63,550 bases of DNA, from positions 1 to 63,550 of the IMG/VR virus record IMGVR_UViG_3300038856_000075. One strand, given 5' to 3'. Shown in pieces: positions 1 to 63,550 of this stretch. The notes beneath the pieces are model-generated. The model saw nothing but the letters and a program-made list of their open reading frames with translations, did no database searches and had not been told where the DNA came from. Numbering within the stretch: position 1 is the first letter of the stretch; each line of letters starts with the position of its first letter. Origin of the DNA: a virus. Both the position numbers and the translations under genes were made by a program.

Positions 1-127
1 CCGCCCCCAGAGTCCAGTCGTCCAGAATATCGTCGCTCGCAGGCTCGGTCGCAGAACCCGGCCCGGTTGTGCTCGGCTGTTCCGACATTAGGTCCTCCGC
101 AGGTTTTGCATTTGCGCATCGTGCGTA
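1..127. repeat. 127-bp direct terminal repeat, left copy
   Basis: Bases 1-127 are identical to 63424-63550. An exact repeat of this odd length at both contig ends is the usual mark of an assembler closing a circle at a k-mer overlap. It shows a circular or circularly permuted genome of 63,423 bp. On the minus strand this copy holds the 5' part of the genes that continue at 63423 (starts at 119 and 88). Confidence 0.95.
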
Positions 128-131
128 AAGA

Positions 132-170
132 GTAACACGGCGTGTTACGTTATGGCGAGTGTTACGTAAC
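132..170. promoter_or_regulatory. Operator-like cluster of GTGTTAC half-sites
   Basis: The 7-mer GTGTTAC or its complement occurs at 132-138 (reverse), 142-148 and 159-165 (forward), with a shortened reverse copy at 166-170. The first two form a near-perfect palindrome, and 161-170 is itself a 10-bp palindrome. The cluster starts 13 bp upstream of the minus-strand start at 119 (the gene annotated at 63207-63542) and overlaps the 3' end of a ribbon-helix-helix-like ORF. It looks like a multi-site operator; the cognate protein is inferred. Confidence 0.5.
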
Positions 171-261
171 GGGCTTTGTTATTATTTTTTTGTGGTAGCG
201 CAGCCTCGATCGCCCGCCGCACAAATTCTGCCCGGCTCATGCCTTGCCTGGCCTCGTCCAT
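145..261 (-). CDS. Small ribbon-helix-helix-like ORF (38 aa)
   Basis: From the ATG at 261 the ORF reads MDEARQGMSRAEFVRRAIEA, which resembles helix 1, the SR(A/S)EF turn and helix 2 of CopG/Arc-type DNA-binding proteins. The N-terminal beta-strand is absent from this start, but the same frame upstream stays open for 12 codons (translating as GPYIASPATIER) back to the TAA of the preceding gene, with no ATG, GTG or TTG. It may be truncated, start at a non-canonical codon, or be read through from the upstream gene. It lies next to the GTGTTAC operator cluster, which fits a regulator. Confidence 0.4.
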   Translation of the reverse strand: MDEARQGMSRAEFVRRAIEAALPQKNNNKARYVTLAIT

Positions 262-297
262 GCGCTCGATCGTCGCCGGCGAGGCGATGTATGGTCC

Positions 298-528
298 TTA
301 TAGGGCGTAATAGACGTTGCCGTCCTTGGCGTATCGCACCGCCAGCGCCAATGCCTTACCCGGTGTATCGGCATGAGCGGGTTTTGTTGATATTTCCTCG
401 CCCTCGCCTTCTGGAATCCGTGTCAGCGTGGCAACAAACTTCGTCTTTCGAAGACGCGACCGCAGCTGCCACGCGGTCCACTCGTCGGGGATCAAGGCCA
501 TGGCTTCTTCAAAAGTGATGTCAGTCAT
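298..528 (-). CDS. Hypothetical protein (76 aa)
   Basis: Small acidic protein beginning MTDITFEEAMALIPDEW, with no domain I recognise. It starts in an ATGA overlap with the preceding gene (525-839), so it is translationally coupled. The 22 bp around its start codon recur around the start of that gene. Its stop is followed in the same frame by the ribbon-helix-helix-like stretch. Confidence 0.6.
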   Translation of the reverse strand: MTDITFEEAMALIPDEWTAWQLRSRLRKTKFVATLTRIPEGEGEEISTKPAHADTPGKALALAVRYAKDGNVYYAL

Positions 529-542
529 GGCTTTTGTTCCCT
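521..542. repeat. 22-bp direct repeat around a start codon, copy 1
   Basis: Identical to 832-853. Each copy covers the last codons of one ORF, the overlapping stop, and the ATG and first codons of the next gene on the minus strand. It is a duplicated translation-initiation boundary. Confidence 0.8.
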
Positions 543-839
543 CAACAGCGCCTCCGACAATATCTGTGTCAGCACGTGGGCCGATTCATCGTCCAACAGC
601 TTCCCGAGGACCAAGGTTTGCTCACGCCCGTACAGGATCAACCACCACCCACACTCGCCCATCAGCGCGCCTTCCGCGCCGGCCAAACCCTCCCATCGCG
701 ACTTAGTAATCTCGCCGCACCATAGGAATCGGCCGTTTCCAAGGCCCACGGTGATCCCAACGTCCGGGCCGCCGTCCTCGTCACTCGACGCCCACGTTAT
801 CTGGCCCCGTTCGGTCAATGGCTCTAATTGATCAGTCAT
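525..839 (-). CDS. Hypothetical protein (104 aa)
   Basis: Small soluble protein with a glycine- and tryptophan-rich middle and a C-terminal helix ending REQKP. No family recognised. A 20-codon ORF (836-898) directly upstream also ends REQKP, and its stop overlaps this start. The duplicated end plus leader suggests that a gene boundary was copied here. Confidence 0.6.
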   Translation of the reverse strand: MTDQLEPLTERGQITWASSDEDGGPDVGITVGLGNGRFLWCGEITKSRWEGLAGAEGALMGECGWWLILYGREQTLVLGKLLDDESAHVLTQILSEALLREQKP

Positions 840-853
840 GGCTTTTGTTCCCT
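832..853. repeat. 22-bp direct repeat around a start codon, copy 2
   Basis: Second copy of the boundary sequence at 521-542. It covers the start of the 104-residue hypothetical gene and the end of a 20-codon upstream ORF. Confidence 0.8.
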
Positions 854-942
854 TCGTGCATACTCGGCCGATACCATTCTGGGATTATCCCGTACCATTT
901 TGAGGGTCCACACAAAATGGTGTGACAGCCCCGCCAATCACA

Positions 943-1152
943 TCAATCCCCATCACTCCTGCGCCGCTCTTTGTCGTAAAAAAGCGAGGTAAGCATGTTC
1001 TCGACCTCGACCGGCATGGGCACCGCGGCGCGCGCTTCCTCGACCCAGGCCGCGCAGTCACGCCGCATACGAGCCCCCGCTTCATGGGACGCGGCCGTGC
1101 CGAGCAATATGTCGGTGAAGCGGTTGCCGGTGGATTTGAGTTGTTCAGACAC
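943..1152 (-). CDS. Hypothetical protein (69 aa)
   Basis: Starts at GTG 1152 with a GAGGAAA ribosome-binding sequence 7-8 bases upstream. Mostly helical, charged product with no recognised family. A 19-codon ORF (1145-1204) bridges the gap to the BCS1-like gene, overlapping its stop by ATGA and this start by 8 bases. It seems to act as a coupling ORF. Confidence 0.55.
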   Translation of the reverse strand: MSEQLKSTGNRFTDILLGTAASHEAGARMRRDCAAWVEEARAAVPMPVEVENMLTSLFYDKERRRSDGD

Positions 1153-1203
1153 CGCACGTTTCCTCGAAATTGAACATTTTCAGTTGCCCGCGATACTCGG
1201 CCA

Positions 1204-2397
1204 TCAAGAGGGCGGCTTAGCCGAGCGGATCAACGCGGCCTGGACCGTCGCGGGGGCCGCCGGCCAGTCGATACCTCCCGGCCAGTCGAAATCGGTGTCG
1301 GGATAAAACCGCATCGCCATCGCGCGCGCCTCGGCTCGGCCGATCCGTCCGAACTCGACCAATCTGTCGACCCGGCCCGGTCGTGTCAGCGCAGCGTCGA
1401 GTTTCCCCGGATGGTTACTGGTCATCACCAGCAGGCGTCCATCGGCCGCCATCACCCCGTCGATCGCATTCAACATCGCCGAAAGCGACACCCTCGGGGC
1501 CTCGTCCTTCGCCTCTCCATTGGTGGACCGCCGCTGGCCCGCCGCCTCGGCTGTGTCGATGTCCTCGATCAGCAGGATCGCGCCGGCCGGCACGGACAGG
1601 AACGCGGACGTCAACTCGTCATCGCCCTTCACGCTGCCGAGGTTCAGGATATAGATCGGCCGGCCCATCTCGCTCGCCAGCGCAAGCACCAGCGATGTCT
1701 TGCCGGTTCCCGGCTCGCCGTGGAAAAGATAGCCGCGGCGGTAGGGGACGCCGCGCTCGGTGTACCAATGCTCGTTGTCGAAGAACCACCGGGCGTCATG
1801 GAGAATCTCCCGCGCTTCCGCGCAGATCACCGTTTCCAGAGGCCTGAGCGCCTTGCGACCGATCTGGTGCCAGTAGTTCTCCGCCCAGGCGCGAACATCG
1901 ACGCCCTTGTGCTCGTACTTGTGCCGGACCGCTTGCGCGACCAAGTCCCGCAGCGATGATTGCGAACGGCCGAACGTGCGCAGCGTGATGTACTGGCGGA
2001 GGAAGTGCCCGCGCGAGTTCTCGCGGTCGATGTCGTGCCGGTAGAGCACCCACCGCCCATCGTGGCGGAACCAATGCCAGCCGGCTCCTGGCACCAGGCC
2101 GAACATCGTGTCCGCGCGCCCGCCGGGTTCGAGGGTTTCGTTGTGACCCGACTCGGCCACGCGCAGCCGCCGCGTGCGACGCGCGTACGGGTGCGACGCG
2201 AACCAGCCGCTGAGCACGACGAACAGATCGTCCGAGTTCGATACCTCGAGTTCGACCGTGAAGGCGAGCCGTGTCCACAGAAAAACCGCTTTTGGCAAGC
2301 CGCGAAGTAGAAAAAACGCCCCGCCCACGAGCGACGCCATGACGAGGCCCGAGAACATTTCGTTGTTGTTGGCGAACACCCACAGCGCGTCGAACAT
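1204..2397 (-). CDS. BCS1-like membrane AAA ATPase
   Basis: A 397-residue protein. It has a hydrophobic N-terminal segment (about 15-38), a middle region of about 180 residues resembling the BCS1 N-terminal domain, then an AAA ATPase core. The core shows Walker A HGEPGTGKT (226-234), Walker B AILLIEDID (273-281), the MTSNH sensor region and the RPGRVDRLVEF arginine-finger segment. This is the architecture of mitochondrial Bcs1 and its bacterial and phage relatives. Family members act as membrane-bound oligomeric translocases; the substrate here is unknown. It sits downstream of the replication genes, so an early role is likely. Domain assignment is firm; function is not. Confidence 0.85.
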   Translation of the reverse strand: MFDALWVFANNNEMFSGLVMASLVGGAFFLLRGLPKAVFLWTRLAFTVELEVSNSDDLFVVLSGWFASHPYARRTRRLRVAESGHNETLEPGGRADTMFGLVPGAGWHWFRHDGRWVLYRHDIDRENSRGHFLRQYITLRTFGRSQSSLRDLVAQAVRHKYEHKGVDVRAWAENYWHQIGRKALRPLETVICAEAREILHDARWFFDNEHWYTERGVPYRRGYLFHGEPGTGKTSLVLALASEMGRPIYILNLGSVKGDDELTSAFLSVPAGAILLIEDIDTAEAAGQRRSTNGEAKDEAPRVSLSAMLNAIDGVMAADGRLLVMTSNHPGKLDAALTRPGRVDRLVEFGRIGRAEARAMAMRFYPDTDFDWPGGIDWPAAPATVQAALIRSAKPPS

Positions 2398-2430
2398 TTT
2401 CTCTAAATTCTTTCCGGTTGGTCGGCCACG

Positions 2431-3261
2431 TCACGCTCCCGTCCCGTATTTCGCCCGCATGGTCTCCAGGCTTTCCTCGCCCACCGAAAAGTTTACCGGC
2501 GCCCCTGGCCCGTCGCGCGACTTGGTGAACTCCACCGCCTTCCGCGCCCAATTCCGCCACGTCGCCGGCCAGTCCGCCTTGAGGCCCCCAGGGCCGGCCC
2601 GCCCCAGCCAATAATCTCTGAATCTCTCAACCTCGGATTCGATATTGATCGACGGACAATTCTGTTTCGTCCACAATCGAAGTTCGTCGTCAAGATCCCA
2701 ATCGCTTGGCAAGCGACTACCCCGTCTCGATTTGTCGGATTCCCCCTTGGGGGGGATCATAGGGGGGTCTTCTTTCCCTTCCCTTCCCTTCCCTTCTCTT
2801 ACATGTGCCTTTTCGGTACACAGGTTAGGTTTTTTTTCAGTTTCCTCTACATGCGATGCATTATCCAGTTTCCTCTTATTTTTCCATCGCTTATTAGCCG
2901 CTTTTCGATACTTATTCCGTGTTTCCCAAGCTTCTACAGCCTTCTCAGCGATGACAGAATGGTAGAGCCTTCCGTCGTTGCATTTGACAAAACCATGCAA
3001 CGCATCGTCACGTATTTTCGCCCACTCAGATGCATCGCATGCAGCGAATTTCGCAAGAATGAGATCGTTGTCCGGCAGTGAGCTCGCCGGTGTCTGGTGC
3101 CATGCCTTACACCACAACAGAACCGCTGCCTTGAAGACACGAGGGTTGGACAACAATGCAAATTCGCTGTCCCAAAGTCTGGCTGTATCGAGCGGCATGT
3201 AGTCGAAATCGTGGAGATCAACATCGGCCGGCAACGGTGGTTTGGGGAGATCGGTGGTCAT
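2431..3261 (-). CDS. DUF1376-type phage replication protein
   Basis: 276 residues from the ATG at 3261. The N-terminal part (about 20-110) carries DUF1376 features: DFDYMPLDTARL, a WCKAWHQTPASSLPDND segment and the DGRLYHSVIAEKAVEAW helix. A basic linker (about 115-165) follows, then a C-terminal part starting LPSDWDLDDELR that ends with helices resembling primosome or DnaT/DnaD-like tails. It lies next to dnaB, which supports a role as replication initiator or helicase loader. The linker DNA is much richer in AT than the rest of the genome and carries a four-run GGG tract, so it could contain the origin. Confidence 0.75.
   Translation of the reverse strand: MTTDLPKPPLPADVDLHDFDYMPLDTARLWDSEFALLSNPRVFKAAVLLWCKAWHQTPASSLPDNDLILAKFAACDASEWAKIRDDALHGFVKCNDGRLYHSVIAEKAVEAWETRNKYRKAANKRWKNKRKLDNASHVEETEKKPNLCTEKAHVREGKGREGKEDPPMIPPKGESDKSRRGSRLPSDWDLDDELRLWTKQNCPSINIESEVERFRDYWLGRAGPGGLKADWPATWRNWARKAVEFTKSRDGPGAPVNFSVGEESLETMRAKYGTGA
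2690..2935. other. AT-rich, G-quadruplex-bearing candidate replication origin
   Basis: Rows 2821-2880 and 2881-2940 are about 37 and 43 percent GC against roughly 62 percent genome-wide. At 2776-2793 the minus strand has four GGG runs separated by AA, a textbook quadruplex motif. The segment lies inside the linker of the DUF1376 replication gene, as the lambda origin lies inside gene O. Iterons are not obvious, so the origin assignment is inference. Confidence 0.35.
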
Positions 3262-3512
3262 GCACCGCCCTCCGAGGTAGAGCCAAACAGAACCACGGCT
3301 CGTTGAAAAACCTTCTCGAACTTCGCCCAGGTCGAAGCTGCTTTTCCAAAATCCCATTCGGGATGGCAATCCATCATGATATTCATGAGCAAGGGGATAC
3401 CTTCGTCGATCAAACGAACAGGTTCCCCTCTCCTGGCCGCGATTTCCTCGCAATGGAGAGACCACGAATCAAAGAGCGCGGCTTCTTCGCTGTCGAGATC
3501 GGGGGTGTACAT
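3258..3512 (-). CDS. Hypothetical protein (84 aa)
   Basis: Begins at ATG 3512, immediately after a GAGGAAAGGTGG ribosome-binding stretch. An earlier ATG at 3554 overlaps the end of dnaB but lacks such a site. The product is acidic, with an AARRGEPVRLIDEGIPLLMN segment. Its end overlaps the start of the DUF1376 gene by ATGA. It lies between helicase and initiator, so a replication-associated role is possible but unproven. Confidence 0.65.
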   Translation of the reverse strand: MYTPDLDSEEAALFDSWSLHCEEIAARRGEPVRLIDEGIPLLMNIMMDCHPEWDFGKAASTWAKFEKVFQRAVVLFGSTSEGGA

Positions 3513-3540
3513 CCACCTTTCCTCAACGCGTTCCGATGAT

Positions 3541-4965
3541 TTAGATAGATCCATCGAGGAACGACTCCTGCATCGGGGTTTCTTCTCTGATTTGCGTGTC
3601 GAAGAACAGGCTCCGCGAGCCGTCGAACGACACCCTCGCGGTCTTGGGCGCGGGGCCATGGCGATTCTTGGCCACGATGATTTCGGCCACGCCAGCCCAT
3701 TTGTTGCGTTCCTCGGTCCAAGCCCGGTAGACTTCCTCGAATGCGCTTTCTCCTTGGTTGACGCGCTTTCTCGGTTCCTCGCGGTCCAGGTAGTATTCGG
3801 GCCGATAGACGAACACGACGTTGTCCGCGTCCTGCTCGATCGATCCCGATTCCCGGAGGTCGGATAGCCTGGGCCGCCGATCCTCGCGCTGCTCGATGGC
3901 GCGCGAGAGCTGCGACAGCGCCACCACGGCGACATCCAAGTCCTTGGCCAAGCATTTGAGATCGCGCGTGATTTTGGCGACTTCCTGCGTACGGTTCTCC
4001 ACCCTGCCGGCACCGACAAGCAATTGCAGGTAGTCGACGACAATCAGCTTCAAGCCTTGCCGGCGCTGGATCCGCCGGGCGCGCTGGCGGACGAAACGGA
4101 CGGACGCGGTCGCGTTGTCGTCGAAGGTCAGCGGCAGATCGGCGCACGCGGCGCGGGCCCGGCCCAGAGCCTCGAAATCCATCGCTTTCAGATCGCCGCG
4201 GCGCAGCTTTTCGGTGCCGATGCCAGTCTCCATCGCGAGCGCTCGCTGGCCCAGTTCGCCGGCCGACATTTCGAGAGAGAAGAACGCGGTCGGGCACCCG
4301 GCCCCCGCGGCGTTGCGGGCGATGGTGACGGCGAGCGCGGTTTTACCCATCGAGGTCGCGCCGGCAATAACGGTCAGGTCCTGGCCGTGAAAGCCGCCCA
4401 GGACGCCGTCCAGGCGCGAGAGCCCCGAGGGAACGCCGGTTACCGCCGACCCCGCCTTATAGGCCACGTCCGCCCGGTCGATCGCCGCGCTCATGGCGTC
4501 GGATACGCCGATCATCGGGCGGTGGTCGGTCGACTGGCCGGCGATGTCGTCGAGTCGCCCGGCGATGTCGGAGGCGATTTCCGCTGCCGGCGTATCCGGG
4601 TCCGAGTCGGACGTCGCCTCGGTCAGGTCTTCGCCGATCCGCAGCAGCTCGCGCTTTTGCGCCAGGTCGAGGATGTGCCGGCCGTAATGCCCGGCGTTGA
4701 TGATCGTGACCGCGCTCGCGGCGATGTGGGCAAGCGGTGCCGTGTCCTGGTATTCGTCGGCCAGATAATCCCGGACCGTGATCGGGTTTGCGGGGCGCCC
4801 TTCCTCAATCAGCCGCGAAACGGCGTCGAAAACCGCCGCGTGGAAATCGTGATAGAAATGCTCGGCCCGCAATGTCGACGCGATGGCATCGTATGCCCGA
4901 TTGTTGATGAAGATCGCCCCGAGTAAGGCCGCCTCGGCGTCGAGATTGTGGGGAAGGGGGCTCAT
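3541..4965 (-). CDS. dnaB: Replicative DNA helicase DnaB
   Basis: 474 residues from ATG 4965, which overlaps the upstream stop by ATGA. The N-terminal DnaB domain starts PHNLDAEAALLGAI. The C-terminal RecA-like domain has Walker A GATSMGKTAL (near 200-210), Walker B LIVVDYLQLL, the ALSQLSRAIE segment and the SDLRESGSIEQDAD motif, all diagnostic of DnaB. Length matches bacterial DnaB. It unwinds DNA at the fork as a hexamer and here would be loaded by phage or host factors. It lies in the leftward operon next to the DUF1376 replication protein. Confidence 0.95.
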   Translation of the reverse strand: MSPLPHNLDAEAALLGAIFINNRAYDAIASTLRAEHFYHDFHAAVFDAVSRLIEEGRPANPITVRDYLADEYQDTAPLAHIAASAVTIINAGHYGRHILDLAQKRELLRIGEDLTEATSDSDPDTPAAEIASDIAGRLDDIAGQSTDHRPMIGVSDAMSAAIDRADVAYKAGSAVTGVPSGLSRLDGVLGGFHGQDLTVIAGATSMGKTALAVTIARNAAGAGCPTAFFSLEMSAGELGQRALAMETGIGTEKLRRGDLKAMDFEALGRARAACADLPLTFDDNATASVRFVRQRARRIQRRQGLKLIVVDYLQLLVGAGRVENRTQEVAKITRDLKCLAKDLDVAVVALSQLSRAIEQREDRRPRLSDLRESGSIEQDADNVVFVYRPEYYLDREEPRKRVNQGESAFEEVYRAWTEERNKWAGVAEIIVAKNRHGPAPKTARVSFDGSRSLFFDTQIREETPMQESFLDGSI

Positions 4966-5402
4966 TCGCCCGCCTCGATAGCGGCCAACATCTCCGACAC
5001 TGACGCTACACATGCCGTGGCCATAAGATACATCAGCTCCGGTTCAAAACCCCGTTCGCTCAGCACAATAACGGTGCGTTTCCCCTGTCCGATGGTGTAG
5101 CCCGCCTCGAGGTGGGCGCTACGCCCGCACGGCAGTAGCAGAACGCATGTGTCGCACCAATCGAGAGCTTTTTTGTCGAAAGCGTATCCACTTGCCGCGC
5201 GGGGGTGTGTGGTCAGTTTTCCAAGGAAAGAGGCGGGCGTCCAGTTCAGCCAGTCCTCGTCGAGTTCTGACCAAGCGAACCCCTCGTCCACTTCGGACGG
5301 GTGCCGGAAATCGTACACCTCATGTCCTCGGCCTCTAAGCAGCCTGACAAAACTTGGCTGGTCTTCATTCCGCCATGACGACGCCAAATATATCTTCCTC
5401 AT
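4962..5402 (-). CDS. Nucleoside 2-deoxyribosyltransferase-like protein
   Basis: 146 residues. It begins KIYLASSWRNEDQ, followed by GHEVYDFR, LDWCDTCVLLLPCGRS and HLEAGYTIGQGK. This layout, a strand ending in ASSWRN, a middle CD-V-LLPCG segment and an AHLEAGY helix, matches the nucleoside 2-deoxyribosyltransferase-like fold seen in many phages. Members may salvage nucleotides or bind nucleotide signals; the substrate cannot be told here. Overlaps by ATGA with dnaB and with the upstream C5 methyltransferase. Confidence 0.7.
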   Translation of the reverse strand: MRKIYLASSWRNEDQPSFVRLLRGRGHEVYDFRHPSEVDEGFAWSELDEDWLNWTPASFLGKLTTHPRAASGYAFDKKALDWCDTCVLLLPCGRSAHLEAGYTIGQGKRTVIVLSERGFEPELMYLMATACVASVSEMLAAIEAGE

Positions 5403-6085
5403 TCGCCCGTTTCCTCTCCGTGTACGGCTGTGTCAGAGCCTTCTGCGGCCACCGGGGCGTCTTGCTGCCGCAACCAGGTGCGGGCGATGTATTCGCTGTA
5501 GGCGGGGGGTATGGCTTGGGTGAGAGGCTTCCAGTCCATCCAATCAATGCCCATATCTTGAGGCGCGCGCCCCACGGTCCCGCGTAGCGTGTCTTTTCCT
5601 CCGGGCTTCTTGGCCCTGAATGCTTCGCGCCCCCACGAGCCGTAATAGGCCCGAATTTCTTGTCCTCCATGCTGGCAACGCGGCACCAGAATATCGAACG
5701 TCGCTTCAAATTTACGGTGCCGCCTGACCCCCAATCCGAACATTGAACCACACAAGATGAATGGGTCATGCAACGGCGCACCTACAACATTCTCAATGAC
5801 CCACGGACGGCTTGATGCCAGTAACAAAGACCGCACCGGTTCGATCATTTCGGGATGCCCGTTATTTTTTCCTTGGTTCGTGTATGCCTGACACGGCGGC
5901 GACGCCCAGATGAAGTCGAACGCCGACAGGTCCACGGGCGGGTTGAGCGCGTCGGCCTGAATGAACAGGTCGCCGCAATAGCGCGGCTGGGGTTTCAGAT
6001 CGACGCCCGTCACATGAAAGCCCGCGTTCTGCAAACCTTTGGTGGCCCCGCCCGCGCCGCAAAACAAATCGAGTGCCTTGATCAT
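5399..6085 (-). CDS. DNA C5-cytosine methyltransferase, first copy
   Basis: 228 residues from ATG 6085. Motif I is DLFCGAGGATKGL (7-19), the catalytic Pro-Cys motif IV is ASPPCQAYTNQG, and motif VI is VIENVVGAP. A C-terminal PPAYSEYIA segment corresponds to motif X. These transfer a methyl group from AdoMet to C5 of cytosine. The protein is compact with a short target-recognition region. No restriction partner is nearby, so protection of phage DNA or gene control is the likely role. Confidence 0.9.
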   Translation of the reverse strand: MIKALDLFCGAGGATKGLQNAGFHVTGVDLKPQPRYCGDLFIQADALNPPVDLSAFDFIWASPPCQAYTNQGKNNGHPEMIEPVRSLLLASSRPWVIENVVGAPLHDPFILCGSMFGLGVRRHRKFEATFDILVPRCQHGGQEIRAYYGSWGREAFRAKKPGGKDTLRGTVGRAPQDMGIDWMDWKPLTQAIPPAYSEYIARTWLRQQDAPVAAEGSDTAVHGEETGE

Positions 6086-6276
6086 TCCGCCACCGGGGTC
6101 AAATCCACGCTGTTGATCCAGTGCGGGATCACACGGCCGTCCTCGGTCTCGTACAGAAACACCTTGCCCATGGCGGACAGCATGTGTTCCGGATCCTGCT
6201 CGGCGACTGTGCCGGTACGGGTGCGGCCCTGTCGGTCGGTCCACTGAACGGATGTTCCAGGTTGGGGCAAGGTCAT
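6082..6276 (-). CDS. Small SH3-like hypothetical protein (64 aa)
   Basis: Starts at ATG 6276, coupled to the MT-A70 gene by ATGA. The sequence GTSVQWTDRQGRTRTGTV followed by FLYETEDGRVIPHWI suggests a small beta-barrel of SH3 type, as in many phage accessory proteins. Function unknown. It sits between two methyltransferase genes. Confidence 0.6.
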   Translation of the reverse strand: MTLPQPGTSVQWTDRQGRTRTGTVAEQDPEHMLSAMGKVFLYETEDGRVIPHWINSVDLTPVAE

Positions 6277-6983
6277 GATGCGGGTGCCTCGAATTTGTCT
6301 ACTTCCAAGCCCCAGGAATCCCATCCAGATCGCCGGGTGCGCGCGAACAATTCGAGATACGGCCCGGCGCAATACGACTCGATGCGCCCATAAGCCTCGT
6401 CGGGCTTGCGCGAATGCTCGCGGACGGGCGACATGATAATTTCGCGGACGTTCTTGGCTTCGCGGCGCGCGTTGCCGCGGCGGCCCAATAGGCAAAACTC
6501 TGCGTTCTTGCGCGTCGTCAGTCCCAAGCCGACGTGCAGGTCGGAATCGGCGGTCGGCACCATCCGAAGCTGATGCGTGTTGAAGGATTTCTTGAGCTTG
6601 ACCCAAGTGAACGCAACGGCGCTGTATCGAAAGCCCCACGCTTCCATGATCTCGAATGCTTTCGGCAGGCACGGACCCGTCACCCACAGGAACAGGTGCG
6701 CGTCCCTGGCCGCGATGTTCCTGACCGGCAGCGCCTTGATGTCATCGACGCCGAGGACCGAGTAGTGCTTTTCCGCATCACGCCGGGACGTCCAGTTCGA
6801 CATTTGCAGGGCCGTCCGCGCCCTGAAATGCCAAGGCGGGTCTACGAGAATCGCCGCATATTTTCCAGTCGGCCAATTAATTGGGCCGGGGCTCTCCACG
6901 TTGAGGGCGGCGCCCCGGCCCGCATCCACGCCCTGGGTCGCCCTCGTGGCACGATTGCCAGTAGAGGCGGGCGCGGAATTCAT
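6273..6983 (-). CDS. MT-A70 family DNA N6-adenine methyltransferase
   Basis: 236 residues. The catalytic DPPW motif (VDPPWHF) lies near residue 49, followed by FLWVTGPCLPKAFEIMEAWGF and a C-terminal RKPDEAYGRIESYCAGPYLELFAR block, both typical of MT-A70 enzymes. It would methylate adenine N6 using AdoMet. It belongs to a run of four DNA methyltransferase genes in this operon. The N-terminal 40 residues are low-complexity and the start could be slightly further in. Confidence 0.88.
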   Translation of the reverse strand: MNSAPASTGNRATRATQGVDAGRGAALNVESPGPINWPTGKYAAILVDPPWHFRARTALQMSNWTSRRDAEKHYSVLGVDDIKALPVRNIAARDAHLFLWVTGPCLPKAFEIMEAWGFRYSAVAFTWVKLKKSFNTHQLRMVPTADSDLHVGLGLTTRKNAEFCLLGRRGNARREAKNVREIIMSPVREHSRKPDEAYGRIESYCAGPYLELFARTRRSGWDSWGLEVDKFEAPAS

Positions 6984-7318
6984 ACCAACCCCACCGACGC
7001 GAGGATGCGCTTCACCGACCGATCGCCAGCAAGGTTGATGCGCCGGCGGCTTCTGATCAGCGCCAGGTCGAACGGCAGCCCCGACTTGCGTCTCAGTAGG
7101 CGTTTGAATTTGGGCACCGACTTCGATCCCTTGGCCCTGTTGCAGTCCCGGCAGGCGGCGACGATGTTGTCCTCGTCCGTCCCGCCGCGAGCGCGCGCCA
7201 CGACATGATCGGCTGTAATCTCATGCTCTTTAATGGCCCCACGGCAGTAGGCGCAGCGCTTGCCCTGCGCGATCCAGGCGTCCCGGCGCTGCATTCTGAT
7301 CCAGACGTGGGCGCGCAT
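6980..7318 (-). CDS. HNH endonuclease
   Basis: 112 residues from ATG 7318. It has two zinc CxxC-type pairs (CAYC and CRDC) around the HNH core ITADHVVARARGGTDEDN and IVAACRDCNRAKGSK. This is a standard HNH nuclease fold. It may act in recombination or packaging, or pair with the adjacent methyltransferase as a restriction-like unit. The start overlaps the upstream methyltransferase stop as TGATG and shares a 21-bp boundary sequence with the gene start at 8783. Confidence 0.88.
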   Translation of the reverse strand: MRAHVWIRMQRRDAWIAQGKRCAYCRGAIKEHEITADHVVARARGGTDEDNIVAACRDCNRAKGSKSVPKFKRLLRRKSGLPFDLALIRSRRRINLAGDRSVKRILASVGLV

Positions 7319-7326
7319 CACGACGC
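7306..7326. repeat. 21-bp gene-boundary repeat, copy 1
   Basis: Identical to 8771-8791. Both span a TGATG stop/start overlap, and on the minus strand both encode a gene start reading MRAH. The shared border implies exchange of gene modules at this junction. Confidence 0.75.
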
Positions 7327-8373
7327 GCCTTCCCCGAACAGCGGCATCCCGTCGCCGCGCATGATTTCGACGGGCCCGGTGCCGCGCTTCGCCGCATCGG
7401 TGTCGATGCGTTTCCGTGCCATTGCGGCATATTCGGGGTTGATCTCGATCAGGATTGCATTGCGGCCAAGACGAGCAGCAACAAGGCCAGTGGTCCCCGC
7501 GCCGCCGAACGGGTCCAAAACCGTCCCACTCGCCGGACACCCCGCCTTGATACATGGCTCGATCAGCGCCGGTGGGAACGTCGCGAAATGCGCTTCGGAG
7601 AATGGGGCGGTAGCGATGGTCCAAACATTGCGGAGGTTGCGGCCCATAGACTGTTGTTCCGCCTTGGTCATCTGGTCCCAACGGTCATTGAAACCATCAT
7701 GGCGGCGGCTATGTCCGCGCTGCTTGTCTGTCTTGCGGGGTCTGATACCGTTCATAATTTCAGTTGGCGCCCGTGCGTGATCCATACTGGCCCGCGATGG
7801 TCTGTCATCATCCGGATATTTTGCTGTCTCCCGAACCGCGTCCGCGTTGTAGAAATACGACGCACTCTTGGTCAGTAAAAACAGATGCTCGTGCGCCGAC
7901 GTGGGGCGGTCGGTCACGCTCTCGGGCATGGGGTTCGGCTTGTGCCAGATGATGTCCGAGCGGAGCCACCAGCCATCGGCCTGCAGGGCCAAGGCGATGC
8001 GGGCGGGGAGCATTACGAGGTCTTTGGGTTTGAGCCCGGGCGGCGTCTTGGGGCAGAGCATGTCGTCTTGTACGTGATGGCCCTTGTTTTCGCTCGCTCC
8101 GCTTCTAAAGGTCGCTCTGCCGCCGCTCGTGTAACAGTCCCCATAATTCAGCCACAGCGTTCCGTCTGAGCGCAGCACCCGGCGGACCTCGCGGAATACC
8201 GCCACCATGCCGTCTACATGCTCTTGGACGGTCGCTTCGAGCCCCATGGCATCATCGTGGCCGTAATCTCGAAGGCCCCAATATGGCGGGGACGTGACGA
8301 CGCAATGCATACTGTCGTCCGCCATGTCGCGCAGCGCCTCCCGGCAGTCGGCGTTGATGATTTGGACGCTCAC
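7318..8373 (-). CDS. DNA N4/N6 methyltransferase (SPPY type)
   Basis: 351 residues. An N-terminal TSPPYWGLRDYG block carries catalytic motif IV (SPPY), and the C-terminal VLDPFGGAGTTGL is motif I, so the order is the beta-class order. The SPPY form is common in N4-cytosine enzymes but occurs in N6-adenine ones too, so the methylated base is open. The middle segment HKPNPMPESVTDRP and the HEHLFLLTKS helix are typical of this family. No restriction partner is evident apart from the adjacent HNH gene. Confidence 0.9.
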   Translation of the reverse strand: MSVQIINADCREALRDMADDSMHCVVTSPPYWGLRDYGHDDAMGLEATVQEHVDGMVAVFREVRRVLRSDGTLWLNYGDCYTSGGRATFRSGASENKGHHVQDDMLCPKTPPGLKPKDLVMLPARIALALQADGWWLRSDIIWHKPNPMPESVTDRPTSAHEHLFLLTKSASYFYNADAVRETAKYPDDDRPSRASMDHARAPTEIMNGIRPRKTDKQRGHSRRHDGFNDRWDQMTKAEQQSMGRNLRNVWTIATAPFSEAHFATFPPALIEPCIKAGCPASGTVLDPFGGAGTTGLVAARLGRNAILIEINPEYAAMARKRIDTDAAKRGTGPVEIMRGDGMPLFGEGAS

Positions 8374-8783
8374 GACGCCCTCGCCATAGCGATTTGGGCC
8401 GCAATCTTGCGTGACACGTCATCCAGCGACCCAAGACGTGATCGCGAGGTATTGGCGTGTCGAGACATTATCTCTTTGAGCTTTTCCGGTAACTCCGGGT
8501 CACGGTTTTTCCAACCGTCGAGACCGTCGAAATCCCAATCGCCGGATTCAGCTACCTCGGTTGCCACGAGGAAGGCCGCGCGAACGTCGCCTTCTATCTG
8601 CATCACGGCATGTCCGGACCTCAGGTGCGTCAGCGTCCAAGTCGTTGGCCGCCGTCCTTTGGGCGATCCCTTGGACCGCATATGCAAGCCGAGGCCACGA
8701 TATGTGTAGCCCTCGACCGATTCAGGGCCCGAGGACAGCGCGATCAGGAATGAACCGGCAGACCAGGGGGCGTGGGCGCGCAT
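8370..8783 (-). CDS. Hypothetical protein (137 aa)
   Basis: Starts at ATG 8783, overlapping the RuvC-like gene stop. It has no recognised domain; the C-terminus is helical and charged and ends MARAS, like the neighbouring RuvC-like protein (LARAS). The first four residues MRAH equal those of the HNH protein. The gene looks like a cassette bounded by shared end sequences. Confidence 0.6.
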   Translation of the reverse strand: MRAHAPWSAGSFLIALSSGPESVEGYTYRGLGLHMRSKGSPKGRRPTTWTLTHLRSGHAVMQIEGDVRAAFLVATEVAESGDWDFDGLDGWKNRDPELPEKLKEIMSRHANTSRSRLGSLDDVSRKIAAQIAMARAS

Positions 8784-8791
8784 CACGACGC
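8771..8791. repeat. 21-bp gene-boundary repeat, copy 2
   Basis: Second copy of 7306-7326. An overlapping 16-bp sequence (8784-8799) recurs at 8371-8386, so consecutive genes share their last codons (ending ARAS) as well as their starts. Confidence 0.75.
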
Positions 8792-9331
8792 CCTCGCCAG
8801 CATCTTTTGGTGGGCGATCTCGGCCAGGGCCAGGTCCAGCAGGGCGATGGCGTCGGCGTGGTTGTCGTGCTTGTCGGTCAGTGCCAGTCCGTGGCGCGCG
8901 TTGACCGCCGCGATGACCTGCAACTTCTTCGCGCGGCCATTGCCGGTGGCGGCTTTCTTGATGGTCGAGGGGTTGACCGGCACCGCCGGGATCTCGTGGT
9001 GCAGCGCGAAGGATTGCACGACCGCGTAGAGCGCGCCCCGGTCCATCACGCTCAGTACCTGGGCCTTGGGGACTCCCTTGGCGTTGGGCGCGGTCATGAT
9101 GAACTCGGAATATTCGTAGTAGAGCAGGTCGATCCCGCCGGCCGCGTTCTTGGCCTCCACCAGGCGGTCCCGCAGCGCCGCCCAGCGCTTGCCCTTCCAC
9201 GACAGCGCCGGTTCGGGCAGCACCCAGAGGCCGTGCGTGTCCGGCCGGCCGGGCCTGTGGAGCGCCCACCCGGTGCGCGTCCCGAGGTCGAGCGCCAGCA
9301 CCGTCAGGGGCGCCTCTGGCGGGGTGTACAT
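8783..9331 (-). CDS. RuvC-like Holliday junction resolvase
   Basis: 182 residues from ATG 9331. It opens with the RNase H-fold strand VLALDLGTRTGWAL (D15 as first acidic residue). YYEYSEF supplies a second acidic position and KHDNHADAIALLDLAL the C-terminal acidic pair. This is the phage RuvC-like arrangement seen in replication modules. It would cut branched DNA during recombination or before packaging. Position in the replication operon agrees. Confidence 0.8.
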   Translation of the reverse strand: MYTPPEAPLTVLALDLGTRTGWALHRPGRPDTHGLWVLPEPALSWKGKRWAALRDRLVEAKNAAGGIDLLYYEYSEFIMTAPNAKGVPKAQVLSVMDRGALYAVVQSFALHHEIPAVPVNPSTIKKAATGNGRAKKLQVIAAVNARHGLALTDKHDNHADAIALLDLALAEIAHQKMLARAS

Positions 9332-9333
9332 GG

Positions 9334-9798
9334 TTATTCGACCGCGTGCCCGATGGGCTCGTGTCGATCGTTCATCCCCTGCGCCTCGCGCCAATCGGCG
9401 TAGCTCGCCAAAGCCCGCGCGGCGTTGTCCGCCTCGACCGCCTTGCTGTGCTTGAGGTTCGACGCTTCGCGTAGCTCGAGCACCGACATGGCGTGGATGT
9501 ACCGGAACCGGCCGTCGGCGAGTCTCGCGGCGCGCGGCAGGTGGTCCACCAAGTCCGCAGGGAAAAGATAGTCCTCCGTCGTCTGCGTGGGCTTGATCGA
9601 GCGGCGCTTTAGGAGCTGCCGGATTTCCGCTGACAATCCTTGGACCGCGTAGTACCGCACGGTGGGGTGTACGTCGAAGATCGCGAACTGGGTGACGACC
9701 CGCGCGGCGATTGTCGGCGCCGTGATGCCTGACGTTAGACCGCGATGGATCTCGGCCTCGATGGCCTGACGCACGGTTTCAATTTGTTTGGGGTTCAT
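9334..9798 (-). CDS. Hypothetical protein (154 aa)
   Basis: ATG 9798 follows GGAG with 7-base spacing; an upstream ATG at 9810 in the same frame is less well placed. The product is helical, with HPTVRYYAVQGLSAEIRQ and a C-terminal DWREAQGMNDRHEP segment. No family recognised. The start overlaps the preceding gene by 20 bp. Confidence 0.6.
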   Translation of the reverse strand: MNPKQIETVRQAIEAEIHRGLTSGITAPTIAARVVTQFAIFDVHPTVRYYAVQGLSAEIRQLLKRRSIKPTQTTEDYLFPADLVDHLPRAARLADGRFRYIHAMSVLELREASNLKHSKAVEADNAARALASYADWREAQGMNDRHEPIGHAVE

Positions 9799-10480
9799 CG
9801 ATATCTCCAATCAGGGCTTCGTAGGTCGACCAGAACGCCGCGCACGTCTTGATCGAGTCGACCAAGTGCGGGCGGAACGTGGAATCGCAATCGGCAATGA
9901 CCTTGTGCGGGTCGTTGTCGAGGAGGCCGCTGCTCTTGAGCTCGCGTCCGAGCGCGATCATTTCGAGGTAGGCCTTCAGCGGCGGCTTCTTCGGCTTCGG
10001 GTCGCGGCCGTCGGCTGCCGCCTCGTCGGCGAGCATCTGCTTGACGGCATCGAGCACGCCGGCGGTGGTGATCTCCTCGCCATTCGACTTCTTGTGCTCG
10101 ATGTGCATCTCGAACTGGTCTTCGGGCAGCGAGGCGATTTGTTGGTAGCGCGACGATTGGTCCTTGGTGACGCCGATCTCGGCGAGGGTGGGTGGAATCG
10201 CAACGGTCGCATCGTCCGACCGTTGCTGGTATTGGCCTGGACCCTGCTTCTCCAGCTTCTCTAGCTCCTCCCCCATCCGCCGCTCGGCGCGCAGCCTGAT
10301 CTCGGCGCACCGGTTTTGCGCCTCGACGCCCGCGTTGATGCGTTTGGCGAACTGCCGGTACATCTCGGCTTGGTCGCGCACCGAGGCGACCTCCTCGAAG
10401 GTGGCCGCGACGTCGATCGCGCGCTTCGCCCTGTCGCAAAGCTCGGGGAGATTCTCCGCGCTGAGCGGCGTTTCGTTCAT
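9779..10480 (-). CDS. Hypothetical phage protein with coiled-coil and ParB-like features (233 aa)
   Basis: A helical N-terminal half contains AEIRLRAERRMGEELEKLE, then PPTLAEIGVTKDQSSRYQQ and IASLPEDQFEMHI. This arrangement recurs in phage proteins annotated loosely as ParB-like or replication-associated. No catalytic motif is visible. The start is coupled by ATGA to the upstream gene. A DNA-binding or regulatory role is plausible. Confidence 0.6.
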   Translation of the reverse strand: MNETPLSAENLPELCDRAKRAIDVAATFEEVASVRDQAEMYRQFAKRINAGVEAQNRCAEIRLRAERRMGEELEKLEKQGPGQYQQRSDDATVAIPPTLAEIGVTKDQSSRYQQIASLPEDQFEMHIEHKKSNGEEITTAGVLDAVKQMLADEAAADGRDPKPKKPPLKAYLEMIALGRELKSSGLLDNDPHKVIADCDSTFRPHLVDSIKTCAAFWSTYEALIGDIDEPQTN

Positions 10481-10791
10481 TCAGCCGCCTCGGCCGCCTT
10501 GATCCAGTCGAGCTGGCCGCCGACGCCCAGCGCCTCGAAGCACTCGCGCATCGTGTCCAGCATCGTGTCGCGGTCATCGCCCTCGAGCTTGTACAGGCGG
10601 TACGCGACGTTGAAATCCGACAGCTTGAGCCCGAGCTTCCCCTTGACGACCTCGTTCTTGAGGTTGCGCCGGTCTTCCTGCAACGCGGAGATCTCGCCTT
10701 CCAGGTTTTCGAGGCGGCGGCACACGTCCTGGATCGCCGCGGCCCGATCAGGCTGGTTGTGGAGCGCGGTGACGGTGGATTGGTCGTTCAT
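10477..10791 (-). CDS. Hypothetical protein (104 aa), GapR-like helix pattern
   Basis: Starts at ATG 10791 after an AAAGGA ribosome-binding site. The segment ENLEGEISALQEDRRNLKNE followed by basic and hydrophobic helices is reminiscent of the long helix of GapR/DUF2312 DNA-binding proteins; the similarity is weak and only by pattern. The start is coupled by ATGA to a 63-codon ORF containing a terminator-like hairpin. Confidence 0.55.
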   Translation of the reverse strand: MNDQSTVTALHNQPDRAAAIQDVCRRLENLEGEISALQEDRRNLKNEVVKGKLGLKLSDFNVAYRLYKLEGDDRDTMLDTMRECFEALGVGGQLDWIKAAEAAE

Positions 10792-10979
10792 GGCAGTCCT
10801 TTCCAAAAAAACGGGGCAGCCCACTTGATGAACTGCCCCGCTGAGTCAAGGGAGGCAGGATCGGCCAACGTGACAGGGAGCCGACCCAATGGCGCGTGAG
10901 CCCGCGCCGGGGCATCCGGCCGGTGGGCCGAATTCAGTTTAGCCGATAGGGAATCGCGACCCAACCGCAACGTGTTCAT
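10788..10979 (-). CDS. Small coupled ORF (63 aa) containing a terminator-like hairpin
   Basis: ATG 10979 overlaps the stop of the C5 methyltransferase as ATGA, and its own stop overlaps the next start as ATGA. Codon third positions are mostly G or C, as in real genes here. The C-terminal codons (GQFIKWAAPFFWKG) are the same bases that form a GC hairpin followed by seven T. No family recognised. It may serve mainly to couple translation or sense ribosome flow. Confidence 0.45.
   Translation of the reverse strand: MNTLRLGRDSLSAKLNSAHRPDAPARAHAPLGRLPVTLADPASLDSAGQFIKWAAPFFWKGLP
10805..10840 (-). terminator. Intrinsic terminator-like hairpin, leftward, inside an ORF
   Basis: On the minus strand an 8-bp perfect stem CGGGGCAG / CTGCCCCG with a 13-base loop is followed directly by seven T (bases 10805-10811). 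This is a canonical rho-independent terminator shape. It overlaps the last codons of the 63-residue ORF, so translation would compete with hairpin formation, as in attenuation. Confidence 0.6.
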
Positions 10980-11779
10980 GCGGCCTCCGATCGCGGATGC
11001 CATGCCTTCGCGACGTGCCTGCTCAATGGCAGCGGGATTTTGGCGATCATCGCGCTGGCGAACTTGCGGGCGGGGGACTTGCTGCTGGTCATGCGGGAGA
11101 TTTTGCCGTCTCCCGCGAACCATTCGCGTCCAGAGCCGCGCTGTTTGATGCCCTCGTGTTCGGCGGGATTGGTCCAATGACCCTTGGTGCGGTGCGGCAC
11201 ACCCTTGATGCCGCCCATCGCCTGCCCGCCCGCAAGTTCGCCAGCACGATGCGCAATTCCTTGTTTCATGGCGCCGCGCTTGACCACGGGCGGCATCAGC
11301 GCCGGTACGTCACCCCACAGGTGATAGCTGCCGAAATTCCACCGCGACCGCCCAACCCACGGAATCGCGCCGCGCACGTTCTCGACCACCAATGGAATAT
11401 GCCGCCCCGCCGCCTCGCACGCCTCGCGCTTGAGGCGGAAACAGGCGTCGAACAGGGCGGTTTCTTGTTTCATCCGACCGGGATCGGCCCGGACTTCGGC
11501 GGCGAGCGCCTTGGCCTTCGACCACGGCATGGCGGTGTACGAGAAGAACTGGCACGGCGGCGACGCGACGATCAGATCCACGTTCCTGAGCTGCGAGCCG
11601 TGAAGCGTGAGAACGTCCTGGATCACGAGATGAACATGCTCGGGTCGAGGCACTCCGAACTGACCGCACATGTCCTCCAGATCGACCCCCACAACATCAT
11701 AGCCTTCAACCACAAGACCTTCTGACCAGCCGAAAAGCCCACAGAACAGATCGATGGCGAGGGGCTTGCCGGCGTCCAT
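10976..11779 (-). CDS. DNA C5-cytosine methyltransferase, second copy
   Basis: 267 residues. Motif I is DLFCGLFGWSEGL, catalytic motif IV ASPPCQFFSYTAMP and motif VI VVENVRGAIPWVG. It differs strongly from the first C5 enzyme (5399-6085) and so probably has another target. It is the promoter-proximal methyltransferase of the leftward operon. No endonuclease partner is visible. Confidence 0.88.
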   Translation of the reverse strand: MDAGKPLAIDLFCGLFGWSEGLVVEGYDVVGVDLEDMCGQFGVPRPEHVHLVIQDVLTLHGSQLRNVDLIVASPPCQFFSYTAMPWSKAKALAAEVRADPGRMKQETALFDACFRLKREACEAAGRHIPLVVENVRGAIPWVGRSRWNFGSYHLWGDVPALMPPVVKRGAMKQGIAHRAGELAGGQAMGGIKGVPHRTKGHWTNPAEHEGIKQRGSGREWFAGDGKISRMTSSKSPARKFASAMIAKIPLPLSRHVAKAWHPRSEAA

Positions 11780-11890
11780 CTACAAGCCCACCATGAAATA
11801 CCGGGCAACCACGACCACCGCGCCGGCGAACAGCCCGCCCATGGCGGCGGACGCGGCCAGATCGGCGAAGTTGGCGCGGAGCCAGCGCAT
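11780..11890 (-). CDS. Tiny membrane protein (36 aa)
   Basis: ATG 11890 to TAG 11780. It has a short amphipathic start followed by one hydrophobic segment, AASAAMGGLFAGAVVVVARY, and no charged residue in the core. The stop abuts the start of the C5 methyltransferase gene. It resembles the other tiny single-span ORFs at 12188-12307 and 12308-12385. Role unknown. Confidence 0.5.
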   Translation of the reverse strand: MRWLRANFADLAASAAMGGLFAGAVVVVARYFMVGL

Positions 11891-12187
11891 TCAGATGTCT
11901 TCCGATTGTGCGGCGGCGTAACGGATTCCCATGATGAGATTGGAGAGCCCCGCCGTTTCCGGTTGGTGAGAGAATTCGTTGAGCGTCTTCTCGAAAACAT
12001 CCGCCAGCCGCCGTGCTTCCGCCGCAGTGAAGGCATGTATGTCGTCATCGATGGCAATCGCGATGGCGGGTGTGCCTTCGACGGTGCCGACGCGAAACTC
12101 GATATCGGCGTCGTCATCTGCGGCGGTGTATGCAAAGATGAACGCCCTTATTCGAGTCATGGTGTCGGCAACCGCGATAAGGTCCAT
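11891..12187 (-). CDS. Hypothetical protein (98 aa)
   Basis: Starts at ATG 12187, next to the stop of the tiny membrane ORF at 12188. The middle is acidic (TAADDDADIEFRVG) with a small beta-rich region, and the C-terminus is helical. No recognised family. It is tightly packed in the early leftward operon. Confidence 0.6.
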   Translation of the reverse strand: MDLIAVADTMTRIRAFIFAYTAADDDADIEFRVGTVEGTPAIAIAIDDDIHAFTAAEARRLADVFEKTLNEFSHQPETAGLSNLIMGIRYAAAQSEDI

Positions 12188-12307
12188 CTACCCTCCCCAC
12201 ACCCAGACGGTGAGCGCCCACAGCGCGGCCCCGGCATAGCCGCCGGCAGCAGCCATCACGATGAGGACGGCCAGGGCGTCCCAGTTCTGCTTGAGCCAGG
12301 CGCGCAT
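12188..12307 (-). CDS. Tiny membrane protein (39 aa)
   Basis: ATG 12307 to TAG 12188. The sequence MRAWLKQNWDALAVLIVMAA continues with a glycine- and alanine-rich span and ends in WVWGG. It is predicted to be a single membrane span, with a positively charged N-terminus on the cytoplasmic side. Shares the MR-WL start with the 36-residue ORF, so the two may be related. Confidence 0.5.
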   Translation of the reverse strand: MRAWLKQNWDALAVLIVMAAAGGYAGAALWALTVWVWGG

Positions 12308-12385
12308 CTAAGCCCCTCCCCACAGCATCGCCACCGCCACCAGCAGCCCGGCCAGCATGAACAGGTTGGTGCAGAGGCGGGTCAT
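12308..12385 (-). CDS. Tiny membrane protein (25 aa)
   Basis: ATG 12385 overlaps the repressor stop as ATGA; stop TAG at 12308. After MTRLCTN there is one hydrophobic span, FMLAGLLVAVAMLW. It is the first of three tiny membrane ORFs directly behind the regulator. Too short for a family call. Confidence 0.45.
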   Translation of the reverse strand: MTRLCTNLFMLAGLLVAVAMLWGGA

Positions 12386-12579
12386 TGGGCTGCTTCCGTT
12401 TCAGGCGGCAGGGCGGCCAGCGCGCGTTCGTAGGTTGTGACTGAAGGCGTCATCTCACCTGACCGCCACCGATACCAAGTCGCGCGATCGATCTGAACGC
12501 GCCGACAAAAATCCTCGACCGTAACTCCGGCGGATTTCAGCCGTTTTTCCCAGTCCAGGACTCGATTTTGAATGCTCAT
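12382..12579 (-). CDS. Small helix-turn-helix repressor (Cro/C1-like, 65 aa)
   Basis: 65 residues from ATG 12579. The stretch LKSAGVTVEDFCRRVQIDR then ATWYRWRSGEMTPSV fits a helix-turn-helix of Cro/C1 type, with the recognition helix around ATWYRW. It is divergently transcribed from the rightward operon and followed by tiny membrane ORFs. The intergenic region has an inverted repeat overlapping promoter-like sequences in both directions, so it probably controls both arms including its own. No integrase accompanies it, so it need not be a lysogeny repressor. Confidence 0.7.
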   Translation of the reverse strand: MSIQNRVLDWEKRLKSAGVTVEDFCRRVQIDRATWYRWRSGEMTPSVTTYERALAALPPETEAAQ

Positions 12580-12682
12580 GGAACATAGCCTACAAAAAAA
12601 ATCGCGATCCCGCAACACTTTTTTATTGACGCGTTGTTGCGGATATGCGATATATAAGCCGTCACCTACACGGAGGACGGCC
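12580..12682. promoter_or_regulatory. Divergent promoter/operator region
   Basis: Rightward: TTGACG (12626-12631) with an AT-rich GATATATAA about 17-19 bases on, then GGAGG 7 bases before the TTG start at 12683. Leftward: TTGCGG and TAGGCT 17 bases apart precede the repressor ATG. An inverted repeat CCGCAACA (12610-12617) / TGTTGCGG (12635-12642) overlaps both promoter elements, and an ATCGCGAT palindrome lies at 12601-12608. These are fitting operator sites for the adjacent helix-turn-helix protein. Confidence 0.65.
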
Positions 12683-13690
12683 TTGACCTCGATCGACGCC
12701 AACACCCCGGAGCTGCAAGCGCATCCCGCCGCCGCCGTCTTCCCGCAGATCAACGGGCCGGACTTCGACGCCTTGTGCGCCGACATCGACAGGCACGGAT
12801 TGGTGGAGCCGATCGTCCTCCATGACGGGATGATCCTGGACGGGCGCAACCGCTACCGCGCCTGCCGGGCGCTCGGCATCGATCCGGTCTTTGTCGAATG
12901 GAACGGGGCCGGTACGCCGGAGGCGTTCGTGATCTCGCGGAACATCGTGCGCCGGCATCTGTCGACCGACCAGCGGAAGGAATGCGCCAGGATGCTTTTG
13001 AAGAACAACCCGGACGCCAGCGCCAGGGCGGTGGGAAAAGCGACAAACCTGTCTCCTACTACCGTCTTGGACATCATGAAAGAGAATGAAAACAACGAGA
13101 TAAGCGAGAGTGTCCAAAATGGACACCCCGGCGACCAGCCCGCTCCCGTCCCCCGCCCCGGCACCGTCGATATCAAGAGCGAGAGGGGCAAGCACGGCAT
13201 CGTCACGCCGGACGGCGTTTCGGTCGAGCAATGGGTCAGGGCCGGGATGGCGCTGCATGACGAGGGCGAGAACAGCGAGTCGGTTGCCAAGAAGCTCGGC
13301 ATTGGCGTGCAATCTTACCGCAACGCCCGCTATGTCGTTCTTCTCGCCGACCGGCGCGACCTGTCGGCAGATGAGCGCGGAATAGCCGCTGATGCGCTGA
13401 CCGCGCTGAACGAGGCGCGGTTGCCGGGGCCAGCGTTCGCAAAAGTCTCGCCGATTGTCGACCGCATCTGGGGTCTCGATTCCAAAGCCCAGCCGCAGAA
13501 GACCGAGAAGAAGCGCGCCGAGCATTTCGATAACGCCATCGGCGCGGCCGTCCAGGCGTGCATAGCGGTCGAGGACGTGCGCCTTCCCGACATGGATTGT
13601 GAACAGCGAGAAGCGGCGATCGCCGACCTCAAGACCGCTCAAGCGGCGCTGCGGCGTCTGTGCAAACGACTAAAGGAAGTCGATCAATGA
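12683..13690 (+). CDS. ParB-like N-terminal domain protein
   Basis: 335 residues from TTG 12683, chosen because GGAGG stands 7 bases upstream. The ParB-type segment IDRHGLVEPIVLHDGMILDG followed by RNRYRAC and the VISRNIVRRHLS helix match the ParB/Spo0J nuclease-like core plus helix-turn-helix. A central proline-rich linker and a C-terminal helical half follow. First gene of the rightward arm; likely a DNA-binding early regulator rather than a partition protein, since no ParA is present. Confidence 0.8.
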   Translation: MTSIDANTPELQAHPAAAVFPQINGPDFDALCADIDRHGLVEPIVLHDGMILDGRNRYRACRALGIDPVFVEWNGAGTPEAFVISRNIVRRHLSTDQRKECARMLLKNNPDASARAVGKATNLSPTTVLDIMKENENNEISESVQNGHPGDQPAPVPRPGTVDIKSERGKHGIVTPDGVSVEQWVRAGMALHDEGENSESVAKKLGIGVQSYRNARYVVLLADRRDLSADERGIAADALTALNEARLPGPAFAKVSPIVDRIWGLDSKAQPQKTEKKRAEHFDNAIGAAVQACIAVEDVRLPDMDCEQREAAIADLKTAQAALRRLCKRLKEVDQ

Positions 13691-14478
13691 GCATCACCAA
13701 ATCGGACCACCCGGTTCAATGGATCAAAGTGGGCAGCGTTTCCGTGGTGTGGGCGGCGGCTCAGCGCGACTACAACGAAAAGGCCGCGCTCAGGATAGCA
13801 GATGAGTTCGACCCCGATATGTTCGGGGTGATCACCGTAACCCTGCCGAATGGACACGGCCTTTATCACTGCATCGACGGGCAGCATCGGGTCGGCGCCG
13901 TCCGGCATCTTTGGGGCGAGAACGAGCTTGTGCCCTGTACCGTGCTGAACGTGACCGATCCGGCCCGCGCCGCGGCGATCTTCGACAAGATGAATTCGGT
14001 TCGCTCCAAGCCGCAGCCGGTCGAGTTGTTCAAAGTCCGCGTGACCGCCGGATACGAGGGAGAAGTCGCTGTTGATGGGCTGGTCCGCGATCTCGGCTAT
14101 CGCATTTCCCAGTCAACGGATGACGGAACGATCCGCGCGGCGGCGGCGTGCATGCTGGTTTACCACCGCCACGGTCTCGACACCCTGCGCCAAGCATTGC
14201 TGCTGATCTATGGCTGCTGGGGGTTCGACCGCAACGGCACCGACGCCGGTCTCATCAAAGGCTTTTCCGAGTTCGTGGCCGAGTTCGGCAAGGGAATCGA
14301 CGGCCAGCGGGTCGTTGATCGAGTCAGCAAGAAGTACACCCCAGGCCGTCTTCTTGGCGCAGCCAAATCGGCGGCGGCCGTCAACCGAAAGGCGATCGGC
14401 GTAAATGTCTCCGATCTTCTGTTCGCGACTTACAACCTCGGTCGCGGCAAAAAGCTGGAACCCGGCCGCGCCAGCTAG
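13687..14478 (+). CDS. ParB/sulfiredoxin-fold protein (DUF6551-like)
   Basis: 263 residues, ATGA-coupled to the previous gene. The HCIDGQHRVGAVRHLWG motif is the signature loop of the ParB/sulfiredoxin nucleotide-binding fold, and AAAIFDKMNSVRSKPQPVE is the accompanying helix. A DUF6551-type assignment is from memory of similar phage proteins. Probable regulator or enzyme acting on DNA; no catalytic evidence. Confidence 0.65.
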   Translation: MSITKSDHPVQWIKVGSVSVVWAAAQRDYNEKAALRIADEFDPDMFGVITVTLPNGHGLYHCIDGQHRVGAVRHLWGENELVPCTVLNVTDPARAAAIFDKMNSVRSKPQPVELFKVRVTAGYEGEVAVDGLVRDLGYRISQSTDDGTIRAAAACMLVYHRHGLDTLRQALLLIYGCWGFDRNGTDAGLIKGFSEFVAEFGKGIDGQRVVDRVSKKYTPGRLLGAAKSAAAVNRKAIGVNVSDLLFATYNLGRGKKLEPGRAS

Positions 14479-14516
14479 CCCCCGCGCATTAGACACCGCA
14501 ATGGAGCGAGACGATG
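14470..14516. repeat. Gene-boundary element, copy 1
   Basis: About 47 bp running from the codons GCC AGC TAG of one gene through a CCCCCGCGCAT core and a GGAGCGAGACG ribosome-binding site to the ATG of the next gene. Closely similar sequences lie at 14889-14934 and 15486-15533. The repeated unit joins a gene end to a gene start and marks cassette borders. Confidence 0.8.
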
Positions 14517-14870
14517 ACCACCGGCAAGACAAATCTGGAATACCGCGCCGTTCGAAACGACAGCTTTACCCGCAACGACCTTCCCCATGTTTACTTCCAC
14601 AATCGGATCGCCCCGGCCGACGAAGCCAAATTCGCCATGGCCATACTTGAGCGCTGGGCGATGGTACAGGGCCAGCCGGACGGCGAGGACAGCGCGGGGC
14701 GAGCCAAGATTTCACTGACGCCCGTCGAGGATGCGGTGCGCCGCGCTTGTGATTTGTCTCAGCGGGCATTCGAGGTCTTCCGCGAGCGGAACTGGCTGGT
14801 GGATATACCCAGCCTTGACGAACTGGAAGCGGAAATCAAAGACCGCGAGGACCGCGCCGAAAACAAGTGA
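14514..14870 (+). CDS. Hypothetical protein (118 aa)
   Basis: ATG 14514 follows GGAGCGAG in boundary element 1. The sequence LEYRAVRNDSFTRNDLPHVY and an acidic C-terminal helix are visible; no domain recognised. After its stop the DNA still contains a remnant gene end (GACGCCAGCTAG) before the next leader, so the original neighbour has been lost. Confidence 0.6.
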   Translation: MTTGKTNLEYRAVRNDSFTRNDLPHVYFHNRIAPADEAKFAMAILERWAMVQGQPDGEDSAGRAKISLTPVEDAVRRACDLSQRAFEVFRERNWLVDIPSLDELEAEIKDREDRAENK

Positions 14871-14888
14871 GGCAAAGCCCGGCACCGA

Positions 14889-14934
14889 CGCCAGCTAGCC
14901 CCCGCGCATCTGACTCGAGAGAACCGAGACGATG
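14889..14934. repeat. Gene-boundary element, copy 2
   Basis: Same layout as 14470-14516: GCCAGCTAG, CCCCCGCGCAT core, purine-rich ribosome-binding site and ATG. Here the TAG is not the stop of the upstream gene, which ended at 14870, so the element carries a fossil 3' end. Confidence 0.8.
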
Positions 14935-15495
14935 ATCCAAGCACAACTCAACAAAATCCTCGCGGCGCACCGGCAATGGTTGCGTGGGGAGGGTGGCCAC
15001 TGGGCGGACCTGACCGGGGCGATCCTGCGCGGGGCGAACTTGACCGGGGCGAACCTGCGCGGGGCGGACCTGCGCGGGGCGGACCTGAGCCAGGCGAACC
15101 TGACCGAGGCGAACCTGAGCGGGGCGAACCTGAGCGGGGCGAACCTGAGCGGGGCGAACCTGAGCGGGGCGAACCTGAGCGGGGCGACAGGTCTTCCGGT
15201 GGTGCCGGTGGTGCCCGACATCGACGCCACGATTTTGCGTCGACTGAAAGAAGGCGGCACGCTCGAAATGCACAGATGGCACGGCCCCGACGACCACTGG
15301 TGCGGCACGACGCACTGCCGCGCCGGCTGGGCAATCCACGAGGCGGGCGAGGCCGGGCATGAGCTTGAAGAGAAATACGGACCCGCCACTGCCGGCGCGC
15401 TGATCTACGCGGCGTCCAGGCCCGGCAAGCCGGTGCCCAATTTCTACGCGACGGAAGAGGCCGCGCTGGCCAGCTTGCGCGCCGACGCCAGCTAG
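14932..15495 (+). CDS. Pentapeptide-repeat protein
   Basis: 187 residues. Residues about 25-85 are tandem A(N/D)LxG pentapeptides, which fold as a right-handed quadrilateral beta-helix; some such proteins mimic DNA and protect gyrase. The C-terminal part ([20 protein letters not shown] then [17 protein letters not shown]) is a cysteine/histidine-containing domain that I have seen attached to phage pentapeptide proteins. The coding DNA has four perfect tandem 15-bp units (15121-15180), so copy number may vary between isolates. Confidence 0.85.
15121..15180. repeat. Four perfect tandem copies of a 15-bp unit
   Basis: GGGGCGAACCTGAGC occurs four times without mismatch, flanked by degenerate copies on both sides (from about 15001). 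Each unit encodes one GANLS pentapeptide. Identity at third positions points to recent expansion. Confidence 0.95.
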
Positions 15496-15533
15496 GCCCC
15501 GCGTATCTGACACCGCAATGGAGAGAGACGATG
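15486..15533. repeat. Gene-boundary element, copy 3
   Basis: Third copy, running from GCCAGCTAG of the pentapeptide gene to the ATG at 15531. Its ribosome-binding part closely matches copy 1, with one internal base fewer in the core. Confidence 0.8.
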
Positions 15534-15851
15534 GGCAATAGCGCTACAGGTTCATACCAAACCACCGATCAAGCCGTGATGAGGGCTTTCGATAGCCTCC
15601 CGGCGGCGGCGCGCGAAGCCCTCAGAAACTCGATTGAAAATTGGGTGCCGCAGCCACTCGCGGCTCGGTGGAGGAAGGGACAATCCACGCCGACTGAACT
15701 GGTAAGTTTCGTTGTGAACTGGGACAAAAAGGAAATGGCGGCCCGCGAAGATCAGCGGCGCCGCGCTATTGGCCCGTACAAGGGCAACCAGCGTGATCCT
15801 GATTACACATCGTCAAAGACGCGCCCCAAGGCCCCGAGGAGAAACATCTGA
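15531..15851 (+). CDS. Hypothetical protein (106 aa), DUF6525-like
   Basis: AFDSLPAAAREALRNSIENW followed by VPQPLAARWRKG and LVSFVVNWDKKEM resembles small alphaproteobacterial/phage proteins grouped as DUF6525. The tail is basic and lysine/arginine-rich. Function unknown. Its stop overlaps the next start by one base (TGATG). Confidence 0.6.
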   Translation: MGNSATGSYQTTDQAVMRAFDSLPAAAREALRNSIENWVPQPLAARWRKGQSTPTELVSFVVNWDKKEMAAREDQRRRAIGPYKGNQRDPDYTSSKTRPKAPRRNI

Positions 15852-16111
15852 TGTTCGACAATACCCCCATTCAAGACCCCTACTCCCTGGACACGTTCAT
15901 TGCGTGGCTGGAAACGATGCCTGCCGAGGGTGAGTACAACTATTGGGACTGCGGCGACTGCCTTGTCGGGCAGTACGCGACTGCCTTGGGTATTCCTGAC
16001 AGTTGGTTTGACATCCACAGCGCCAATCATAGTCAATTCGGACTAATCGCCGCGTTATCTCCCTGCACCTTCGGCTCGGCCCTGGAACGCGCCAAGGCAA
16101 TGAGGGGCTGA
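15851..16111 (+). CDS. Hypothetical protein (86 aa)
   Basis: Contains FIAWLETMPAEGEYNYWDCG and DCLVGQYATALG. One CGDC motif could bind metal or be redox-active, but there is no second pair. No family recognised. Part of a tightly packed run of small accessory genes. Confidence 0.6.
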   Translation: MFDNTPIQDPYSLDTFIAWLETMPAEGEYNYWDCGDCLVGQYATALGIPDSWFDIHSANHSQFGLIAALSPCTFGSALERAKAMRG

Positions 16112-16113
16112 CG

Positions 16114-16332
16114 ATGGCCACGATCCAGCAATACGAGGTCCAGTCTATCCGCCTCGACAGCGACCGCGCCGAGTGCTTCGCGGTGATGGACAAGATTCAC
16201 GAGTTGCAGGAGTACATCGTCCGCCGCCAGGCATGGCTGTACGACGCCGACCTGGGCGATGTCCTGAACGGTTTGGCCGATACCATTTCGGACGTGCCGT
16301 TCTTTGATGAGTGGCGGCGGGAGCGGGGATAA
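16114..16332 (+). CDS. Hypothetical protein (72 aa)
   Basis: Short helical protein beginning MATIQQYEVQSIRLDSDRAE and ending FFDEWRRERG. No motif recognised. Starts 3 bases after the previous stop. Confidence 0.55.
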   Translation: MATIQQYEVQSIRLDSDRAECFAVMDKIHELQEYIVRRQAWLYDADLGDVLNGLADTISDVPFFDEWRRERG

Positions 16333-16337
16333 AGTCT

Positions 16338-16760
16338 ATGTCACGCTCGGGATACAGCGACGATTGTGATGGTTGGGGATTGATCTGTTGGCGCGGCGCC
16401 GTCAAGAGCGCGCTACGTGGGAAGCGCGGACAAGAATTTCTGCGCGAGTTGATCGGGGCGCTTGATGCGCTCCCAGAGAAGCGCTTGATCGCCGATGCAA
16501 TCGAACACAATGGCGAGGTCTGTGCAATTGGCGCGGTGGGGAGAGCGCGCGCCATGAAGATGGATAATCTCGATCCATACGATCATGAAAGTCTCGCGAA
16601 CTCCTTCGGCATCGCTAATGCCATGGCATGCGAACTGTTCTGGATCAATGACGAGGCTGCCTCTTGGAAAGAGGCGCCGGAAAAGCGATTTCTCCGTGTC
16701 CGAGAATGGGCCATCGAAAATCTTAATACAGATGCCGCCGCCGCCAAAGGGGGTGAGTGA
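16338..16760 (+). CDS. Conserved phage protein (140 aa)
   Basis: From ATG 16338: MSRSGYSDDCDGWGLICWRG then AVKSALRGKRGQEFLRELIG and ALDALPEKRLIADAI. This start is familiar from a widespread phage family of unknown function in proteobacterial phages. The C-terminal half is helical and acidic. Overlaps the next ATG by one base. Confidence 0.7.
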   Translation: MSRSGYSDDCDGWGLICWRGAVKSALRGKRGQEFLRELIGALDALPEKRLIADAIEHNGEVCAIGAVGRARAMKMDNLDPYDHESLANSFGIANAMACELFWINDEAASWKEAPEKRFLRVREWAIENLNTDAAAAKGGE

Positions 16761-16960
16761 TGGATAAGGACGGTGGCCCCATTTGCGGGCAGCAAACGTG
16801 CGACGAGTCCGCCACACATCGTGTTTTCTGGCCAGGTCGCGATCCGATTAACGCATGTTTAAATTGCGCGGACAAGGCAAAAGGAATTTCTGCCGCGATG
16901 GGGTTTCATCTGGTTGTTGAACCGCTCGCCGAGCGCGAGAAACAGCGAGGGGGTGAGTGA
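16760..16960 (+). CDS. Small cysteine-containing protein (66 aa)
   Basis: MDKDGGPICGQQTCDESATH with a later CLNCADKAKG gives two cysteine pairs, a likely zinc ribbon. ATG 16760 overlaps the upstream stop as TGATG; a GTG three bases earlier is possible. Ends EKQRGGE, like its upstream neighbour (AAKGGE), another shared boundary. Confidence 0.55.
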   Translation: MDKDGGPICGQQTCDESATHRVFWPGRDPINACLNCADKAKGISAAMGFHLVVEPLAEREKQRGGE

Positions 16961-17259
16961 TGCCGGATATTGAATTCACTCAATACCTGATGCCGGATGG
17001 CCGCAAGAAAACGGTCAACATCGACCGGCCTCACGCCGTTGCCGCCAAGGCCGGCGAGCTTTTGAGCCTCGGCTATCGCTTCGAATGCGAAATGCTAGGC
17101 GACTACACCACGATCAGCCTCACCATCGTTCATGACGATCATGAAGACGGTGATGTTGCTATCGAGGTTATTCAGAATGGGCCGGACGTACCTGAGGCGG
17201 TGGACCGAATGATCATGTCCTTCGACCCTGCTTCTATAACGTTGATGGAGGACACCTGA
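16960..17259 (+). CDS. Hypothetical protein (99 aa)
   Basis: Begins MPDIEFTQYLMPDGRKKTVN, then AKAGELLSLGYRFECEML. The pattern of a target-strand start followed by a helix and a beta hairpin recurs in small phage proteins of unknown role. The 3' part is acidic. Coupled to both neighbours. Confidence 0.6.
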   Translation: MPDIEFTQYLMPDGRKKTVNIDRPHAVAAKAGELLSLGYRFECEMLGDYTTISLTIVHDDHEDGDVAIEVIQNGPDVPEAVDRMIMSFDPASITLMEDT

Positions 17260-17465
17260 TGCCCCGCATTTGCTACGCCTGCGAACGTCCAATTTACGAG
17301 TGCATGGGTTCGGTCGCGGCCAGAGACATCGTTGATGAACGGCGACCGCCACGGGAGCGGTGCAGTCTCTGTGTGGCGCGCGAGTCCGTCCACCCGAGTT
17401 TTAAGCCTCAATACCTTTACGGTCCGTGGCGCGGCCACAACGACCCGACACCGTGGAGTTGGTGA
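17259..17465 (+). CDS. Zinc-ribbon-like protein (68 aa)
   Basis: Two CxxC pairs, CYAC near residue 5 and CSLC near residue 35, define a small zinc ribbon. The C-terminus is aromatic (YLYGPWRGHNDPTPWSW). Function unknown. It overlaps the preceding stop by one base. Confidence 0.6.
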   Translation: MPRICYACERPIYECMGSVAARDIVDERRPPRERCSLCVARESVHPSFKPQYLYGPWRGHNDPTPWSW

Positions 17466-17466
17466 T

Positions 17467-17706
17467 ATGCCGATGTGCCGCCAGCCCTTGGGCTTCCTGC
17501 TGCACCCCGGCGAGCGCGTCAAGGTCGGCGATTGCGGCATGGGCACGGTCCAGCGCGACCCAGGCCCGGCCTCGCATACGGTGGACGTGTTCATAGACGA
17601 CTTGGGCCAGACCGTGCCGGTGGCAAGGGTGCTGCTCAGGATATCGACGTTACGTCTGGCAATAGACAACACCAGCGGCGATGCGCCGTGCGATGTGGAG
17701 AAGTGA
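17467..17706 (+). CDS. Hypothetical protein (79 aa)
   Basis: ATG 17467. The core GTVQRDPGPASHTVDVFID and a DLGQTVPVARVLLR strand look like a small beta-barrel. The last 10 residues, SGDAPCDVEK, are identical to those of the next gene because of a 38-bp repeat at both 3' ends. Confidence 0.6.
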   Translation: MPMCRQPLGFLLHPGERVKVGDCGMGTVQRDPGPASHTVDVFIDDLGQTVPVARVLLRISTLRLAIDNTSGDAPCDVEK

Positions 17707-17710
17707 GATG
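17673..17710. repeat. 38-bp gene-end repeat, copy 1
   Basis: Identical to 18082-18119. It encodes the last residues SGDAPCDVEK, the stop and the GAGATG leader of the following gene. Confidence 0.9.
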
Positions 17711-18115
17711 AAAATGACGATGACGCGCCCGTGCGCTAAGTGCCCATTCCGCACCGATATACCCGGCTATCTGACGAGTGAGCGGATGGAAGAAATCGTT
17801 GACGGGCTGATCGGCGGCGCGACGTTCACATGCCATGAAACCACCATCGAATCCGATGACGGCGAGGACATGATTGACGGCCCGAACGCGCAGCACTGCG
17901 CCGGCGCGCTGATCTTCCTCGAACACAACGAAATGCCCAACCAGCTGATGCGGATTTACGAGCGGCTTGGCGGGTACGACCGGACCAAGCTCGACATGAC
18001 TTCTCCGGTCCCGCAAGACGAATACGAACTGATCGAGCATCACGCGGCATCGGACGCTTACAAATATGTCGGGCATGACAACAGCGGCGATGCGCCGTGC
18101 GATGTGGAGAAGTGA
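17708..18115 (+). CDS. CxKCPFR-motif protein (135 aa)
   Basis: Starts MKMTMTRPCAKCPFRTDIPG, followed by YLTSERMEEIVDGL and TFTCHETT. The CAKCPFR start with a later CH is shared by a family of small bacterial and phage proteins (DUF6283-like by memory) that probably bind metal. Ends with the same SGDAPCDVEK tail as its upstream neighbour. Confidence 0.6.
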   Translation: MKMTMTRPCAKCPFRTDIPGYLTSERMEEIVDGLIGGATFTCHETTIESDDGEDMIDGPNAQHCAGALIFLEHNEMPNQLMRIYERLGGYDRTKLDMTSPVPQDEYELIEHHAASDAYKYVGHDNSGDAPCDVEK

Positions 18116-18119
18116 GATG
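18082..18119. repeat. 38-bp gene-end repeat, copy 2
   Basis: Second copy of 17673-17710, spanning the end of the CxKCPFR gene and the start codon of the next. Confidence 0.9.
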
Positions 18120-18701
18120 CCTACAGGATACACACACCCCGTCGGTAACGGCGAGATCACGGACTTCCGAACCTTTGCCATGCGGTGCGCGCGCGTCATG
18201 GGGGCCTGCATCACCATGCGTGACGACCCATCCGATGCCGAGATACCGGAGAAATTCGAGCCGTCATACGATGACTTGAAAGCATTGCGCGAAGCCAAGG
18301 CCCAGCTGAAAGAACTTGCCGCCATGACGCCGGCACAGATTACCGAGCGGTGTCATCAAGAGTTCGAAGAGCGCGCGAAACGCAACCAAGAATACTACCA
18401 ATCCAAGATTACCGAAGACAACCGCTACAAGACGATGCTTGAAAAGGTTCGCGCATGGAAGCCGCCGTCCGAAGACCACAATGGTCTTAAAGAATTTATG
18501 GAAGAGCAGCTCAGCGGTTCCATCATAGAACCGCGGGAGCCGCCTGTTGAGGTAGAACCTGAACCGGAGAAATGGCTCCGCTGCAAGCTCAACAAAGTAA
18601 CCGACGATTCGATCTACCACGAAAACGAACACCGGAAGGAGATTGAGTCCACGGAAAAGCGGAACGAATGGCTTCGGCTTTTGCGGGAGTCGTTGTCATG
18701 A
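18117..18701 (+). CDS. Hypothetical protein (194 aa)
   Basis: Begins MPTGYTHPVGNGEITDFRTF, then AMRCARVMGACITMRDDP. This N-terminus occurs in many phage proteins of unknown function. The remainder is a long charged helical stretch with coiled-coil character, and the C-terminus ends in LRLLRESLS. The stop overlaps the next start by ATGA. Confidence 0.65.
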   Translation: MPTGYTHPVGNGEITDFRTFAMRCARVMGACITMRDDPSDAEIPEKFEPSYDDLKALREAKAQLKELAAMTPAQITERCHQEFEERAKRNQEYYQSKITEDNRYKTMLEKVRAWKPPSEDHNGLKEFMEEQLSGSIIEPREPPVEVEPEPEKWLRCKLNKVTDDSIYHENEHRKEIESTEKRNEWLRLLRESLS

Positions 18702-18844
18702 AACACCCCCACCACGCCGCCCTGCACATCGTCGAGACCACGCCGATCCTGCCGCGTCTCCGAACCCGCCAGTTCTGGCTTTCGTTCATCGCCGGGGCCG
18801 GGTTCATGGCGCTGATCTTCCTGGCCTGGGTGGCGACGCCATGA
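18698..18844 (+). CDS. Small membrane protein (48 aa)
   Basis: Histidine-rich start (MKHPHHAALHIVE), then one hydrophobic span FWLSFIAGAGFMALIFLAWV. ATGA overlaps at both ends make translation very likely. Single-pass membrane protein of unknown role, placed just before the exonuclease gene. Confidence 0.6.
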   Translation: MKHPHHAALHIVETTPILPRLRTRQFWLSFIAGAGFMALIFLAWVATP

Positions 18845-19866
18845 AACACGAACCGGGCATCTATTTTGGGCTGGACGAGGGAGAATACCACGCCGTTCCC
18901 GCCCTTTCCGCGTCTGGCATCAAGAACATGATGGCCGCGCCCCTCAATTTCTGGGCCGCGTCGTGGATGAACCCGAATTACACGCACGAGCCGAACGAAG
19001 CGATGGTCGTCGGCAGCGCTTATCACAGGCGGATCGTCGAGGGGGCCGAGTCCTTCTATGAATCATATGCGCCGTCTATCGGCCCAGAGGATTACCCCGA
19101 GGCCATCCGCACGATGAACGAAATGCGGGATAGGCTCCGGGTTCTGGAACTGCCGGTGTCGGGGAACAAGGATGAGTTGGCCGAGCGCCTATTGGTAGCG
19201 GATCCCCACATCGAGATTTGGGACGAGATTGTTCGCGATCACGCGGGCAACCATGCCGGGAAAACGCTGCTCGACCCCGATCTTATCAAGAAGATCGAAT
19301 ACGCCGCGGCGATGATCGAGAAGCATCCGACGCTATCGAAGTGCTTTTCCGGCGGCTGGCCGGAGGTGTCGATCATGTGGATCGACGAGGAAACTGGTGT
19401 GCCGATGAAGTCCCGGCTGGACTATCTCAAGGTCCGCGCAATAATTGATTTGAAGACCTTCAACAACCGGTTCGGCAAGCCCGTTGACCGGGCCATCGCA
19501 ACCGAGATGGCCAATTACAAATACCATGTCCAGGTCGCCGTCTACATGGAAGCGGTGGAGCAAGCGCGGCGATTGATCCGGGACGGGTTGATCTTCGGCG
19601 ATGCCGATGGCGACAAACTGGCGCAACTCGCCAAGTCGGACGACCGGCATTTCGCTTTCGTGTTCCAGCAAACCGGCATCGCTCCCATCGCCAAGGGGAA
19701 GATTTTCCCAAAGGGCATCGTGTTCGACTGCGGGCGGATCGTGATGCGCCAGGCGATGCACGATTTCAAGGTCTGCATGGACACGTTCGGCACCGACCCA
19801 TGGCTGGACACGTCCGATATCGAAATGTTCGACGACTCGGAATTTCCACCCTGGATGACGGAGTAA
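18841..19866 (+). CDS. PD-(D/E)XK nuclease, RecE-like exonuclease
   Basis: 341 residues. LSASGIKNMMAAPLNFWAAS and the MVVGSAYHRRIVEG helix are typical of the RecE/YqaJ-like family. The catalytic core reads SRLDYL, then IIDLKTF with the D-x-K pair and YKYHVQVAVYMEAV. Insertion of about 40 residues with an ELAERLLVADPH helix resembles a SAP-type element. It would degrade double-stranded ends and supply single strands to the next gene product, an annealing protein. Confidence 0.8.
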   Translation: MKHEPGIYFGLDEGEYHAVPALSASGIKNMMAAPLNFWAASWMNPNYTHEPNEAMVVGSAYHRRIVEGAESFYESYAPSIGPEDYPEAIRTMNEMRDRLRVLELPVSGNKDELAERLLVADPHIEIWDEIVRDHAGNHAGKTLLDPDLIKKIEYAAAMIEKHPTLSKCFSGGWPEVSIMWIDEETGVPMKSRLDYLKVRAIIDLKTFNNRFGKPVDRAIATEMANYKYHVQVAVYMEAVEQARRLIRDGLIFGDADGDKLAQLAKSDDRHFAFVFQQTGIAPIAKGKIFPKGIVFDCGRIVMRQAMHDFKVCMDTFGTDPWLDTSDIEMFDDSEFPPWMTE

Positions 19867-19870
19867 TTCA

Positions 19871-20749
19871 ATGAACGAGATTGCGAAGCGACCCGACCGA
19901 AAACCCGAACTCGTCGCCGGCGGCCAAGTGATGGCGATCATTCCCCGGACCATTGATGAAGTCTGGCGGCTTTCCGAAATTATCGTCGGCGCCGGTCTCG
20001 CGCCGGACAGCTACCGGGGGGCGGACAACAAGGACACGGCCAAGAAAGTAGTGGTCGGGATCATGAAGGGCGCCGAAGTCGGGTTGCCGCCGATCACCGC
20101 GCTTTCGTCCATCGCTGTCATCAACGGCCGGCCGTCCATTTGGGGCGACGGCGCAAAGGCGCTGATTGAGAACAGCGGCAAGGTCGAGGATTTCAAGGAG
20201 ACCCTTACAGGCGAGATATTGGCGGACGATTGGACGGCCGTTTGCGAGATCAAGCGCAAAGGCCAGGAAACACCGATCGTCCGGCAATTCTCTTGGGCGG
20301 ATGCCAAGCGGGCCAACCTGATCGGCAAGGGGCCGTGGAAGCAGTATCCGCAACGCATGCTGCAAATGCGCGCGCGGTCCTGGGCGATCCGAGACGGATT
20401 CTCGGATTGCCTGTCCGGGCTGGCTATTGTCGAGGAAGCCCGCGACATGCCGCCTATGAAGGACGTGACGCCGGACACATCGTTCCTCGACGACGAAGCC
20501 CCGGCGGTCGAGGACAAGACCGATTGGTATTCGAAGGCGGTTTTGGACGTTCTCGAAAAGATCGGCGAGTGCGACAGTCTGGCAGACCTTGCTGAGATCG
20601 ATCATGCCACCACCGGGTTGCGACAGGAACTGGTCGGCGCGGGCGAGACCGAGACCATCGCCCGGATCAATGACGCCGTGACCGAAAAGCGCGAGGTTTT
20701 GTCCATCGCGGAAGACCCGGAAGACGAGGCGGAAAGGGAACTGGTATGA
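19871..20749 (+). CDS. RecT-like single-strand annealing protein
   Basis: 292 residues. The core VVVGIMKGAEVGLPPITAL, then SSIAVINGRPSIWGDGAKAL and MLQMRARSWAIRDGFSD, is the RecT/Bet-type pattern. Position directly after a RecE-like exonuclease is the classical recombination pair. It would promote annealing during replication and could drive the gene-end shuffling seen in this arm. The acidic C-terminal tail is typical. Confidence 0.75.
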   Translation: MNEIAKRPDRKPELVAGGQVMAIIPRTIDEVWRLSEIIVGAGLAPDSYRGADNKDTAKKVVVGIMKGAEVGLPPITALSSIAVINGRPSIWGDGAKALIENSGKVEDFKETLTGEILADDWTAVCEIKRKGQETPIVRQFSWADAKRANLIGKGPWKQYPQRMLQMRARSWAIRDGFSDCLSGLAIVEEARDMPPMKDVTPDTSFLDDEAPAVEDKTDWYSKAVLDVLEKIGECDSLADLAEIDHATTGLRQELVGAGETETIARINDAVTEKREVLSIAEDPEDEAERELV

Positions 20750-21039
20750 GCGATGTCAAAAGCCATAAGCCGGTTTCTGGGGGAGGATGGGTGATGCGGC
20801 GCCAACCCCAGCTCGCGACCGGCTGTCTCTGGATCGATGGCGATCCCAGCGAACTCGGCTGGCGGTACTGCCAGAAAAAGATCGCCGGCGGCCCTGGGCG
20901 CCCGTGGTGCCGTGCGCACCTGCCGCGGGTCTACCTATCTACGGAAGTGGCGAAGCAGGACGCATCCGACTATCGCAAGGTCCAGCGCGCGAAGGGCCGG
21001 GCGATCGACGCGAAGTGGCTTACTTTCGGGAGTCTGTAA
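20746..21039 (+). CDS. GcrA-like zinc-binding protein (97 aa)
   Basis: The segment CLWIDGDPSELGWRYCQKK then GRPWCRAHLPRVY has the C...C...C..H spacing seen in the C-terminal part of GcrA-type alphaproteobacterial regulators and small phage relatives. The helical N-terminal DNA-binding half of GcrA is absent. It may interact with host transcription or simply be a zinc ribbon. Confidence 0.55.
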   Translation: MSDVKSHKPVSGGGWVMRRQPQLATGCLWIDGDPSELGWRYCQKKIAGGPGRPWCRAHLPRVYLSTEVAKQDASDYRKVQRAKGRAIDAKWLTFGSL

Positions 21040-21389
21040 TGAGCAGGCTGAAACGTCGCCACAAGAACAGCCAGCGCGGCAAGAAGGCGCGCACCATGAA
21101 TGCCCACCGCGCTTTTGTCCGCCTTCATGTCTGCTCAGTGCCCGGCTGCAAGGACTCCCCTATCGAGGCCGCACACTATGACGGGCCTGTGCCTCACGAG
21201 GATATGGGCGGGACGGCATTAAAGCGGCACGATCGCTGGTGCTTCGCGCTGTGCCGGCCCCATCATCAGCGCTACCACCAGATCGGATGGGTGGCCTTCG
21301 ACAAGGAACACGGGATCGACACGAGGAAGATCGCCGAGGAATTCGCGCGGCAGTCGCCGGCGCTGAGGAAAGCCGAGTTGGCGCAATGA
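21039..21389 (+). CDS. HNH-like nuclease (116 aa)
   Basis: VCSVPGCKDSPIEAAHYDG supplies a CxxxxC pair and the AAH start of an HNH-type site; RWCFALCRPHHQRYHQIG supplies the C-terminal HH...H. The layout resembles phage recombination nucleases of the Ref/DUF968 group. It follows the RecE/RecT-like pair, which supports a recombination role. Starts in a TAATG overlap. Confidence 0.7.
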   Translation: MSRLKRRHKNSQRGKKARTMNAHRAFVRLHVCSVPGCKDSPIEAAHYDGPVPHEDMGGTALKRHDRWCFALCRPHHQRYHQIGWVAFDKEHGIDTRKIAEEFARQSPALRKAELAQ

Positions 21390-21481
21390 GTTTACCGGGC
21401 GGAAGGGGATGGTCCCCGCCGGCGGGTTGCAACTCCAGGCCCGCCCGCCGGACGCCCGACCAGATTAGGAGGATGACATGA
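21386..21481 (+). CDS. Short coupled ORF (31 aa)
   Basis: ATG and stop both overlap neighbours as ATGA. The product is basic and proline-rich. Its 3' part (GCCCGCCGGACGCCCGAC) recurs in the short cysteine-rich ORF at 22631-22723, and it contains the AGGAGG ribosome-binding site of the J-domain gene. Possibly only a translational linker. Confidence 0.35.
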   Translation: MSLPGGRGWSPPAGCNSRPARRTPDQIRRMT

Positions 21482-22056
21482 TCGAGGGCTGGCCGCTCTA
21501 CTGGCCCGAGCATTGGGCGCGGACCCGGCAGCGCCGTACCGCGCCGTTCAAGATGACGCCCGCCAAGGCCCGCCGGGAGCTGATCTGGGAGCTCCAACGG
21601 CTCGGGGCCAGGCATATCATCATCTCGACCAACGTGCCGCTGCGGCGCGACGGCCAGCCCTTCGCCGACGGCAAGCCGACCAATGGCGACCCCGCCGTGG
21701 CGGTGTGGTTCGAGCTCGACGGCGAGCAGCAGTGCATCCCGTGCGACCGCTGGTCCAAGGTCGGCGACAACATCCGCGCCATCGGGAAATCGGTCGAGGC
21801 CATCCGCGGGCTCGAGCGCTGGGGCGCGCAATCGATGGTCAAGGCCGCGTTCAAGGGCTTCGCCGCGTTGCCGCCGCCGGGCGTCACGAATTGGCGCGAT
21901 GTCCTGGGCCGGGATGTCCTGACGTCGGAACAGGTGGACCGGCGCTACCGCGAGCTGGCCCGCGAGCGGCATCCCGACACCGGCGGGTCCGATGCCATGA
22001 TGGCTGACCTCAACGCCGCCCGCGACGCGGCACGGAAGGAGATGGGCGGTGGCTGA
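21478..22056 (+). CDS. J-domain (DnaJ-like) protein
   Basis: 192 residues with AGGAGG upstream. The C-terminal 50 residues read VDRRYRELARERHPDTGGSD with the diagnostic HPD tripeptide of J-domains, which stimulate Hsp70 ATPase. The N-terminal part (PLYWPEHWARTRQ, RRELIWELQRLGARHIIIST) is a phage-specific adaptor of unknown target. Its last 21 codons are duplicated at the end of the ASCH-like gene (24345-24408). Confidence 0.8.
   Translation: MIEGWPLYWPEHWARTRQRRTAPFKMTPAKARRELIWELQRLGARHIIISTNVPLRRDGQPFADGKPTNGDPAVAVWFELDGEQQCIPCDRWSKVGDNIRAIGKSVEAIRGLERWGAQSMVKAAFKGFAALPPPGVTNWRDVLGRDVLTSEQVDRRYRELARERHPDTGGSDAMMADLNAARDAARKEMGGG
21991..22054. repeat. 64-bp gene-end repeat, copy 1
   Basis: Identical over 64 bp to 24345-24408; a diverged third copy lies near 23736-23774. 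It encodes the C-terminal DAMMADLNAARDAARKEMGG tail plus the GTG-GCT start of the next gene. Confidence 0.95.
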
Positions 22057-22234
22057 CACCCCATCTGTGCGCCCCGGTCTCAAGCTGGCGCTGGCGATCG
22101 CGCGCAAGGTGACCGACGACTTCTGGAACGAGGAATACGCCCACCACGGCAACGCCGGTTTGGCCAAGATGAAACAGAAAGTCGGGTTTCAAATCGAGGC
22201 CGCTATCGAGAAGGAGATAAAGCGCGGTGGCTGA
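22049..22234 (+). CDS. Hypothetical protein (61 aa)
   Basis: GTG 22049 with GGAG upstream, overlapping the J-domain gene end by 8 bases. Helical protein (LALAIARKVTDDFWNEEYAH). No family recognised. Its own end, KRGG, again overlaps a GTG-GCT start, repeating the boundary pattern. Confidence 0.55.
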   Translation: MADTPSVRPGLKLALAIARKVTDDFWNEEYAHHGNAGLAKMKQKVGFQIEAAIEKEIKRGG

Positions 22235-22634
22235 CATCATCAAGACACTTGAGGAAGCGACGGAGGGATCGCGGGAGTTGGATGCAGAGATAGAACTGTC
22301 GCGACGACGTTTCCTTGGGCTTCTTGGTGCCGGAGCTGTGGTGTGTTCCGTACCCGGATGGCTTGCAGGCCCAGGCGTAGGTGAACAGCCGATCAAGGCT
22401 CCCCACTACACCACCAGCCTGGATGCCGCGCTGACGTTGGTGCCGGAGGGATGGTCGGGTCGATTATGGTTTGGTCAGAAGCCACGAAAACGCCAGCCTG
22501 AATATGAATCGGATGCCGTCGTTTGGGCCAGCGACGATACTGTCAAGGCATCATTTTGGGGTCCGAACGGAAACGCCGCCACCCCCGCCCTCGCCGTCTG
22601 CATCGTGGCCCTCAAGGCGAGAGAGGCCCTATGA
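22227..22634 (+). CDS. Conserved phage protein with internal Tat-like segment (135 aa)
   Basis: Begins LEEATEGSRELDAEIEL and ends with the familiar PHYTTSLDAALTLVPEGW block and a C-terminal AALAVCIVALKAR-type helix. Between them lies SRRRFLGLLGAGAVVCSVPG, a twin-arginine motif plus hydrophobic stretch not usual for this family as I know it. Whether it is exported is unclear, as 25 residues precede the motif. Confidence 0.6.
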   Translation: MADIIKTLEEATEGSRELDAEIELSRRRFLGLLGAGAVVCSVPGWLAGPGVGEQPIKAPHYTTSLDAALTLVPEGWSGRLWFGQKPRKRQPEYESDAVVWASDDTVKASFWGPNGNAATPALAVCIVALKAREAL

Positions 22635-22723
22635 ACTGCCTCTGCTGTCCCCGCCGGTGGGGTTCGAACATGGACCCGCCGGACGCCCGACCGGCTACCG
22701 TGTGGCAGTGTATGAATATGTGA
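22631..22723 (+). CDS. Short cysteine-rich ORF (30 aa)
   Basis: Starts MNCLCCPRRWGSN in an ATGA overlap. The first 20 bases after the start recur at 24412-24431, at the beginning of the frameshifted zinc-ribbon gene, so this is probably a truncated copy of that family. Confidence 0.4.
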   Translation: MNCLCCPRRWGSNMDPPDARPATVWQCMNM

Positions 22724-22733
22724 TGGGGCTGTA

Positions 22734-23090
22734 ATGGTCAAACCAAGCCGCCAAAAACAGCCGGTCCCAGACCATGATGTTTTTGATTTATGCACTTATG
22801 CTGCTGAGGTGCTTATACGAGCCGGGTTTCAATGGCACGAAACATCAAGACAAACAGAATCGTGTTATTACAAATTTCCTGGCCGCGATGGCGTTCTTCG
22901 GGTTGGGACCCACAAGCGCAAAAAACCCGATAAAAACAAAGACAGAATCTACGGCAAAATTACCTTTGCACCTACGCCGGTTCTTTCACCGCCCGGAATG
23001 ATAAGAATGACCGAGCAAGCCATTGAAAGCAAAATAGCCTATGCCATCGGCACATATTTGATGAAAGCCCCCGTGAAGAACCATGGCTGA
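22734..23090 (+). CDS. Hypothetical protein, low GC (118 aa)
   Basis: A small protein with DHDVFDLCTYAAEVLIRAG and QTESCYYKFPGRDGVLRV, giving a compact alpha/beta pattern. The gene and its neighbour to 23315 are clearly less GC-rich than the surroundings, suggesting acquisition from another source. No family recognised. Confidence 0.6.
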   Translation: MVKPSRQKQPVPDHDVFDLCTYAAEVLIRAGFQWHETSRQTESCYYKFPGRDGVLRVGTHKRKKPDKNKDRIYGKITFAPTPVLSPPGMIRMTEQAIESKIAYAIGTYLMKAPVKNHG

Positions 23091-23117
23091 TCTTTATGAC
23101 TACGTGATGAGGTTGTG

Positions 23118-23315
23118 ATGAAAGAAATTTCAGACATCAAACAGTATTTTGAGAAACACCATGGAGAGATTCTATATCCATCAGACGTCGCTAAGGCATT
23201 GAACTTGCCATATGATTTGGTTGAGCGGTTGTTTAATGAATTAGAGCTGTCCGGCAAAATTAGAGAGGTCAGATTAACTGATTATGTATGCCCTGTTTCG
23301 CATCAAAGGCGATAG
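23118..23315 (+). CDS. Winged-helix-like protein, low GC (65 aa)
   Basis: KEISDIKQYFEKHHGEILYP then SDVAKALNLPYDLVERLFNE and LSGKIREV form a plausible winged helix (helix, turn, recognition helix, wing). Base composition is lower in GC than neighbours. ATG 23118 is preceded by a possible GTG at 23115. Likely DNA-binding regulator. Confidence 0.6.
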   Translation: MKEISDIKQYFEKHHGEILYPSDVAKALNLPYDLVERLFNELELSGKIREVRLTDYVCPVSHQRR

Positions 23316-23508
23316 TGTCCGGCAGATCAGCAAGGCCCACCCGCACAAGAGAACGGTGGTTGTGGAGGCTTTGGAACGTCGTCTGGCCAATGTCTGGGGG
23401 AACGACTTCCCCGACACCGGGTGTTTCCTGCCTACATTTAGTCTGGTTCAGGGCGTGGAAATACGCGAGGTCGAGGCTGAGCGGCAGGCCGTGGATATAG
23501 GAGGATGA
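23284..23508 (+). CDS. Hypothetical protein (74 aa)
   Basis: Starts MYALFRIKGDSVRQISKAHP inside the end of the previous gene (32-bp overlap). Alpha/beta pattern with WGNDFPDTGCFLPTFSLVQG. No recognised family. Ends two bases before the next ATG region, within a GGAGG ribosome-binding site. Confidence 0.55.
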   Translation: MYALFRIKGDSVRQISKAHPHKRTVVVEALERRLANVWGNDFPDTGCFLPTFSLVQGVEIREVEAERQAVDIGG

Positions 23509-23509
23509 G

Positions 23510-23767
23510 ATGACCGACAGGTTCGATGAGATGGCGGGGAAATGGTGCGGCGAGGAATTCCATAGATGGGTTGATGCTGATACCGACCGGCTGGATGCTA
23601 CCAGACTCGCCGCCCTCCTTCGCCGCGTCCACAACGAGGCGATTGAGCAAGCCGCATGCAGGGCTAGTTGCTTTGCTAATCTCAATCATCCGGTGTGGAT
23701 CAACATACGCGCCCTCAAAATCGAAGCCGCCAAGGACGCGGCACGGAAGGAGACGCGCGGTGGGTGA
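23510..23767 (+). CDS. Hypothetical protein (85 aa)
   Basis: Helical protein beginning MTDRFDEMAGKWCGEEFHRW. The 3' end (KDAARKETRGG) is a diverged copy of the J-domain protein's tail (RDAARKEMGGG), part of the shared boundary family. The last 8 bases overlap the next GTG start. Confidence 0.6.
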   Translation: MTDRFDEMAGKWCGEEFHRWVDADTDRLDATRLAALLRRVHNEAIEQAACRASCFANLNHPVWINIRALKIEAAKDAARKETRGG

Positions 23768-24410
23768 CACCCCGATCATCATGTCTGCGCCCATGGTCAA
23801 GGCGATCCTAGACGGCAGCAAGACACAAACGCGTCGGTTGGCTTGGCGCAAGGCGAAACATGGAAATATCGCGGAGGGCGACATGATCGCGATCAACGAT
23901 CCATCGCCCAACACCGCAACCCATTACAAACCTACCGTCTGGCAGAAGGCCCGCCCCGGCGACAAACTCTGGGTCCGCGAGGCATTTCTGGCGGTCGGCG
24001 GGCTGAACCCCGAGCGCGCGCGAATCGTGTACCGCGCCACCAACGACGGCCCCGACGCGTGGGTCTCCCCGTCGTGGAGCCCCTCGATCCACATGCCGCG
24101 TTGGGCGTCGCGCCTCACGCTCACGGTGACGGAGACGCGGTTGCAGCGGGTGCAGGACATCAGCGGTGTCGATGCCGAGGCCGAGGGTATTGAGATCGAT
24201 TTTCCGGGTGGCCACCATGGCGCCTATAAGCGCGCGCGGCAGGCGTTCCGTGAATTGTGGGATACGCTCAACGCCGACCGGGCACCATGGGACTCTAACC
24301 CCGAAGTCGTGGTCATCGGCTTTGAAACGACCCGGAAGAACATCGATGCCATGATGGCTGACCTCAACGCCGCCCGCGACGCGGCACGGAAGGAGATGGG
24401 CGGTGGCTAA
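23760..24410 (+). CDS. ASCH-like phage protein with J-protein tail (216 aa)
   Basis: GTG 23760. The sequence SAPMVKAILDGSKTQTRRL, PGDKLWVREAFLAVG and RWASRLTLTVTETRLQRVQD matches the widespread phage ASCH/PUA-like family, probably RNA- or nucleotide-binding. The last 21 residues (NI)DAMMADLNAARDAARKE... are not part of that family but equal the J-domain protein's C-terminus, carried by the 64-bp repeat. Confidence 0.75.
   Translation: MGDTPIIMSAPMVKAILDGSKTQTRRLAWRKAKHGNIAEGDMIAINDPSPNTATHYKPTVWQKARPGDKLWVREAFLAVGGLNPERARIVYRATNDGPDAWVSPSWSPSIHMPRWASRLTLTVTETRLQRVQDISGVDAEAEGIEIDFPGGHHGAYKRARQAFRELWDTLNADRAPWDSNPEVVVIGFETTRKNIDAMMADLNAARDAARKEMGGG
24345..24408. repeat. 64-bp gene-end repeat, copy 2
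   Basis: Second exact copy of 21991-22054. Here it replaces the end of the ASCH-like gene and brings the GTG-GCT start of the following zinc-ribbon gene. Confidence 0.95.
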
Positions 24411-24599
24411 TTGCCTCTGCTGTCCCCGCCGCTTGACCGGCCGGCAGGCCCGTTTCTGTTCTCCCGCATGCAGGGCCGCGTTCACACCGCAGCGCGCCGC
24501 TGGGCGCTCAAGGCCGTGGAGGCGGGGTTGGTATCGGTGGAGACGCTTATGGCTCTGAGCGAGCCGTGTACGGATGAAAGGACGGGTTCTGATGGCTGA
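24403..24599 (+). pseudogene. Frameshifted zinc-ribbon protein
   Basis: From GTG 24403 the frame reads ANCLCCPRRLTGRQARFCSP then ACRAAF, two cysteine pairs of a zinc ribbon, but it runs into a stop after the CAGCGCGCCGC stretch near 24490. A different frame then gives RRWALKAVEAGLVSVETLMA and a normal end at 24599. Removing two bases from the GCGC run would restore one 64-residue protein. It is a real frameshift or an assembly error in a GC dinucleotide run. Confidence 0.6.
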
Positions 24600-24771
24600 A
24601 TTGTTCTCCCCCACGCCGGATGACGTGATCGCCGAACTCGAGCGTGAAATCCGGATGCGCGAGCAGGTCTACGCGAAACAGGTCGCGGCGCGGCGGATGT
24701 CGCAAACGATGATGGACCGGCGAATCGAGTTGCTGCGCGAGGCGATCCGGCTGATAGACGCCCCCGAATGA
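24592..24771 (+). CDS. Hypothetical helical protein (59 aa)
   Basis: ATG 24592 overlaps the end of the frameshifted gene. Entirely helical and charged (DDVIAELEREIRMREQVYAK). No recognised family. The stop overlaps a final 37-codon ORF by ATGA. Confidence 0.55.
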   Translation: MAELFSPTPDDVIAELEREIRMREQVYAKQVAARRMSQTMMDRRIELLREAIRLIDAPE

Positions 24772-24881
24772 CCCTCCCCCTCGCCTGGCCGCGCTACATG
24801 CGCCCGCAGACCCTGGCGCAATTATACTTGCAAAAAAAGGGCGCCCCACCGAAACGGGGCGCCCTTGGGATAGGGCCATAA
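24768..24881 (+). CDS. Short terminal ORF (37 aa)
   Basis: ATGA-coupled to the previous gene. The first 24 residues, ending RYMRPQTLAQLYLQKKG, resemble the start of an AlpA/excisionase-type winged helix, which would then be cut short. The second half is encoded by the terminator hairpin itself. Probably the truncated end of the rightward operon. Confidence 0.3.
   Translation: MTLPLAWPRYMRPQTLAQLYLQKKGAPPKRGALGIGP
24832..24866 (-). terminator. Intrinsic terminator ending the leftward late operon
   Basis: An 11-bp perfect stem (AAGGGCGCCCC / GGGGCGCCCTT, 24837-24847 and 24856-24866) with an 8-base loop. On the minus strand it is followed by a T run (the complement of A 24832-24838). It lies 88 bp beyond the stop of the fibre gene and would end leftward transcription. 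In the rightward direction only TT follows, so it is weaker there. Confidence 0.85.
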
Positions 24882-24953
24882 CTATAGCGGCCGCCAGTCG
24901 AACGGCGCGCGGCCAATCGGCGCGATCAAAACCGATGGGCCATCATCCCATAA
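24882..24953. other. Convergent intergenic spacer
   Basis: 72 bp between the end of the rightward arm and the fibre stop codon. No ORF or clear site beyond the adjacent terminator. Confidence 0.6.
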
Positions 24954-27575
24954 TTAAATCTGATCCCAGGCGAAAGTTAAGGTCTCGGCAGCCAAAAGAC
25001 CCCTAGTGGCGCCCACTTCCACTTCCATCACCAGGACCAAGAAGTCGCCGATATATTCGCTCGGAGATCCCTGGGTATAGGGCCCGGGAAAGTGGAAATC
25101 CAGATCGATGGGCGAGGCCGCGGTCGTGCTGAAAAGATCCTGCATGGCTGATGTGGGAGAGCCAGTCGAAGGGTACTCAGGTGGGTCAAAGGCTTCATTC
25201 GGAACGGCCGGCGCCACATAGCCCGCCGAAGTGGCATACCAGATTTTCTCGGTTTCGGGTGATTGTCCTTGGAAACCCTGCCCATCCGAGTAGGCGCGCA
25301 GATTATCGATCTGCGTATAGGCCTGCCCATTGTCGCGAAGGCGAAGGTATTTCTGGTAGGAGTATTCCTGGCCGGACGTTGGCACGATGAGGGGGGCGCT
25401 GGTGTCCAGAGTCGCGTCGTCGGCATTTTTGAAGCGAACACTATCCGACGTCTTGTCGGTAGGTGTTCCTGGGGCGGGGCCGTTCAGTTCGATAATACTA
25501 ATGGTGCCACCGCCGCCGGCGCTCGTCTCCGGCGGCGTCAGCCCGGCCGTGGTGTCGATCTGCACCCAATCCACGGCCCCGTTCGGACCTGACACGCCCT
25601 GGATATTTATGACGAAATTCGTCGTCGTGCGGTACACGCCAACAGCGGTGGCCTCGGTCGTGTCCAGGACGGTCTCGGCGTCGAGCGACAGCGTGATGTC
25701 GCCCGTGAGCCCGTTCCAGGTCATTATGGCAGTGTGATATGCGCCATCGAACGGGTTGGCGGTGGGAACGGAGCCGTCATAATTCAGTCGGGACTGGCCC
25801 TGTAGCTCTAGGCTCGCTCGTAGCGCGCCCGTGCCCAGGACCGTCAGGCTCGGGCATTGCGCGCCGCCGTCGATTATGACCCCTCCCGCCGACGAGTCGT
25901 ATTTGAACCGGACCTGCATACGGAGCATCTGGAAGCCGGAAATCCAGGTGTCCGCGAACGAACCGAAGGCCACCCGTGGGTAGGACGCGCTTCCCGGCAC
26001 GAACGTCGCCGCACGGTTTGGCCCGCCCTCTACGTCCTCGTACGCTTCTGTGCCGGTGAACTCCCATACGGCCTGATCCGGTGGCTTGCCGACGATGCCC
26101 GCCGAGGGCACGGGGTTGAAGCTGCTCAGCACGTCATCGGCGAAATCCAGCCGGAAGATGTTGTAGTGATCCAGCCGGATGGATCGGGTCAGCCCATCAG
26201 CCGTGATGGTGTATTCCCCCGCTTCGGCATAAACGTGCGTCGGTTGGTCCTCGGTCGAGGTCTTTCCGTTCCCAAAGTCCCACGTCCCGACGCTCTGCAA
26301 CGCCTGTGTCGCGTAATTGCGCACTGCGAAGTCGCCTTGCAGCGCTGCGTGCTGACGGTGGTAGGCCGTGAAGTCAATGTAATTGGTCGGGGCCATGCTG
26401 GGTATTTGCGCGCCGCGCGTCTGCGTCTTGCCCGGCAACACGTCGTACTTGGTGATGTCGCGCACCAGTTCGGCCCCTATCGGGTCCACCAACCACCTGT
26501 CGAAGTAATCCGGCGTGGCCGGGAAAAGATTGTTGATGACGGTGTTGCCGGTGCCCTCGTCAAGCACGGAGGTAATCGGCCTGGCGACGATGTTCTCCTG
26601 CACCACGTTGGCATCCGCCCCGGTGCCCTCGCCCGAGAGCGTTATGCCGGGCCGCGCTTGATCGTTGGCGAACTCTTGATTACGGCGGAAATGGACCAGC
26701 GTGTTGTGGTCGATTACGCATTTGTCGCAATTGCCAATTGCAATCCCTTCCGCCGCATTAAGGTGAATGATGTTGTCGTGGATCAGCCACCCAACATGAC
26801 GACCGGAGGCGGGGTTCTCGAAAAATATGCAATTGTTGTCCGTCTGGCCGGCGGTTTCGGTCGTGGTGTTCAAGGACCAGAAATGGTTCTCGTAAATTTC
26901 ACAGTCTAGGCTGCCTCTGCCCACCGACGAGCCGGACCCGCTCTGATAGAAATCAGCATGAGCGCCCAACGGAGGAAAGCTGCCGTTGTTGAAGTTGCGC
27001 CGAACGATCAGCCTGATCTGCCCGGACTGCTGGAAGAAGCCGTCGCCCTCGCGGTCGAGGATTTCGTTGTCTTCGATGATACAGTCCGTGCAATCGTCAA
27101 TCGTGATGCCCGTCTGGACGTCCTGGATGATACACGAGGCGACGGAACAGCGGACGCACTCGCCCGCGTTGTAGCCAATGCGGACGCCGCTGATGGGCTT
27201 GTTGGGCGACGGTGTCCCGGCGGGCGTGCTCTTTATCAGGCACCGCTTGATGTGGGTGTCGATGCACTTGAACATCTCGACGCAGAACCCGACCCCCGTC
27301 GTGTTGCCGCCGTCAAGAATTTCGACGGTTCCTCCAGTGACGATGGACGCCCCATCGACGGTGAGGAAGGTCCACCCATCAATGCTGATCTTGGTGAACG
27401 TCGCCGTGACGCCGGTATCCGCCCGAATTACAACCTCGCTGCCGTAGGTCTGAGGGGTTGCAGGCGTCCAACTTCCGTAGCTGCCGTCCGTCGTAAGGGT
27501 AACGGTATCGCCACCCGACGACGCGGCCAGCGCGGTGTCGAGTTCGGTGGTATCGGCGGCGGTGCGATCAGTCAT
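24954..27575 (-). CDS. Tail fibre/spike with beta-helix, PKD and LamG-like domains
   Basis: 873 residues. Residues about 5-370 form a parallel beta-helix of repeated short strands (ITIDDCTDCIIEDNEILDR, CDKCVIDHNTLVHF), as in phage pectate-lyase-like spikes. A PKD domain follows (WDFGNGKTSTEDQPTHVYAE, about 435-470), then a concanavalin/LamG-like region (about 510-680). The last 185 residues, starting ISIIELNGPAPGTPTDKTSD, are about 80 percent identical to the stand-alone protein 52162-52722. It is the last large gene of the late operon and probably the receptor-binding or polysaccharide-degrading distal fibre. Confidence 0.85.
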   Translation of the reverse strand: MTDRTAADTTELDTALAASSGGDTVTLTTDGSYGSWTPATPQTYGSEVVIRADTGVTATFTKISIDGWTFLTVDGASIVTGGTVEILDGGNTTGVGFCVEMFKCIDTHIKRCLIKSTPAGTPSPNKPISGVRIGYNAGECVRCSVASCIIQDVQTGITIDDCTDCIIEDNEILDREGDGFFQQSGQIRLIVRRNFNNGSFPPLGAHADFYQSGSGSSVGRGSLDCEIYENHFWSLNTTTETAGQTDNNCIFFENPASGRHVGWLIHDNIIHLNAAEGIAIGNCDKCVIDHNTLVHFRRNQEFANDQARPGITLSGEGTGADANVVQENIVARPITSVLDEGTGNTVINNLFPATPDYFDRWLVDPIGAELVRDITKYDVLPGKTQTRGAQIPSMAPTNYIDFTAYHRQHAALQGDFAVRNYATQALQSVGTWDFGNGKTSTEDQPTHVYAEAGEYTITADGLTRSIRLDHYNIFRLDFADDVLSSFNPVPSAGIVGKPPDQAVWEFTGTEAYEDVEGGPNRAATFVPGSASYPRVAFGSFADTWISGFQMLRMQVRFKYDSSAGGVIIDGGAQCPSLTVLGTGALRASLELQGQSRLNYDGSVPTANPFDGAYHTAIMTWNGLTGDITLSLDAETVLDTTEATAVGVYRTTTNFVINIQGVSGPNGAVDWVQIDTTAGLTPPETSAGGGGTISIIELNGPAPGTPTDKTSDSVRFKNADDATLDTSAPLIVPTSGQEYSYQKYLRLRDNGQAYTQIDNLRAYSDGQGFQGQSPETEKIWYATSAGYVAPAVPNEAFDPPEYPSTGSPTSAMQDLFSTTAASPIDLDFHFPGPYTQGSPSEYIGDFLVLVMEVEVGATRGLLAAETLTFAWDQI

Positions 27576-27582
27576 TTACCCC

Positions 27583-27678
27583 TCACCGTCCCCCGCCATG
27601 GGCGAGCCATACGAGGGTGAAGAAGACGCTTGCGATAACGAAGGCCAGAACGATGCCGATGATCCAGACCCATGTCAT
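27583..27678 (-). CDS. Tiny membrane protein (31 aa)
   Basis: ATG 27678 follows a strong AGGAGGGGG site. The product MTWVWIIGIVLAFVIASVFF then TLVWLAHGGGR is one long hydrophobic span with a basic C-terminal end. Its location between lysis-region genes and the fibre makes a small holin-type or membrane accessory role possible. Confidence 0.6.
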   Translation of the reverse strand: MTWVWIIGIVLAFVIASVFFTLVWLAHGGGR

Positions 27679-27687
27679 GACCCCCTC

Positions 27688-27897
27688 CTAGCTCGCGCGG
27701 ATTTGTGCCATCAGCGCGTCGATCTCGGCGAGTTGCAGGGCCACTTCCTCGGGCGTCGGGTCGCGGCCGGCCTCGATCATGGCCTGCACCCTGGCGCGGG
27801 CGGCGTCATAGGACGCCTTACGGGATTGATCCTTGATGGCGGTCTCGGCGACGATATCGACGAGGCCGAGGATCAGGGGGAGATAAGAGACGGGCAT
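27688..27897 (-). CDS. Hypothetical small protein (69 aa)
   Basis: Hydrophobic start (MPVSYLPLILGLVDIVAE) followed by charged helices ending EIDALMAQIRAS. Resembles small proteins in phage lysis cassettes, possibly membrane-associated. Function unknown. Confidence 0.6.
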   Translation of the reverse strand: MPVSYLPLILGLVDIVAETAIKDQSRKASYDAARARVQAMIEAGRDPTPEEVALQLAEIDALMAQIRAS

Positions 27898-27907
27898 TGG
27901 GTTCTCC

Positions 27908-28237
27908 TTACTTGGCGGCGTTATAGGCGGCGTTCAGGGCGGCGCGGCTGAGCGAGAGGATCAGGTCGGCGTTGCCCCCTTCGCCGGTCGCGGTGCTGAT
28001 CGCGGTGGCGGCCTGCTTGAGATTCTCGGCGATGTCCGGGTGCTTGCAGCCGACTACGACGGTCGCGCTACAGGCTGGGCGTCGGAGATAGACCAGGATG
28101 TCACGGAGCGCGATCTTCGCCACTTCGCGGGCGTAGTACGACTGTTGCGCCGGGGTGGCGGTCGGTGGCAGGGGTTGCGGCGTCGAGCAGGCGACGACGA
28201 GAAATGCGACCACGAAGGCCGCTAGAATATTTCGCAT
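27908..28237 (-). CDS. Small lipoprotein (109 aa)
   Basis: A type II signal peptide with lipobox VVAC (C17) is followed by a proline-rich linker and a helical domain with two further cysteines (PACSATVVVGCKHP). Similar lipoproteins sit in the lysis/tail-fibre region of many proteobacterial phages. It could act as an outer-membrane spanin component or an entry-exclusion factor; neither is proven. Confidence 0.7.
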   Translation of the reverse strand: MRNILAAFVVAFLVVACSTPQPLPPTATPAQQSYYAREVAKIALRDILVYLRRPACSATVVVGCKHPDIAENLKQAATAISTATGEGGNADLILSLSRAALNAAYNAAK

Positions 28238-28238
28238 G

Positions 28239-28568
28239 TCAGGAGTCCTCTCTTTTCGGCCAATTCCACTGGCCGGGTTCGTCTCCCTGCCCGGCGCTGG
28301 TCACCCAAAGGCTGTCGCTGCCGTCGAGTAGAGCTTGGCCGTTGACGCCGTAGGTGCCGGGTCCGAATTCGTCCGGCCACACTTGGGTGATGATCATCGG
28401 GACCATCTCTCCCGTCGCGACCGGGTTGCCAACGTGCGCCTGGAAACCGGCGTGTGCGCTGTGCATTTGTTCGATTTGCTGGCGTGCATCCTCGCGCCGT
28501 TTTCCCGTCTTGAGGGCTTCGTCCTCAGTGAGTCGGTAGTGAACGATTCGTCCGATGGTGGGGGTCAT
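28239..28568 (-). CDS. Conserved phage protein (109 aa)
   Basis: Starts MTPTIGRIVHYRLTEDEAL and ends with VNGQALLDGSDSLWVTSAG and GQWNWPKRE. This beta-rich protein, with a conserved VGNPV...MI motif, is common near phage lysis genes. Function unknown. Confidence 0.7.
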   Translation of the reverse strand: MTPTIGRIVHYRLTEDEALKTGKRREDARQQIEQMHSAHAGFQAHVGNPVATGEMVPMIITQVWPDEFGPGTYGVNGQALLDGSDSLWVTSAGQGDEPGQWNWPKREDS

Positions 28569-28569
28569 G

Positions 28570-28749
28570 TCAGGTGTCCTTCTTGAAAATGGGCGAACTG
28601 GTGACGGCGCGCAGGATGACGATGGCGAGGCCGATAGCCGCCCCCGCTTCCGGCAGGTGGTCGGCGACGAACGCCTGCATGTCGGGGCCGCTCAACAGCG
28701 ACAGCGCTCCGATGGCGATGCCGAAGACGACGGTTTTCCAGCCTTTCAT
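28570..28749 (-). CDS. Internal-start membrane protein, holin-like (59 aa)
   Basis: In-frame internal ATG 28749 with an AAAGGAA ribosome-binding site 5-6 bases upstream. Two hydrophobic segments (VVFGIAIGALSLLSG and GAAIGLAIVILRAVTS). Comparable stand-alone proteins exist next to phage lysins. It may be translated separately as a holin-like partner of the peptidase encoded in the same frame. Confidence 0.5.
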   Translation of the reverse strand: MKGWKTVVFGIAIGALSLLSGPDMQAFVADHLPEAGAAIGLAIVILRAVTSSPIFKKDT

Positions 28750-29142
28750 GGTGATTTCCTTTCGATAGGTCCAGAGGCGCGGCCGGGGACAGCCGGGCGC
28801 GTCGGTGAGGTCGTCCAGGTGGATGAAGCGTTTCGCCAGCGCCCCTTTTTGGTTGAGGCCAATGCCGGTGAAGCCGCGTTGCGTGGCGAGCGTGACGAGC
28901 TGGTAGGCGCGGTCGCCGAATATTGCGATATCGACGGCCCGCCCGGTGGTGTGGGGGCCAGTCAGCCCCGTTGACGAGACCCACGCGTTATGGACGGGCG
29001 TCCGATAGGCCGAGGTCACCATCATGGGCCATCCGAAGGCGGTACGCAGGTCCTGGAGCCGGTCGAGGAAGGTTGGCTCCAGGCGGGCCACGCCGCCATC
29101 CGCTTCCTCGGGTCGGAAGTTCGGCCAGCGCCAGTCGGTCAC
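28570..29142 (-). CDS. M15-type peptidase (endolysin) fused to a small membrane protein
   Basis: 190 residues from GTG 29142. Residues 1-129 are an M15/YcbK-like peptidase with MVTSAYRTPVHN, zinc ligands H64 and D71 (GPHTTGRAVDI) and H108 (FIHLDD), ending RPRLWTY like free-standing enzymes. The frame continues without a stop into MKGWKTVVFGIAIGALSLLS and a second hydrophobic span, typical of separate small holin-like proteins. An AAAGGA site precedes this internal ATG (28749), so both a fused and a free membrane form may be made. It cleaves peptidoglycan stem peptides at lysis. Confidence 0.8.
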   Translation of the reverse strand: MTDWRWPNFRPEEADGGVARLEPTFLDRLQDLRTAFGWPMMVTSAYRTPVHNAWVSSTGLTGPHTTGRAVDIAIFGDRAYQLVTLATQRGFTGIGLNQKGALAKRFIHLDDLTDAPGCPRPRLWTYRKEITMKGWKTVVFGIAIGALSLLSGPDMQAFVADHLPEAGAAIGLAIVILRAVTSSPIFKKDT

Positions 29143-29146
29143 AGGC

Positions 29147-29371
29147 CTATTCTTCCGCCGGCGAGAAATCGAGGTAGTAGCTTTGCCCCACGATGAACGC
29201 GGCGGCTGCCTCGTTATTGATCGTCGACAATTTGACCGAACCCGCCGGTGTATACTTGTAGAACGACTCGTTTTCCGGGCTGCCGCCAGTGACCGGATAC
29301 ATCTCGATGGTGTATCCGCTAGTATTCTCCGTCTTCTCGACACACTCGAATTTCGCGCGAACTGTTTTCAT
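29147..29371 (-). CDS. Conserved small phage protein (74 aa)
   Basis: MKTVRAKFECVEKTENTSGY, then ENESFYKYTPAGSVKLSTIN and YYLDFSPAEE. This is a recurrent small protein of phages and prophages, all-beta and of unknown function. ATG 29371 has AAGGAG at 7-base spacing; the ATG at 29377 is too close to that site. Confidence 0.75.
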   Translation of the reverse strand: MKTVRAKFECVEKTENTSGYTIEMYPVTGGSPENESFYKYTPAGSVKLSTINNEAAAAFIVGQSYYLDFSPAEE

Positions 29372-29373
29372 CT

Positions 29374-29445
29374 TCATTCTCCTTGGGTTATAGCCGGGAT
29401 GGGCAGTTGCAGTCCGTCTATGCTGACGCCTTTTTTCAGTCGCAT
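29374..29445 (-). CDS. Short ORF resembling the start of an M15 peptidase (23 aa)
   Basis: MRLKKGVSIDGLQL is like the first residues of the M15_4-type peptidases often found in this position, but the frame ends after 23 codons with a TGA overlapping ATG 29377. Either a remnant of a deleted peptidase or a tiny peptide. Confidence 0.3.
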   Translation of the reverse strand: MRLKKGVSIDGLQLPIPAITQGE

Positions 29446-29655
29446 GTCATGATCTCCGTGCTATACTGCCGCCGATTGATATCCTCTGGGCACCAACCCC
29501 AGCCAAAGGAGGGAGCTATCCTCCAGAGGCCCGGAACTCAATCGCTAGCTAAGACGGCTCCATTGGCACCTCCTTGGCTGGGAAGAGACGAAGCGGCGGG
29601 GTCGGTATCAGCGGATCCCGCCGTTTCTGATTCATTGTCGCATTCAGGGAGCTCC
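29446..29655. other. Intergenic region before the lysis genes
   Basis: 210 bp. On the minus strand it contains a 28-codon ORF (29549-29635) ending near an AAGGAGGT site that leads only into a four-codon frame, and a short GGAGG/CCTCC stem. No convincing gene, promoter or T-run terminator. It may be a remnant of a lost gene. Confidence 0.4.
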
Positions 29656-29991
29656 CTACTTGAGATTCTGGGCGGCCAGCGCGGCCATGGCGGCGACGCC
29701 GACGGCCCAGCCGATCCAACGGAACGTGGCGGTGCGCCACCACGCGGCGGTGCTCCTTGCGTCCGCCGCCTCGCCGGCCAGCGCCGTGTTCAGCCGGTCG
29801 TGCAGCGCCCTTATGGAATCCCTGACCTCCGCCCGCATAGTGTTGATGGCGTCCTTCAGCTCGTCCTGGGCCTTGCGCGACTGTCCCCAGCGCTCGGTGC
29901 ACAGCGCCTCGTGGCCATCGAGCCGGTCGTGCGCGCGCTGCGCCTCGACCTGGGCGCGGACGGCTTCCCGGCTCGGGGCGTCGTCGGGCAT
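29656..29991 (-). CDS. Coiled-coil protein with C-terminal membrane anchor (111 aa)
   Basis: ATG 29991 with GGGGAG 6 bases upstream. A long charged helix (RAQVEAQRAHDRLDGHEALC through RAEVRDSIRALHDRL) is followed by one membrane span near the C-terminus (IGWAVGVAAMAALAAQ). This is the layout of small phage membrane proteins near lysis genes, such as holins or spanin-like factors. Exact role unknown. Confidence 0.65.
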   Translation of the reverse strand: MPDDAPSREAVRAQVEAQRAHDRLDGHEALCTERWGQSRKAQDELKDAINTMRAEVRDSIRALHDRLNTALAGEAADARSTAAWWRTATFRWIGWAVGVAAMAALAAQNLK

Positions 29992-29993
29992 CG

Positions 29994-30326
29994 TCAACTC
30001 CCCGACCATCTAAAAAGGCAGCCGTAAAGCGTGACCCAGGGCTGCCCCGTCCGGTCGCGGGTCGGGTGGATCGCGGTGATCTTTACCGTTTGCGATCCGA
30101 CATCGGGGAATGTCGCGGTGATCTCGGAGCCGACCCGTGCCTGGTTGGCCCGCTCGTGGCTGATCCGCGTGGCCTCGTCGCCGGTGCAGCATGACGTGCC
30201 CGCCGCGTTCGTGTGCCTGCGGGTCCACTCGTGATCGTGGGTTTGCGCCCGCACCGTGCTGATCAAGGCGAGCAGCACGAGTGAGATCACCAACACCGTT
30301 AGCCAGAACGCCTTTTCCGGGGTCAT
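29994..30326 (-). CDS. Secreted cysteine-containing protein (110 aa)
   Basis: ATG 30326 overlaps the preceding stop as ATGA. Signal sequence to about A27 (FWLTVLVISLVLLALIS), then HDHEWTRRHTNAAGTSCCTG and a C-terminal LYGCLFRWSGS. The HD/H-W...CC layout recurs in small periplasmic phage proteins of unknown role. Probably periplasmic. Confidence 0.65.
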   Translation of the reverse strand: MTPEKAFWLTVLVISLVLLALISTVRAQTHDHEWTRRHTNAAGTSCCTGDEATRISHERANQARVGSEITATFPDVGSQTVKITAIHPTRDRTGQPWVTLYGCLFRWSGS

Positions 30327-30628
30327 AGCCCGTCGCCCTTCTGCTTTGGCACTGCCATCCACCATTTGCCGCCCGCCACAATGACGGCCGCTCCTTCGGG
30401 CGTGGAGATGAGGATCGTCCATGTAGCGCCGCCGTCCGAAGTCAGCAATTCGATCAGCATCCCGTTGTCGGTAATGCCAATCCCAACGGGGACTTCGGCA
30501 TATTGCTTTTTCAGATGCTTCACCACGGCTGGGCGCGACAGCCATTTGACTGGTTCCTGCGCCACGGCGGGCCATGAAAAAACCGTACAGAGAACGGCGA
30601 TCAAAATAATTTGGATGAACTGTTTCAT
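30323..30628 (-). CDS. Secreted protein (101 aa)
   Basis: Signal peptide MKQFIQIILIAVLCTVFSWP with likely cleavage after AVA (residue 23). The mature part has beta-strand pattern GATWTILISTPEGAAVIVAG. No family recognised. ATGA-coupled on both sides. Confidence 0.65.
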   Translation of the reverse strand: MKQFIQIILIAVLCTVFSWPAVAQEPVKWLSRPAVVKHLKKQYAEVPVGIGITDNGMLIELLTSDGGATWTILISTPEGAAVIVAGGKWWMAVPKQKGDGL

Positions 30629-30915
30629 GGCGATGCCCGAGTCCTCTCCGTTAGCTCCCGAACCTCCGTCACATCGGCCGGTTGGGCTCCCTGTTTGAAC
30701 CGCACCGTCCGATCGGAGGACACTTCAAGATGCGGCCTCAGCTCGCCCGCCCGCATGAACCGCGTGGTCTCGATCTCGAGGTCCGTCTTATCGAGAACCC
30801 GGCCCGGAACTTCAGCCGGCTCAAAGCCGGGCGCGAACGGAAGGTCCTGCGTGTGCAGCACAAGCACCTCGCCGGTAGTAGGATCACTGTACGCACGGGT
30901 GTATTGTGTCGGCAT
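30625..30915 (-). CDS. Hypothetical protein (96 aa)
   Basis: MPTQYTRAYSDPTTGEVLVL then DKTDLEIETTRFMRAGELRP. No signal peptide or membrane span. Lies between the fibre-like gene and secreted proteins; could be a tail-fibre accessory or chaperone, but no evidence decides. Confidence 0.55.
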   Translation of the reverse strand: MPTQYTRAYSDPTTGEVLVLHTQDLPFAPGFEPAEVPGRVLDKTDLEIETTRFMRAGELRPHLEVSSDRTVRFKQGAQPADVTEVRELTERTRASP

Positions 30916-30924
30916 GCTGTTTCC

Positions 30925-31644
30925 TCAAGCCTGAATGAAGCGGTGGTCGATGTCCCAAGTCTCGCCGCCTGGGTCCAGAATCCTCAGCCGAGGCGAGTCG
31001 GCCGATGCGCCGTCAGTACTGTGGCCGCCCAGGGTCGCCGCAGTGCTAAAATGATGGATCATCGGGAAAAAGCTGTAGGCATTGAGCGTCACGTTGGTCG
31101 AGTTAATACCTTGGGTAGATGCCGTGCCGGTCTTCAGTTCGGCTCGGCCCACGGCTGACGCCGCGATGAAGGCTTGCGTAACGGAGTCGGTCGTGAGCTC
31201 GGTCAGGCCGAGTTGGAACTGGGTTCCGTCATAAATCAGCGGAACCACCCTGCCGGCGATAAGCTCGCCTCCGGTCAAGGCCGTGAGGGATCCGCCCGAA
31301 AACATCTGGATGTCCTTGTTGCCGAGGCCGTTGACGTTTATCGTCGTCGCGCCCGTGTTGTTGCTGGCGATCTCGACCCATACCACCATGCGGTCGGAAT
31401 ACGCGACAAGCGCGGGGCTCAGCGTCAGCGTGATCGCGTTTCCCGTGCCGCCGGCCAGTCCCGCGAGCACGCCGTTCGATTGCAAGTCGGTGATCGTCGG
31501 CACCTTGAACGCGCCGCCGGCGGTCACGCCGTCGTGGAAAACGAGGCGGCCGGTGTCGGTCTCGTAGGAGATTTCGTTCTGCACGCCGGTGAACGACGCC
31601 ATCTCGGCGGCGGTGCCCCGGCGCAGCAACCGTTCTGTGGCCAT
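30925..31644 (-). CDS. Tail fibre with Mtd-like N-terminal segment (239 aa)
   Basis: Starts RLLRRGTAAEMASFTGVQNE, followed by YETDTGRLVFHDGVTAGG, the pattern of the short N-terminal domain of phage fibre proteins such as the major tropism determinant. The rest is beta-rich with glycine/threonine strands. It attaches next to the tail-tip protein and probably forms a fibre. No reverse transcriptase or template repeat is present, so it is not part of a diversity-generating element here. Confidence 0.75.
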   Translation of the reverse strand: MATERLLRRGTAAEMASFTGVQNEISYETDTGRLVFHDGVTAGGAFKVPTITDLQSNGVLAGLAGGTGNAITLTLSPALVAYSDRMVVWVEIASNNTGATTINVNGLGNKDIQMFSGGSLTALTGGELIAGRVVPLIYDGTQFQLGLTELTTDSVTQAFIAASAVGRAELKTGTASTQGINSTNVTLNAYSFFPMIHHFSTAATLGGHSTDGASADSPRLRILDPGGETWDIDHRFIQA

Positions 31645-33665
31645 CAGGTAATGCTCCCGTCATCGATGGTGACTTGCGGCGAACCGACATCCGTGATCAA
31701 GCCGTCGTCGGCGGTCGGACTGCCGGCCACCTCGGTGATCAAGCCGTCGTCGGCGTTGACCTCGGCAGCGGTCGAGCCGATTTCGTACATCAATTCTGTC
31801 TGCCAGACCGACGCTCGAACGCCGAGCGAGTTGACGCCCCGGATGCGGAAATCGACGAACTCGCCGAACTGGAACACGGCGACGGCGACGAAGGTGCTCT
31901 TCTGGTTACCGGCGACGAAGAACGACGGATTCCACGACGACGACCCCGACCGCTTCCATTGGATCTCGAGCTGCCCGCCGGATGTCACGAAGACATCGGC
32001 GGGCGACGTCCAACTCATGGCGAGCTGATAGATTTTGTCGCTCGCCAGCGTCATCGACGTGATCGTGCGCGGCGTCAGGCTCGTCGGGTTGGCGACGGCA
32101 AACGGGTCGGGCAAGGTCGACCCCGGCGGCACGCTGACCTCGTTCTCTTCCGCCGTCCACGCGAAAACCGTCGAATCGTATTCGCGCAATTCGAGATCGA
32201 TGCCGAGATAGACTTCGCCGGCCTCGTCCCGGTCCTGGGCGAATTTCCAGGTGGTGACGAGAAACGTCTTGGCTTCCCAGCCGAAGCGGTCGTAGGTCAC
32301 GGCGATGGTGTCGCCGACGCGGATCCGGAACGCGGTGAGCTTGCATGGCAGAATCACGCTGATCTGGCGCCGGACCTTCTCCATCTCGATCTTGGCGATC
32401 CGCTGCGCGGCGGCCGACCGGATCTGAAACGGTTGGGGAAAGTCGAACCAGATGCGTTCGCCGTTGTCCTCGTCCTCGTAGGTCGTCGAGGTGATTGGCG
32501 GATAGTCGGTCGCCTGCCAGTTGTGCGATGGCGAAACGTAGACGCCCTTGACGGCGTTGAACAGATTTCGCCGCGTGATCCGGGTCGTGATGCGCGGATG
32601 GCCACGGAGATCCGATGCCGTGATCGGGACGGTCGCGGCGGAAAACGACCCCGCCAATATCGACCACACGCCGCCGGAATAGATGAAGTCACCGGCGAAC
32701 GAAGTCCGAAGGTTCTCGATCGCCTGGTCCGGAGATTCGGCCGTATCCATCACACCGTTGGCGGTGTAACGAAGCTCTTGCGTCTCCGGCGATCCCGCGA
32801 GAGCCACCGCTTCGTCGCTGGTATCGGCCGCGGTCGAAAAGCTGTCCATGTCGATTGCCGTATCGGCGACGTTGACGCCGTACCGCCGGACGACCGTTCC
32901 GGTCCCGTCCTTCGCCGGCACGCCGCGAAGATAGTCGAGGGCGACCAACGCGGCATTGTCGGACCACCCCCAGGTGTCGGGGTCGTCGGGGTCCTGCGTC
33001 GGCGAGCCCCGCATGTCGTATATCTTGCGCCCCTTGACGACGGCAGAGATGTTGGGGAGCTGCAAAAACTTGTCGGTGTCGAACTCGAGCCTGACATAGA
33101 GATAGCAGGCGCCGCCGCCCTTGACGGTCGAATCCGCGCTGGTCTCCGACGTGAGATCGCTGTCGGCGGTCTGGTTGTAGGCGCCGAGGTGCTTTTTGAT
33201 GCGGACGAGATTGGCGTATTTGCCCGTGGTGACGATGCCGTTGGCGTCGAGATCAGCGGCGGTTATGACCACGTCATCGAGCCAGACGTCGCCGATCTCC
33301 TGATAAGGACCGCCCACGCCGAGCGTTCCGACGACATGGAGGAACTGGTTGCTGACGCCCGTCGATTCGACAAAGTTGATGAACGCGCCGACCCGCGCCT
33401 GGCCGTAGATCACCTTGTGGGTCTCGATGGCTTGCCGGACGTTGATGGTCCTCGACGACAGATTGGCCAGCGAGTTGAAATCGGTTCGCGGCGGTTTCGG
33501 CGTAAGGAGGCGGCTCACACCGCCGACGAGACCGCTGATGATAAACGTATTCGAGAGGAAGATCAGCCCTGAGATCACGAACGCGCTGGCGCCGACGACG
33601 ATACCGACGCCGGCCGTGACGCCGGCGGCGATACCGACGGCGATCAAGGATCCCGAGATCGCCAT
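31644..33665 (-). CDS. Tail tip/hub protein (gpJ-like)
   Basis: 673 residues. A hydrophobic N-terminal stretch (VGIAAGVTAGVGIVVGASAF) precedes the hub domains: SSRTINVRQAIETHKVIYGQ, VWLDDVVITAAD, a tail-hub beta region and a fibronectin-like C-terminal part (about 530-620). This order is typical of the tip attachment protein of siphoviruses with a membrane-like N-terminus. The extreme C-terminus has three repeats of ADDGLIT(E/D)V. It would form the central tail tip that contacts the host. Confidence 0.85.
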   Translation of the reverse strand: MAISGSLIAVGIAAGVTAGVGIVVGASAFVISGLIFLSNTFIISGLVGGVSRLLTPKPPRTDFNSLANLSSRTINVRQAIETHKVIYGQARVGAFINFVESTGVSNQFLHVVGTLGVGGPYQEIGDVWLDDVVITAADLDANGIVTTGKYANLVRIKKHLGAYNQTADSDLTSETSADSTVKGGGACYLYVRLEFDTDKFLQLPNISAVVKGRKIYDMRGSPTQDPDDPDTWGWSDNAALVALDYLRGVPAKDGTGTVVRRYGVNVADTAIDMDSFSTAADTSDEAVALAGSPETQELRYTANGVMDTAESPDQAIENLRTSFAGDFIYSGGVWSILAGSFSAATVPITASDLRGHPRITTRITRRNLFNAVKGVYVSPSHNWQATDYPPITSTTYEDEDNGERIWFDFPQPFQIRSAAAQRIAKIEMEKVRRQISVILPCKLTAFRIRVGDTIAVTYDRFGWEAKTFLVTTWKFAQDRDEAGEVYLGIDLELREYDSTVFAWTAEENEVSVPPGSTLPDPFAVANPTSLTPRTITSMTLASDKIYQLAMSWTSPADVFVTSGGQLEIQWKRSGSSSWNPSFFVAGNQKSTFVAVAVFQFGEFVDFRIRGVNSLGVRASVWQTELMYEIGSTAAEVNADDGLITEVAGSPTADDGLITDVGSPQVTIDDGSIT

Positions 33666-34123
33666 CAGCCGATCCGCTTATAATATATCCGCTCCATCGG
33701 CTCGTAGCCGAGTCTGACGAACAGCGCCTCCCGATCAGACGCGATTTTTTGGTGGTAGCCGACGACCTGCACTCCGAACCGCTTGAGCGCGCGCTCGGCG
33801 GCCATCAGCATCCTGGCGCCGTTGGCACCCCCGCGGTGCGCCGGGTGCAGGTAGTGCGCCGTGTCCCGCGCCAGCCGGATCGGCCGGTAATGGAGCATCG
33901 CGGCGACATTGTGGGCGACGTAGCCGACCAACTCGTCGCTGTCGTCACGCGCCGTCATCAGGAACAGCGTGCCTTGCGCTTCCATGTGTCGGTAGCGCGG
34001 CCAGTCGATGTCCAGCGGCAGTTCGCCTTTGAACATGCCCAATTCCTCGAACGCGAGTTCCGTGAGCGTCAGGCATTCGGGCTCGACGTCGGCGAGGCGC
34101 TCGACCTGAAACGTGAGCGTCAT
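33665..34123 (-). CDS. GNAT-family acetyltransferase
   Basis: 152 residues from ATG 34123 in a TGATG overlap. LVGYVAHNVAAMLHYRP, the acetyl-CoA loop HPAHRGGANGARMLMAAERA and VQVVGYHQKIASDREALFVR then LGYEPMERIYYKR are typical GNAT motifs. It sits between tail genes; related enzymes occur at this position in other phages. It may modify a virion or host protein. Confidence 0.8.
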   Translation of the reverse strand: MTLTFQVERLADVEPECLTLTELAFEELGMFKGELPLDIDWPRYRHMEAQGTLFLMTARDDSDELVGYVAHNVAAMLHYRPIRLARDTAHYLHPAHRGGANGARMLMAAERALKRFGVQVVGYHQKIASDREALFVRLGYEPMERIYYKRIG

Positions 34124-34683
34124 CAGGTGCGCCCCCACTTGAGCACGACGTCCTGGATGGTCGAGACCTGATCGAAGAAGGTGTCGCCGGTGAAGTATTT
34201 CTTGTGGTCTTCGGGCGTATACCGGAACACCCGCGGACGCTCAAGGTCGATCAACTCGTTTTCGATGGTCATCGAGATCGTCGCCGTCGTCTCCTGTTCA
34301 TCGATCTCCATCACGTCCATGCGGCCCGAGAACACGAGCGTGGGATCGCCGGTCAGTTTCGCGTCGACATCGAGCGTGCCGAAATAGAACAGCGCCGGCC
34401 GTCCTTGATAGTTCTGGTTGAAGGCGATCGCGAGGATGTCCGACGGAATGCCCGATAACACGAACTTGACCCCGGCCGCCCGGACGCGGATGGTTTCCTC
34501 GACCGGCGACACCTTGCCGAAGTTGCCGACGCCCGCCCAGGTCTTGCCGTCCCACGACAGGTTGCCGAACCCGGTCCAGAAATTGACGGTGCCGCCACTG
34601 AATTGCATCTCGACGAGAAAGATCGGATAAAGCGACTCGGCGAGAGTATCGGCCTCGACGCCGGCATCGACGGCCCGGCTCAT
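34123..34683 (-). CDS. Tail protein (186 aa)
   Basis: LVEMQFSGGTVNFWTGFGNL then VSPVEETIRVRAAGVKFVLS and YQGRPALFYFGTLD. This all-beta protein is regularly found next to the distal-tail protein in GTA-like and lambda-like siphoviruses. It probably forms part of the baseplate ring. ATGA-coupled with its upstream neighbour. Confidence 0.7.
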   Translation of the reverse strand: MSRAVDAGVEADTLAESLYPIFLVEMQFSGGTVNFWTGFGNLSWDGKTWAGVGNFGKVSPVEETIRVRAAGVKFVLSGIPSDILAIAFNQNYQGRPALFYFGTLDVDAKLTGDPTLVFSGRMDVMEIDEQETTATISMTIENELIDLERPRVFRYTPEDHKKYFTGDTFFDQVSTIQDVVLKWGRT

Positions 34684-36002
34684 ATGACTTCCTCACACGC
34701 AAAGCTGAACGTGTAGCGCGGCACGAAATCGCTGTCCCACCCGGGGTCATTCGCCAGCAGCCGGAAGGTGCCCTTGCAGTTCGACGTGACGATGGCGGTG
34801 CCGTCCGGCACGTTGGCCCGGAGCGCGGGTTCGATATCGAGGATGGCCATACCGTCCTCGTCCGGGGATGCGTCGCGCACCACCATGTGGAGCCGCTGCC
34901 GGATGCCGTCGTTGAACTGGATGTAGTCGCCTTCCTTGAGGACGAAGGGATCGGGCGGAGTGAAGTTCGCCGTCCACAGCGCAGCGCCGTTGACGACCTC
35001 GACCTGATCGATGTTTCCGTTGTGCAAGAGCGATGGACTTCCAGAGACGAGATCGCAGCCGATCGTAAAAGCGGCAGAGCTATCGTGAAAGGTCAGCCCG
35101 GAGGACGATGCGGCCTCTATCCGGCCATTCAGCGCAATGCGCGCGGTTGTAGTCCCGTCGATCGTGTAGGCGATATGGTTCCATTCGTTCGGTCTGGCTT
35201 CGGTCACTCCGCGAATACTGGTGACGCCGCCGAGAGTCCCATTGGAAGACGAGAGCCCGAAAACCGTCGCCACGCCGGTAAGATTCTCGACGCCAATCTT
35301 CCAGCATCGTTCGTCCGTGCCGCGATCGTATTGGGCAAGTAACGTGAAGCTGGTACCAAAAGGGGGTAGCTCGGTTAATCTGAACCGGCAATGCGCCGTG
35401 AATTCGCCGGACGGTAACCAGTCCGCGCTATCGGGGATTGACACGTAGTCGCCCGATCCGTCCAAGAGCAGGCTTGCCGTGCCGATCCGTCTCTCCGCGG
35501 CATCCAGCACGGCGCCGCCGTTGAAAGTCAGAACATGCGTCGGGCTCGACGGGCTTAAATCGGGCGCAGACGTGGCGCCGTCGAGACCGTCGAACGGCGC
35601 GAACAGCACGTGGTTGGCGGTCGGCCCCGTGGGAGCGTCCCATCCCGTGACGTAAAGGCTGCGTTGTCCGGCGAGGTTAAATTCCGACGACGGCGAGCCG
35701 AAGGCCGACGCCATGGGCGATCCCGCCGCCGTACCGCGTGGCGTCCGCCGGTCCCAGTCGCCGAGATAGAACGTCCCGAACCGGCCCCGCAGCTTGGTGA
35801 AGAACGACGTCCAGGGCGCCGCCGCCGCCGCGCCCATCCGGGGTAAGCGCACCTCAGCTTGCCAAGCCTGACCCTGATGCGCGACGACTTGGGTTTCGTA
35901 AGTAAAGGGCGAGCGCGCCAAGCCGACGGCATTCCTGAGACGGAAGCTGGTATCCCTCGGCACCGGCGCCGACGGCAGATAGATAGGATACGAGATCGTC
36001 AT
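34680..36002 (-). CDS. Distal tail protein with inserted LamG-like domain
   Basis: 440 residues from ATG 36002, coupled to the tape measure gene by ATGA. Residues 1-125 (NAVGLARSPFTYETQVVAHQ, TFYLGDWDRRTPRGTAAG) and 340-440 (VLKEGDYIQFNDGIRQRL, FRLLANDPGWDSDFV) form a distal-tail-type protein usually near 220 residues. Between them lies a concanavalin/LamG-like domain (SLLLDGSGDYVSIPDSADWL, NEWNHIAYTIDGTTTARI). The insertion likely gives the tail ring a carbohydrate-binding surface. Confidence 0.8.
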   Translation of the reverse strand: MTISYPIYLPSAPVPRDTSFRLRNAVGLARSPFTYETQVVAHQGQAWQAEVRLPRMGAAAAAPWTSFFTKLRGRFGTFYLGDWDRRTPRGTAAGSPMASAFGSPSSEFNLAGQRSLYVTGWDAPTGPTANHVLFAPFDGLDGATSAPDLSPSSPTHVLTFNGGAVLDAAERRIGTASLLLDGSGDYVSIPDSADWLPSGEFTAHCRFRLTELPPFGTSFTLLAQYDRGTDERCWKIGVENLTGVATVFGLSSSNGTLGGVTSIRGVTEARPNEWNHIAYTIDGTTTARIALNGRIEAASSSGLTFHDSSAAFTIGCDLVSGSPSLLHNGNIDQVEVVNGAALWTANFTPPDPFVLKEGDYIQFNDGIRQRLHMVVRDASPDEDGMAILDIEPALRANVPDGTAIVTSNCKGTFRLLANDPGWDSDFVPRYTFSFACEEVI

Positions 36003-38314
36003 CTGATACCGGAGCCGCGAGGATCGCGCGCGCGCGAATCCTGGACCACCCCGAGCGTGGCCTCGGCGATTTGCGGCAGCAGCGCCATGAGCTCGGCCCG
36101 GACCGTAGGCGCGACGCCGAGTGAGAAGTTGAGGCTCTGGTTGATCGTCGGCCCCGAGGCGCCGGCGAGGCGCACCGGGATCGATCGGCCATCGGGCAGC
36201 GGCACCACGGCCTCGGGCATGCGCTCGCCGATCGTCGCCAGCATCGGCCCCTGCACGATCCCGCCATGCGCGAAGCCCGGGACGTTGAACGAATCGACCC
36301 CGGCCGAGCCACCGCCGGCACCCGCGGCGCCGCCGCCAAAGATGCCGGAAAGGCCGCTGTCGATCACGCCCGAGAGCAGGTTTTCGAGCGGCTTCGTCAC
36401 CGTCAAACGAAGGATGATGCGGAGAATGTCGTCGGCGATGCCCTTGAGCACGGAGCGCAGGCTGTCGCCTCTGATCACCGCGTCCTCGAAAGCGGTCCCG
36501 ATGGAACGCGCGAAGTCGCGGCCCGCTGCCTGAGCGTCCTTGATAGCATCGCGCTGGCGCTGGATTTCCTCGCGCCCCTCCCCCAGGATGCGGGCGAGAC
36601 GGCGGTATGCGTCGGTCTCGGCCTCGGTGAGGTCGATGCCCTCGGACTTGAACTTGTTGATGATTTCGAGGAACGCCGCCTGCCGTTCGTACTCGGTGCC
36701 GCTGACCTTCAACGCCTCGATCAGTTGCCGGTTGCCCGCGATCTCGGTTTCGAGCTCTCGCGTCGTCTCCTGCTTGGCGGCGGCGACCTCGCGGATGCGA
36801 TCCGTCGCCATCTCGTGGGCCTTGTTGTCGAGGTCCAGCGCCTGGGCCTCGCGGAACAGCGCGTCGGCGACAAGCGCGACGGCGAGACCGTCGGCGGTCG
36901 ACAGATCGGTCTTCGCCTTCTTCAAGGCGTTGTAGACGAATTGTTCCTCGTTCGTGCGCTTCAGCTGGGCGCGCTCGAATTCCAGGGCGGTCAGGGTGTC
37001 GGTGACTTCCTTCGACCGCTGCCGCTTCGGCGTGGGCAGGCCGACCGGAAGCGGCACGTTGAACGGATCGATCGAGCCGCCGGTGGCGTTCCGCAACTCG
37101 TTGATGCGCGCCGCGGTGTCCTGGATGATCTTTTCGGTCTCGCCGATCCGCTTCTCGATCGTCTCCTTCGAAAACGGCCCGTAGACGAGATTGTCCCAAA
37201 AGCCGCGCTTCTGATCGCTGACCAGCTTGTCGAGATTGGCGCGCGCTTCCGCGAGACGGCGTTCCAGCCGGGTTATCTCGGGCGTCGACAAGGCACCGAC
37301 AACCGCGCCCGCGCCGCCGCCAATGGCGGCCCCCGGCAAGCCGCCCACGCGCGCGCCGCCCATGGCGCCGAGCACGCCGAGCAAGACTTCCTGGTGCTCG
37401 ATCAGGAACCGCGCGCCGTCGACCAGGGACGCGGTGAAATTCGCCGCGCCCTGCTGGAAGGCGGGGTCGGCGATCGTGTCGCGGATGCTGTCGATCGACG
37501 CCGCCATGCTGGTCGAGGCCGCGCTTCCGGAATCGATGAACCCGACCAGTTGGAGGAAGGAGTTCCGCAGTTCGGTGGTGGCGCGCCCCACGGTCCGCGG
37601 CACTTTCTCGAATTGGCGGTTGATCTGATCGGTCCGGTTCAGCACCGCCCTGAGGACGACCTCAGGGATGACCTTGCCTTCCTGCGCGAGTTGCCGGAAC
37701 TGGCCGATGGTCACGCCCATTTCGTCGGCGATCGCCCGGGCGAGGACGGGCATCTGCTCCATCACCGACCGCAGTTCGTCGCCGCGCAACGTGCCGGACG
37801 CGAGACCCTGCGACAACTGGATCAAGGCGGCCCTCGCCTCATTGGCTTCGACACCGGAAACCACGATCAGCTTTTGCAGGTTCTGCGTGAACTGCAGCAG
37901 CTGGTCCGTCGTCGCCCCGATCTCTTTCCTTGAAATGGAGAGTCGCTGAAATACCGTGACGACGCCTTCCAGCGATCCGCTGGTTTCCTGGGCGACCTCG
38001 AACAGCCGCCTGAACGTCGCGGCGCCTTCCTCGGCGTTGTCCGACACGATGTTCACCCGAGCGGCCAACAGCTTGTAGCTGTCCGCGAGTTGCACGACCT
38101 CGCGGATCGACAGCCCGATCCCGGCCGCGATCAGGACGCGCCCGAGCGTTCGGACCGACCGGTTGAGGCCCTCGACGCCGCCCGATGCCCGGCGGAAGGC
38201 GGTCTCCATCCGCTGCGCGGAATCGCGCGTCTGGCGCTCGGCGCGATTGAACCCGTCCCGGAGCTGGCGGGTATCAGCCGATATGCGGACTACAAGATCC
38301 TCAAGCGTCGGCAA
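35999..38314 (-). CDS. Tape measure protein
   Basis: 771 residues from TTG 38314. The N-terminal segment (DLVVRISADTRQLRDGFNRA), the tape-measure domain (LRGDELRSVMEQMPVLARAI, VTIGQFRQLAQEGKVIPEVV) and long helical repeats identify it. By the usual 0.15 nm per residue it predicts a tail of about 115 nm. It overlaps the frameshifted chaperone end by 14 bp, a classical arrangement. The C-terminal third has glycine-rich and hydrophobic patches. Confidence 0.93.
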   Translation of the reverse strand: MPTLEDLVVRISADTRQLRDGFNRAERQTRDSAQRMETAFRRASGGVEGLNRSVRTLGRVLIAAGIGLSIREVVQLADSYKLLAARVNIVSDNAEEGAATFRRLFEVAQETSGSLEGVVTVFQRLSISRKEIGATTDQLLQFTQNLQKLIVVSGVEANEARAALIQLSQGLASGTLRGDELRSVMEQMPVLARAIADEMGVTIGQFRQLAQEGKVIPEVVLRAVLNRTDQINRQFEKVPRTVGRATTELRNSFLQLVGFIDSGSAASTSMAASIDSIRDTIADPAFQQGAANFTASLVDGARFLIEHQEVLLGVLGAMGGARVGGLPGAAIGGGAGAVVGALSTPEITRLERRLAEARANLDKLVSDQKRGFWDNLVYGPFSKETIEKRIGETEKIIQDTAARINELRNATGGSIDPFNVPLPVGLPTPKRQRSKEVTDTLTALEFERAQLKRTNEEQFVYNALKKAKTDLSTADGLAVALVADALFREAQALDLDNKAHEMATDRIREVAAAKQETTRELETEIAGNRQLIEALKVSGTEYERQAAFLEIINKFKSEGIDLTEAETDAYRRLARILGEGREEIQRQRDAIKDAQAAGRDFARSIGTAFEDAVIRGDSLRSVLKGIADDILRIILRLTVTKPLENLLSGVIDSGLSGIFGGGAAGAGGGSAGVDSFNVPGFAHGGIVQGPMLATIGERMPEAVVPLPDGRSIPVRLAGASGPTINQSLNFSLGVAPTVRAELMALLPQIAEATLGVVQDSRARDPRGSGIR

Positions 38315-38525
38315 TGGAGCCTAGTCCCTTCTTGAAGGAGGCGAACTGGCGCTGGGCGGCGTAGTCGGGATCGTTGGCCGTCCGATGCGCGGCGATTGCG
38401 GCGAAAAGGTCGTGGGACGTGGACCGCCAAAACGTCTCCGGCGGCCAGTGCAGGATTGCGGCGGCGAAACCGGCGAACTCGCGGTAGGGAACGATGTCCG
38501 AGTTGGGCTCGCCGCCTACGCTTCC
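38301..38525 (-). CDS. Tail assembly chaperone, second frame (-1 frameshift product)
   Basis: In the -1 frame an open stretch runs from before 38525 to TGA 38301. It encodes DIVPYREFAGFAAAILHWPP then ETFWRSTSHDLFAAIAAHR, the pattern of small TAC proteins that follow GTA-gp10-like genes. There is no ATG, GTG or TTG in this frame between the previous in-frame stop and the domain. A CCG-GGG-GAA slip site with five G (38524-38528) lies two codons before the first-frame stop. A -1 slip gives a fusion of 109 + 74 residues (183), the usual gpG/gpGT strategy. Confidence 0.7.
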   Translation of the reverse strand, partial: GSVGGEPNSDIVPYREFAGFAAAILHWPPETFWRSTSHDLFAAIAAHRTANDPDYAAQRQFASFKKGLGSIADA

Positions 38526-38851
38526 CCCGGCGGCTCGCCTCCGGTCAAGGCGTTGGTGAGGAAGTCGATCATGGACTGCGTAAGATCATGGAAGCCCGTC
38601 CGAAAGATCATGCGACCCACTTTCTCGTAGGTCTCAGGCCCCTTCGGCGCGTCGCCCGAGGCCTTCATGCCGGCGGTGAACACGGCCGCCATGTCGGAAA
38701 TGCCGTGTTCGCCGACCATCGCACGCCGGGCGAGGGCGACTATGCCGATACCGGTGCGGGATTCGATTTCGACCATGGATTCGAACGAAGGTCGCAAGAC
38801 GTAGTCCTTGCCCTCGAGGCAAACGGTGACGTCGCCGCGTTCGGTATTCAT
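38516..38851 (-). CDS. Tail assembly chaperone / GTA-gp10-like protein
   Basis: 111 residues. DVTVCLEGKDYVLRPSFESM then VEIESRTGIGIVALARRAM and a C-terminal helix match the GTA-gp10 / phage TAC family. It lies between tail tube and tape measure, the chaperone position. The last codons (GAG CCG CCG GGG GAA GCG TAG) carry the slip site for the longer product. Confidence 0.8.
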   Translation of the reverse strand: MNTERGDVTVCLEGKDYVLRPSFESMVEIESRTGIGIVALARRAMVGEHGISDMAAVFTAGMKASGDAPKGPETYEKVGRMIFRTGFHDLTQSMIDFLTNALTGGEPPGEA

Positions 38852-38852
38852 G

Positions 38853-39266
38853 TCAGGTCGCCGAGTAGGTCATCACCCCGTTGTTTTCGAGCGTGACGTT
38901 GTACTCGGTAGCGTTGTTGAAGCCGCCCGAGATGTTGAACGACGACACCGTAAAGTTGCCGATGTAGTTCGAATTCGAGCTGTTGAGCACGACCTGGCAT
39001 TCGACGTCCGTGCCGTTCTCCCATGCGTTGCGGATGATATCGAGTCCGGTGGTGTCGGGCCAATCCGCCTTGCCGCGGACGTTGATCGTCATCCGGCGCA
39101 GGACGTTGAGCGTCGATCCCCAACCCTGCTGGTCCTTATCGGTGATGTCATCGGTTTCCGTAGGCCCCGTCATCTCCGTGACCTGCTGACCCGCCAGCGT
39201 CGCGAAGCTGGTCGGCGAGCCCGCGCTGACTTTCAACAGAACATTCGTTCCCGCTTCCTTGGACAT
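38853..39266 (-). CDS. Major tail (tube) protein
   Basis: 137 residues. VLLKVSAGSPTSFATLAGQQ, ETDDITDKDQQGWGSTL, a long beta-rich centre and the C-terminal ISGGFNNATEYNVTLENNG are typical of TP901-1-like siphovirus tube proteins. It sits directly upstream of the tail chaperone pair. It would polymerise into the tail tube. Confidence 0.85.
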   Translation of the reverse strand: MSKEAGTNVLLKVSAGSPTSFATLAGQQVTEMTGPTETDDITDKDQQGWGSTLNVLRRMTINVRGKADWPDTTGLDIIRNAWENGTDVECQVVLNSSNSNYIGNFTVSSFNISGGFNNATEYNVTLENNGVMTYSAT

Positions 39267-39278
39267 TCGACTTCCTTC

Positions 39279-39998
39279 CTATCGATATCGATGGTGACGC
39301 GCAATCGAGGGCCGCGCGTAGGCCCACCACTCGTCGGCGTAGGCCAGCGAGTCGTCCAACATGTCGGGCGTCCCCCTCGTGTAGTGGACGACCTTGGGTT
39401 CGGTTTCCTCGGGCGAATAGCCCTCTAGCCAATTCCAGCCAGCCGGCAAGGATCCGATCTCGCCGTCATCGACCCAGAACATATTGTGGAGATAGCTGCC
39501 GTCCTGGTTATTGACGGCGTACTTGGTCAGCCGCCGACAGCGAGACGGCTTCAATAGCATGACCGACGACCAATTCTTGCGCGGGTACTTGCTTTGCAGC
39601 AGCCCGCCCATCTTCAGCCGCTCGACCGGATCGTGGCGCTGCTTGACGCACATCGCGGCGTATCTGTCGTCGGCGAGCGCGAACAGCTCGGCCACGTCCG
39701 CGCGCCACATCAGGTCGGCGTCGCCGAACAGCACCCATTCGTCGCCATAGCCCTCGATCAGCGGGACCAGGAACCGGCTGAACGAGAAATCGGTCGAGAA
39801 CTCCTTGCCGTCGCGCTCGTCGTACCGCTGGCCTCGTCTGTCGGTGTAATAGGCGCGGTAGTAGAGGCCGTCGCGGCGGAGATCCCAGTCGCGCAGCGGC
39901 ACAATCTCGACCGGTGCCGACGCGTGGCGCAGCATGGATGCGACGTTCACGTCATAGGCCAGCGCATCGCGGCCATCCCATCCGAGATAGACGCGCAT
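39279..39998 (-). CDS. Glycosyltransferase, GT-A fold (family 8-like)
   Basis: 239 residues from ATG 39998 (TGATG overlap; a GTG at 40010 is also possible). RVYLGWDGRDALAYDVNVAS opens the nucleotide-binding half, WVLFGDADLMWRADV gives the metal-binding DxD motif, and KVVHYTRGTPDM matches the C-terminal H-x motif of family-8-like enzymes. It would transfer a sugar from a nucleotide donor. Last gene of the glycan island, adjacent to the tail tube gene. Confidence 0.75.
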   Translation of the reverse strand: MRVYLGWDGRDALAYDVNVASMLRHASAPVEIVPLRDWDLRRDGLYYRAYYTDRRGQRYDERDGKEFSTDFSFSRFLVPLIEGYGDEWVLFGDADLMWRADVAELFALADDRYAAMCVKQRHDPVERLKMGGLLQSKYPRKNWSSVMLLKPSRCRRLTKYAVNNQDGSYLHNMFWVDDGEIGSLPAGWNWLEGYSPEETEPKVVHYTRGTPDMLDDSLAYADEWWAYARPSIARHHRYR

Positions 39999-40768
39999 CA
40001 GCCCGGCCACTTCATGATCCAGTCGCCGCCATAGTCCTTGACCAAAACGGCGCCGAGCGATTGCAGATATTTCCCGGCCGCATTGCGCTCCTGGCCGTGG
40101 AACTTTGCTTCGTTACCCTTCTGCTCGATGACGACCGCGGGCCTGTTGCGCAGCAGCGTCTCGCGCGCGCCTTTGACGACCTCGATCTCGTAGCCCTCGA
40201 CATCGATCTTGACGAGGTCGACACGGTCGAACGCGTATTCGTCGAGTGGAGCGATGTCGACGGTCTCCGTTTCGACCGGCGCGTCGGTGACGATGCCGAG
40301 CCGGCGCCGTTCCTTGTGCGCGATGTCGTCGAGGGCGTCCGCGTCGGCGCCGATCACGTGGGCATTGCCCGTGTTCAAGTGATCGAGGACGATCCGGGCC
40401 GACCCGCGCGCTTCGCCGAGCCCGATGTGGTGGAGCACGACGTTCGGCGCGGTCACGTTCATCCCGAACAGGCTGCGGTGCAGCGACAACGGCTCGAAGG
40501 CATGGACTTCTTCGAACATCCCGGCCAGGTGCATCGACCATAGGCCAATGTGCCCGCCGACATCCACCGCCACGCGGCGGCGGTCAGGCGGGACGACGGT
40601 ATTCATCGCATAGCGCAGCTTGTGCAACTGGTACGAGCCCACAACCCGGCCGTCGGGGAGACTCACGTCACCGATCTTGGAATGGTTCTCGACCATCGAC
40701 GAAAGGTGCTTGTCGTGCTTGGGGAACCAGATCCCCTTGATCATCTTGGCTTCAAGGCCGCCGGTCAT
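39998..40768 (-). CDS. FkbM-family methyltransferase, copy 1
   Basis: 256 residues. AdoMet-binding motif VAVDVGGHIGLWSMHLAG and post-motif VHAFEPLSLHRSLFGMNV, then DLVKIDVEGYEIEVVKGA and PAVVIEQKG, are the FkbM signature. These enzymes O-methylate sugars or sugar-linked groups. Paralogous to 44644-45357. Both share an N-terminal (N/K)GIW(F/L)P start. Confidence 0.85.
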   Translation of the reverse strand: MTGGLEAKMIKGIWFPKHDKHLSSMVENHSKIGDVSLPDGRVVGSYQLHKLRYAMNTVVPPDRRRVAVDVGGHIGLWSMHLAGMFEEVHAFEPLSLHRSLFGMNVTAPNVVLHHIGLGEARGSARIVLDHLNTGNAHVIGADADALDDIAHKERRRLGIVTDAPVETETVDIAPLDEYAFDRVDLVKIDVEGYEIEVVKGARETLLRNRPAVVIEQKGNEAKFHGQERNAAGKYLQSLGAVLVKDYGGDWIMKWPG

Positions 40769-41606
40769 TCAGCGTCTCCTCTATTGCGGTGACCGCTTCG
40801 TCCGCGGTGATTTCCTTGGCGATGGCCGCGCAGTGGCCACAGCTCACGCGCATGCCGCAGGGCGAGCCCCCGCCGCGATAGAGCGCGCGCTGCCCGTCAT
40901 ACCCGGTCGTTGTCGGCGAGATGTAGCCGCCGTGATAAACCACCGCCGGGACGCCCAGCGCCGCCGCCGCGTGGTGCAGCCCGCCCTCGGTGCCGATGTA
41001 GATCTCGGCCTGCGCGAGCACGGCGCAGGCATCGCGGAACGTGGCCGTGCGGATCGCAATTGCGTCCGGCAAACGCCGCGCCGGGTTGAACTGCACGATG
41101 GGCATGGCCAGGGCCCGGGCGGCCTCGATATAGCGTTCCCACGGCCATGCCTTGTTGGGAGAGGCGCCGTTCTTGACCCCGGCCTCGATCACGGCGAACG
41201 GCCCCAGGCCTTCCGTGACGCTTCGCGCGCGGGCCCGCTCCATTGTCGTCAGCCGGAGTTCACCTGGCCCGGCGGATTTGACCGACCAGTCGGTGAACCG
41301 CCAGGGCAGTTTCGGATCCCGCACCTTCATCGTGAATTGGCGGCCGGGGAACAGGTTGGCGAACTCGGTCTCCATCCGCGCCCTGTCCACATAGGGGCGG
41401 TGCCCGCTGTAGTTCACCAGCCATGCCACCGGCGTGCCGCGGTCCAGGTCCGCCTGTGCCGCGATATGTGGGTTGTGGCGGAACACCTCGATCTCGGGCG
41501 GCCCCATGCGCAACCTGTGACCGTCGCCGACCGCCACCTTGCGGCCGGTGTTTGCATGCAGCTCTCTTGCCTGCGCCGAGACCATCAGCGCGTCGCCGTA
41601 GCCCAT
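40752..41606 (-). CDS. Glycosyltransferase family 9 (heptosyltransferase-like)
   Basis: 284 residues from ATG 41606 with AGGA upstream. An N-terminal NMGYGDALMVSAQARELHA (nucleotide-binding loop) and the C-terminal YIGTEGGLHHAAAALGVPAV are family-9 hallmarks. A cysteine pair near the end (PCGMRVSCGHCAA) may bind metal. Family members add heptose or related sugars to lipopolysaccharide cores; the acceptor here is unknown. Confidence 0.8.
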   Translation of the reverse strand: MGYGDALMVSAQARELHANTGRKVAVGDGHRLRMGPPEIEVFRHNPHIAAQADLDRGTPVAWLVNYSGHRPYVDRARMETEFANLFPGRQFTMKVRDPKLPWRFTDWSVKSAGPGELRLTTMERARARSVTEGLGPFAVIEAGVKNGASPNKAWPWERYIEAARALAMPIVQFNPARRLPDAIAIRTATFRDACAVLAQAEIYIGTEGGLHHAAAALGVPAVVYHGGYISPTTTGYDGQRALYRGGGSPCGMRVSCGHCAAIAKEITADEAVTAIEETLNDRRP

Positions 41607-41668
41607 ATTGTTCGATTTTCCTGGTTCCAGGTCTCGATGCGCCGGCTCGTCACCGGGAAGCGGCCTAT

Positions 41669-42460
41669 TTAGCCGTGCACGGCGCGCTGACGGGCCTTGG
41701 CCGCCTGTCCGGCCCCCTGGGACGCCAGAACCGCCTCGACGCGCGCAACGTCGCCCGGAGCGTCGACTGAGAAGTATTTCCGATCCCGTCCGATTTTCAC
41801 CGCGATGACCGGGACGGTATTGTCCAGCCACCGGTTCATGTCGCAGGATTCGGCGCGCTCCAACAGCGATGGGCGGCAAAGGGCGAACTCGCTCAAAATC
41901 TCGACAGTGAAGCCGAAGACCCCGCCGACGCGCCATCCAAAGAGGCTGTCTCCCGGCAACCGGTCGGACGGAATCGGCTGCCTAGAAGTGTAGAGCACGC
42001 GATCATTGCGGTTGGTCACCAGCTTGACCGTGTTGGGGTCGTGGAACTGGCCGGAATCGGCGATCGGCGCGGCCAGCACGACCGGATAGGCGGCGCGAAT
42101 CAACTCGGCCATGATCTCGATATCGCCGGTCGAAATCAGCGGTTCGTCGGCCTGGACGCAGAGCATCATGGCTTTTCCGTCGAGACCCATGATCTCCGCC
42201 GTCTCGGCGACGCGCTCGAGCGCGCGTTCGTGAAGAGGGCTCGTCATGATCACGCCGCAGTCGTCGGCCCGATAGCGGGAGGCGACGAAATCGGCTATTT
42301 CCGCGTCCGGCGTCGCGACCACCAGACTGTCGAACGCATAGCCGAGCGAGGCATCAATCGCGTATTGGATCATCGGCTTGCCGGCGATGCGGTGTAGTGG
42401 CTTCCCGGGAAAGCGCGACGACGCCATGCGGGCCGGGATCACGCCGAAGACTTGCCTCAT
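41669..42460 (-). CDS. CMP-Kdo synthetase-like cytidylyltransferase
   Basis: 263 residues. The N-terminal VIPARMASSRFPGKPLHRIA is the CMP-sugar synthetase motif, followed by CVQADEPLIS and DPNTVKLVTNRNDRVLYTSR, then the C-terminal KYFSVDAPGDVARVE. This matches KdsB (3-deoxy-manno-octulosonate cytidylyltransferase) or a close homologue activating another acidic sugar. It supplies the activated donor for the island. Length is near the usual 250. Confidence 0.85.
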   Translation of the reverse strand: MRQVFGVIPARMASSRFPGKPLHRIAGKPMIQYAIDASLGYAFDSLVVATPDAEIADFVASRYRADDCGVIMTSPLHERALERVAETAEIMGLDGKAMMLCVQADEPLISTGDIEIMAELIRAAYPVVLAAPIADSGQFHDPNTVKLVTNRNDRVLYTSRQPIPSDRLPGDSLFGWRVGGVFGFTVEILSEFALCRPSLLERAESCDMNRWLDNTVPVIAVKIGRDRKYFSVDAPGDVARVEAVLASQGAGQAAKARQRAVHG

Positions 42461-43059
42461 TTCGGTAGCCTCTTGAGACGGCTGACCGTCATGTGCAGAA
42501 TCGCCATGAAGGCGTCCTCGATCGGGCCGTCGTCGGGTTCGGTCGGCACGTGCACATTGATCGACGCCATGCCCCTGAGGCCGCCGCCGTCGCTACCGGT
42601 CATCGCGATCGTCCGCAGCCCCATCTCTTCCGCGGCCCGTATCGCGTTGATCACGTTCTCGGATTGGCCGGACCCAGACAGCCCAACCGCGATGTCGCCC
42701 GGTTGCGCCAACACGCGGAGCTGGCGTTCAAATATCGCCTCGTATCCATGGTCGTTGCCGACGCCGGTCAGCGCCGCGGCGTTGGCGGCCAGGCTGTACG
42801 CGCGCAGTCCGGGCGTGATCGCAACCGACAGGTCGTTGGCCCATTCGTCGGCCAGGGCCGCCTTGCCGCCGTTGCCGAAGAAGTAGACCGCCATCCCCCG
42901 AATGCGCGCGCCCCGGAGCGCGATGATCATCTCCGCCAAGCTTTCCGATTTCACGTTCGACAGGACCTCGCCCAGATAGCGGAAATAGGACTGCGCGAAA
43001 TCGCCGTGGCGGTGGTACCGGTCGTGCATCCGATCTAGTTGCGTTTCCCGATCGCTCAT
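42457..43059 (-). CDS. SIS-domain sugar isomerase (GmhA-like)
   Basis: 200 residues from ATG 43059. AVYFFGNGGKAALADEWAND, AGLRAYSLAANAAALTG-type and VGLSGSGQSENVINAIRAAE motifs define a SIS domain closest in layout to phosphoheptose isomerase. It would convert a keto-sugar phosphate to heptose-7-phosphate or an analogous aldose. It is adjacent to the cytidylyltransferase, so together they may make an activated sugar. Confidence 0.8.
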   Translation of the reverse strand: MSDRETQLDRMHDRYHRHGDFAQSYFRYLGEVLSNVKSESLAEMIIALRGARIRGMAVYFFGNGGKAALADEWANDLSVAITPGLRAYSLAANAAALTGVGNDHGYEAIFERQLRVLAQPGDIAVGLSGSGQSENVINAIRAAEEMGLRTIAMTGSDGGGLRGMASINVHVPTEPDDGPIEDAFMAILHMTVSRLKRLPK

Positions 43060-43841
43060 GCTTCGTTCAGATCCCTCCATGCAGTTCCGTCCCCGATCTC
43101 GACCGCTGTCCACTGGTTCGCGGCCAACCACGCCGCCCATTCGGCCCGTCCGTCCGGGCGCGGCGGATCCTCGATCCGCGACAGATCGCGGCCGGCCATC
43201 GGCGATGCCGCGCATTTTGCCGTCACGAACGCCGGAACCCCCGCCAGGAGGGCCTCGACGGCGACCCGCGAATCGAACGTCACCACCGCCCAGGCCAGCG
43301 CGAGCGCGACCTCGAACGGCATTTCACCGGGCTTGCGCAGGGGCTTGTCACGGACGATGATCGGGCGGTCCGTGTATTGGCGCAGCGACGCCATCGTCTC
43401 GCTCAGCCACCGGTCGCGGGTCAGCCCGCCGCCATGCAGGTCGAAGTGATAGGCCGATTGCAGGCAGACGAGAATGTCGCGGCCGTTGCGGTGCCAGGGC
43501 CGGATGGGCGGCATATACCGGTCCCGCCGGTCCGCATCACCGCGCCCGATCTCCGTCACTTGCCGCGCGTTGCGCGTGATCCGGAATATCTCGGTCGGTT
43601 GCCCGTCCGCCTTCGCCGGCCCCGGCGCATAGCCGTTGTCGCCGTAGTAGTAGGTCGTCCGCGTCCCCTGGGCCTGGGCCCACAGCACTCTCTGGCGCGG
43701 CGTGATGCCGTAGAAGAACGCCTCGCCGGGAAACAGTGTCTTCGCGTTCTGCGCGATGCGCCCGGCGCAGCCCGACGCGAACAGCCTGGCGAGACGGCGC
43801 GATTTCCGCTTGGCGGAATCGACGTAGCACCAGACGGTCAA
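43056..43841 (-). CDS. KpsS-like/GT-B-like protein, paralog 3
   Basis: 261 residues from TTG 43841, overlapping the previous stop as TTGA. FFYGITPRQRVLWAQ, YYYGDNGYAPGPAKADG, FRITRNARQ, RPIIVRDKPLRKPG and WAVVTFDSRVAVEALLAGVP are shared with the island proteins at 45333 and, more distantly, 43838. The closing block resembles the C-terminal donor site of capsule-type GT-B transferases. Exact activity unknown. Confidence 0.65.
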   Translation of the reverse strand: MTVWCYVDSAKRKSRRLARLFASGCAGRIAQNAKTLFPGEAFFYGITPRQRVLWAQAQGTRTTYYYGDNGYAPGPAKADGQPTEIFRITRNARQVTEIGRGDADRRDRYMPPIRPWHRNGRDILVCLQSAYHFDLHGGGLTRDRWLSETMASLRQYTDRPIIVRDKPLRKPGEMPFEVALALAWAVVTFDSRVAVEALLAGVPAFVTAKCAASPMAGRDLSRIEDPPRPDGRAEWAAWLAANQWTAVEIGDGTAWRDLNEA

Positions 43842-44647
43842 CCAAGTAACTTCCCGAAGGCGGTTCCGTCCTCGAACTCGCGAGTCGACCACTGCGCCCA
43901 TGACAGTTCCACGAACGCGGGCGCGCGGTCGCCCATGAACGGCTTCTCGACCACCGCGATCCCGCGCCGCGCCGCCTGCCGGGCGACGATGGCGGGGCCG
44001 CAGAATATTGCCGGGATGCCAGCGAGAAGCGCGTCGGTCGCCGCGTTCGACGTGAATACCACCACCGCCCAGGCGTCGGCGAGATGCTCGGCGATGGGCT
44101 CATCGAAATCCAATACGCGGTCGTAACCGCCCTTGGGCATCACCGCCCGGCGCTTGGGATGTGGCCGGTACCAGAGGGGCCGATCGGTGGCCGACCGCAG
44201 TTCCCGCGCGATGTCGTCCGGCCATGTGTTCGGCATCGCCATCTCGTTGTAGCCGAAGCCGCGCTGGCCGCAGACTAGGATGTGATCGCCGTCCTCGCGC
44301 CATGGCGCCACAGGGATATCCCAAGACTGCCACCGTTCGGGACTGCCGACGCGCCAGCGGCCGAAGCCGTTGTGCCCGCCGAGCGCGCAGGCGAAGTATT
44401 TCTCGCCCCCGATATTGCGGATGTAGGCTTCCTCGAACACGAGGGCGTCGCCGCCCGCCGCGATGAAGCGCCGCGTGGCATCGTAAGATGGCCCATAGGC
44501 GTTCCACGTCAGCACCAGGTCGTCGCGCTGCGGCTGCTGGCTGGCGCCCTCGATCACATCGTAGCCGATGGCGCGGAGGCCGGCCTTGAAGCATTCGTGC
44601 CGGCCGTCCTCGAACCGCGACGGCAGCAGGCTGAATGCCCGCTTCAT
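43838..44647 (-). CDS. KpsS-like/GT-B-like protein, paralog 2
   Basis: 269 residues. LVLTWNAYGPSYDATRRFIA, VFEEAYIRNIGGEKYFACAL, DHILVCGQRGFGYNEM, RPLWYRPHPKRRAVM and WAVVVFTSNAATDALLAGIP match the shared pattern of the three paralogs. It may be a glycosyl or glycosyl-phosphate transferase. ATGA-coupled to the FkbM gene. Confidence 0.65.
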   Translation of the reverse strand: MKRAFSLLPSRFEDGRHECFKAGLRAIGYDVIEGASQQPQRDDLVLTWNAYGPSYDATRRFIAAGGDALVFEEAYIRNIGGEKYFACALGGHNGFGRWRVGSPERWQSWDIPVAPWREDGDHILVCGQRGFGYNEMAMPNTWPDDIARELRSATDRPLWYRPHPKRRAVMPKGGYDRVLDFDEPIAEHLADAWAVVVFTSNAATDALLAGIPAIFCGPAIVARQAARRGIAVVEKPFMGDRAPAFVELSWAQWSTREFEDGTAFGKLLG

Positions 44648-45357
44648 TCGCCGGCCCAGCCGAAGAAGTAATCGCCCTTCATGCCGGGCCGGAGTTCGAC
44701 CGCGCCCCAGTCGCGCAGCAGGTCAAGTGCGGCGCCGGGCGTCTCGCCGTAGCGCTGCTCCCAGCCCACGCTTTCGACGATCACGGTCGGGCGGGAGTCG
44801 CGGATCGTCTTCTCGGCGCCCATCAGCACCTTCACCTCGTAGCCCTCGACGTCGATCTTGATCAGGTCGACGTTTCTGAGGCGCAGGCTGTCCAGCGGAC
44901 GGACCTCGGTGACGACGTCGTCGCCCTCGTAATCGGGTGCCGCGGATTCCTCGCCGATATGCGCGCGGCCGGATTGGGCGTTGCCGCTTTTCATCAGGAC
45001 CGTCGCCTTGCCGTCGCCCAGCGCGTAGCGGTGCAGGTCGAGGCGGTTGGCGTTCGCGCCCGTGATATTGCGCATCAGCACCTTGCAATGGGCCGGCATC
45101 GGCTCGAAGGCGTGGACCTTGCGGAAGATGTCGACCATCCACATCGACCATAAACCGACATGCGCGCCGGCATCGACGAATACGCGCCGACCCTTGGTGA
45201 CCTCGAGCGCCGCCTTCATATGGTGCCAGCCGAGGGCGGGACGGCCGTCGAACACGGGGCGCTTGTATCTCTTGCACGGCGCCGTCAGGGCCGCGGCGTA
45301 GTGCTCGTCATCGGCGGGCAGCCAGATGCCGTTCACGCGCTTCGAAGGTCTATCCAC
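44644..45357 (-). CDS. FkbM-family methyltransferase, copy 2
   Basis: 237 residues from GTG 45357, with AGGAG upstream; an in-frame ATG at 45390 would lengthen it but overlaps more. VFVDAGAHVGLWSMWMVD, VHAFEPMPAHCKVLMRN, DLIKIDVEGYEVKVLMGA and PTVIVESVG define the family. Paralog of 39998-40768. O-methylation of a sugar is the likely reaction. Confidence 0.85.
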   Translation of the reverse strand: MDRPSKRVNGIWLPADDEHYAAALTAPCKRYKRPVFDGRPALGWHHMKAALEVTKGRRVFVDAGAHVGLWSMWMVDIFRKVHAFEPMPAHCKVLMRNITGANANRLDLHRYALGDGKATVLMKSGNAQSGRAHIGEESAAPDYEGDDVVTEVRPLDSLRLRNVDLIKIDVEGYEVKVLMGAEKTIRDSRPTVIVESVGWEQRYGETPGAALDLLRDWGAVELRPGMKGDYFFGWAGE

Positions 45358-46112
45358 GCTTTGCCGCTCCTGAACTCGTCCAGTGTCCATTGATTCGCCG
45401 CCAGGACCGCCAGCCATTCATGGCGGTTGTCCGGGTAGACCGGCCGCTCGACCTCCCGGATGTTGGTGCTCCCCACCACGGCAGCGGGCGTCGCCCCGGT
45501 CACAAAGACCGGCACGCCGGCGACGATCGCCTCCGTGGTCACGTTGCTGTTGTGCGTGACGAGGCACCACGCGCCCGCTAGGTGTTCGTCAAGCGGGGGC
45601 TGGTATCGGTCGAGGCGTCCGTCGCCCGGCTTGAATCTGATGACGATCTTCCGGTCAGTCATCTGGGCGAGAACGCGCTTGGTTTCGTTCAGCCATTCGA
45701 CGACGTCGAAATGCCAGAACTTGCCGTAGTACGCGATCGGCGGGCAGACCAGCACATAGCCTCCGGCCTTGCGCCACGGCGCGATTTCGATGCCGAGCCG
45801 GTCGAGCCTGTCGAAGTCCGGCCGCCCCCCGCCGTCGCACAGGAAGGCGTTGCGCGTGATCCGGAAATAGCCGTCGTAATGGCCCGGGCCCATGTATCCG
45901 TTGTCGCACAGATACCAGTCGCGCCCGGCCATGATGCACCTGTCGCGGATCAAGTGGTTGTGCCGGGCGATGCCGTAGAAGAACGCCGGGTTATCGTCCT
46001 TCCTCAGCCCGTCGCCCGACCACACCATCCCTGCCCCGGTGCCGGCCTTCATCGCCGAGCAAATGATCTCCGACTTCGGGTGGCCGGTGCAGTAGATCGT
46101 GAGCCCGGTCAT
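45333..46112 (-). CDS. KpsS-like/GT-B-like protein, paralog 1
   Basis: 259 residues from ATG 46112 (ATGA overlap). TIYCTGHPKSEIICSAMKAG, FFYGIARHNHLI, YLCDNGYMGPGHYDG, FRITRNAFLCD, KIVIRFKPGD and WCLVTHNSNVTTEAIVAGVP then EWLAVLAANQWTLDEFRSG define the family, shared with the proteins at 43838 and 43056. The HNSNV...AIVAGVPVFV block resembles the donor-binding end of capsule/teichoic-type transferases. Confidence 0.65.
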   Translation of the reverse strand: MTGLTIYCTGHPKSEIICSAMKAGTGAGMVWSGDGLRKDDNPAFFYGIARHNHLIRDRCIMAGRDWYLCDNGYMGPGHYDGYFRITRNAFLCDGGGRPDFDRLDRLGIEIAPWRKAGGYVLVCPPIAYYGKFWHFDVVEWLNETKRVLAQMTDRKIVIRFKPGDGRLDRYQPPLDEHLAGAWCLVTHNSNVTTEAIVAGVPVFVTGATPAAVVGSTNIREVERPVYPDNRHEWLAVLAANQWTLDEFRSGKAWIDLRSA

Positions 46113-47083
46113 GGGGCGGCGAAGAATTCCTCGGGCGTCTTTACCGGCATCTTCCCCTCGGGCCGAATGGTCGGATTGTCGTCGACCAGGAATTCCGGCT
46201 TGCCGAGCGCGATGGCACCGATCAGCCCATTGCTCTTGACGAAGCGGCGCGCGTATTCGGTTCCCGTGCCCGACCACACGACGATTTTCGCCCCGTCGTC
46301 CAGCATGCGGCGGACCATAGCGATGCGCTCGAGCAGCGGATTGCCGCCGGCGGTGCCGCGATCGGTCAACGTGCCGTCGATGTCGATGTAGACGGGCCGG
46401 TCGTTCATGGGCTCGAAAATGTCATGCAGGTTGACCTTCTTGAAGTACCCGAGCTTGCTTCCGGGCGTCGCGTTCAGGCATTCGATTCCCAATTCGTCCA
46501 GCGGCTTGACCAGGGTATCCATCAGCGGCGTCACGATGTTGCGGTAGAACCCGCCGGGCTTGTGAACCGTCTTCCGCAGGTCGTGCGGATGATGGCCGAA
46601 CCAATGACTCTTGCCGTCGCGCCATTCGTCGTCGAAGTCGAAGCCAATCAAAACGATCCGCGCCACGCCGGTATGCACGGCGATGTTGATCACCTGATGG
46701 CCGGATTGGCGGCCAGTTCGAATGCCGTTCGGCTTGAGGCATAGCCCGCCGTTGTCCTTGGCCGAGTCGTTGCGCAGTACCTTGACCGACGGGTCGACCT
46801 TGGTCACCTCGGCCGAGTTCTCGATCGTCACCTTGAGGCCGGCGAACCGCTTGATGTCGTCGGCGTTCGGCCAATTGCCCCACCAGCCGCTTTGTTCGTT
46901 GAACCACCGCGCGTCGGCGAAGTAGAGCATGTCGGCCCAGGGCGCGAGGCGGAAGGTGTCGTTGACGCAGATCAGGCGCGCCCGGCCGCGGCAGAAATCG
47001 ACCTGCTCCTGCGTCGGAAAGCCGTTGCCGACGATGACCACCGTCTCGCCGGCCCACATGCGGGGAACGGACCAAATGTCCAT
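46109..47083 (-). CDS. Fusion of a sialyltransferase/MptE-like domain and a HAD phosphatase-like domain
   Basis: 324 residues. The N-terminal 230 residues (ETVVIVGNGFPTQEQV, CVNDTFRLAPWADMLYFADA, VARIVLIGFDFDD, KSHWFGHHP) resemble DUF115/MptE- or GT29-like proteins that bind nucleotide-sugar-type ligands. The C-terminal 95 residues start PVYIDIDGTLTDRGTAGG (HAD DxDGT) and continue AKIVVWSGTGTEYARRF. The fusion suggests sugar transfer coupled to a phosphatase. First gene of the glycan island; the start lies three bases beyond a tRNA-like 3' end. Confidence 0.7.
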   Translation of the reverse strand: MDIWSVPRMWAGETVVIVGNGFPTQEQVDFCRGRARLICVNDTFRLAPWADMLYFADARWFNEQSGWWGNWPNADDIKRFAGLKVTIENSAEVTKVDPSVKVLRNDSAKDNGGLCLKPNGIRTGRQSGHQVINIAVHTGVARIVLIGFDFDDEWRDGKSHWFGHHPHDLRKTVHKPGGFYRNIVTPLMDTLVKPLDELGIECLNATPGSKLGYFKKVNLHDIFEPMNDRPVYIDIDGTLTDRGTAGGNPLLERIAMVRRMLDDGAKIVVWSGTGTEYARRFVKSNGLIGAIALGKPEFLVDDNPTIRPEGKMPVKTPEEFFAAP

Positions 47084-47085
47084 GA

Positions 47086-47117
47086 TGGTTGCAGGGGTAG
47101 GACTCGAACCTATACGA
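47086..47117 (-). other. tRNA 3'-end fragment (T-arm and acceptor with CCA)
   Basis: On the minus strand the sequence contains GGTTCGAGTCC (T-loop with flanking stem) followed by an acceptor strand and GCA-A-CCA. The last bases resemble an initiator-type tRNA. No D-arm or anticodon arm fits in the 44 bases between the upstream stop and this site. It is a fragment, located exactly between the tail terminator gene and the first glycan-island gene. Confidence 0.6.
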
Positions 47118-47126
47118 TCCCCACCA

Positions 47127-47552
47127 TCAACTAGGCTCGGTGATGACGACGTACCGCGCCAAGCTCTCGCGCGTGAGCCCGTCCTGGTCGCGCGCCTCGT
47201 CCGACGACAGGAACTGCAACAACGTCACCTCATGGCCCGTGACCGATAGCGCGTGCCGATGCAAGGCGCCGTGAACGGCGGCCTGGATCTGGCGCACCCG
47301 GCCGAAGCCGCGATAGGTCGAGAACGCGGAAATGGTGAAAGTGATGGCAACGCCGGATTCGGACTTGTCGGAATCGTCGACCGCCGACATCGGTCCGATC
47401 GCGAGATAGCCGTCCTTCGAGCTCGACTCCGCGATCTCGCCGTCGGGCACGTCGTCATAGATCCGCGTCCCCACCAGCGCGGTCACCGCCGACACCGCCA
47501 GCAGGCGCGCGGCGACAGCCTGCTGGACTTCCCATCGGGAATCGCCGCTCAC
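47127..47552 (-). CDS. Tail terminator protein (DUF3168)
   Basis: 141 residues. VQQAVAARLLAVSAVTALVG, VPDGEIAESSSKDGYLAIGP and FTISAFSTYRGFGRVRQIQA are the DUF3168 pattern. The protein caps the tail tube and joins it to the head. It normally precedes the tail tube gene directly; here the glycan island separates them. Confidence 0.85.
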   Translation of the reverse strand: MSGDSRWEVQQAVAARLLAVSAVTALVGTRIYDDVPDGEIAESSSKDGYLAIGPMSAVDDSDKSESGVAITFTISAFSTYRGFGRVRQIQAAVHGALHRHALSVTGHEVTLLQFLSSDEARDQDGLTRESLARYVVITEPS

Positions 47553-48034
47553 TTCGTATGCCTCCGAATGTCATCGGCCAGCGCGCGGCGAATGCGGTCG
47601 ACGATGCGCGGGCGCAATTCCTTGAACGTCCTCAGCAGCCACGGCCGCGCCGCCATGCGGCTGGTGCCGCGCTCGAGATAGCCGCCGTAAACGACGTCCG
47701 TCCCGGCCTCGGCGACACCGCGCGCGATCAGCCGCGCGAAGATGTGGCTCGCCAGCCGGCCCGAATCCGACTTCGGATATTCGCCCGGCGCCGACGCCTG
47801 ATGCGCGGGCCTAGGCCGGCCGACGCGCAACCGTCCCTGGCCGTCGGTCCAGAACGTCGTCGTATAGGTGCGCCCTGTCCTGCCGCCGCGCTGGATCCGC
47901 CGGACCGCTTCCGACCGCACTTCCTCGGCGCCGAGCACGATGGCGCGATCGGTCGCGGACGTGACGTCGGACGCGATGCGGCGCAGCCGGGCCTCCAAAT
48001 TCCTGGACCCGCGCACTTCGAGCTTGGCGGTCAT
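47549..48034 (-). CDS. HK97 gp10-like neck protein
   Basis: 161 residues. VRGSRNLEARLRRIASDVTS, then APGEYPKSDSGRLASHI and YGGYLERGTSRMAARPWLL. The ERGT...ARP(W/F) motif is the hallmark of the HK97-gp10 family in the head-tail joining module. Coupled by ATGA. Confidence 0.88.
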   Translation of the reverse strand: MTAKLEVRGSRNLEARLRRIASDVTSATDRAIVLGAEEVRSEAVRRIQRGGRTGRTYTTTFWTDGQGRLRVGRPRPAHQASAPGEYPKSDSGRLASHIFARLIARGVAEAGTDVVYGGYLERGTSRMAARPWLLRTFKELRPRIVDRIRRALADDIRRHTK

Positions 48035-48351
48035 GTCGGCACCTGTTCCTCGGCCATGAACTCCGTCCAGCGCTTACGTTCGTCGTCGTTGCGGATATTG
48101 CGGATCGCGAACGTCCGCGAGTCGTAGACCAGGCGCCAGTCCTCGGCCACATCGGACCGGTATCGGATGGTGATCCGGTGCAGGATCGGGTTGACGATGC
48201 CGAGACCGTGAAGCTGTTCGCGCGCGCTGATCGGCTTGACCTCGCCCCATACCGTCTCGACGTTCGTCCACGCCACGGACCGGCCCTTGCCGGCGTCCTG
48301 GGTGTAGGTTGGCCGCTGCACCGTGATGCGGTGGCGCATCTTGCCGATCAC
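48031..48351 (-). CDS. Head closure / head-tail joining protein
   Basis: 106 residues. MRHRITVQRPTYTQDAGKGR, WGEVKPISAREQLHG and YRSDVAEDWRLVYDSRTFAI then IRNIRNDDERKRW are characteristic of SPP1 gp16-like head-tail joining proteins. It closes the connector after packaging. Confidence 0.88.
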   Translation of the reverse strand: MIGKMRHRITVQRPTYTQDAGKGRSVAWTNVETVWGEVKPISAREQLHGLGIVNPILHRITIRYRSDVAEDWRLVYDSRTFAIRNIRNDDERKRWTEFMAEEQVPT

Positions 48352-48569
48352 GCCGGCTGCGCCCTCACGACGGCCAGGATCGATAACAGTTCCGGACCGG
48401 GACCAAGCCTGACGCCGTCGAGATCGACGATGTCCTCGGAATCGCCATCGATCCTATCGATGCGCTCGATCAGATGGCGCGGAAGCGGGCCGCGGATACT
48501 GATCTCCGCGCGCAATTCCTCGACCGTTTCGACCAGATCGCCGGCGTCGAGGACAACCTTGATGCTCAC
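48348..48569 (-). CDS. Hypothetical protein (73 aa)
   Basis: GTG 48569 with GAGGG 7 bases upstream. MSIKVVLDAGDLVETVEELR-type start, then helical and acidic to the end (LLSILAVVRAQPA). Small protein between connector genes, function unknown. Its start codon overlaps the stop of a 17-codon ORF. Confidence 0.6.
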   Translation of the reverse strand: MSIKVVLDAGDLVETVEELRAEISIRGPLPRHLIERIDRIDGDSEDIVDLDGVRLGPGPELLSILAVVRAQPA

Positions 48570-48619
48570 CGACAGCCCTCGTCGCGATGGATTCGCTGGT
48601 CTTCCCACTCTTGCGTCAT
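48566..48619 (-). CDS. 17-codon coupling ORF
   Basis: ATG 48619 overlaps the connector stop (ATGA), and its own TGA overlaps the next GTG (GTGA). The peptide MTQEWEDQRIHRDEGCR has no recognisable function. Double overlap suggests that it passes ribosomes to the next gene. Confidence 0.35.
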   Translation of the reverse strand: MTQEWEDQRIHRDEGCR

Positions 48620-49275
48620 CGCAACCTCTCGACCCTGTCTGCCTGCCAGATAATCGCCGATCCCGAAGCCGCTCGCAAGCCATCCGCGGTCAGATCCTCA
48701 CCCCGATGCTCATAGGCATGGGCCACATACCGCAGAATGCCGTCGCGCAGGCTTTGCGGCACGTCGCCCTGGTCGTCACCGTACCCGGCGACGTAAACGA
48801 TCTCGATGCCGTTCGCCGCCCGCGTCGTGATCGGCATGGCGGCGGAGTTCCGCAGCACCAACCGGCCCGGGGTCGATGCCGTGTCGACAAAGTAGTTGGC
48901 CGACGCATACGCGGTGCCGCTGTCGGCGTCGTCGTAGGTCGTGATCGAGGTCACCGATTGCAGCGGCGGATGGTTGAGCTCGATCGCCCGCAGCGGCGTG
49001 AACAGCTGCGTCTCGGCACCGTCGCGGTAGCCCTCCCATATATCCTCGCTGGCGTGGTCGGAAGGCCAGTAGTCGAGATATGCCGTCCACGTCTGCGTGA
49101 TCAGCGCCCGGCCGGTGAAGGCTTCGCATTGCAGGATCGCCGTCCGCAGCAGCCCCTCGATCAGCGGGTCGTCGGCCACGTCGCTGTCGGGGATGCGAAG
49201 ATGCGCCTTCGCCTCCTGCAAGCCGACGGCGAGCTTGGCCGGTTCCGATGTCCGGCTTTCGCGAAGCCTTCTCAA
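48616..49275 (-). CDS. Head-tail connector (phiE125 gp8-like)
   Basis: 219 residues. VGLQEAKAHLRIPDSDVADD and the EGLLRTAILQCEAFTGRALI helix, a central beta region (IELNHPPLQSVTSITTYDD) and ILRYVAHAYEHRGED near the end define the gp6/gp8 connector family. It forms the ring below the portal. ATGA-coupled to the repeat protein upstream. Confidence 0.88.
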   Translation of the reverse strand: MRRLRESRTSEPAKLAVGLQEAKAHLRIPDSDVADDPLIEGLLRTAILQCEAFTGRALITQTWTAYLDYWPSDHASEDIWEGYRDGAETQLFTPLRAIELNHPPLQSVTSITTYDDADSGTAYASANYFVDTASTPGRLVLRNSAAMPITTRAANGIEIVYVAGYGDDQGDVPQSLRDGILRYVAHAYEHRGEDLTADGLRAASGSAIIWQADRVERLR

Positions 49276-51005
49276 TGAATCCTCCTGGCGGGCGGCACCC
49301 GGAACACGCTTCGCCCGTAAGCCTTGAAGGTGCGGCGTGTCGATGGGCCCAAAGGCTGCACGACTGGTTGCAGAAACGCGTCCATCGACGCAATGGCACT
49401 ATTGGTCCCAAGCACCGCCGAATCCAAGGTCGCCGTGACCGTGCCGCGAATGCCGAGCATGGCGTCGAGGCTGGCGAACAGAGAGACGCCGATGGCCAAG
49501 GCTCCATCGAGGCTGGCGGCGATCGACTTCGCGTCCTGCAACGCAGCGTCGAGGCCGGCGGTGCGGATCGACGCGACGGCGGCGGCCAGAAACGCATCCA
49601 TCGACGCCGTGGCCGAAACCGCGCGCGACAACGCCGCATCGAATGAAGACTGCGCCGTCGTCGTCCGGGCGAGCGCGGCGTCGACGGACGCCTGAGCGGT
49701 GACCCCGCGCGCAACCGCCGCGTCCAGCGACACAGCCAGCGTCTTCCGTGCCTGCAACGCAGCGTCAAGCAGGGCGATAATCTGGCTGCCGCTGGACAGG
49801 AACCCATCGAGGGACGCGGAAACCGTTTTCCCCGCCAGCAGCGCAGCGTCGATGCTCGCGAACGCGCTTGCCTGGATCGCCACGGCGGCGTCGAGATTGG
49901 CCTGCGTCGTCTTGGTGGCGGACACCACGGCGTCGACCACCGCCGCCGCCGTCATGGTCCGGGTCACGGCCGCGTCGAGCGAGGCGGTCAGCGTCTTGGC
50001 GGCCTGCAAAGCGGCATCGATACTCGCCGTGGCCGTCATCGTCGTGGCACCGGCCGCCTGGAGGTTCGCGTCGAGGGACGCGGTGGCGGTGCGGAGAATC
50101 TGCAATGCGGCGTCGAGTTGCGCGGTGCCGGTCTTCCCGTCCTGCAACGCGGCGTCGACCGACGCGGTGGCCGTCACGATTTCGGCGAGATACGCTTCCA
50201 GCGTCATCGTCAGCGTATCTGTCGCTTGCACCGCGGCGTCCACGGACGCGGCTGCGGTCACCGCCTGCTGCACGGCCGCGTCGACAGTGGCGGACGCGGC
50301 GCGCTCTATGGCAATGGCCGCGTCCAGCGACGCCGTGACGCTGTTTGCGGCGCTTCCGACCGACACCTGCGCGTCGAGCGAGGCTGAGGCGGTGCGCAGC
50401 CGCTGGAGGGCGGCATCGATGGAGGTCGCCGCGCTCATGGCCTTCTGCACGATGGCGTCGACCGAAGCGGCGGCGCTGCGCTCGAGCGCGATGGCGGCGT
50501 CCAGACTGGACGTTATCGTCTGTGTCGCCCCACCCGGCGTATAGGTGATGATGACGTCGAAACAGTCGACGTCGATGTCGACGTTGCCCGGCATGCCGGA
50601 CTGGGTGGTCTGGATGAATATCCCCGCCCCGTCGAGTTGGGCCGCTGTCCAGTCGCTGTTCCAGCCCACGTCGTTGAGAGTGCCGGAATTTCCCCAGGTT
50701 GCCGCCGGCAGGAACGCCTGGCCGGTGCCCTGTAAGCTGCCGCCGATGGTCAGCCAGATCGTGAGCCCGTCATCGCCCGGCCGACTCGGTGCCTGCGCCC
50801 GAGCGACGATCGAGACGTTGGTGACGGTATCGCCGTCGGTGATCGCGGAGTCTGTAAGCGCCAGTTCGAGCGTGTCGCCCTCGGTGGCGCCGTTATGCAG
50901 TCCGGTGTCGTCGGCGGTCGCGATGGACTCGAAGATGTCGGCGTCGGTGCCGGACCACAACCCCTTGCTGGTCACCGACGAGACGTTGAGGGTTTCGGTT
51001 GCCAT
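49272..51005 (-). CDS. Large 14-residue-repeat virion protein
   Basis: 577 residues. The first 160 are a beta-rich domain (NVSSVTSKGLWSGTDADIFE, DIDVDCFDVIITYTPGG). From about 161 to 545 there are some 27 consecutive copies of a 14-residue unit of form TASLDAALQxxKT. Hydrophobic residues fall at spacing 4-3-4-3, two heptads per unit, so a long coiled coil is predicted (about 58 nm if fully helical). The C-terminus is basic. Located among connector genes, it could be a head fibre, whisker or neck appendage. The DNA has imperfect 42-bp repeats at 49360-50525. Confidence 0.75.
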   Translation of the reverse strand: MATETLNVSSVTSKGLWSGTDADIFESIATADDTGLHNGATEGDTLELALTDSAITDGDTVTNVSIVARAQAPSRPGDDGLTIWLTIGGSLQGTGQAFLPAATWGNSGTLNDVGWNSDWTAAQLDGAGIFIQTTQSGMPGNVDIDVDCFDVIITYTPGGATQTITSSLDAAIALERSAAASVDAIVQKAMSAATSIDAALQRLRTASASLDAQVSVGSAANSVTASLDAAIAIERAASATVDAAVQQAVTAAASVDAAVQATDTLTMTLEAYLAEIVTATASVDAALQDGKTGTAQLDAALQILRTATASLDANLQAAGATTMTATASIDAALQAAKTLTASLDAAVTRTMTAAAVVDAVVSATKTTQANLDAAVAIQASAFASIDAALLAGKTVSASLDGFLSSGSQIIALLDAALQARKTLAVSLDAAVARGVTAQASVDAALARTTTAQSSFDAALSRAVSATASMDAFLAAAVASIRTAGLDAALQDAKSIAASLDGALAIGVSLFASLDAMLGIRGTVTATLDSAVLGTNSAIASMDAFLQPVVQPLGPSTRRTFKAYGRSVFRVPPARRIH

Positions 51006-51271
51006 CAGTTATCGACCCATTGCCAGCAGCACCCGCCGGTCCCCCGCCCTGGCATGTTGTGGGGCCAGTCGCGGCACGACCAATTGAACGCCTCTTCCGC
51101 CGTCATGTGCGGCAATTCGCGGCTGGGCTCCGATGGTAGCGGGTCGATACCGCGCAGGATGCGGCATCCCTCGGCGTCACGGTAAACGCAGTCGCTCCGA
51201 TCTTTATTGGGCCAGCGAGGCGACGCCTTGCAGCAGGCGCCATCGCATTCCCGAACCCGAACCAGTTCCAC
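51005..51271 (-). CDS. Cysteine-rich protein (88 aa)
   Basis: Starts at GTG 51271. Eight cysteines: CDGACC, CVYRDAEGC, a single C in NWSCRDW, and CCWQW. The CxxxCC...C...C start resembles iron-sulphur or zinc proteins of the YkgJ type. No enzyme motif. It lies between structural genes, and the previous stop is just two bases away. Confidence 0.65.
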   Translation of the reverse strand: MELVRVRECDGACCKASPRWPNKDRSDCVYRDAEGCRILRGIDPLPSEPSRELPHMTAEEAFNWSCRDWPHNMPGRGTGGCCWQWVDN

Positions 51272-51273
51272 GC

Positions 51274-51576
51274 CTAACGCCTGCCACCGCGCAACGTGAT
51301 CGACCAAATTTCCGTTCGCCCTTGCGCCGTGACGACGCGGTTGCTGAGGCGATAGATCTGCCCAGCGAGCAGGTTGCTGACAAAGACGCTGGCGATGTTC
51401 CCGGATATCTGGTCGCCGGACAGGATCGGCTCGGAGGGCGACCCCGGATTCTCCGGCTCGATGGTCCACGCCGAGGTCGACAGCGTGTCGCTGGGCGAGC
51501 CGGCTTCGTCGAGATAATCGGACCAGTCGTAGCTATAGTCCGTCGTCGCCTCGAGATCGTGCAGGACGTAGGGCAT
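51274..51576 (-). CDS. Fibre-tail adaptor-like protein (gp77-like)
   Basis: 100 residues. DYSYDWSDYLDEAGSPSDTL then WTIEPENPGS and VSNLLAGQIYRLSNRVVTAQ then GRTEIWSITLRG. This immunoglobulin-like layout is that of the phage gp77/fibre-tail adaptor family. It may link decoration or fibre proteins to the particle. Confidence 0.75.
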   Translation of the reverse strand: MPYVLHDLEATTDYSYDWSDYLDEAGSPSDTLSTSAWTIEPENPGSPSEPILSGDQISGNIASVFVSNLLAGQIYRLSNRVVTAQGRTEIWSITLRGGRR

Positions 51577-51876
51577 TCATACGAGCCGGCTGTCGGACAC
51601 GACGATCTGCACGCGACAGTCGACGATGCGGCACTGGACGAACACGCCGTTGAGTTCCGCGATCAGGGTCTGGCGCTGGCGGCTGTCCTTGGCGAAAGGC
51701 TTCATCGTATTGCTGACGTAAGCCAGCGCGGGTTGGCCGTCGAGGCGCTTGGCCGGTGCCGTGTTGCGCCGCGACGGCAGCACCGTGAGGCCGACCAGGG
51801 CGTTGCCTGCGGTCCAGGGGTCGCCGGGATCGCCCGGCCGGACCTCGAGCGGCCCGCCTTCCGTCGCGACGTTCAT
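51577..51876 (-). CDS. Hypothetical structural-region protein (99 aa)
   Basis: NALVGLTVLPSRRNTAPAKR then FAKDSRQRQTLIAELNGVFV and CRIVDCRVQIVVSDS. No recognised family. Starts 7 bases after the preceding gene and ends next to the adaptor gene start. Confidence 0.55.
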   Translation of the reverse strand: MNVATEGGPLEVRPGDPGDPWTAGNALVGLTVLPSRRNTAPAKRLDGQPALAYVSNTMKPFAKDSRQRQTLIAELNGVFVQCRIVDCRVQIVVSDSRLV

Positions 51877-51883
51877 CGTCCTG

Positions 51884-52153
51884 TCACGCCCTGTCGATGC
51901 ATTCGAGCATGTCCTTCTTGTGGCGGATCAGATATCGGTCGACCATCCGCAAAACTTGACTTTTACAGGCGGGAGACACGTCGGTTGTCCGCAGGAATTC
52001 CGCCATTTTATCGGCCATCTCGTCCATCACGTCGGCGAATTCCTCCATCTCTTTGAGGCTGCCGGACAGCGACTCGATTCTTTCAGTGATCGTCGCTCTC
52101 AAAACCGCCGTGCGCTCGTGGATTTGGCCCGGCAAATCGAAATCTTGCATCAT
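51884..52153 (-). CDS. Coiled-coil protein (89 aa)
   Basis: Almost entirely helical: ERTAVLRATITERIESLSGS then LKEMEEFADVMDEMADKMAE. The C-terminus has two cysteines (SPACKSQ, LECIDRA). It may be a small scaffold or chaperone in the head module. No family recognised. Confidence 0.6.
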   Translation of the reverse strand: MMQDFDLPGQIHERTAVLRATITERIESLSGSLKEMEEFADVMDEMADKMAEFLRTTDVSPACKSQVLRMVDRYLIRHKKDMLECIDRA

Positions 52154-52161
52154 GTGTCTCC

Positions 52162-52722
52162 TTAAATTTCATCCCAAGCAAACGTCAGCGTCTCTGCCGT
52201 CAGCAGCCCGTTGGTCGCCCCGACCTCGACCTCCATCACCAGGACCAGGAAGTCGCCGATGAACTCCAGCGGCGAGCCGGGGGTGTAGGGGCCGGGGAAC
52301 GCCCCGTCCATGTCGATGGGCGAGGCCGACGTCGTGGCAAAGAAGTCCAGCATGGCGACGGTCGGCGATCCGGTGTTGGGGTATTCGGGCGGGTCGACGG
52401 TTTCGGTCGGGACTTCGGGCGCGGTGTACCCGGCGCTGGTCGCGTACCAGATCTTCTCGGTTTCCGGGCTCTGGCCCTGGAATCCCTGGCCGTCCGAATA
52501 GGCGCGGATGTTGTCGATCTGGGTGTAGTCATCGCCGTTGTCGCGCAGTCTGAGATACTTCTGATAGGAGTACTCGCGGTCGGCCGTGGGCACGATCAGC
52601 GGGTTGTTGAGATCGACCGTGGCGTCGTCGGCGTTCTTGAAGCGGATGGTGCCGCTGGTCTTGTCGGTCGGCGAGCCGGGAGCGGCGCCGTTGAGTTCGA
52701 TGATGCTGATCGATGCGGGCAT
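52162..52722 (-). CDS. Virion module protein, paralog of the fibre C-terminus (186 aa)
   Basis: Starts PASISIIELNGAAPGSPTDK, then IRFKNADDATVDLNNPLIVP, EYSYQKYLRLRDNG, DGQGFQGQSPETEKIWYATS and ends EVGATNGLLTAETLTFAWDE. By eye it is about 80 percent identical over its whole length to the last 185 residues of the fibre 24954-27575. Lying between capsid and connector genes, it is probably a capsid decoration or head-fibre tip. The duplication means the same module is placed at both ends of the virion. Confidence 0.75.
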   Translation of the reverse strand: MPASISIIELNGAAPGSPTDKTSGTIRFKNADDATVDLNNPLIVPTADREYSYQKYLRLRDNGDDYTQIDNIRAYSDGQGFQGQSPETEKIWYATSAGYTAPEVPTETVDPPEYPNTGSPTVAMLDFFATTSASPIDMDGAFPGPYTPGSPLEFIGDFLVLVMEVEVGATNGLLTAETLTFAWDEI

Positions 52723-52733
52723 CTATCCTCTCC

Positions 52734-53006
52734 TCAGTAGAAACCGACAAGGGCGCCGGCGGTCGTCGAGACCGTGGGGCTGCCGGTCGTTGTCTCGGCC
52801 AGGATCTGCTTGGCCAACAGGTCGTGGAAGCCGACGGGGACGTTCTGCAACACCACCTCGTCGTCGTTCGGCGTCACGGCGACGATGTGGCCGGAAATGC
52901 CGACATAGACCCGCCGCGTGTTGGAGGCGAACTCGCTCGCGCCCGGCGTGATGGCGAAGCCGTTCGAATTCCGGACATCGGCGCCGGTGGACGCGGCGTC
53001 GGCCAT
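52734..53006 (-). CDS. Hypothetical structural protein (90 aa)
   Basis: NSNGFAITPGASEFASNTRR then VYVGISGHIVAVTPNDDEVV and LQNVPVGFHDLLAKQILAET. Short beta-barrel-like proteins of this type lie next to capsid genes in many phages and may be decoration or spike-attachment proteins. Overlaps the preceding stop by one base. Confidence 0.65.
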   Translation of the reverse strand: MADAASTGADVRNSNGFAITPGASEFASNTRRVYVGISGHIVAVTPNDDEVVLQNVPVGFHDLLAKQILAETTTGSPTVSTTAGALVGFY

Positions 53007-53332
53007 CAGACCGCCTCCCCGGCGGGCTCAGATGGTTCCGCTTCCTTGGCCTGCCGCCCGCGGCGGCGCGGCGAGGGGTCGTCTTCGGTCTTGTTCTCCG
53101 GGGCGGCGTCGAGGGCCTTGTTCTCGGGCGCGGCCTCGACCGCCTTCCCGGCCTGGATCTCCGGGTCGGCCGGCAACACCCTGTCCGCCAACCCCGCGTC
53201 GATCAGCGTCGTGAACAGGGCCGTTTGCCACGGCTTGTCGCCCTCGTATTTCTGCCCGGCGATGAACCGGGTCGTCGCCGAGCCGTGTTCGTTGGCCGCG
53301 ACGGGAACGGTCTTGCGCATCTTGATTTTCAT
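53006..53332 (-). CDS. Hypothetical head-region protein (108 aa)
   Basis: The N-terminal half (AANEHGSATTRFIAGQKYEG, WQTALFTTLIDAGLADRVLP) is ordered; the C-terminal half is a low-complexity acidic/alanine-rich tail with ENKALDAAPENKTE repeats and a basic patch SPRRRGRQAK. Likely minor head or scaffold-associated protein. Preceded by an intergenic hairpin. Confidence 0.6.
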   Translation of the reverse strand: MKIKMRKTVPVAANEHGSATTRFIAGQKYEGDKPWQTALFTTLIDAGLADRVLPADPEIQAGKAVEAAPENKALDAAPENKTEDDPSPRRRGRQAKEAEPSEPAGEAV

Positions 53333-53340
53333 GCGATGAC

Positions 53341-53365
53341 GGGCGGAGGTTGTTTACCCCCGCCC
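53341..53365 (-). other. Intergenic RNA hairpin between capsid-group and downstream genes
   Basis: On the minus strand GGGCGGGGGT and ACCTCCGCCC pair as a 10-bp stem (one G-T pair) with a 5-base AAACA loop. No T run follows, so it is not a standard terminator. It ends 8 bases before the start codon at 53332 and might regulate expression or stabilise the upstream message. Confidence 0.45.
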
Positions 53366-53389
53366 GCTCCCTCTCAGTCAGGTTGTGGA

Positions 53390-53833
53390 TTACGTCGGCA
53401 CGCCGGAATGGCGGTCGCGGGTCAGCACGCCGATCGCCACCGGACCACCGTTGGTGAGGCCGGTGCCGACGAGAGCCGCTTGGATATACCGCTTGTCGCC
53501 GCGGTATCCCGCCTTGAGCGTGTCGAATTTGCTGGTGCTCGTGGCAACCACGCCGGCGGCGACGGTCACGGACGAGTCCACGACGACGTCGACGGCGTCG
53601 ACCACCGCGAAGGTGACGCCGTCGTCGGAATCGTAGAGCACCAGGTCCGCCTTGGCCGTGCCGACCGGCGAAGAGCCGAGTTCGTCGATCGAGCCGATGA
53701 GCGCCAGCACCTCGACGGCGACCGCCCCTTGCAGATCGATCGCGCCGGACGTGACCTGGTTGGGCGAGCCCGTGTTGGTGAGCGTGCCCTGCGCGGCCCA
53801 GGTCCAGGTGTGGCCATTGTGCATATCGTACAT
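53390..53833 (-). CDS. Hypothetical virion protein (147 aa)
   Basis: NGHTWTWAAQGTLTNTGSPN then VEVLALIGSIDELGS and AGYRGDKRYIQAALVGTGLT, a beta-sandwich pattern. Position directly after the capsid gene suggests a decoration or capsid-cement protein. No family certain. Confidence 0.65.
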   Translation of the reverse strand: MYDMHNGHTWTWAAQGTLTNTGSPNQVTSGAIDLQGAVAVEVLALIGSIDELGSSPVGTAKADLVLYDSDDGVTFAVVDAVDVVVDSSVTVAAGVVATSTSKFDTLKAGYRGDKRYIQAALVGTGLTNGGPVAIGVLTRDRHSGVPT

Positions 53834-53862
53834 GTCAGTCTCTCCTTTTCCTCGGACCTAGA

Positions 53863-55182
53863 TCAGGTCGAGCACTTGAGCTTCTGGTAAGCTTCCGGAA
53901 GCACGGTCTGCCCGCCGACCCGGCGCCGGAACAGGAACCGCACGTTGCCGCTGGTCGCCTGCGTGTAGGGGTCTCTCAACATCGACATCTGGATGCGGTC
54001 GACCACCGTGTAGGCCCGGCGCCAGTCGCCGAACGCGATCGGATAGGCGTTCGCGGCCTCGACAGGCATGTCCGGGATTTCCTGGTACGCGGCGTCCAGG
54101 ATCGTATTCGGCCGCAGCGATGCGAGGCCGGGCACCCAGATGTAGTCGTCCTCGGCGGTCTTGAGCTTTCGAACCGAGCCGATCGTCGCTCGGTTCAACA
54201 GCCACGTGGCGTTCCGGCTATAGTTGGAATGCAGCGCGTGGTAGAGCGTGATCAGGCCGTTGGCCTGGCCGTCCGTGTCGGCGATCGTCGCCGACGACCC
54301 CGAGACCTGCTCGCTCACATTGGAATTCGTGAGGATGCCCTCGGGCCGCCCGACCGCGTTGCCGGTGATGAACGCCGTTCCCTCGGCCAATGCGAACTGC
54401 TCGGTGGCCTCGTCGCGGATGAAGCCCTCGAGATCGAACGCACTGTCCTCGAGATTCTGTTCCGAGACATCGACGAGCGCGTACATCTCGTGCGTCGGGA
54501 TCGATTCCATGCCGAAGGTCAGGCCCGTGGTCTCGGACCGCGCGCCCTGCTCCGACGTCCACTGTGCGGCGAACTGGCCGGTGCGCGACGGGATGTCGAG
54601 CTGCCGGTTCATGGTCTGGCGCACGCGGGCAAGGGGCCGGAAGAACGAGATGTCGGTCTCGCCCTTGATGATCTCCTGCACATACTCGATCGGCGCCAGA
54701 TAGCCGCCCGTGGCGTCGTTGGTAACAGCAAGCGACTTGTATTCGTCCTTCGCCTGCTCGACCGCCTCCTTGCATTCCTCGGGCAGGTTGGCCACACCCT
54801 TGGTCATGGCGAACAGCACGCCGCGCGCCCAGTTGTCCCAATATTTGTGCTGGGCCTCTTTCCGGTCCTCGGAGCCCGATCCGCTTCCCGGACGCCGGAT
54901 GGCGGTCTCGACCTTGTCGAGCCGATCGGCGTTGTCCTCGGCCGCCTTCTGGGCCTTGAGCAACGCCGCCGACAGATCCTCGCCCTTTTCGAGAGTCTTC
55001 TCGATCTTCGCGAGTTTAGCGGTCGTGGTCGGGTCAGGCGCGCCCTTCTCGCGGATCTCCTTGATTTCCTCGTCGTGTGCTTCCTTGAACGCCTCGTAGG
55101 CCTTCATGGATTCCTCGACGACCTTCTTCACGTCCCCGAACTGCTCCTGCAGCTCGACGACCGACACGTTATCGTCAGACAT
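53863..55182 (-). CDS. Major capsid protein (HK97 family)
   Basis: 439 residues. The first 110 form a charged helical delta/scaffold region (VKKVVEESMKAYEAFKEAHD, KAAEDNADRLDKVETAI), to be removed by the prohead protease. The HK97 fold follows: GGYLAPIEYVQEIIKGETDI, FRPLARVRQTMNRQLDIPS, NLEDSAFDLEGFIRDEATEQ and the C-terminal FGDWRRAYTVVDRIQMSML then VRFLFRRRVGGQTVLPEA. Located after protease, as usual. Confidence 0.95.
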   Translation of the reverse strand: MSDDNVSVVELQEQFGDVKKVVEESMKAYEAFKEAHDEEIKEIREKGAPDPTTTAKLAKIEKTLEKGEDLSAALLKAQKAAEDNADRLDKVETAIRRPGSGSGSEDRKEAQHKYWDNWARGVLFAMTKGVANLPEECKEAVEQAKDEYKSLAVTNDATGGYLAPIEYVQEIIKGETDISFFRPLARVRQTMNRQLDIPSRTGQFAAQWTSEQGARSETTGLTFGMESIPTHEMYALVDVSEQNLEDSAFDLEGFIRDEATEQFALAEGTAFITGNAVGRPEGILTNSNVSEQVSGSSATIADTDGQANGLITLYHALHSNYSRNATWLLNRATIGSVRKLKTAEDDYIWVPGLASLRPNTILDAAYQEIPDMPVEAANAYPIAFGDWRRAYTVVDRIQMSMLRDPYTQATSGNVRFLFRRRVGGQTVLPEAYQKLKCST

Positions 55183-55205
55183 GGTTTATCTCCAACAGGT
55201 TAAGG

Positions 55206-56291
55206 TCAGCCGGTCAGGGCTTCCACGCGCTTGCGCATCCGCTCGGACCAGTCGTCGCTGGTTTCGCCAGCGTCCCGCTGGATCAATCCTCTGTAGCCGT
55301 CGGCCATGAAGGCCTTGGCCTGTTTCCGAGAAAAGCCTGCGTCCCGCAGGATGTCCTCGCACTCGCGCTCCGTGATGGTCGCGTCCCGCGCCATCCGGAG
55401 TATGTCGCAAACGGCGGATTCGATGTCGCCATCCTCCGCCTTCCGCCAGGGCGGGACGATCGACTCGTCGTCGAACTCCTGCCGCATTTTCTCGTAGTAG
55501 CGTTCGATGTGCCGCCGCGCCGCCGACTTCTCTGCGTCGCTCGCATTCAGCCCGCCGCGGGCACCCGACAGGATGGCCGCCGCCGCGAATACACCCCGCG
55601 GTACGGCAACCAGCGTGCCGTCGATCACGTCGGCGATCGCCAGCTTGTGGGCCGCGAAATCGTCGCCGTCGCCCGCCGCCAGGACGAACCCACGCCGGTA
55701 TTTGGCGTTCGGTCCGCTCTCGGCATCGGCCCAGGCGCGCAGCCGCTTCTCCGCCGAGGCGCCGTCCCAGGCACGGGTTTTCGGTGCGAGCGGCAGGTCG
55801 CCGAATCCGGTCACCGTCTTGATATCGGTCACGCGGGCGTCCGAGTTGGCCGGGAACGAGACGATCGAGACCTCGAACAGGTCGACATCTGTCAGGCGGC
55901 GAACCTTCTTCTTGTCGTCGATCACGCTTTCAACCGTGCGGTAGCCGATCGACAGCCCCGACAGCGCTTGGGCTTTCATCAGCGCGTGGGCCTGTCGCGC
56001 CTTCGGGATATCGTCGATCAGGAGCTGGCCCTTGACGTAGAGGCCGTGGGCGTCCTCCTTCATCTGGAGCCAGGCGCCGATGGGCTCGCGGGTGTCGTGC
56101 TGCCACAGCATCAACGGCAGGCGCTTCTTGCGCTTGGACGAGGTCAGGCTGCGGCGGAAGGCGCCAGGCATGACGACGTCGGCATAGGAATCGACATTGC
56201 CGAACACCGAGGCATGGCCTTCGAACGTGCCCGGCTCGTCTTTGTCGAGAGCCTTGATCTCGAAGTCGAAATCCAGGAATTCAGTTTGCAC
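55206..56291 (-). CDS. Prohead protease with C-terminal extension
   Basis: 361 residues from GTG 56291. The HK97-type serine protease core (FEGHASVFGNVDSYADVVMP, MLWQHDTREPIGAW with the catalytic His, QALSGLSIGYRT with the catalytic Ser, LFEVSIVSFPANSDARV) occupies residues about 8-165. The extra 190 residues (RRGFVLAAGDGDDFAAHKLA, SDDWSERMRKRVEALTG) exceed the usual length and contain several helices, perhaps a fused scaffold or regulatory part. Confidence 0.9.
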   Translation of the reverse strand: MQTEFLDFDFEIKALDKDEPGTFEGHASVFGNVDSYADVVMPGAFRRSLTSSKRKKRLPLMLWQHDTREPIGAWLQMKEDAHGLYVKGQLLIDDIPKARQAHALMKAQALSGLSIGYRTVESVIDDKKKVRRLTDVDLFEVSIVSFPANSDARVTDIKTVTGFGDLPLAPKTRAWDGASAEKRLRAWADAESGPNAKYRRGFVLAAGDGDDFAAHKLAIADVIDGTLVAVPRGVFAAAAILSGARGGLNASDAEKSAARRHIERYYEKMRQEFDDESIVPPWRKAEDGDIESAVCDILRMARDATITERECEDILRDAGFSRKQAKAFMADGYRGLIQRDAGETSDDWSERMRKRVEALTG

Positions 56292-56586
56292 TGCGCCGTC
56301 CTCCTTTGATGGCCGCTTGCGCCTTTGCGTGGGGCAATGGGCTATCCTGCGGTTCGACCGCCAGCGAGACGGGCGGCTGTGACCCGGCGCAGCGCAAGAC
56401 CACCGAACCGCCGGCGTTCAGGGCTGCGAGTTCGTCCGGCGTCGGTTCCCACGCCGAACAGTAGACCCTGTGCCGTCCTGCCACCTCGACCCGAACCGGC
56501 AGCGTGGCGCAGTCGGGATCGGTCTCGTCCCAACCGTCGGGCGGGCCGAACTGGAAATTGGCGTCGCGGATATGGCGCTTAAGCAT
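56281..56586 (-). CDS. Conserved small phage protein (101 aa)
   Basis: ATG 56586. FQFGPPDGWDETDPDCATLP then VRVEVAGRHRVYCSAWEPTP and DELAALNAGGSVVLRCAGSQ. This pattern (a small beta-rich protein with CSAWxPTPxEL) is found near head genes and elsewhere in many phages; function unknown. Overlaps the protease start by 11 bp. Confidence 0.7.
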   Translation of the reverse strand: MLKRHIRDANFQFGPPDGWDETDPDCATLPVRVEVAGRHRVYCSAWEPTPDELAALNAGGSVVLRCAGSQPPVSLAVEPQDSPLPHAKAQAAIKGGRRSAN

Positions 56587-56920
56587 CGCGGCGGATGAAC
56601 TCGATCCGTTCAATAACGTGTCTGGGTTCGCCCGTGTCCGGCTTGCCTAGACGTGAATGGCAAACCGCGTCGTACCACCGCGGTTCGCAATATCTCGGGC
56701 ACTCATCGAACATCTCGCCGATGGCCTGATAATGAAAAGCGTTCCTACCGGCCAGCAGTTCGCAGCGGATGACGATCATGCCTCGCATGGCGGCCACGAC
56801 CACATCCGGCCAACGATCGATCAACTCGTAATCGATATAGAACTGGCCTATGCGACGCTTTGGTTTCTCGAGAATGTCCACGTGTTCCTGGACTTCCTTA
56901 GTGTCGATTGTCGTAAACAT
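56579..56920 (-). CDS. Hypothetical protein (113 aa)
   Basis: ATG 56920. FYIDYELIDRWPDVVVAAMR then GMIVIRCELLAGRNAFHYQA and IGEMFDECPRYCEPRWYDAV. An alpha/beta pattern with three cysteines; no family recognised. Unusual to find between portal and protease. Confidence 0.6.
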   Translation of the reverse strand: MFTTIDTKEVQEHVDILEKPKRRIGQFYIDYELIDRWPDVVVAAMRGMIVIRCELLAGRNAFHYQAIGEMFDECPRYCEPRWYDAVCHSRLGKPDTGEPRHVIERIEFIRRDA

Positions 56921-56928
56921 GTTCTCTC

Positions 56929-59013
56929 CTACCCCGGCACGACGGACGCTAATGCGCACCGGCAGCCGATTACCTCGTCGGCCGGCCCGCGCGGATCGCC
57001 CGGCGCCGCCAGCTTCGCCCCGCCGACATCGAACGGCTCACCGATGCGCCGGCGCTGGCCGTCGGCGTCGGCATGGCTGGGGCGCACTCGGGCGTCCTCG
57101 ACCGCAATCCATTCGCGCTCCAGGTCGCCTAGATCGAGCGCCTGCAAGGCGATGTCCTGGGCCGCGACCGACGCCGTGTGCGTCTCGGTGCGGGCGATCA
57201 GGTCGGCACGCGCCCGCGCGATGACGCCGCCGGAGCCCTGGCGGATGCGCTTGGCGATCGCCGACAGTGCCTCGCCGGCGCCTTCGCCCGCGACTAGGGC
57301 GGCACGGATCTGCGACCGCGTCGTCTCGGCGATCGCCGTCACCTTGGCAGCCCCGAATTCCTCGATCCAGGCCAGGATGCGGCGCGTGAACTCGCCCTCG
57401 ACGTCCTTGGTTTCGAGGTCCGGGGCCAGGTCCTTCTGTGCCGCGTCCATCACCCGGCGGCCGAACGTGTTCATTACCGCCTGGACGTGCGCGGCAAGCT
57501 CGCGCCCAATCTCTTCGGAATGGCCGCGGAGCGCGATCTCGATCCCGACCCGGCCATTGCCGCCGGCGACGTTCGCCGCCGCCGCGCGGGCCCTGGCGTC
57601 GATCAGCCGCGCCAGACGGGGGCGAAGCCGCTTTTCGAACGCGTCCTGCAACCTGATCTGGACCGCGGCCTCGCGCTGGCGGTTGGCGCCGTCGGGCGTG
57701 AGGAACAGCTTGTAGGCGAGGTCGCCTAGGTCGCGCGCCGCCTCTTCCTCGGGCGGTTCGCTGTCGTCGTCATCGTCGTCGTCCTCCGTGCCGGGGCCGG
57801 GCGGCACCATGCCGGACATCCCGATCGGGACCATAGTCGCCGGCACCAGCACCACGTCGCCATCGTCGATCGGCTCGTAGCCGGTGGCCACGCGCTTCTC
57901 ATTGATGGTCAGGTAGTCGGACCGTTCCAGCATCTCGAAATGCTGCCGGCGGCGCTCGCCGAGCGCGGGCACCTGGTCGAGATCGTTGTCCAAGCGCAAG
58001 GTGTCATCGAATTGCGGCACCAGCCAGGTGTTGAGGGCCGAGCGAAGGTGTCCCAGCAGCGGGATCACCGTGTCCTCCCACATGAACAGCCGCGCCTGCT
58101 CCATGTTGGCGAATGTCTGCGATCCGGGAATGCCGAGGATCTGCGGCGGCACGCCGAACGCCTGGGCGATGTCGGTCGCCGTCGTGTGCTTGGCGTTGAT
58201 CCAGTCCATGTCCTTCGGGTTGATGGACATCTGCTTGTAATCCATCGCGCTGGTCAGGATCATGGGGCGGCCGGCGTTGCTGGCCCCGGCGTAGAACGTG
58301 TCGATGTCCTCGCGCAGCTGTATCGCCTGTTGGTCGGTGATGGTGCCCACCATGCCGTCCTTGGCCATCGGAATGAACGCGCCGGCGGGCCGGGCGTCGT
58401 GCTGCACCAACGCCTTGTTCCAGCGATCCGTTTCGTTGCGAATGTCGATCGACCACGAAGCGGCCTCGATAGGCGACATGCCGTACCAGTCGTCGAGCGG
58501 GTTGAACGCCTTGAGGTGGAGTACAGCCGACGTGCCAGTGAGCTGGTCCACGTCCCACGAAAACTCGCCGCCAGCCGCGCGGTAGGTGTACTTGGCGGGG
58601 AAGCCTGTCTTGCCCGCCTCGATGAACACCCGGTCCGGGCGCAGCGGGTACAGTTCCGACGGCGCGGCGCGGGTCGAGCCGGAGGCCTCGACATAGGAGT
58701 TGCCTGCGATCTGGTGGAACGCGGTCACCGCCTCGAAAAACTCCGAGCCGCCCATCATCGGGTTGGGTCGCGTCAGCAGGTCCAAGAGCGGGTGCTCGCC
58801 GATCTCGGTCTCGCGCCGGAACAGCACCCACGGCACCGAGGCCACGGCGCGGGCGACGATCGAGATCGCGCGGTAGGCCACGAGATTCTTGCGGTAGCCC
58901 TGGTCGGCGAAAGCCCGGTAGTCGCGATTCGACCACTTCGCCGCGCCGCCTCCGACAAAGATCAGCGGGCCGACGGCCGACGCCTTTTCCTCGTGCCGCT
59001 TGAACGGCCACAT
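56929..59013 (-). CDS. Portal protein fused to MuF-type minor head protein
   Basis: 694 residues. Residues 1-400 are an HK97-family portal (FVGGGAAKWSNRDYRAFADQ, VLHLKAFNPLDDWYGMSPIE, QAFGVPPQILGIPGSQTFAN). A very acidic linker (EDDDDDDDSEPPEEE) follows near 410-425, then a helical part and a SPP1 gp7/Mu gpF head domain with ARADLIARTETHTASVAAQ, EDARVRPSHADADG and a closing GCRCAL. Portal forms the DNA-entry ring; MuF proteins enter the head. Usually they are two genes. Confidence 0.92.
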   Translation of the reverse strand: MWPFKRHEEKASAVGPLIFVGGGAAKWSNRDYRAFADQGYRKNLVAYRAISIVARAVASVPWVLFRRETEIGEHPLLDLLTRPNPMMGGSEFFEAVTAFHQIAGNSYVEASGSTRAAPSELYPLRPDRVFIEAGKTGFPAKYTYRAAGGEFSWDVDQLTGTSAVLHLKAFNPLDDWYGMSPIEAASWSIDIRNETDRWNKALVQHDARPAGAFIPMAKDGMVGTITDQQAIQLREDIDTFYAGASNAGRPMILTSAMDYKQMSINPKDMDWINAKHTTATDIAQAFGVPPQILGIPGSQTFANMEQARLFMWEDTVIPLLGHLRSALNTWLVPQFDDTLRLDNDLDQVPALGERRRQHFEMLERSDYLTINEKRVATGYEPIDDGDVVLVPATMVPIGMSGMVPPGPGTEDDDDDDDSEPPEEEAARDLGDLAYKLFLTPDGANRQREAAVQIRLQDAFEKRLRPRLARLIDARARAAAANVAGGNGRVGIEIALRGHSEEIGRELAAHVQAVMNTFGRRVMDAAQKDLAPDLETKDVEGEFTRRILAWIEEFGAAKVTAIAETTRSQIRAALVAGEGAGEALSAIAKRIRQGSGGVIARARADLIARTETHTASVAAQDIALQALDLGDLEREWIAVEDARVRPSHADADGQRRRIGEPFDVGGAKLAAPGDPRGPADEVIGCRCALASVVPG

Positions 59014-60482
59014 TAGAACACCCTGGGCCCGGAATTCGAGCGGACGATCTCCGTGAACGCCCTGCTAGAGGCGTCGACCTGATCGTTATGTTCGCCTCCC
59101 GGAAACAACCCCAATTCCTCCAAATAGACTTCGTTCCATTTACCGCGCACCAGCGCGACGTTGCCCGCTTCGACCTGGGCCGCGTAGGGCTCGGCGCGGG
59201 TCGCCTTGTCGCCCGTCTCCGGCGTCGCCTTGACCCGATAGCCGGCGAGACGCGAGACCAGGTACTGCGCCTGCGCCTTCCCCGCCTGCCCCGGGTCCTG
59301 CGGCAGGCTGACCAGCGGCTCCGCGCCATCGCGGGCGGCGGTGTTGAGAATGGCGGATTCGACCTCGCCGGCCGAACCGCGCAGCCGCACCACGTCCTCG
59401 ACGAAGAACAGCCCGCTCGGCGCGCGCCCGATCTTGGCGCCCACCGTCCACGACCCCTGGTCCTTCGAGGCCGCCAGATCCCAGCCCCGGCACCAGACGA
59501 TGCCGGCGGGCGCGGCCGAGACGATGCCGAGACGCTCTATCTTGAACATGCCGCCCTCGCGCGGCGCGGGCCGCTGCTGCATCTGTCCGGCCCAGGCATA
59601 CGAGCCCATGACGGCGCGGTCGCGTTCGATGACCTCGGGAGGCCAGCGCTCCGGGCACAGCAATTCGCCCTCGTAGGTCCGGGGGTCGCGGAACCCGATC
59701 TCGGTCTCGCAGCGCCGGTCGATCTCGAATTCCATCGGCAGCATAAGGTGCGTGTAGCCGAGGCCCTGGGACAGCGCGACGCCCGAGACGTCGCCCGCGT
59801 GCAGCCGCTGCATGATGGCGATGATCGCCGAGCGAATGGGGTCGTTCAGCCGCGACGGCACCGATTCGCGGAAGATGCGTATGGCCCGCTTGCGTTCGGC
59901 CTCCGATTCCGCCTGTTCCGTCGAATGCGGGTCGTCGATGATGACCCGGTCGCCGCGCCCGCCAGTCAGCCGCGCGAACGGCACCGCCTCGCGGAACCCG
60001 CCGGCGGTGTTGCCGAACGACATCTCGGCGACCCGCGTCAGCTTCACATCGGGCCACAGCCGCTGGTACCACTCGCTGCTGACGAGGTCGCGCATCCGGC
60101 GCGAATCCCGCTTGGCGTAGGCCTCGCTGTAGGACGTCGTCAAGAAGCGGAGATCCGGGCATCCCATCGGCCCCCATTCCCAGGCGGGCCCCATGACGGA
60201 ATAGAGCAACGACTTCGATGTGCCGGGCGGGACATTGGCCAGCAGCCGGTTGATCCGCCCGTTATGGACGGCTTCGTAATGCCCGGTCAGCGCCCCGACA
60301 TGCCATCCGTCGACGAACGGCTGCGCGGGTTCCAGGACGTGCCACGCCTCGCGGACGAATCCGTGGAACGACCGACAGCGCTCGCGGACCGCGTCAGCCC
60401 GCTGGTCCAGCTCGGCAAGCTCGCGCCGCCCCTCACGCCTCGCCTTCTCCGCCCGAACCTGGTCCAGACTGGGCAACGGCAA
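59013..60482 (-). CDS. Terminase large subunit
   Basis: About 489 residues; the frame is open to 60563 but the first 27 codons only shadow the small subunit, so TTG 60482 or 60476 is more likely (the start is uncertain). Walker A-like NVPPGTSKSLLY, Walker B RVIIDDPHSTEQ and the nuclease acidic positions GWDLAASKDQG and HNDQVDASSRA are present. It powers DNA packaging and cuts the concatemer. The closed circular assembly fits headful or circularly permuted packaging, but does not prove it. Confidence 0.9.
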   Translation of the reverse strand: MPLPSLDQVRAEKARREGRRELAELDQRADAVRERCRSFHGFVREAWHVLEPAQPFVDGWHVGALTGHYEAVHNGRINRLLANVPPGTSKSLLYSVMGPAWEWGPMGCPDLRFLTTSYSEAYAKRDSRRMRDLVSSEWYQRLWPDVKLTRVAEMSFGNTAGGFREAVPFARLTGGRGDRVIIDDPHSTEQAESEAERKRAIRIFRESVPSRLNDPIRSAIIAIMQRLHAGDVSGVALSQGLGYTHLMLPMEFEIDRRCETEIGFRDPRTYEGELLCPERWPPEVIERDRAVMGSYAWAGQMQQRPAPREGGMFKIERLGIVSAAPAGIVWCRGWDLAASKDQGSWTVGAKIGRAPSGLFFVEDVVRLRGSAGEVESAILNTAARDGAEPLVSLPQDPGQAGKAQAQYLVSRLAGYRVKATPETGDKATRAEPYAAQVEAGNVALVRGKWNEVYLEELGLFPGGEHNDQVDASSRAFTEIVRSNSGPRVF

Positions 60483-60909
60483 TTCGGGAGAGGATGACCT
60501 CCAGGTGCGATAGCTCCGCGTCGGTGAGCTTGGTAAGATCGACATGTTGGATGGGACCACCACCGGGGCCTGTCACGCGGATCGCTTGGAAATCGCGCTG
60601 GCCCAGATATTGCTTGCCGAGGAAGATCGCCATCGAGGCGCTCGACTCGGCCTGCTGGAACTGCTTGCGGCGAAGGCTGATAAGTCCGGCCGCCTGCCCG
60701 CGCTCGAACGCCATGCGGTATTCGGGCTCCTTCAGACGGCGGACGATTGTCTTGCGGCAGACCCTGAAGAACGCCGCGATTTCCTGCTGGGTACATTGAA
60801 GCGCGGCGAGTTTTTCGAACTCGTCGATATCGATATCGGCCTTGTCTTCCCGTGGGTTTTTAGGCCGCTTTTTCGCCGTCTGTTTTGGCTTCGTCGAACG
60901 TCCTGCCAT
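60433..60909 (-). CDS. Terminase small subunit-like protein
   Basis: 158 residues from ATG 60909. A basic N-terminus (KPKQTAKKRPKNPREDK) precedes a helix-turn-helix region LAALQCTQQEIAAFFRVCRK then TIVRRLKEPEYRMAFERG, a coiled segment and a SSASMAIFLGKQYLGQRD helix, as in small terminase subunits. It would recognise the packaging site. Overlaps the methyltransferase end by 50 bp and the large subunit start. Confidence 0.8.
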   Translation of the reverse strand: MAGRSTKPKQTAKKRPKNPREDKADIDIDEFEKLAALQCTQQEIAAFFRVCRKTIVRRLKEPEYRMAFERGQAAGLISLRRKQFQQAESSASMAIFLGKQYLGQRDFQAIRVTGPGGGPIQHVDLTKLTDAELSHLEVILSRIAVAQSGPGSGGEGEA

Positions 60910-62095
60910 CGGATTCTCGTATTGCCTTTCGTCCAGTGAAATTCTGCCAGCGGGCGACAGCCACATCCACATAGGCGGGGTTGATCTCTATCGCGTGGCA
61001 GGACCTGCCCGTCATTTCAGCGGCGATGATGGTGGTTCCCGAGCCGCTGAACGGTTCGTATACGGCTTGGCCGGGGCTTGAATTGTTCTCTATGGGGCGT
61101 TTCATGCATTCGACGGGCTTCTGAGTTGGGTGCGGCGTTTTCTCTTCCTTGCTGCCGCCCATGATATGCAACGGGCTGGCAAAGTCCCAGACGGTTGTTT
61201 GCTTGCGGTCGCCAACCCAATGTCCGGCGTCCTTGACAGCATACCAGCACGGCTCATGTTTCCAGTGATAGTCACCGCGCCCCATTACCATTACTGACTT
61301 GTTCCAGATGATCTGCGAGCGCAACGTAAACCCGCACGCAGTAAGGCTTTCAGCCACGACAGGCGATTGTAACCCTCCATGCCACACATAGGCTATGGCG
61401 CCAGGAAACAGCGCCCACGCATCACGCCAATCGGCCCGTGTATCATTCTCAACAATGCCCGTCCTATTCTTACCCATCGTGGCGTGTCCAGCCTTGCCGC
61501 GCCACGTCGCATCATACTCCACCCCATAAGGCGGATCGGTCACCATCAGATGCGGCACCACGCCGTTCAGGCACTTGGCAACCGTGCCCGCGTCCGTCGA
61601 GTCGCCGCAGATCAGCCTATGCCGGCCCAGCAGCCAGATATCGGACGGCGAGGTGACGACAGATGTGGAATCCGGTTCCGGCACATCGTCTTCGTCGCCG
61701 CCGGTGCCTGTCAGCAGCTTGTTGATCTCGGCCGGATCGAAGCCCGTCAGGCCGAGATCGAAATCCTCGAGCCCTTTGATCTCAAACGATAGCAGATCAT
61801 CGTCCCACTTCGCCTGTTCGCCCGTCCGATTGTCCGCAATCCTATACGCCCTTGCCTGTTTCGCGGTCAGATCGACCGCGACCACGCATGGCGCCGAATC
61901 GAGGCCAAGGCTCTTCGCCGCCAGATAGCGTGTGTGGCCGACGATGATCACGCCATCCTTGTCGAGAACGATCGGCTGCTGAAACCCGAATTCCCTTATC
62001 GACGCCGCGACCTTCTCGACCGCAGCATCCGTGATCTTTCGAGGGTTGCCCTTGTAGGGCTTGATCTTGCTGAGCGGGCGATTTTCTGTTTTCAT
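60860..62095 (-). CDS. ParB-domain DNA methyltransferase
   Basis: About 411 residues from ATG 62095; a GTG at 62101 is possible. An N-terminal ParB-like domain (KPYKGNPRKITDAAVEKVAA, VIIVGHTRYLAAKSLGL, RAYRIADNRTGEQAKWD) is joined to a beta-class methyltransferase: catalytic TDPPYGVEYDATW, HEPCWYAVK, HPTQKPVECM and motif I EPFSGSGTTIIAAEM. DPPY suggests N6-adenine. It heads the packaging and structural oper on; methylating packaged DNA would protect it in the next host. Confidence 0.9.
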   Translation of the reverse strand: MKTENRPLSKIKPYKGNPRKITDAAVEKVAASIREFGFQQPIVLDKDGVIIVGHTRYLAAKSLGLDSAPCVVAVDLTAKQARAYRIADNRTGEQAKWDDDLLSFEIKGLEDFDLGLTGFDPAEINKLLTGTGGDEDDVPEPDSTSVVTSPSDIWLLGRHRLICGDSTDAGTVAKCLNGVVPHLMVTDPPYGVEYDATWRGKAGHATMGKNRTGIVENDTRADWRDAWALFPGAIAYVWHGGLQSPVVAESLTACGFTLRSQIIWNKSVMVMGRGDYHWKHEPCWYAVKDAGHWVGDRKQTTVWDFASPLHIMGGSKEEKTPHPTQKPVECMKRPIENNSSPGQAVYEPFSGSGTTIIAAEMTGRSCHAIEINPAYVDVAVARWQNFTGRKAIRESDGRTFDEAKTDGEKAA

Positions 62096-62101
62096 GGCCA
62101 C

Positions 62102-62392
62102 ATGAAATGGATGATTGCCGCCCTGCTCCTTCTCGCCGCCCCCGCCTGGGCCAGCGACTACGACCGCGCCGACACCTTGGGCCGGGCCATCGTCGACACC
62201 GGATACGCCACCGAATACCGGGTGGGCGTGCGCACGCTGAACCTGACGATATCGTCGCTACTGCCGGGAGACGCCCGCGCGATCGCCACGGCGATGTGCC
62301 AGGCTGGAGCCCAACAAGGGCTCGCCGGATGGCGCGTCAGGGTGTTTCTGCCGGTCGGAGATCGACCCGCCGCGGCGTGCGGCGTTCGATAG
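62102..62392 (+). CDS. Small periplasmic protein (96 aa)
   Basis: A clear signal peptide, MKWMIAALLLLAAPAWA, with cleavage expected after residue 17. The mature part (DYDRADTLGRAIVDTGYATE, LNLTISSLLPGDARAIATAM) has two cysteines. It is the only gene on the plus strand outside the 12.7-24.9 kb arm and is head-to-head with the ParB-methyltransferase gene, overlapping its possible GTG. No ribosome-binding site is evident. Possible role in superinfection exclusion or lysis. Confidence 0.6.
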   Translation: MKWMIAALLLLAAPAWASDYDRADTLGRAIVDTGYATEYRVGVRTLNLTISSLLPGDARAIATAMCQAGAQQGLAGWRVRVFLPVGDRPAAACGVR

Positions 62393-62470
62393 CGTCCGCA
62401 AGGAACGGGGTTTCGAGAACCCGGTTCCCGTGGCGGCGTGATGGAGGTATGGCGGGTTTTTCGGGACGTG
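62393..62470. other. Convergent intergenic region with imperfect hairpin
   Basis: Between the ends of the periplasmic gene and the NusG-like gene. 62403-62429 can fold as GGAAC...GTTCC plus GGGTT...AACCC with one mismatch and a TCGAG loop. A GGGTTTTTC lies at 62455-62463. Possible bidirectional pausing or termination site; weak. Confidence 0.35.
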
Positions 62471-63007
62471 TCAAGCCTCCAACAGATCCCGCCGGATTGA
62501 AAACGGTGCCGCGCGACCCATGATCTGGAGCACCCCGCCCACTAGGTCTGACCGGACCCACCGGACCTCGCCCGTGCGGCCCTCGAGCGGCCCCGATGGG
62601 ATGATGACCGTCTCGCCGATCTTGATCTCCTTGGTCCGGGTCAGGACAATCCCCGCCGCGCATTGGTCGCGCAGATCCGCGACGGCATCCTCCCGCACGC
62701 AGTAGAACTCGCCGCCAGCGCCGCGGAGAACGCTGCTGACATGCTCGCAATTCGTGACGCCGCTGATGCGGTCCGGCCGCTCGACGTCGACGAACAGATA
62801 CCGCGGGAACAAAGGCCGGTCGGGGTCGCCAGGTCGATTGCGGGCGAGGGGTAGGAAGACCTCGAATCTCAGCGCCATCAGCTTCGTCATCACCTGGGCC
62901 TCGCGCTGCGGGTTGGTGTGGACCAGCATCCATAACGGCGCGAAGACGATGGCGTCGGGGGTTTCGGGGTAGGGGTCGAAGGCTTGTGCGGTTGGTTGGT
63001 CTTTCAA
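62471..63007 (-). CDS. NusG/RfaH-like transcription elongation factor
   Basis: 178 residues. The NGN domain (LWMLVHTNPQREAQVMTKLM, LRFEVFLPLARNRPGD, LFPRYLFVDV) covers about 24-115, and a C-terminal KOW domain (IKIGETVIIPSGPLEGRTGE) about 129-155. This is the architecture of NusG paralogs such as RfaH, which bind RNA polymerase and suppress pausing or termination. It lies directly upstream, in transcription order, of the 37-kb leftward packaging and structural region, so a late antiterminator role is likely. Confidence 0.85.
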   Translation of the reverse strand: MKDQPTAQAFDPYPETPDAIVFAPLWMLVHTNPQREAQVMTKLMALRFEVFLPLARNRPGDPDRPLFPRYLFVDVERPDRISGVTNCEHVSSVLRGAGGEFYCVREDAVADLRDQCAAGIVLTRTKEIKIGETVIIPSGPLEGRTGEVRWVRSDLVGGVLQIMGRAAPFSIRRDLLEA

Positions 63008-63043
63008 GCGCCGTCCTTTGGTTTTCCGTGCCCGGGTGGTTGG

Positions 63044-63220
63044 TCACGCCGCTTCGGCGTCGGTTGCGGTGCTTTGGTGGGGTATCTGGGGGATATTCGT
63101 GTCGGCAAGGAAGACGCGCTCGCGGAGATCGATCGCCTCGGCCTGGGCCGCGCGTGGATAGAGCTTCATCGTGTATCGCCGCTTCATCAGCACCCCGCCG
63201 TCTTTTTCATAGTGGGACAT
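63044..63220 (-). CDS. Hypothetical small protein (58 aa)
   Basis: ATG 63220 overlaps the preceding gene end by 14 bases. MSHYEKDGGVLMKRRYTMKL then YPRAAQAEAIDLRERVFLAD, ending DAEAA. GC-rich third positions support coding. No family recognised. Located between the zinc-finger locus and the NusG-like gene. Confidence 0.55.
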   Translation of the reverse strand: MSHYEKDGGVLMKRRYTMKLYPRAAQAEAIDLRERVFLADTNIPQIPHQSTATDAEAA

Positions 63221-63542
63221 TAGTCGGCATCGCTCTCAAGCGCTCCCGGTACCGCCGCTGCCGCTCGGCGTTGGACATGGGGATGGGGCGCCCGCAGGTG
63301 GGGCACGGCTCTCCAAGTCTCGCGTCGGCTGGCTGCCCAAATTCTCGCTCAACTCCCCGATCATCCTGAACCGGTTTTCCATCCTCGACAAACGATTTCG
63401 TAATTCCTGTATTTGGCGCAGCGCCGCCCCCAGAGTCCAGTCGTCCAGAATATCGTCGCTCGCAGGCTCGGTCGCAGAACCCGGCCCGGTTGTGCTCGGC
63501 TGTTCCGACATTAGGTCCTCCGCAGGTTTTGCATTTGCGCAT
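63207..63542 (-). CDS. Zinc-finger protein (111 aa), frame A of an overlapping locus
   Basis: Starts at 63542, equivalent to 119 in the left copy. N-terminal CKTCGGPNVGTAEHNRAGFC then DRACERRY is a zinc ribbon; the C-terminal CPTCGRPIPMSNAERQRRYR carries a second CxxC and a basic helix typical of phage proteins. The middle 40 codons in this frame have mostly A/T third positions, unlike real genes here, whereas the other frame looks coding. No clear ribosome-binding site. Probably controlled by the GTGTTAC cluster. Confidence 0.5.
   Translation of the reverse strand: MRKCKTCGGPNVGTAEHNRAGFCDRACERRYSGRLDSGGGAAPNTGITKSFVEDGKPVQDDRGVEREFGQPADARLGEPCPTCGRPIPMSNAERQRRYRERLRAMPTNVPL
63236..63511 (-). 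CDS. Helical protein (91 aa), frame B of an overlapping locus
   Basis: ATG 63511 follows GGAGG with 5-base spacing, the best ribosome-binding site in the locus. The middle, DDILDDWTLGAALRQIQELR then NRLSRMENRF, is a credible coiled coil with GC-rich third positions. The last 40 residues look like a shadow of frame A. Both frames may be translated. Confidence 0.5.
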   Translation of the reverse strand: MSEQPSTTGPGSATEPASDDILDDWTLGAALRQIQELRNRLSRMENRFRMIGELSENLGSQPTRDLESRAPPAGAPSPCPTPSGSGGTGSA

Positions 63543-63550
63543 CGTGCGTA
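63424..63550. repeat. 127-bp direct terminal repeat, right copy
   Basis: Exact copy of 1-127; see the left copy. The repeat starts inside the overlapping zinc-finger locus, which is therefore complete only when the contig is circularised. Confidence 0.95.

Follow-up and report, generated by a model that had tools for sequence, protein, structure and literature searches.

A question raised by this virus (IMG/VR record IMGVR_UViG_3300038856_000075, of which the window analysed here is the whole stretch of 63,550 nucleotides) is why ten genes for sugar and glycan enzymes should lie within a tail-assembly operon, and what object their products would modify. The genes run along the minus strand from 47083 to 39279, slotted between the tail terminator and tail tube genes; Neck1, Hc1, MCP, protease, portal and TerL lie upstream of the terminator, and chaperone, TMP, Dit and J downstream of the tube. 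The features are the following.

47127..47552, minus strand: tail terminator, the upstream flank (phrog_176, E 9.8e-9)
47083..47129, minus strand: junction with a tRNA 3'-end-like stretch at 47086-47110 (direct sequence reading)
46109..47083, minus strand: g1, Maf/MptE/GT42-like glycosyltransferase with a HAD-like domain (phrog_4603, phrog_1238, AF2 fold)
45333..46112, minus strand: g2, KpsC-like protein, type B (AF2 pLDDT 93, Foldseek, VIA)
44644..45336, minus strand: g3, FkbM-family methyltransferase (PF05050, E 4e-19; TIGR01444 over cut-off)
43838..44647, minus strand: g4, KpsC-like protein, type A (Caulobacter phage alignment; hhalign to KpsC, E 7e-7)
43056..43841, minus strand: g5, KpsC-like protein, type B, paralogue of g2 (37% identity to g2)
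42457..43059, minus strand: g6, SIS-domain sugar-phosphate isomerase, GmhA-like (PF13580, E 3e-14; GmhA PDB, E 3e-23)
41669..42460, minus strand: g7, KdsB-like CMP-sugar synthetase (PF02348, E 3.5e-33; KdsB PDB, E 1.8e-29)
40752..41606, minus strand: g8, GT9 (heptosyltransferase-like) glycosyltransferase (PF01075, 22.1 bits)
39998..40768, minus strand: g9, second FkbM methyltransferase (PF05050, E 8.9e-16)
39279..39998, minus strand: g10, GT8/GT24-like GT-A glycosyltransferase (phrog_28018, E 2.8e-49)
38853..39266, minus strand: tail tube (major tail protein), the downstream flank (phrog_1407, E 5.9e-19)

The arrangement described in the original prediction, ten contiguous and mostly overlapping genes between these two flanks, is borne out: every open reading frame is present, both flanks are recovered by profile, and once the starts of g3, g8 and g10 are corrected to the positions listed, six of the nine internal junctions are overlaps of exactly 4 bp (ATGA, GTGA or TTGA type), the remaining three being -17, -1 and +62. 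Its late-operon logic, by which the genes would be made late together with the virion proteins, is judged right, the cassette being embedded in the tail operon. A simple sigma-70 scan and terminator search of the cassette yielded no promoter or terminator of its own exceeding the level of shuffled sequence, as would mark a moron, and the cassette contains no membrane protein, flippase or polymerase of the kind that characterizes gtr serotype conversion; in the island proteins other than g3 the 19-residue hydropathy maximum was 1.9, with one borderline peak in g2 and no membrane-spanning profile. The tRNA-like stretch occurs once in the window and was recognized neither by ARAGORN nor by Rfam, which gave no gathering-level match; an exact search of GTDB genomes and IMG/VR returned zero matches to it, so its reading as an att site is unsupported. 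A role for the island in DNA modification was also considered and is unsupported.

The account of g1 as a sialyltransferase/MptE-like protein fused to a HAD domain agrees with its match to the phrog_4603 sialyltransferase (E 4.7e-28) and with the match of its C-terminal HAD-like piece, which carries the motif VYIDIDGTLTD, to phrog_1238 (E 5.5e-7), but not with the Pfam MptE-like family PF01973, where its 16.8 bits lie under the gathering score of 34.6. The structure prediction that had been suggested for each member gives the g1 N-domain, in its AF2 model, a Maf/CstII fold that matches the Maf flagellin glycosyltransferase 5mu5 best (Z 13.8, rmsd 3.6, 188 aligned) and then MptE and CstII/CstI (Z about 10). 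The likeness to Maf and to GT42 sialyltransferases is one of fold in this domain, g1 being much smaller than 5mu5 and 11% identical to it. The HAD part is modelled with low confidence and is absent from the aligned relatives, among which the fusion is unseen. On this modelling the nearest fold for g1 is that of a protein glycosyltransferase. Maf itself is a cytoplasmic protein glycosyltransferase that uses CMP-sugar donors.

Three further genes had been called KpsS-like paralogues. The paralogy holds for g5 and g2, and for all three genes the profiles and predicted fold point to KpsC-type Kdo transferases; no capsule-synthesis family of Pfam or NCBIfam was found in g2, g4 or g5, PF05159 being absent up to E 0.1. 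The g2 model has a KpsC/WbbB-type fold, with KpsC 8fux (E 5.7e-8), WbbB and KrkA among its Foldseek matches and retaining Kdo transferases as its best 15 entries in VIA (Z 10.2-13.0), while g4 and g5 are placed by alignment alone; profile-profile comparison of the KpsC-like genes with real KpsC gives E 7e-7 to 2.5e-6. PDB sequence searches with this family, as with g1, returned no useful match. The island proteins have fold and motif order in common with the retaining Kdo transferases KpsC/KpsS, WbbB and KrkA, but they are only about 260 residues long and their catalytic Asp is not evident: the position aligned by hhalign with the nucleophile D160 of KpsC is not Asp, in a locally unsure alignment. 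Capsule export genes, unlike in KpsC/KpsS systems, are not near the island. A separate locus with a PF05159 match (L201) was considered as a KpsC and dropped as not being one.

The remaining genes supply candidate precursor, transfer and methylation steps. The assignment of two FkbM methyltransferases stands, both g3 and g9 being found by the TIGR01444/PF05050 test for that family. The GmhA-like and KdsB-like labels are sound at the level of Pfam family, but both proteins fall below the curated equivalog cut-offs (g6, 108.7 bits under 209 for the GmhA NCBIfam model; g7, 128.6 under 155.2 for TIGR00466). At the aligned positions which we take to be the GmhA metal ligands, g6 has E, D, E and H, so the ligands are changed; relative to 1vh3, g7 keeps the nucleotide/Mg motifs IPAR..SSR.PGKPL, DEPL and a C-terminal VD, with the SGTER stretch changed. 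No ulosonate synthase is present in the cassette, and supply by the host would be required. As a family-9 enzyme g8 passes the PF01075 gathering score, albeit marginally (22 bits), and is 27-43% identical to the GT9s of related cassettes. The family-8-like label of g10 is supported by its phrog_28018 profile, by a weak PDB match to WbbM/GT8 and by a DxD motif whose D97 and D99 are invariant across 23 sequences.

Because the relatives of the FkbM, GT9, KpsC, KdsB and GmhA enzymes belong to LPS and capsule synthesis, and those of FkbM, GT9 and KpsC normally use lipid-linked LPS or capsule, the island might instead act at a late stage of infection on the LPS core or capsule of the host, which would spare the progeny from being trapped by debris or keep sister phages from adsorbing. 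Similar glycosyltransferase islands have been read in the literature as changing the host O-chain or capsule (PMC7029224, PMC7824862). This main rival explanation is nevertheless rather unlikely, because genes embedded and overlapping in a late tail operon would act late for the blocking of superinfection, because the cassette lacks both a gtr-type membrane transferase with flippase and polymerase and a detectable promoter able to act in a lysogen, and because the nearest fold for g1 is that of an enzyme acting on protein.

The island belongs to a recurrent, apparently undescribed type of cassette. Homologous sets of MptE/Maf-like genes, KpsC-like pairs, GT9, FkbM and phrog_28018 GT-A genes were found by a glycosyltransferase profile, single-sequence IMG/VR scans with g1 and the tube having given almost none and a search of the phage collection with the tail tube no match. 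The terminator/tube slot is occupied with both flanks present in Kiloniellaceae contigs (L093, L095, L096, L100), with one flank in L003, L012, L092, L094 and L097, and also in IMG/VR contigs. Other siphophages (L058, L121, L176, L091, L041, Tetraselmis virus S20) have the cassette in a second slot, bordered by the capsid and head-closure genes, and a third lies at the tail-fibre/lysis border of the Caulobacter jumbo phages CcrSC and CcrColossus. The cassette is collinear with the structural genes in 24 of 24 tabulated loci, and the starred branches of the glycosyltransferase tree require the terminator/tube slot to have been entered on two or more occasions. The comparison with related phages proposed at the outset reveals clean, empty terminator/tube slots in two prophages (L196, L197). 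Since identical gene order recurs at the same junction in independent assemblies, chance and chimeric assembly are excluded, and with them the suspicion of misassembly from a bacterial locus. That the cassette is instead moron-like cargo, kept for lysogen fitness at tail-gene junctions that tolerate insertion, is very unlikely: its content varies between relatives and some of these are found in bacterial contigs of considerable length (394 kb for L093), but its core is conserved, its late-gene sites recur, no integrase is found among the window proteins scanned, and the regulatory signals of an autonomous unit do not rise above shuffles.

These loci call for a revision of the statement that no standard phage module with such content and position is known: across many viruses, homologous cassettes fill the terminator/tube slot and two or more further sites in late operons, and there is a published precedent. 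In CcrSC and CcrColossus (Dolichocephalovirinae) the late-region MptE/Maf-like, KpsC-like A and B, phrog_28018 and GT9 genes are homologous to those of the island (30-37% identity), with a methyltransferase in CcrSC; their cassette differs in its position and in that SIS, KdsB and HAD were not seen there. The cyanophage and pelagiphage LPS-gene islands are likewise clusters of sugar enzymes and glycosyltransferases near host-recognition genes, but they occupy a plastic region of T4-like myophages, whereas the present island sits at a fixed junction of a siphophage tail operon. The precedent is Corndog, a cluster O mycobacteriophage with an O-methyltransferase and three glycosyltransferases between portal and protease, for which capsid modification was proposed (PMC4351075). 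Glycosyltransferases within the structural operon, the mark of the Corndog/Che8 type, are present in the island also; Corndog differs in slot, in having four genes and in its mycobacterial host, and KpsC-like, Maf-like, KdsB-like and SIS enzymes were not reported for it. PMC12619734, with reference to Freeman 2023, reports glycans on both the capsid and the tail tube of some mycobacteriophages.

The strongest new indication of the object of the modification is a locus found in two related strains (L103/L104), in which terminator, cassette, tube, chaperone, TMP, Dit, J and fibre follow one another as a complete tail set with zero head genes; its neighbours on either side, a Cu-amine oxidase gene and a LysR gene, are bacterial. 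Every reading frame is open and cassette dN/dS is 0.09-0.20, that is, under purifying selection; in its gene content the locus looks like the genes of a tail-only particle. Retention of the cassette without head genes indicates the tail as the modified object. An overlapping sub-case, in which the virion is glycosylated mainly on capsid, fibre or tail spike, draws on the second slot adjoining a capsid gene, on the cassette beside tail-fibre genes in jumbo phages and on the proposal of the Corndog authors; it is unlikely, the tail-only locus speaking against a capsid acceptor, though not against fibres. Alteration of the host surface would in tail-only loci amount to self-immunity, and in Pseudomonas the sensitivity to tailocins is governed by O-polysaccharide according to PMC9213528.

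The island is best explained, then, as a movable cassette for virion glycosylation that is expressed late and most likely acts on the tail; recurrence of such gene sets beside head-tail genes in many other viruses, together with the tail-only locus, makes the tail itself the probable place of the sugar coat. It is reasonably probable that the enzymes work in the cytoplasm, building on tail subunits a methylated glycan derived from a CMP-sugar, in a scheme whose substrates, step order, acceptor protein and co-transcription we infer. The SIS isomerase and HAD phosphatase would help to form an ulosonic-acid-like sugar from host precursors, which g7 would activate to a CMP-sugar; g1 would transfer the first activated sugar to side chains of new tail subunits, as Maf does on flagellin; g2, g4, g5, the GT9 enzyme and the phrog_28018 GT-A enzyme would extend the glycan, and the two FkbM enzymes would O-methylate it, concurrently with synthesis of terminator, tube and tape measure from the same message. 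Similar cassettes adjoin very different tubes (27% in L100, 54% in L003), so that the acceptor may be a protein other than the tube; the Ser/Thr fraction of the tube, moreover, is not raised (0.16-0.22 in tubes with a cassette, 0.18 without). The original idea that an activated, methylated sugar is joined to the tail or to some polymer of the host surface is strengthened by predicted folds, empty slots and the tail-only locus, with sugar, acceptor and chemistry still putative. A more specific version is tentative and somewhat less likely than not: phage tails would have a glycosylation system like that of flagellin, in which a CMP-ulosonate (Kdo-like) glycan is started by a Maf-type enzyme on tail subunits as they polymerize and is lengthened by KpsC-type enzymes, and the cassette would be a mobile unit landing repeatedly at terminator/tube or capsid/head-closure junctions, also in a siphotailocin-like, tail-only particle with a glycosylated tail.

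Virion glycosylation is, to our knowledge, firmly established in few phages, and the cassette opens it to testing in Gram-negative systems, including laboratory Caulobacter phages. It predicts a chemistry (a CMP-sugar, a Maf-like start and O-methylation), and the tail-only locus separates effects on the tail from those on head and genome. If the reading is true, the operon that encodes a tail would also decorate it, with consequences for adsorption, for particle recognition and for the action of tail-derived bacteriocins.

The late genes on the minus strand of the window, a complete IMG/VR record of 63,550 bases, run in the order TerL, portal, protease, MCP, Hc1, Neck1, tail terminator, ten glycan genes, tail tube, chaperone, TMP, Dit and J, and this order together with family searches bears out the original prediction of a ten-gene sugar and glycan island between terminator and tube; the island is firmly established at its place in the tail operon. 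The searches identify two FkbM methyltransferases, an SIS isomerase, a KdsB-like cytidylyltransferase, a phrog_28018 glycosyltransferase (GT), a marginally matching GT9, and a phrog_4603 sialyltransferase/MptE-like protein (g1) which carries a fused HAD-like piece. Overlaps of 4 bp occur at six of the nine internal junctions, no membrane proteins were found among the island genes, and no promoter or terminator inside the island rose above shuffle level. GC3 is equal in the island genes (0.81-0.87) and the structural genes (0.80-0.89), and the island therefore does not have a recent-foreign look.

Features of the window, in the island and elsewhere
47083-39279, minus strand: the ten island genes, g1 to g10
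47086-47110, minus strand: 25-nt tRNA 3'-end-like stretch (T loop to CCA), GGTTCGAGTCCTACCCCTGCAACCA, after the stop of the terminator gene and before g1
46298-46404, plus strand: sub-threshold Rfam Atu_Ti1 match (38.1 vs 55 bits), opposite the HAD part
33665-34138: phrog_1249 acetyltransferase within the tail block, possibly another sugar-modifying enzyme
24954-27575: beta-helix and PKD protein, a likely tailspike binding or cutting surface polysaccharide
60860-62101 and 5399-8373: fusion of ParB with a DNA methyltransferase, along with several other DNA methyltransferases

The tRNA-like stretch occurs once in the window; no exact copy was found in GTDB genomes or IMG/VR, and it is missing at the relatives' junctions that were read.

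The suggestion that no standard phage module has this content and position needs revising, as the cassette is not unique, having kin in Caulobacter jumbo phages, Tetraselmis virus S20 and IMG/VR contigs; no published description of it was found among the open-access papers searched. The closest homologues in the phage collection are those of the Caulobacter jumbo phages, in which genes of the MptE-like, KpsC-like (two copies), phrog_28018, methyltransferase and GT9 types are bordered by the last tail gene on one side and the lysis genes on the other. S20 has MptE-like, GT and FkbM genes between its capsid and head-closure genes, Pseudomonas phage D14Q has GT9 and methyltransferase genes between those for the head-tail adaptor and HK97 gp10, and in an IMG/VR contig whose tube is 54% identical, KpsC-like, GT9, FkbM and GT genes lie immediately upstream of the tube, from which one reverse-strand methyltransferase-like ORF separates them.

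In IMG/VR the phrog_28018 profile picked up at least about 590 relatives, and in GTDB genomes 271; many GT relatives other than those tabulated below sit in unrelated contexts. Window proteins and iterative profiles were mapped onto loci, and those with at least two cassette families and at least two structural families were tabulated; order is collinear in all 24 rows (two places, L093/L200 and L121/L199, are each entered twice), and since loci were selected for having the GT, these counts are not frequencies. The recurrence of the cassette and its slot is solid.

Loci of relatives by slot (slot A, terminator-tube junction; slot B, capsid-head closure junction)
Slot A, both flanks: window, L093, L095, L096, L100
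Slot A, one flank: L003, L012, L092, L094, L097
Slot A, further loci: L103/L104
Slot B: L058, L091, L121 (additionally with a KdsB gene), L176, L041 (by eye), S20 and others

L193 is rearranged, tube and chaperone having moved beside the capsid with only MptE and FkbM after the terminator. The short contig L099 has cassette genes on both sides of the tube (GT9-FkbM-GT-TUBE-MptE-KpsC-like).

The window capsid, searched against 61 genomes of the same order, gave ten matches. The proposed check, that the island be missing as a clean unit in relatives, came out positive in L196 and L197, where the tube directly follows the terminator and the island is absent. At L196 3930-4050 a hairpin and T-run, an apparent intrinsic terminator, lie between the two genes of the empty slot. 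In a GT tree of 70 sequences the window groups with slot A cassettes (support 99/96) and L103/L104 fall within the slot B group; the tree requires the cassette to have reached slot A at least twice.

L103 and L104, from two MAGs and 90-94% identical, have the cassette in a tail-only locus (L103 5783-20057) with a Cu-amine oxidase gene on one side and a LysR gene on the other.

Gene order of L103/L104
Flank before the terminator: ABC transporter, FadB-like, Cu-amine oxidase
Cassette part: tail terminator (phrog_4204), MptE-like, KpsC-like A and B, methyltransferase, GT9, phrog_28018 GT
Tail part: tube, chaperone, TMP (575 aa), Dit, DUF6950 (NlpC-position), J, fibres, then LysR

No head genes were found within this stretch. 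Every ORF is open in both copies, the cassette has a dN/dS of 0.09-0.20, and the two tube proteins are identical in sequence. The locus looks like one of siphotailocin type, the alternative being a head-less remnant or split system.

The predicted structure of g2, the type B KpsC-like protein (pLDDT 93), has KpsC, WbbB and KrkA entries as its best 15 matches, every one of them a retaining Kdo transferase. A profile comparison against real KpsC supports this fold, but the catalytic Asp of KpsC is not evident in it. The predicted N-domain of g1 matches Maf best (Z 13.8), with MptE and CstII next. Maf moves CMP-nonulosonic acids onto flagellin in the cytoplasm.

Modification of the host surface remains the main rival account of the cassette, because most relatives of the island enzymes are LPS or capsule enzymes and published interpretations of phage GT islands take this view (PMC7029224, PMC7824862). 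The nearest published precedent is Corndog, whose structural-operon GTs were proposed to act in virion modification (PMC4351075), and mycobacteriophage virion glycosylation is attributed to Freeman 2023 in PMC12619734. Direct glycosylation of tail subunits is favoured because of the position of the cassette, its tail-only retention, the lack of membrane steps, and the occurrence of a Maf-like enzyme alongside CMP-sugar enzymes; the tail is the probable target.
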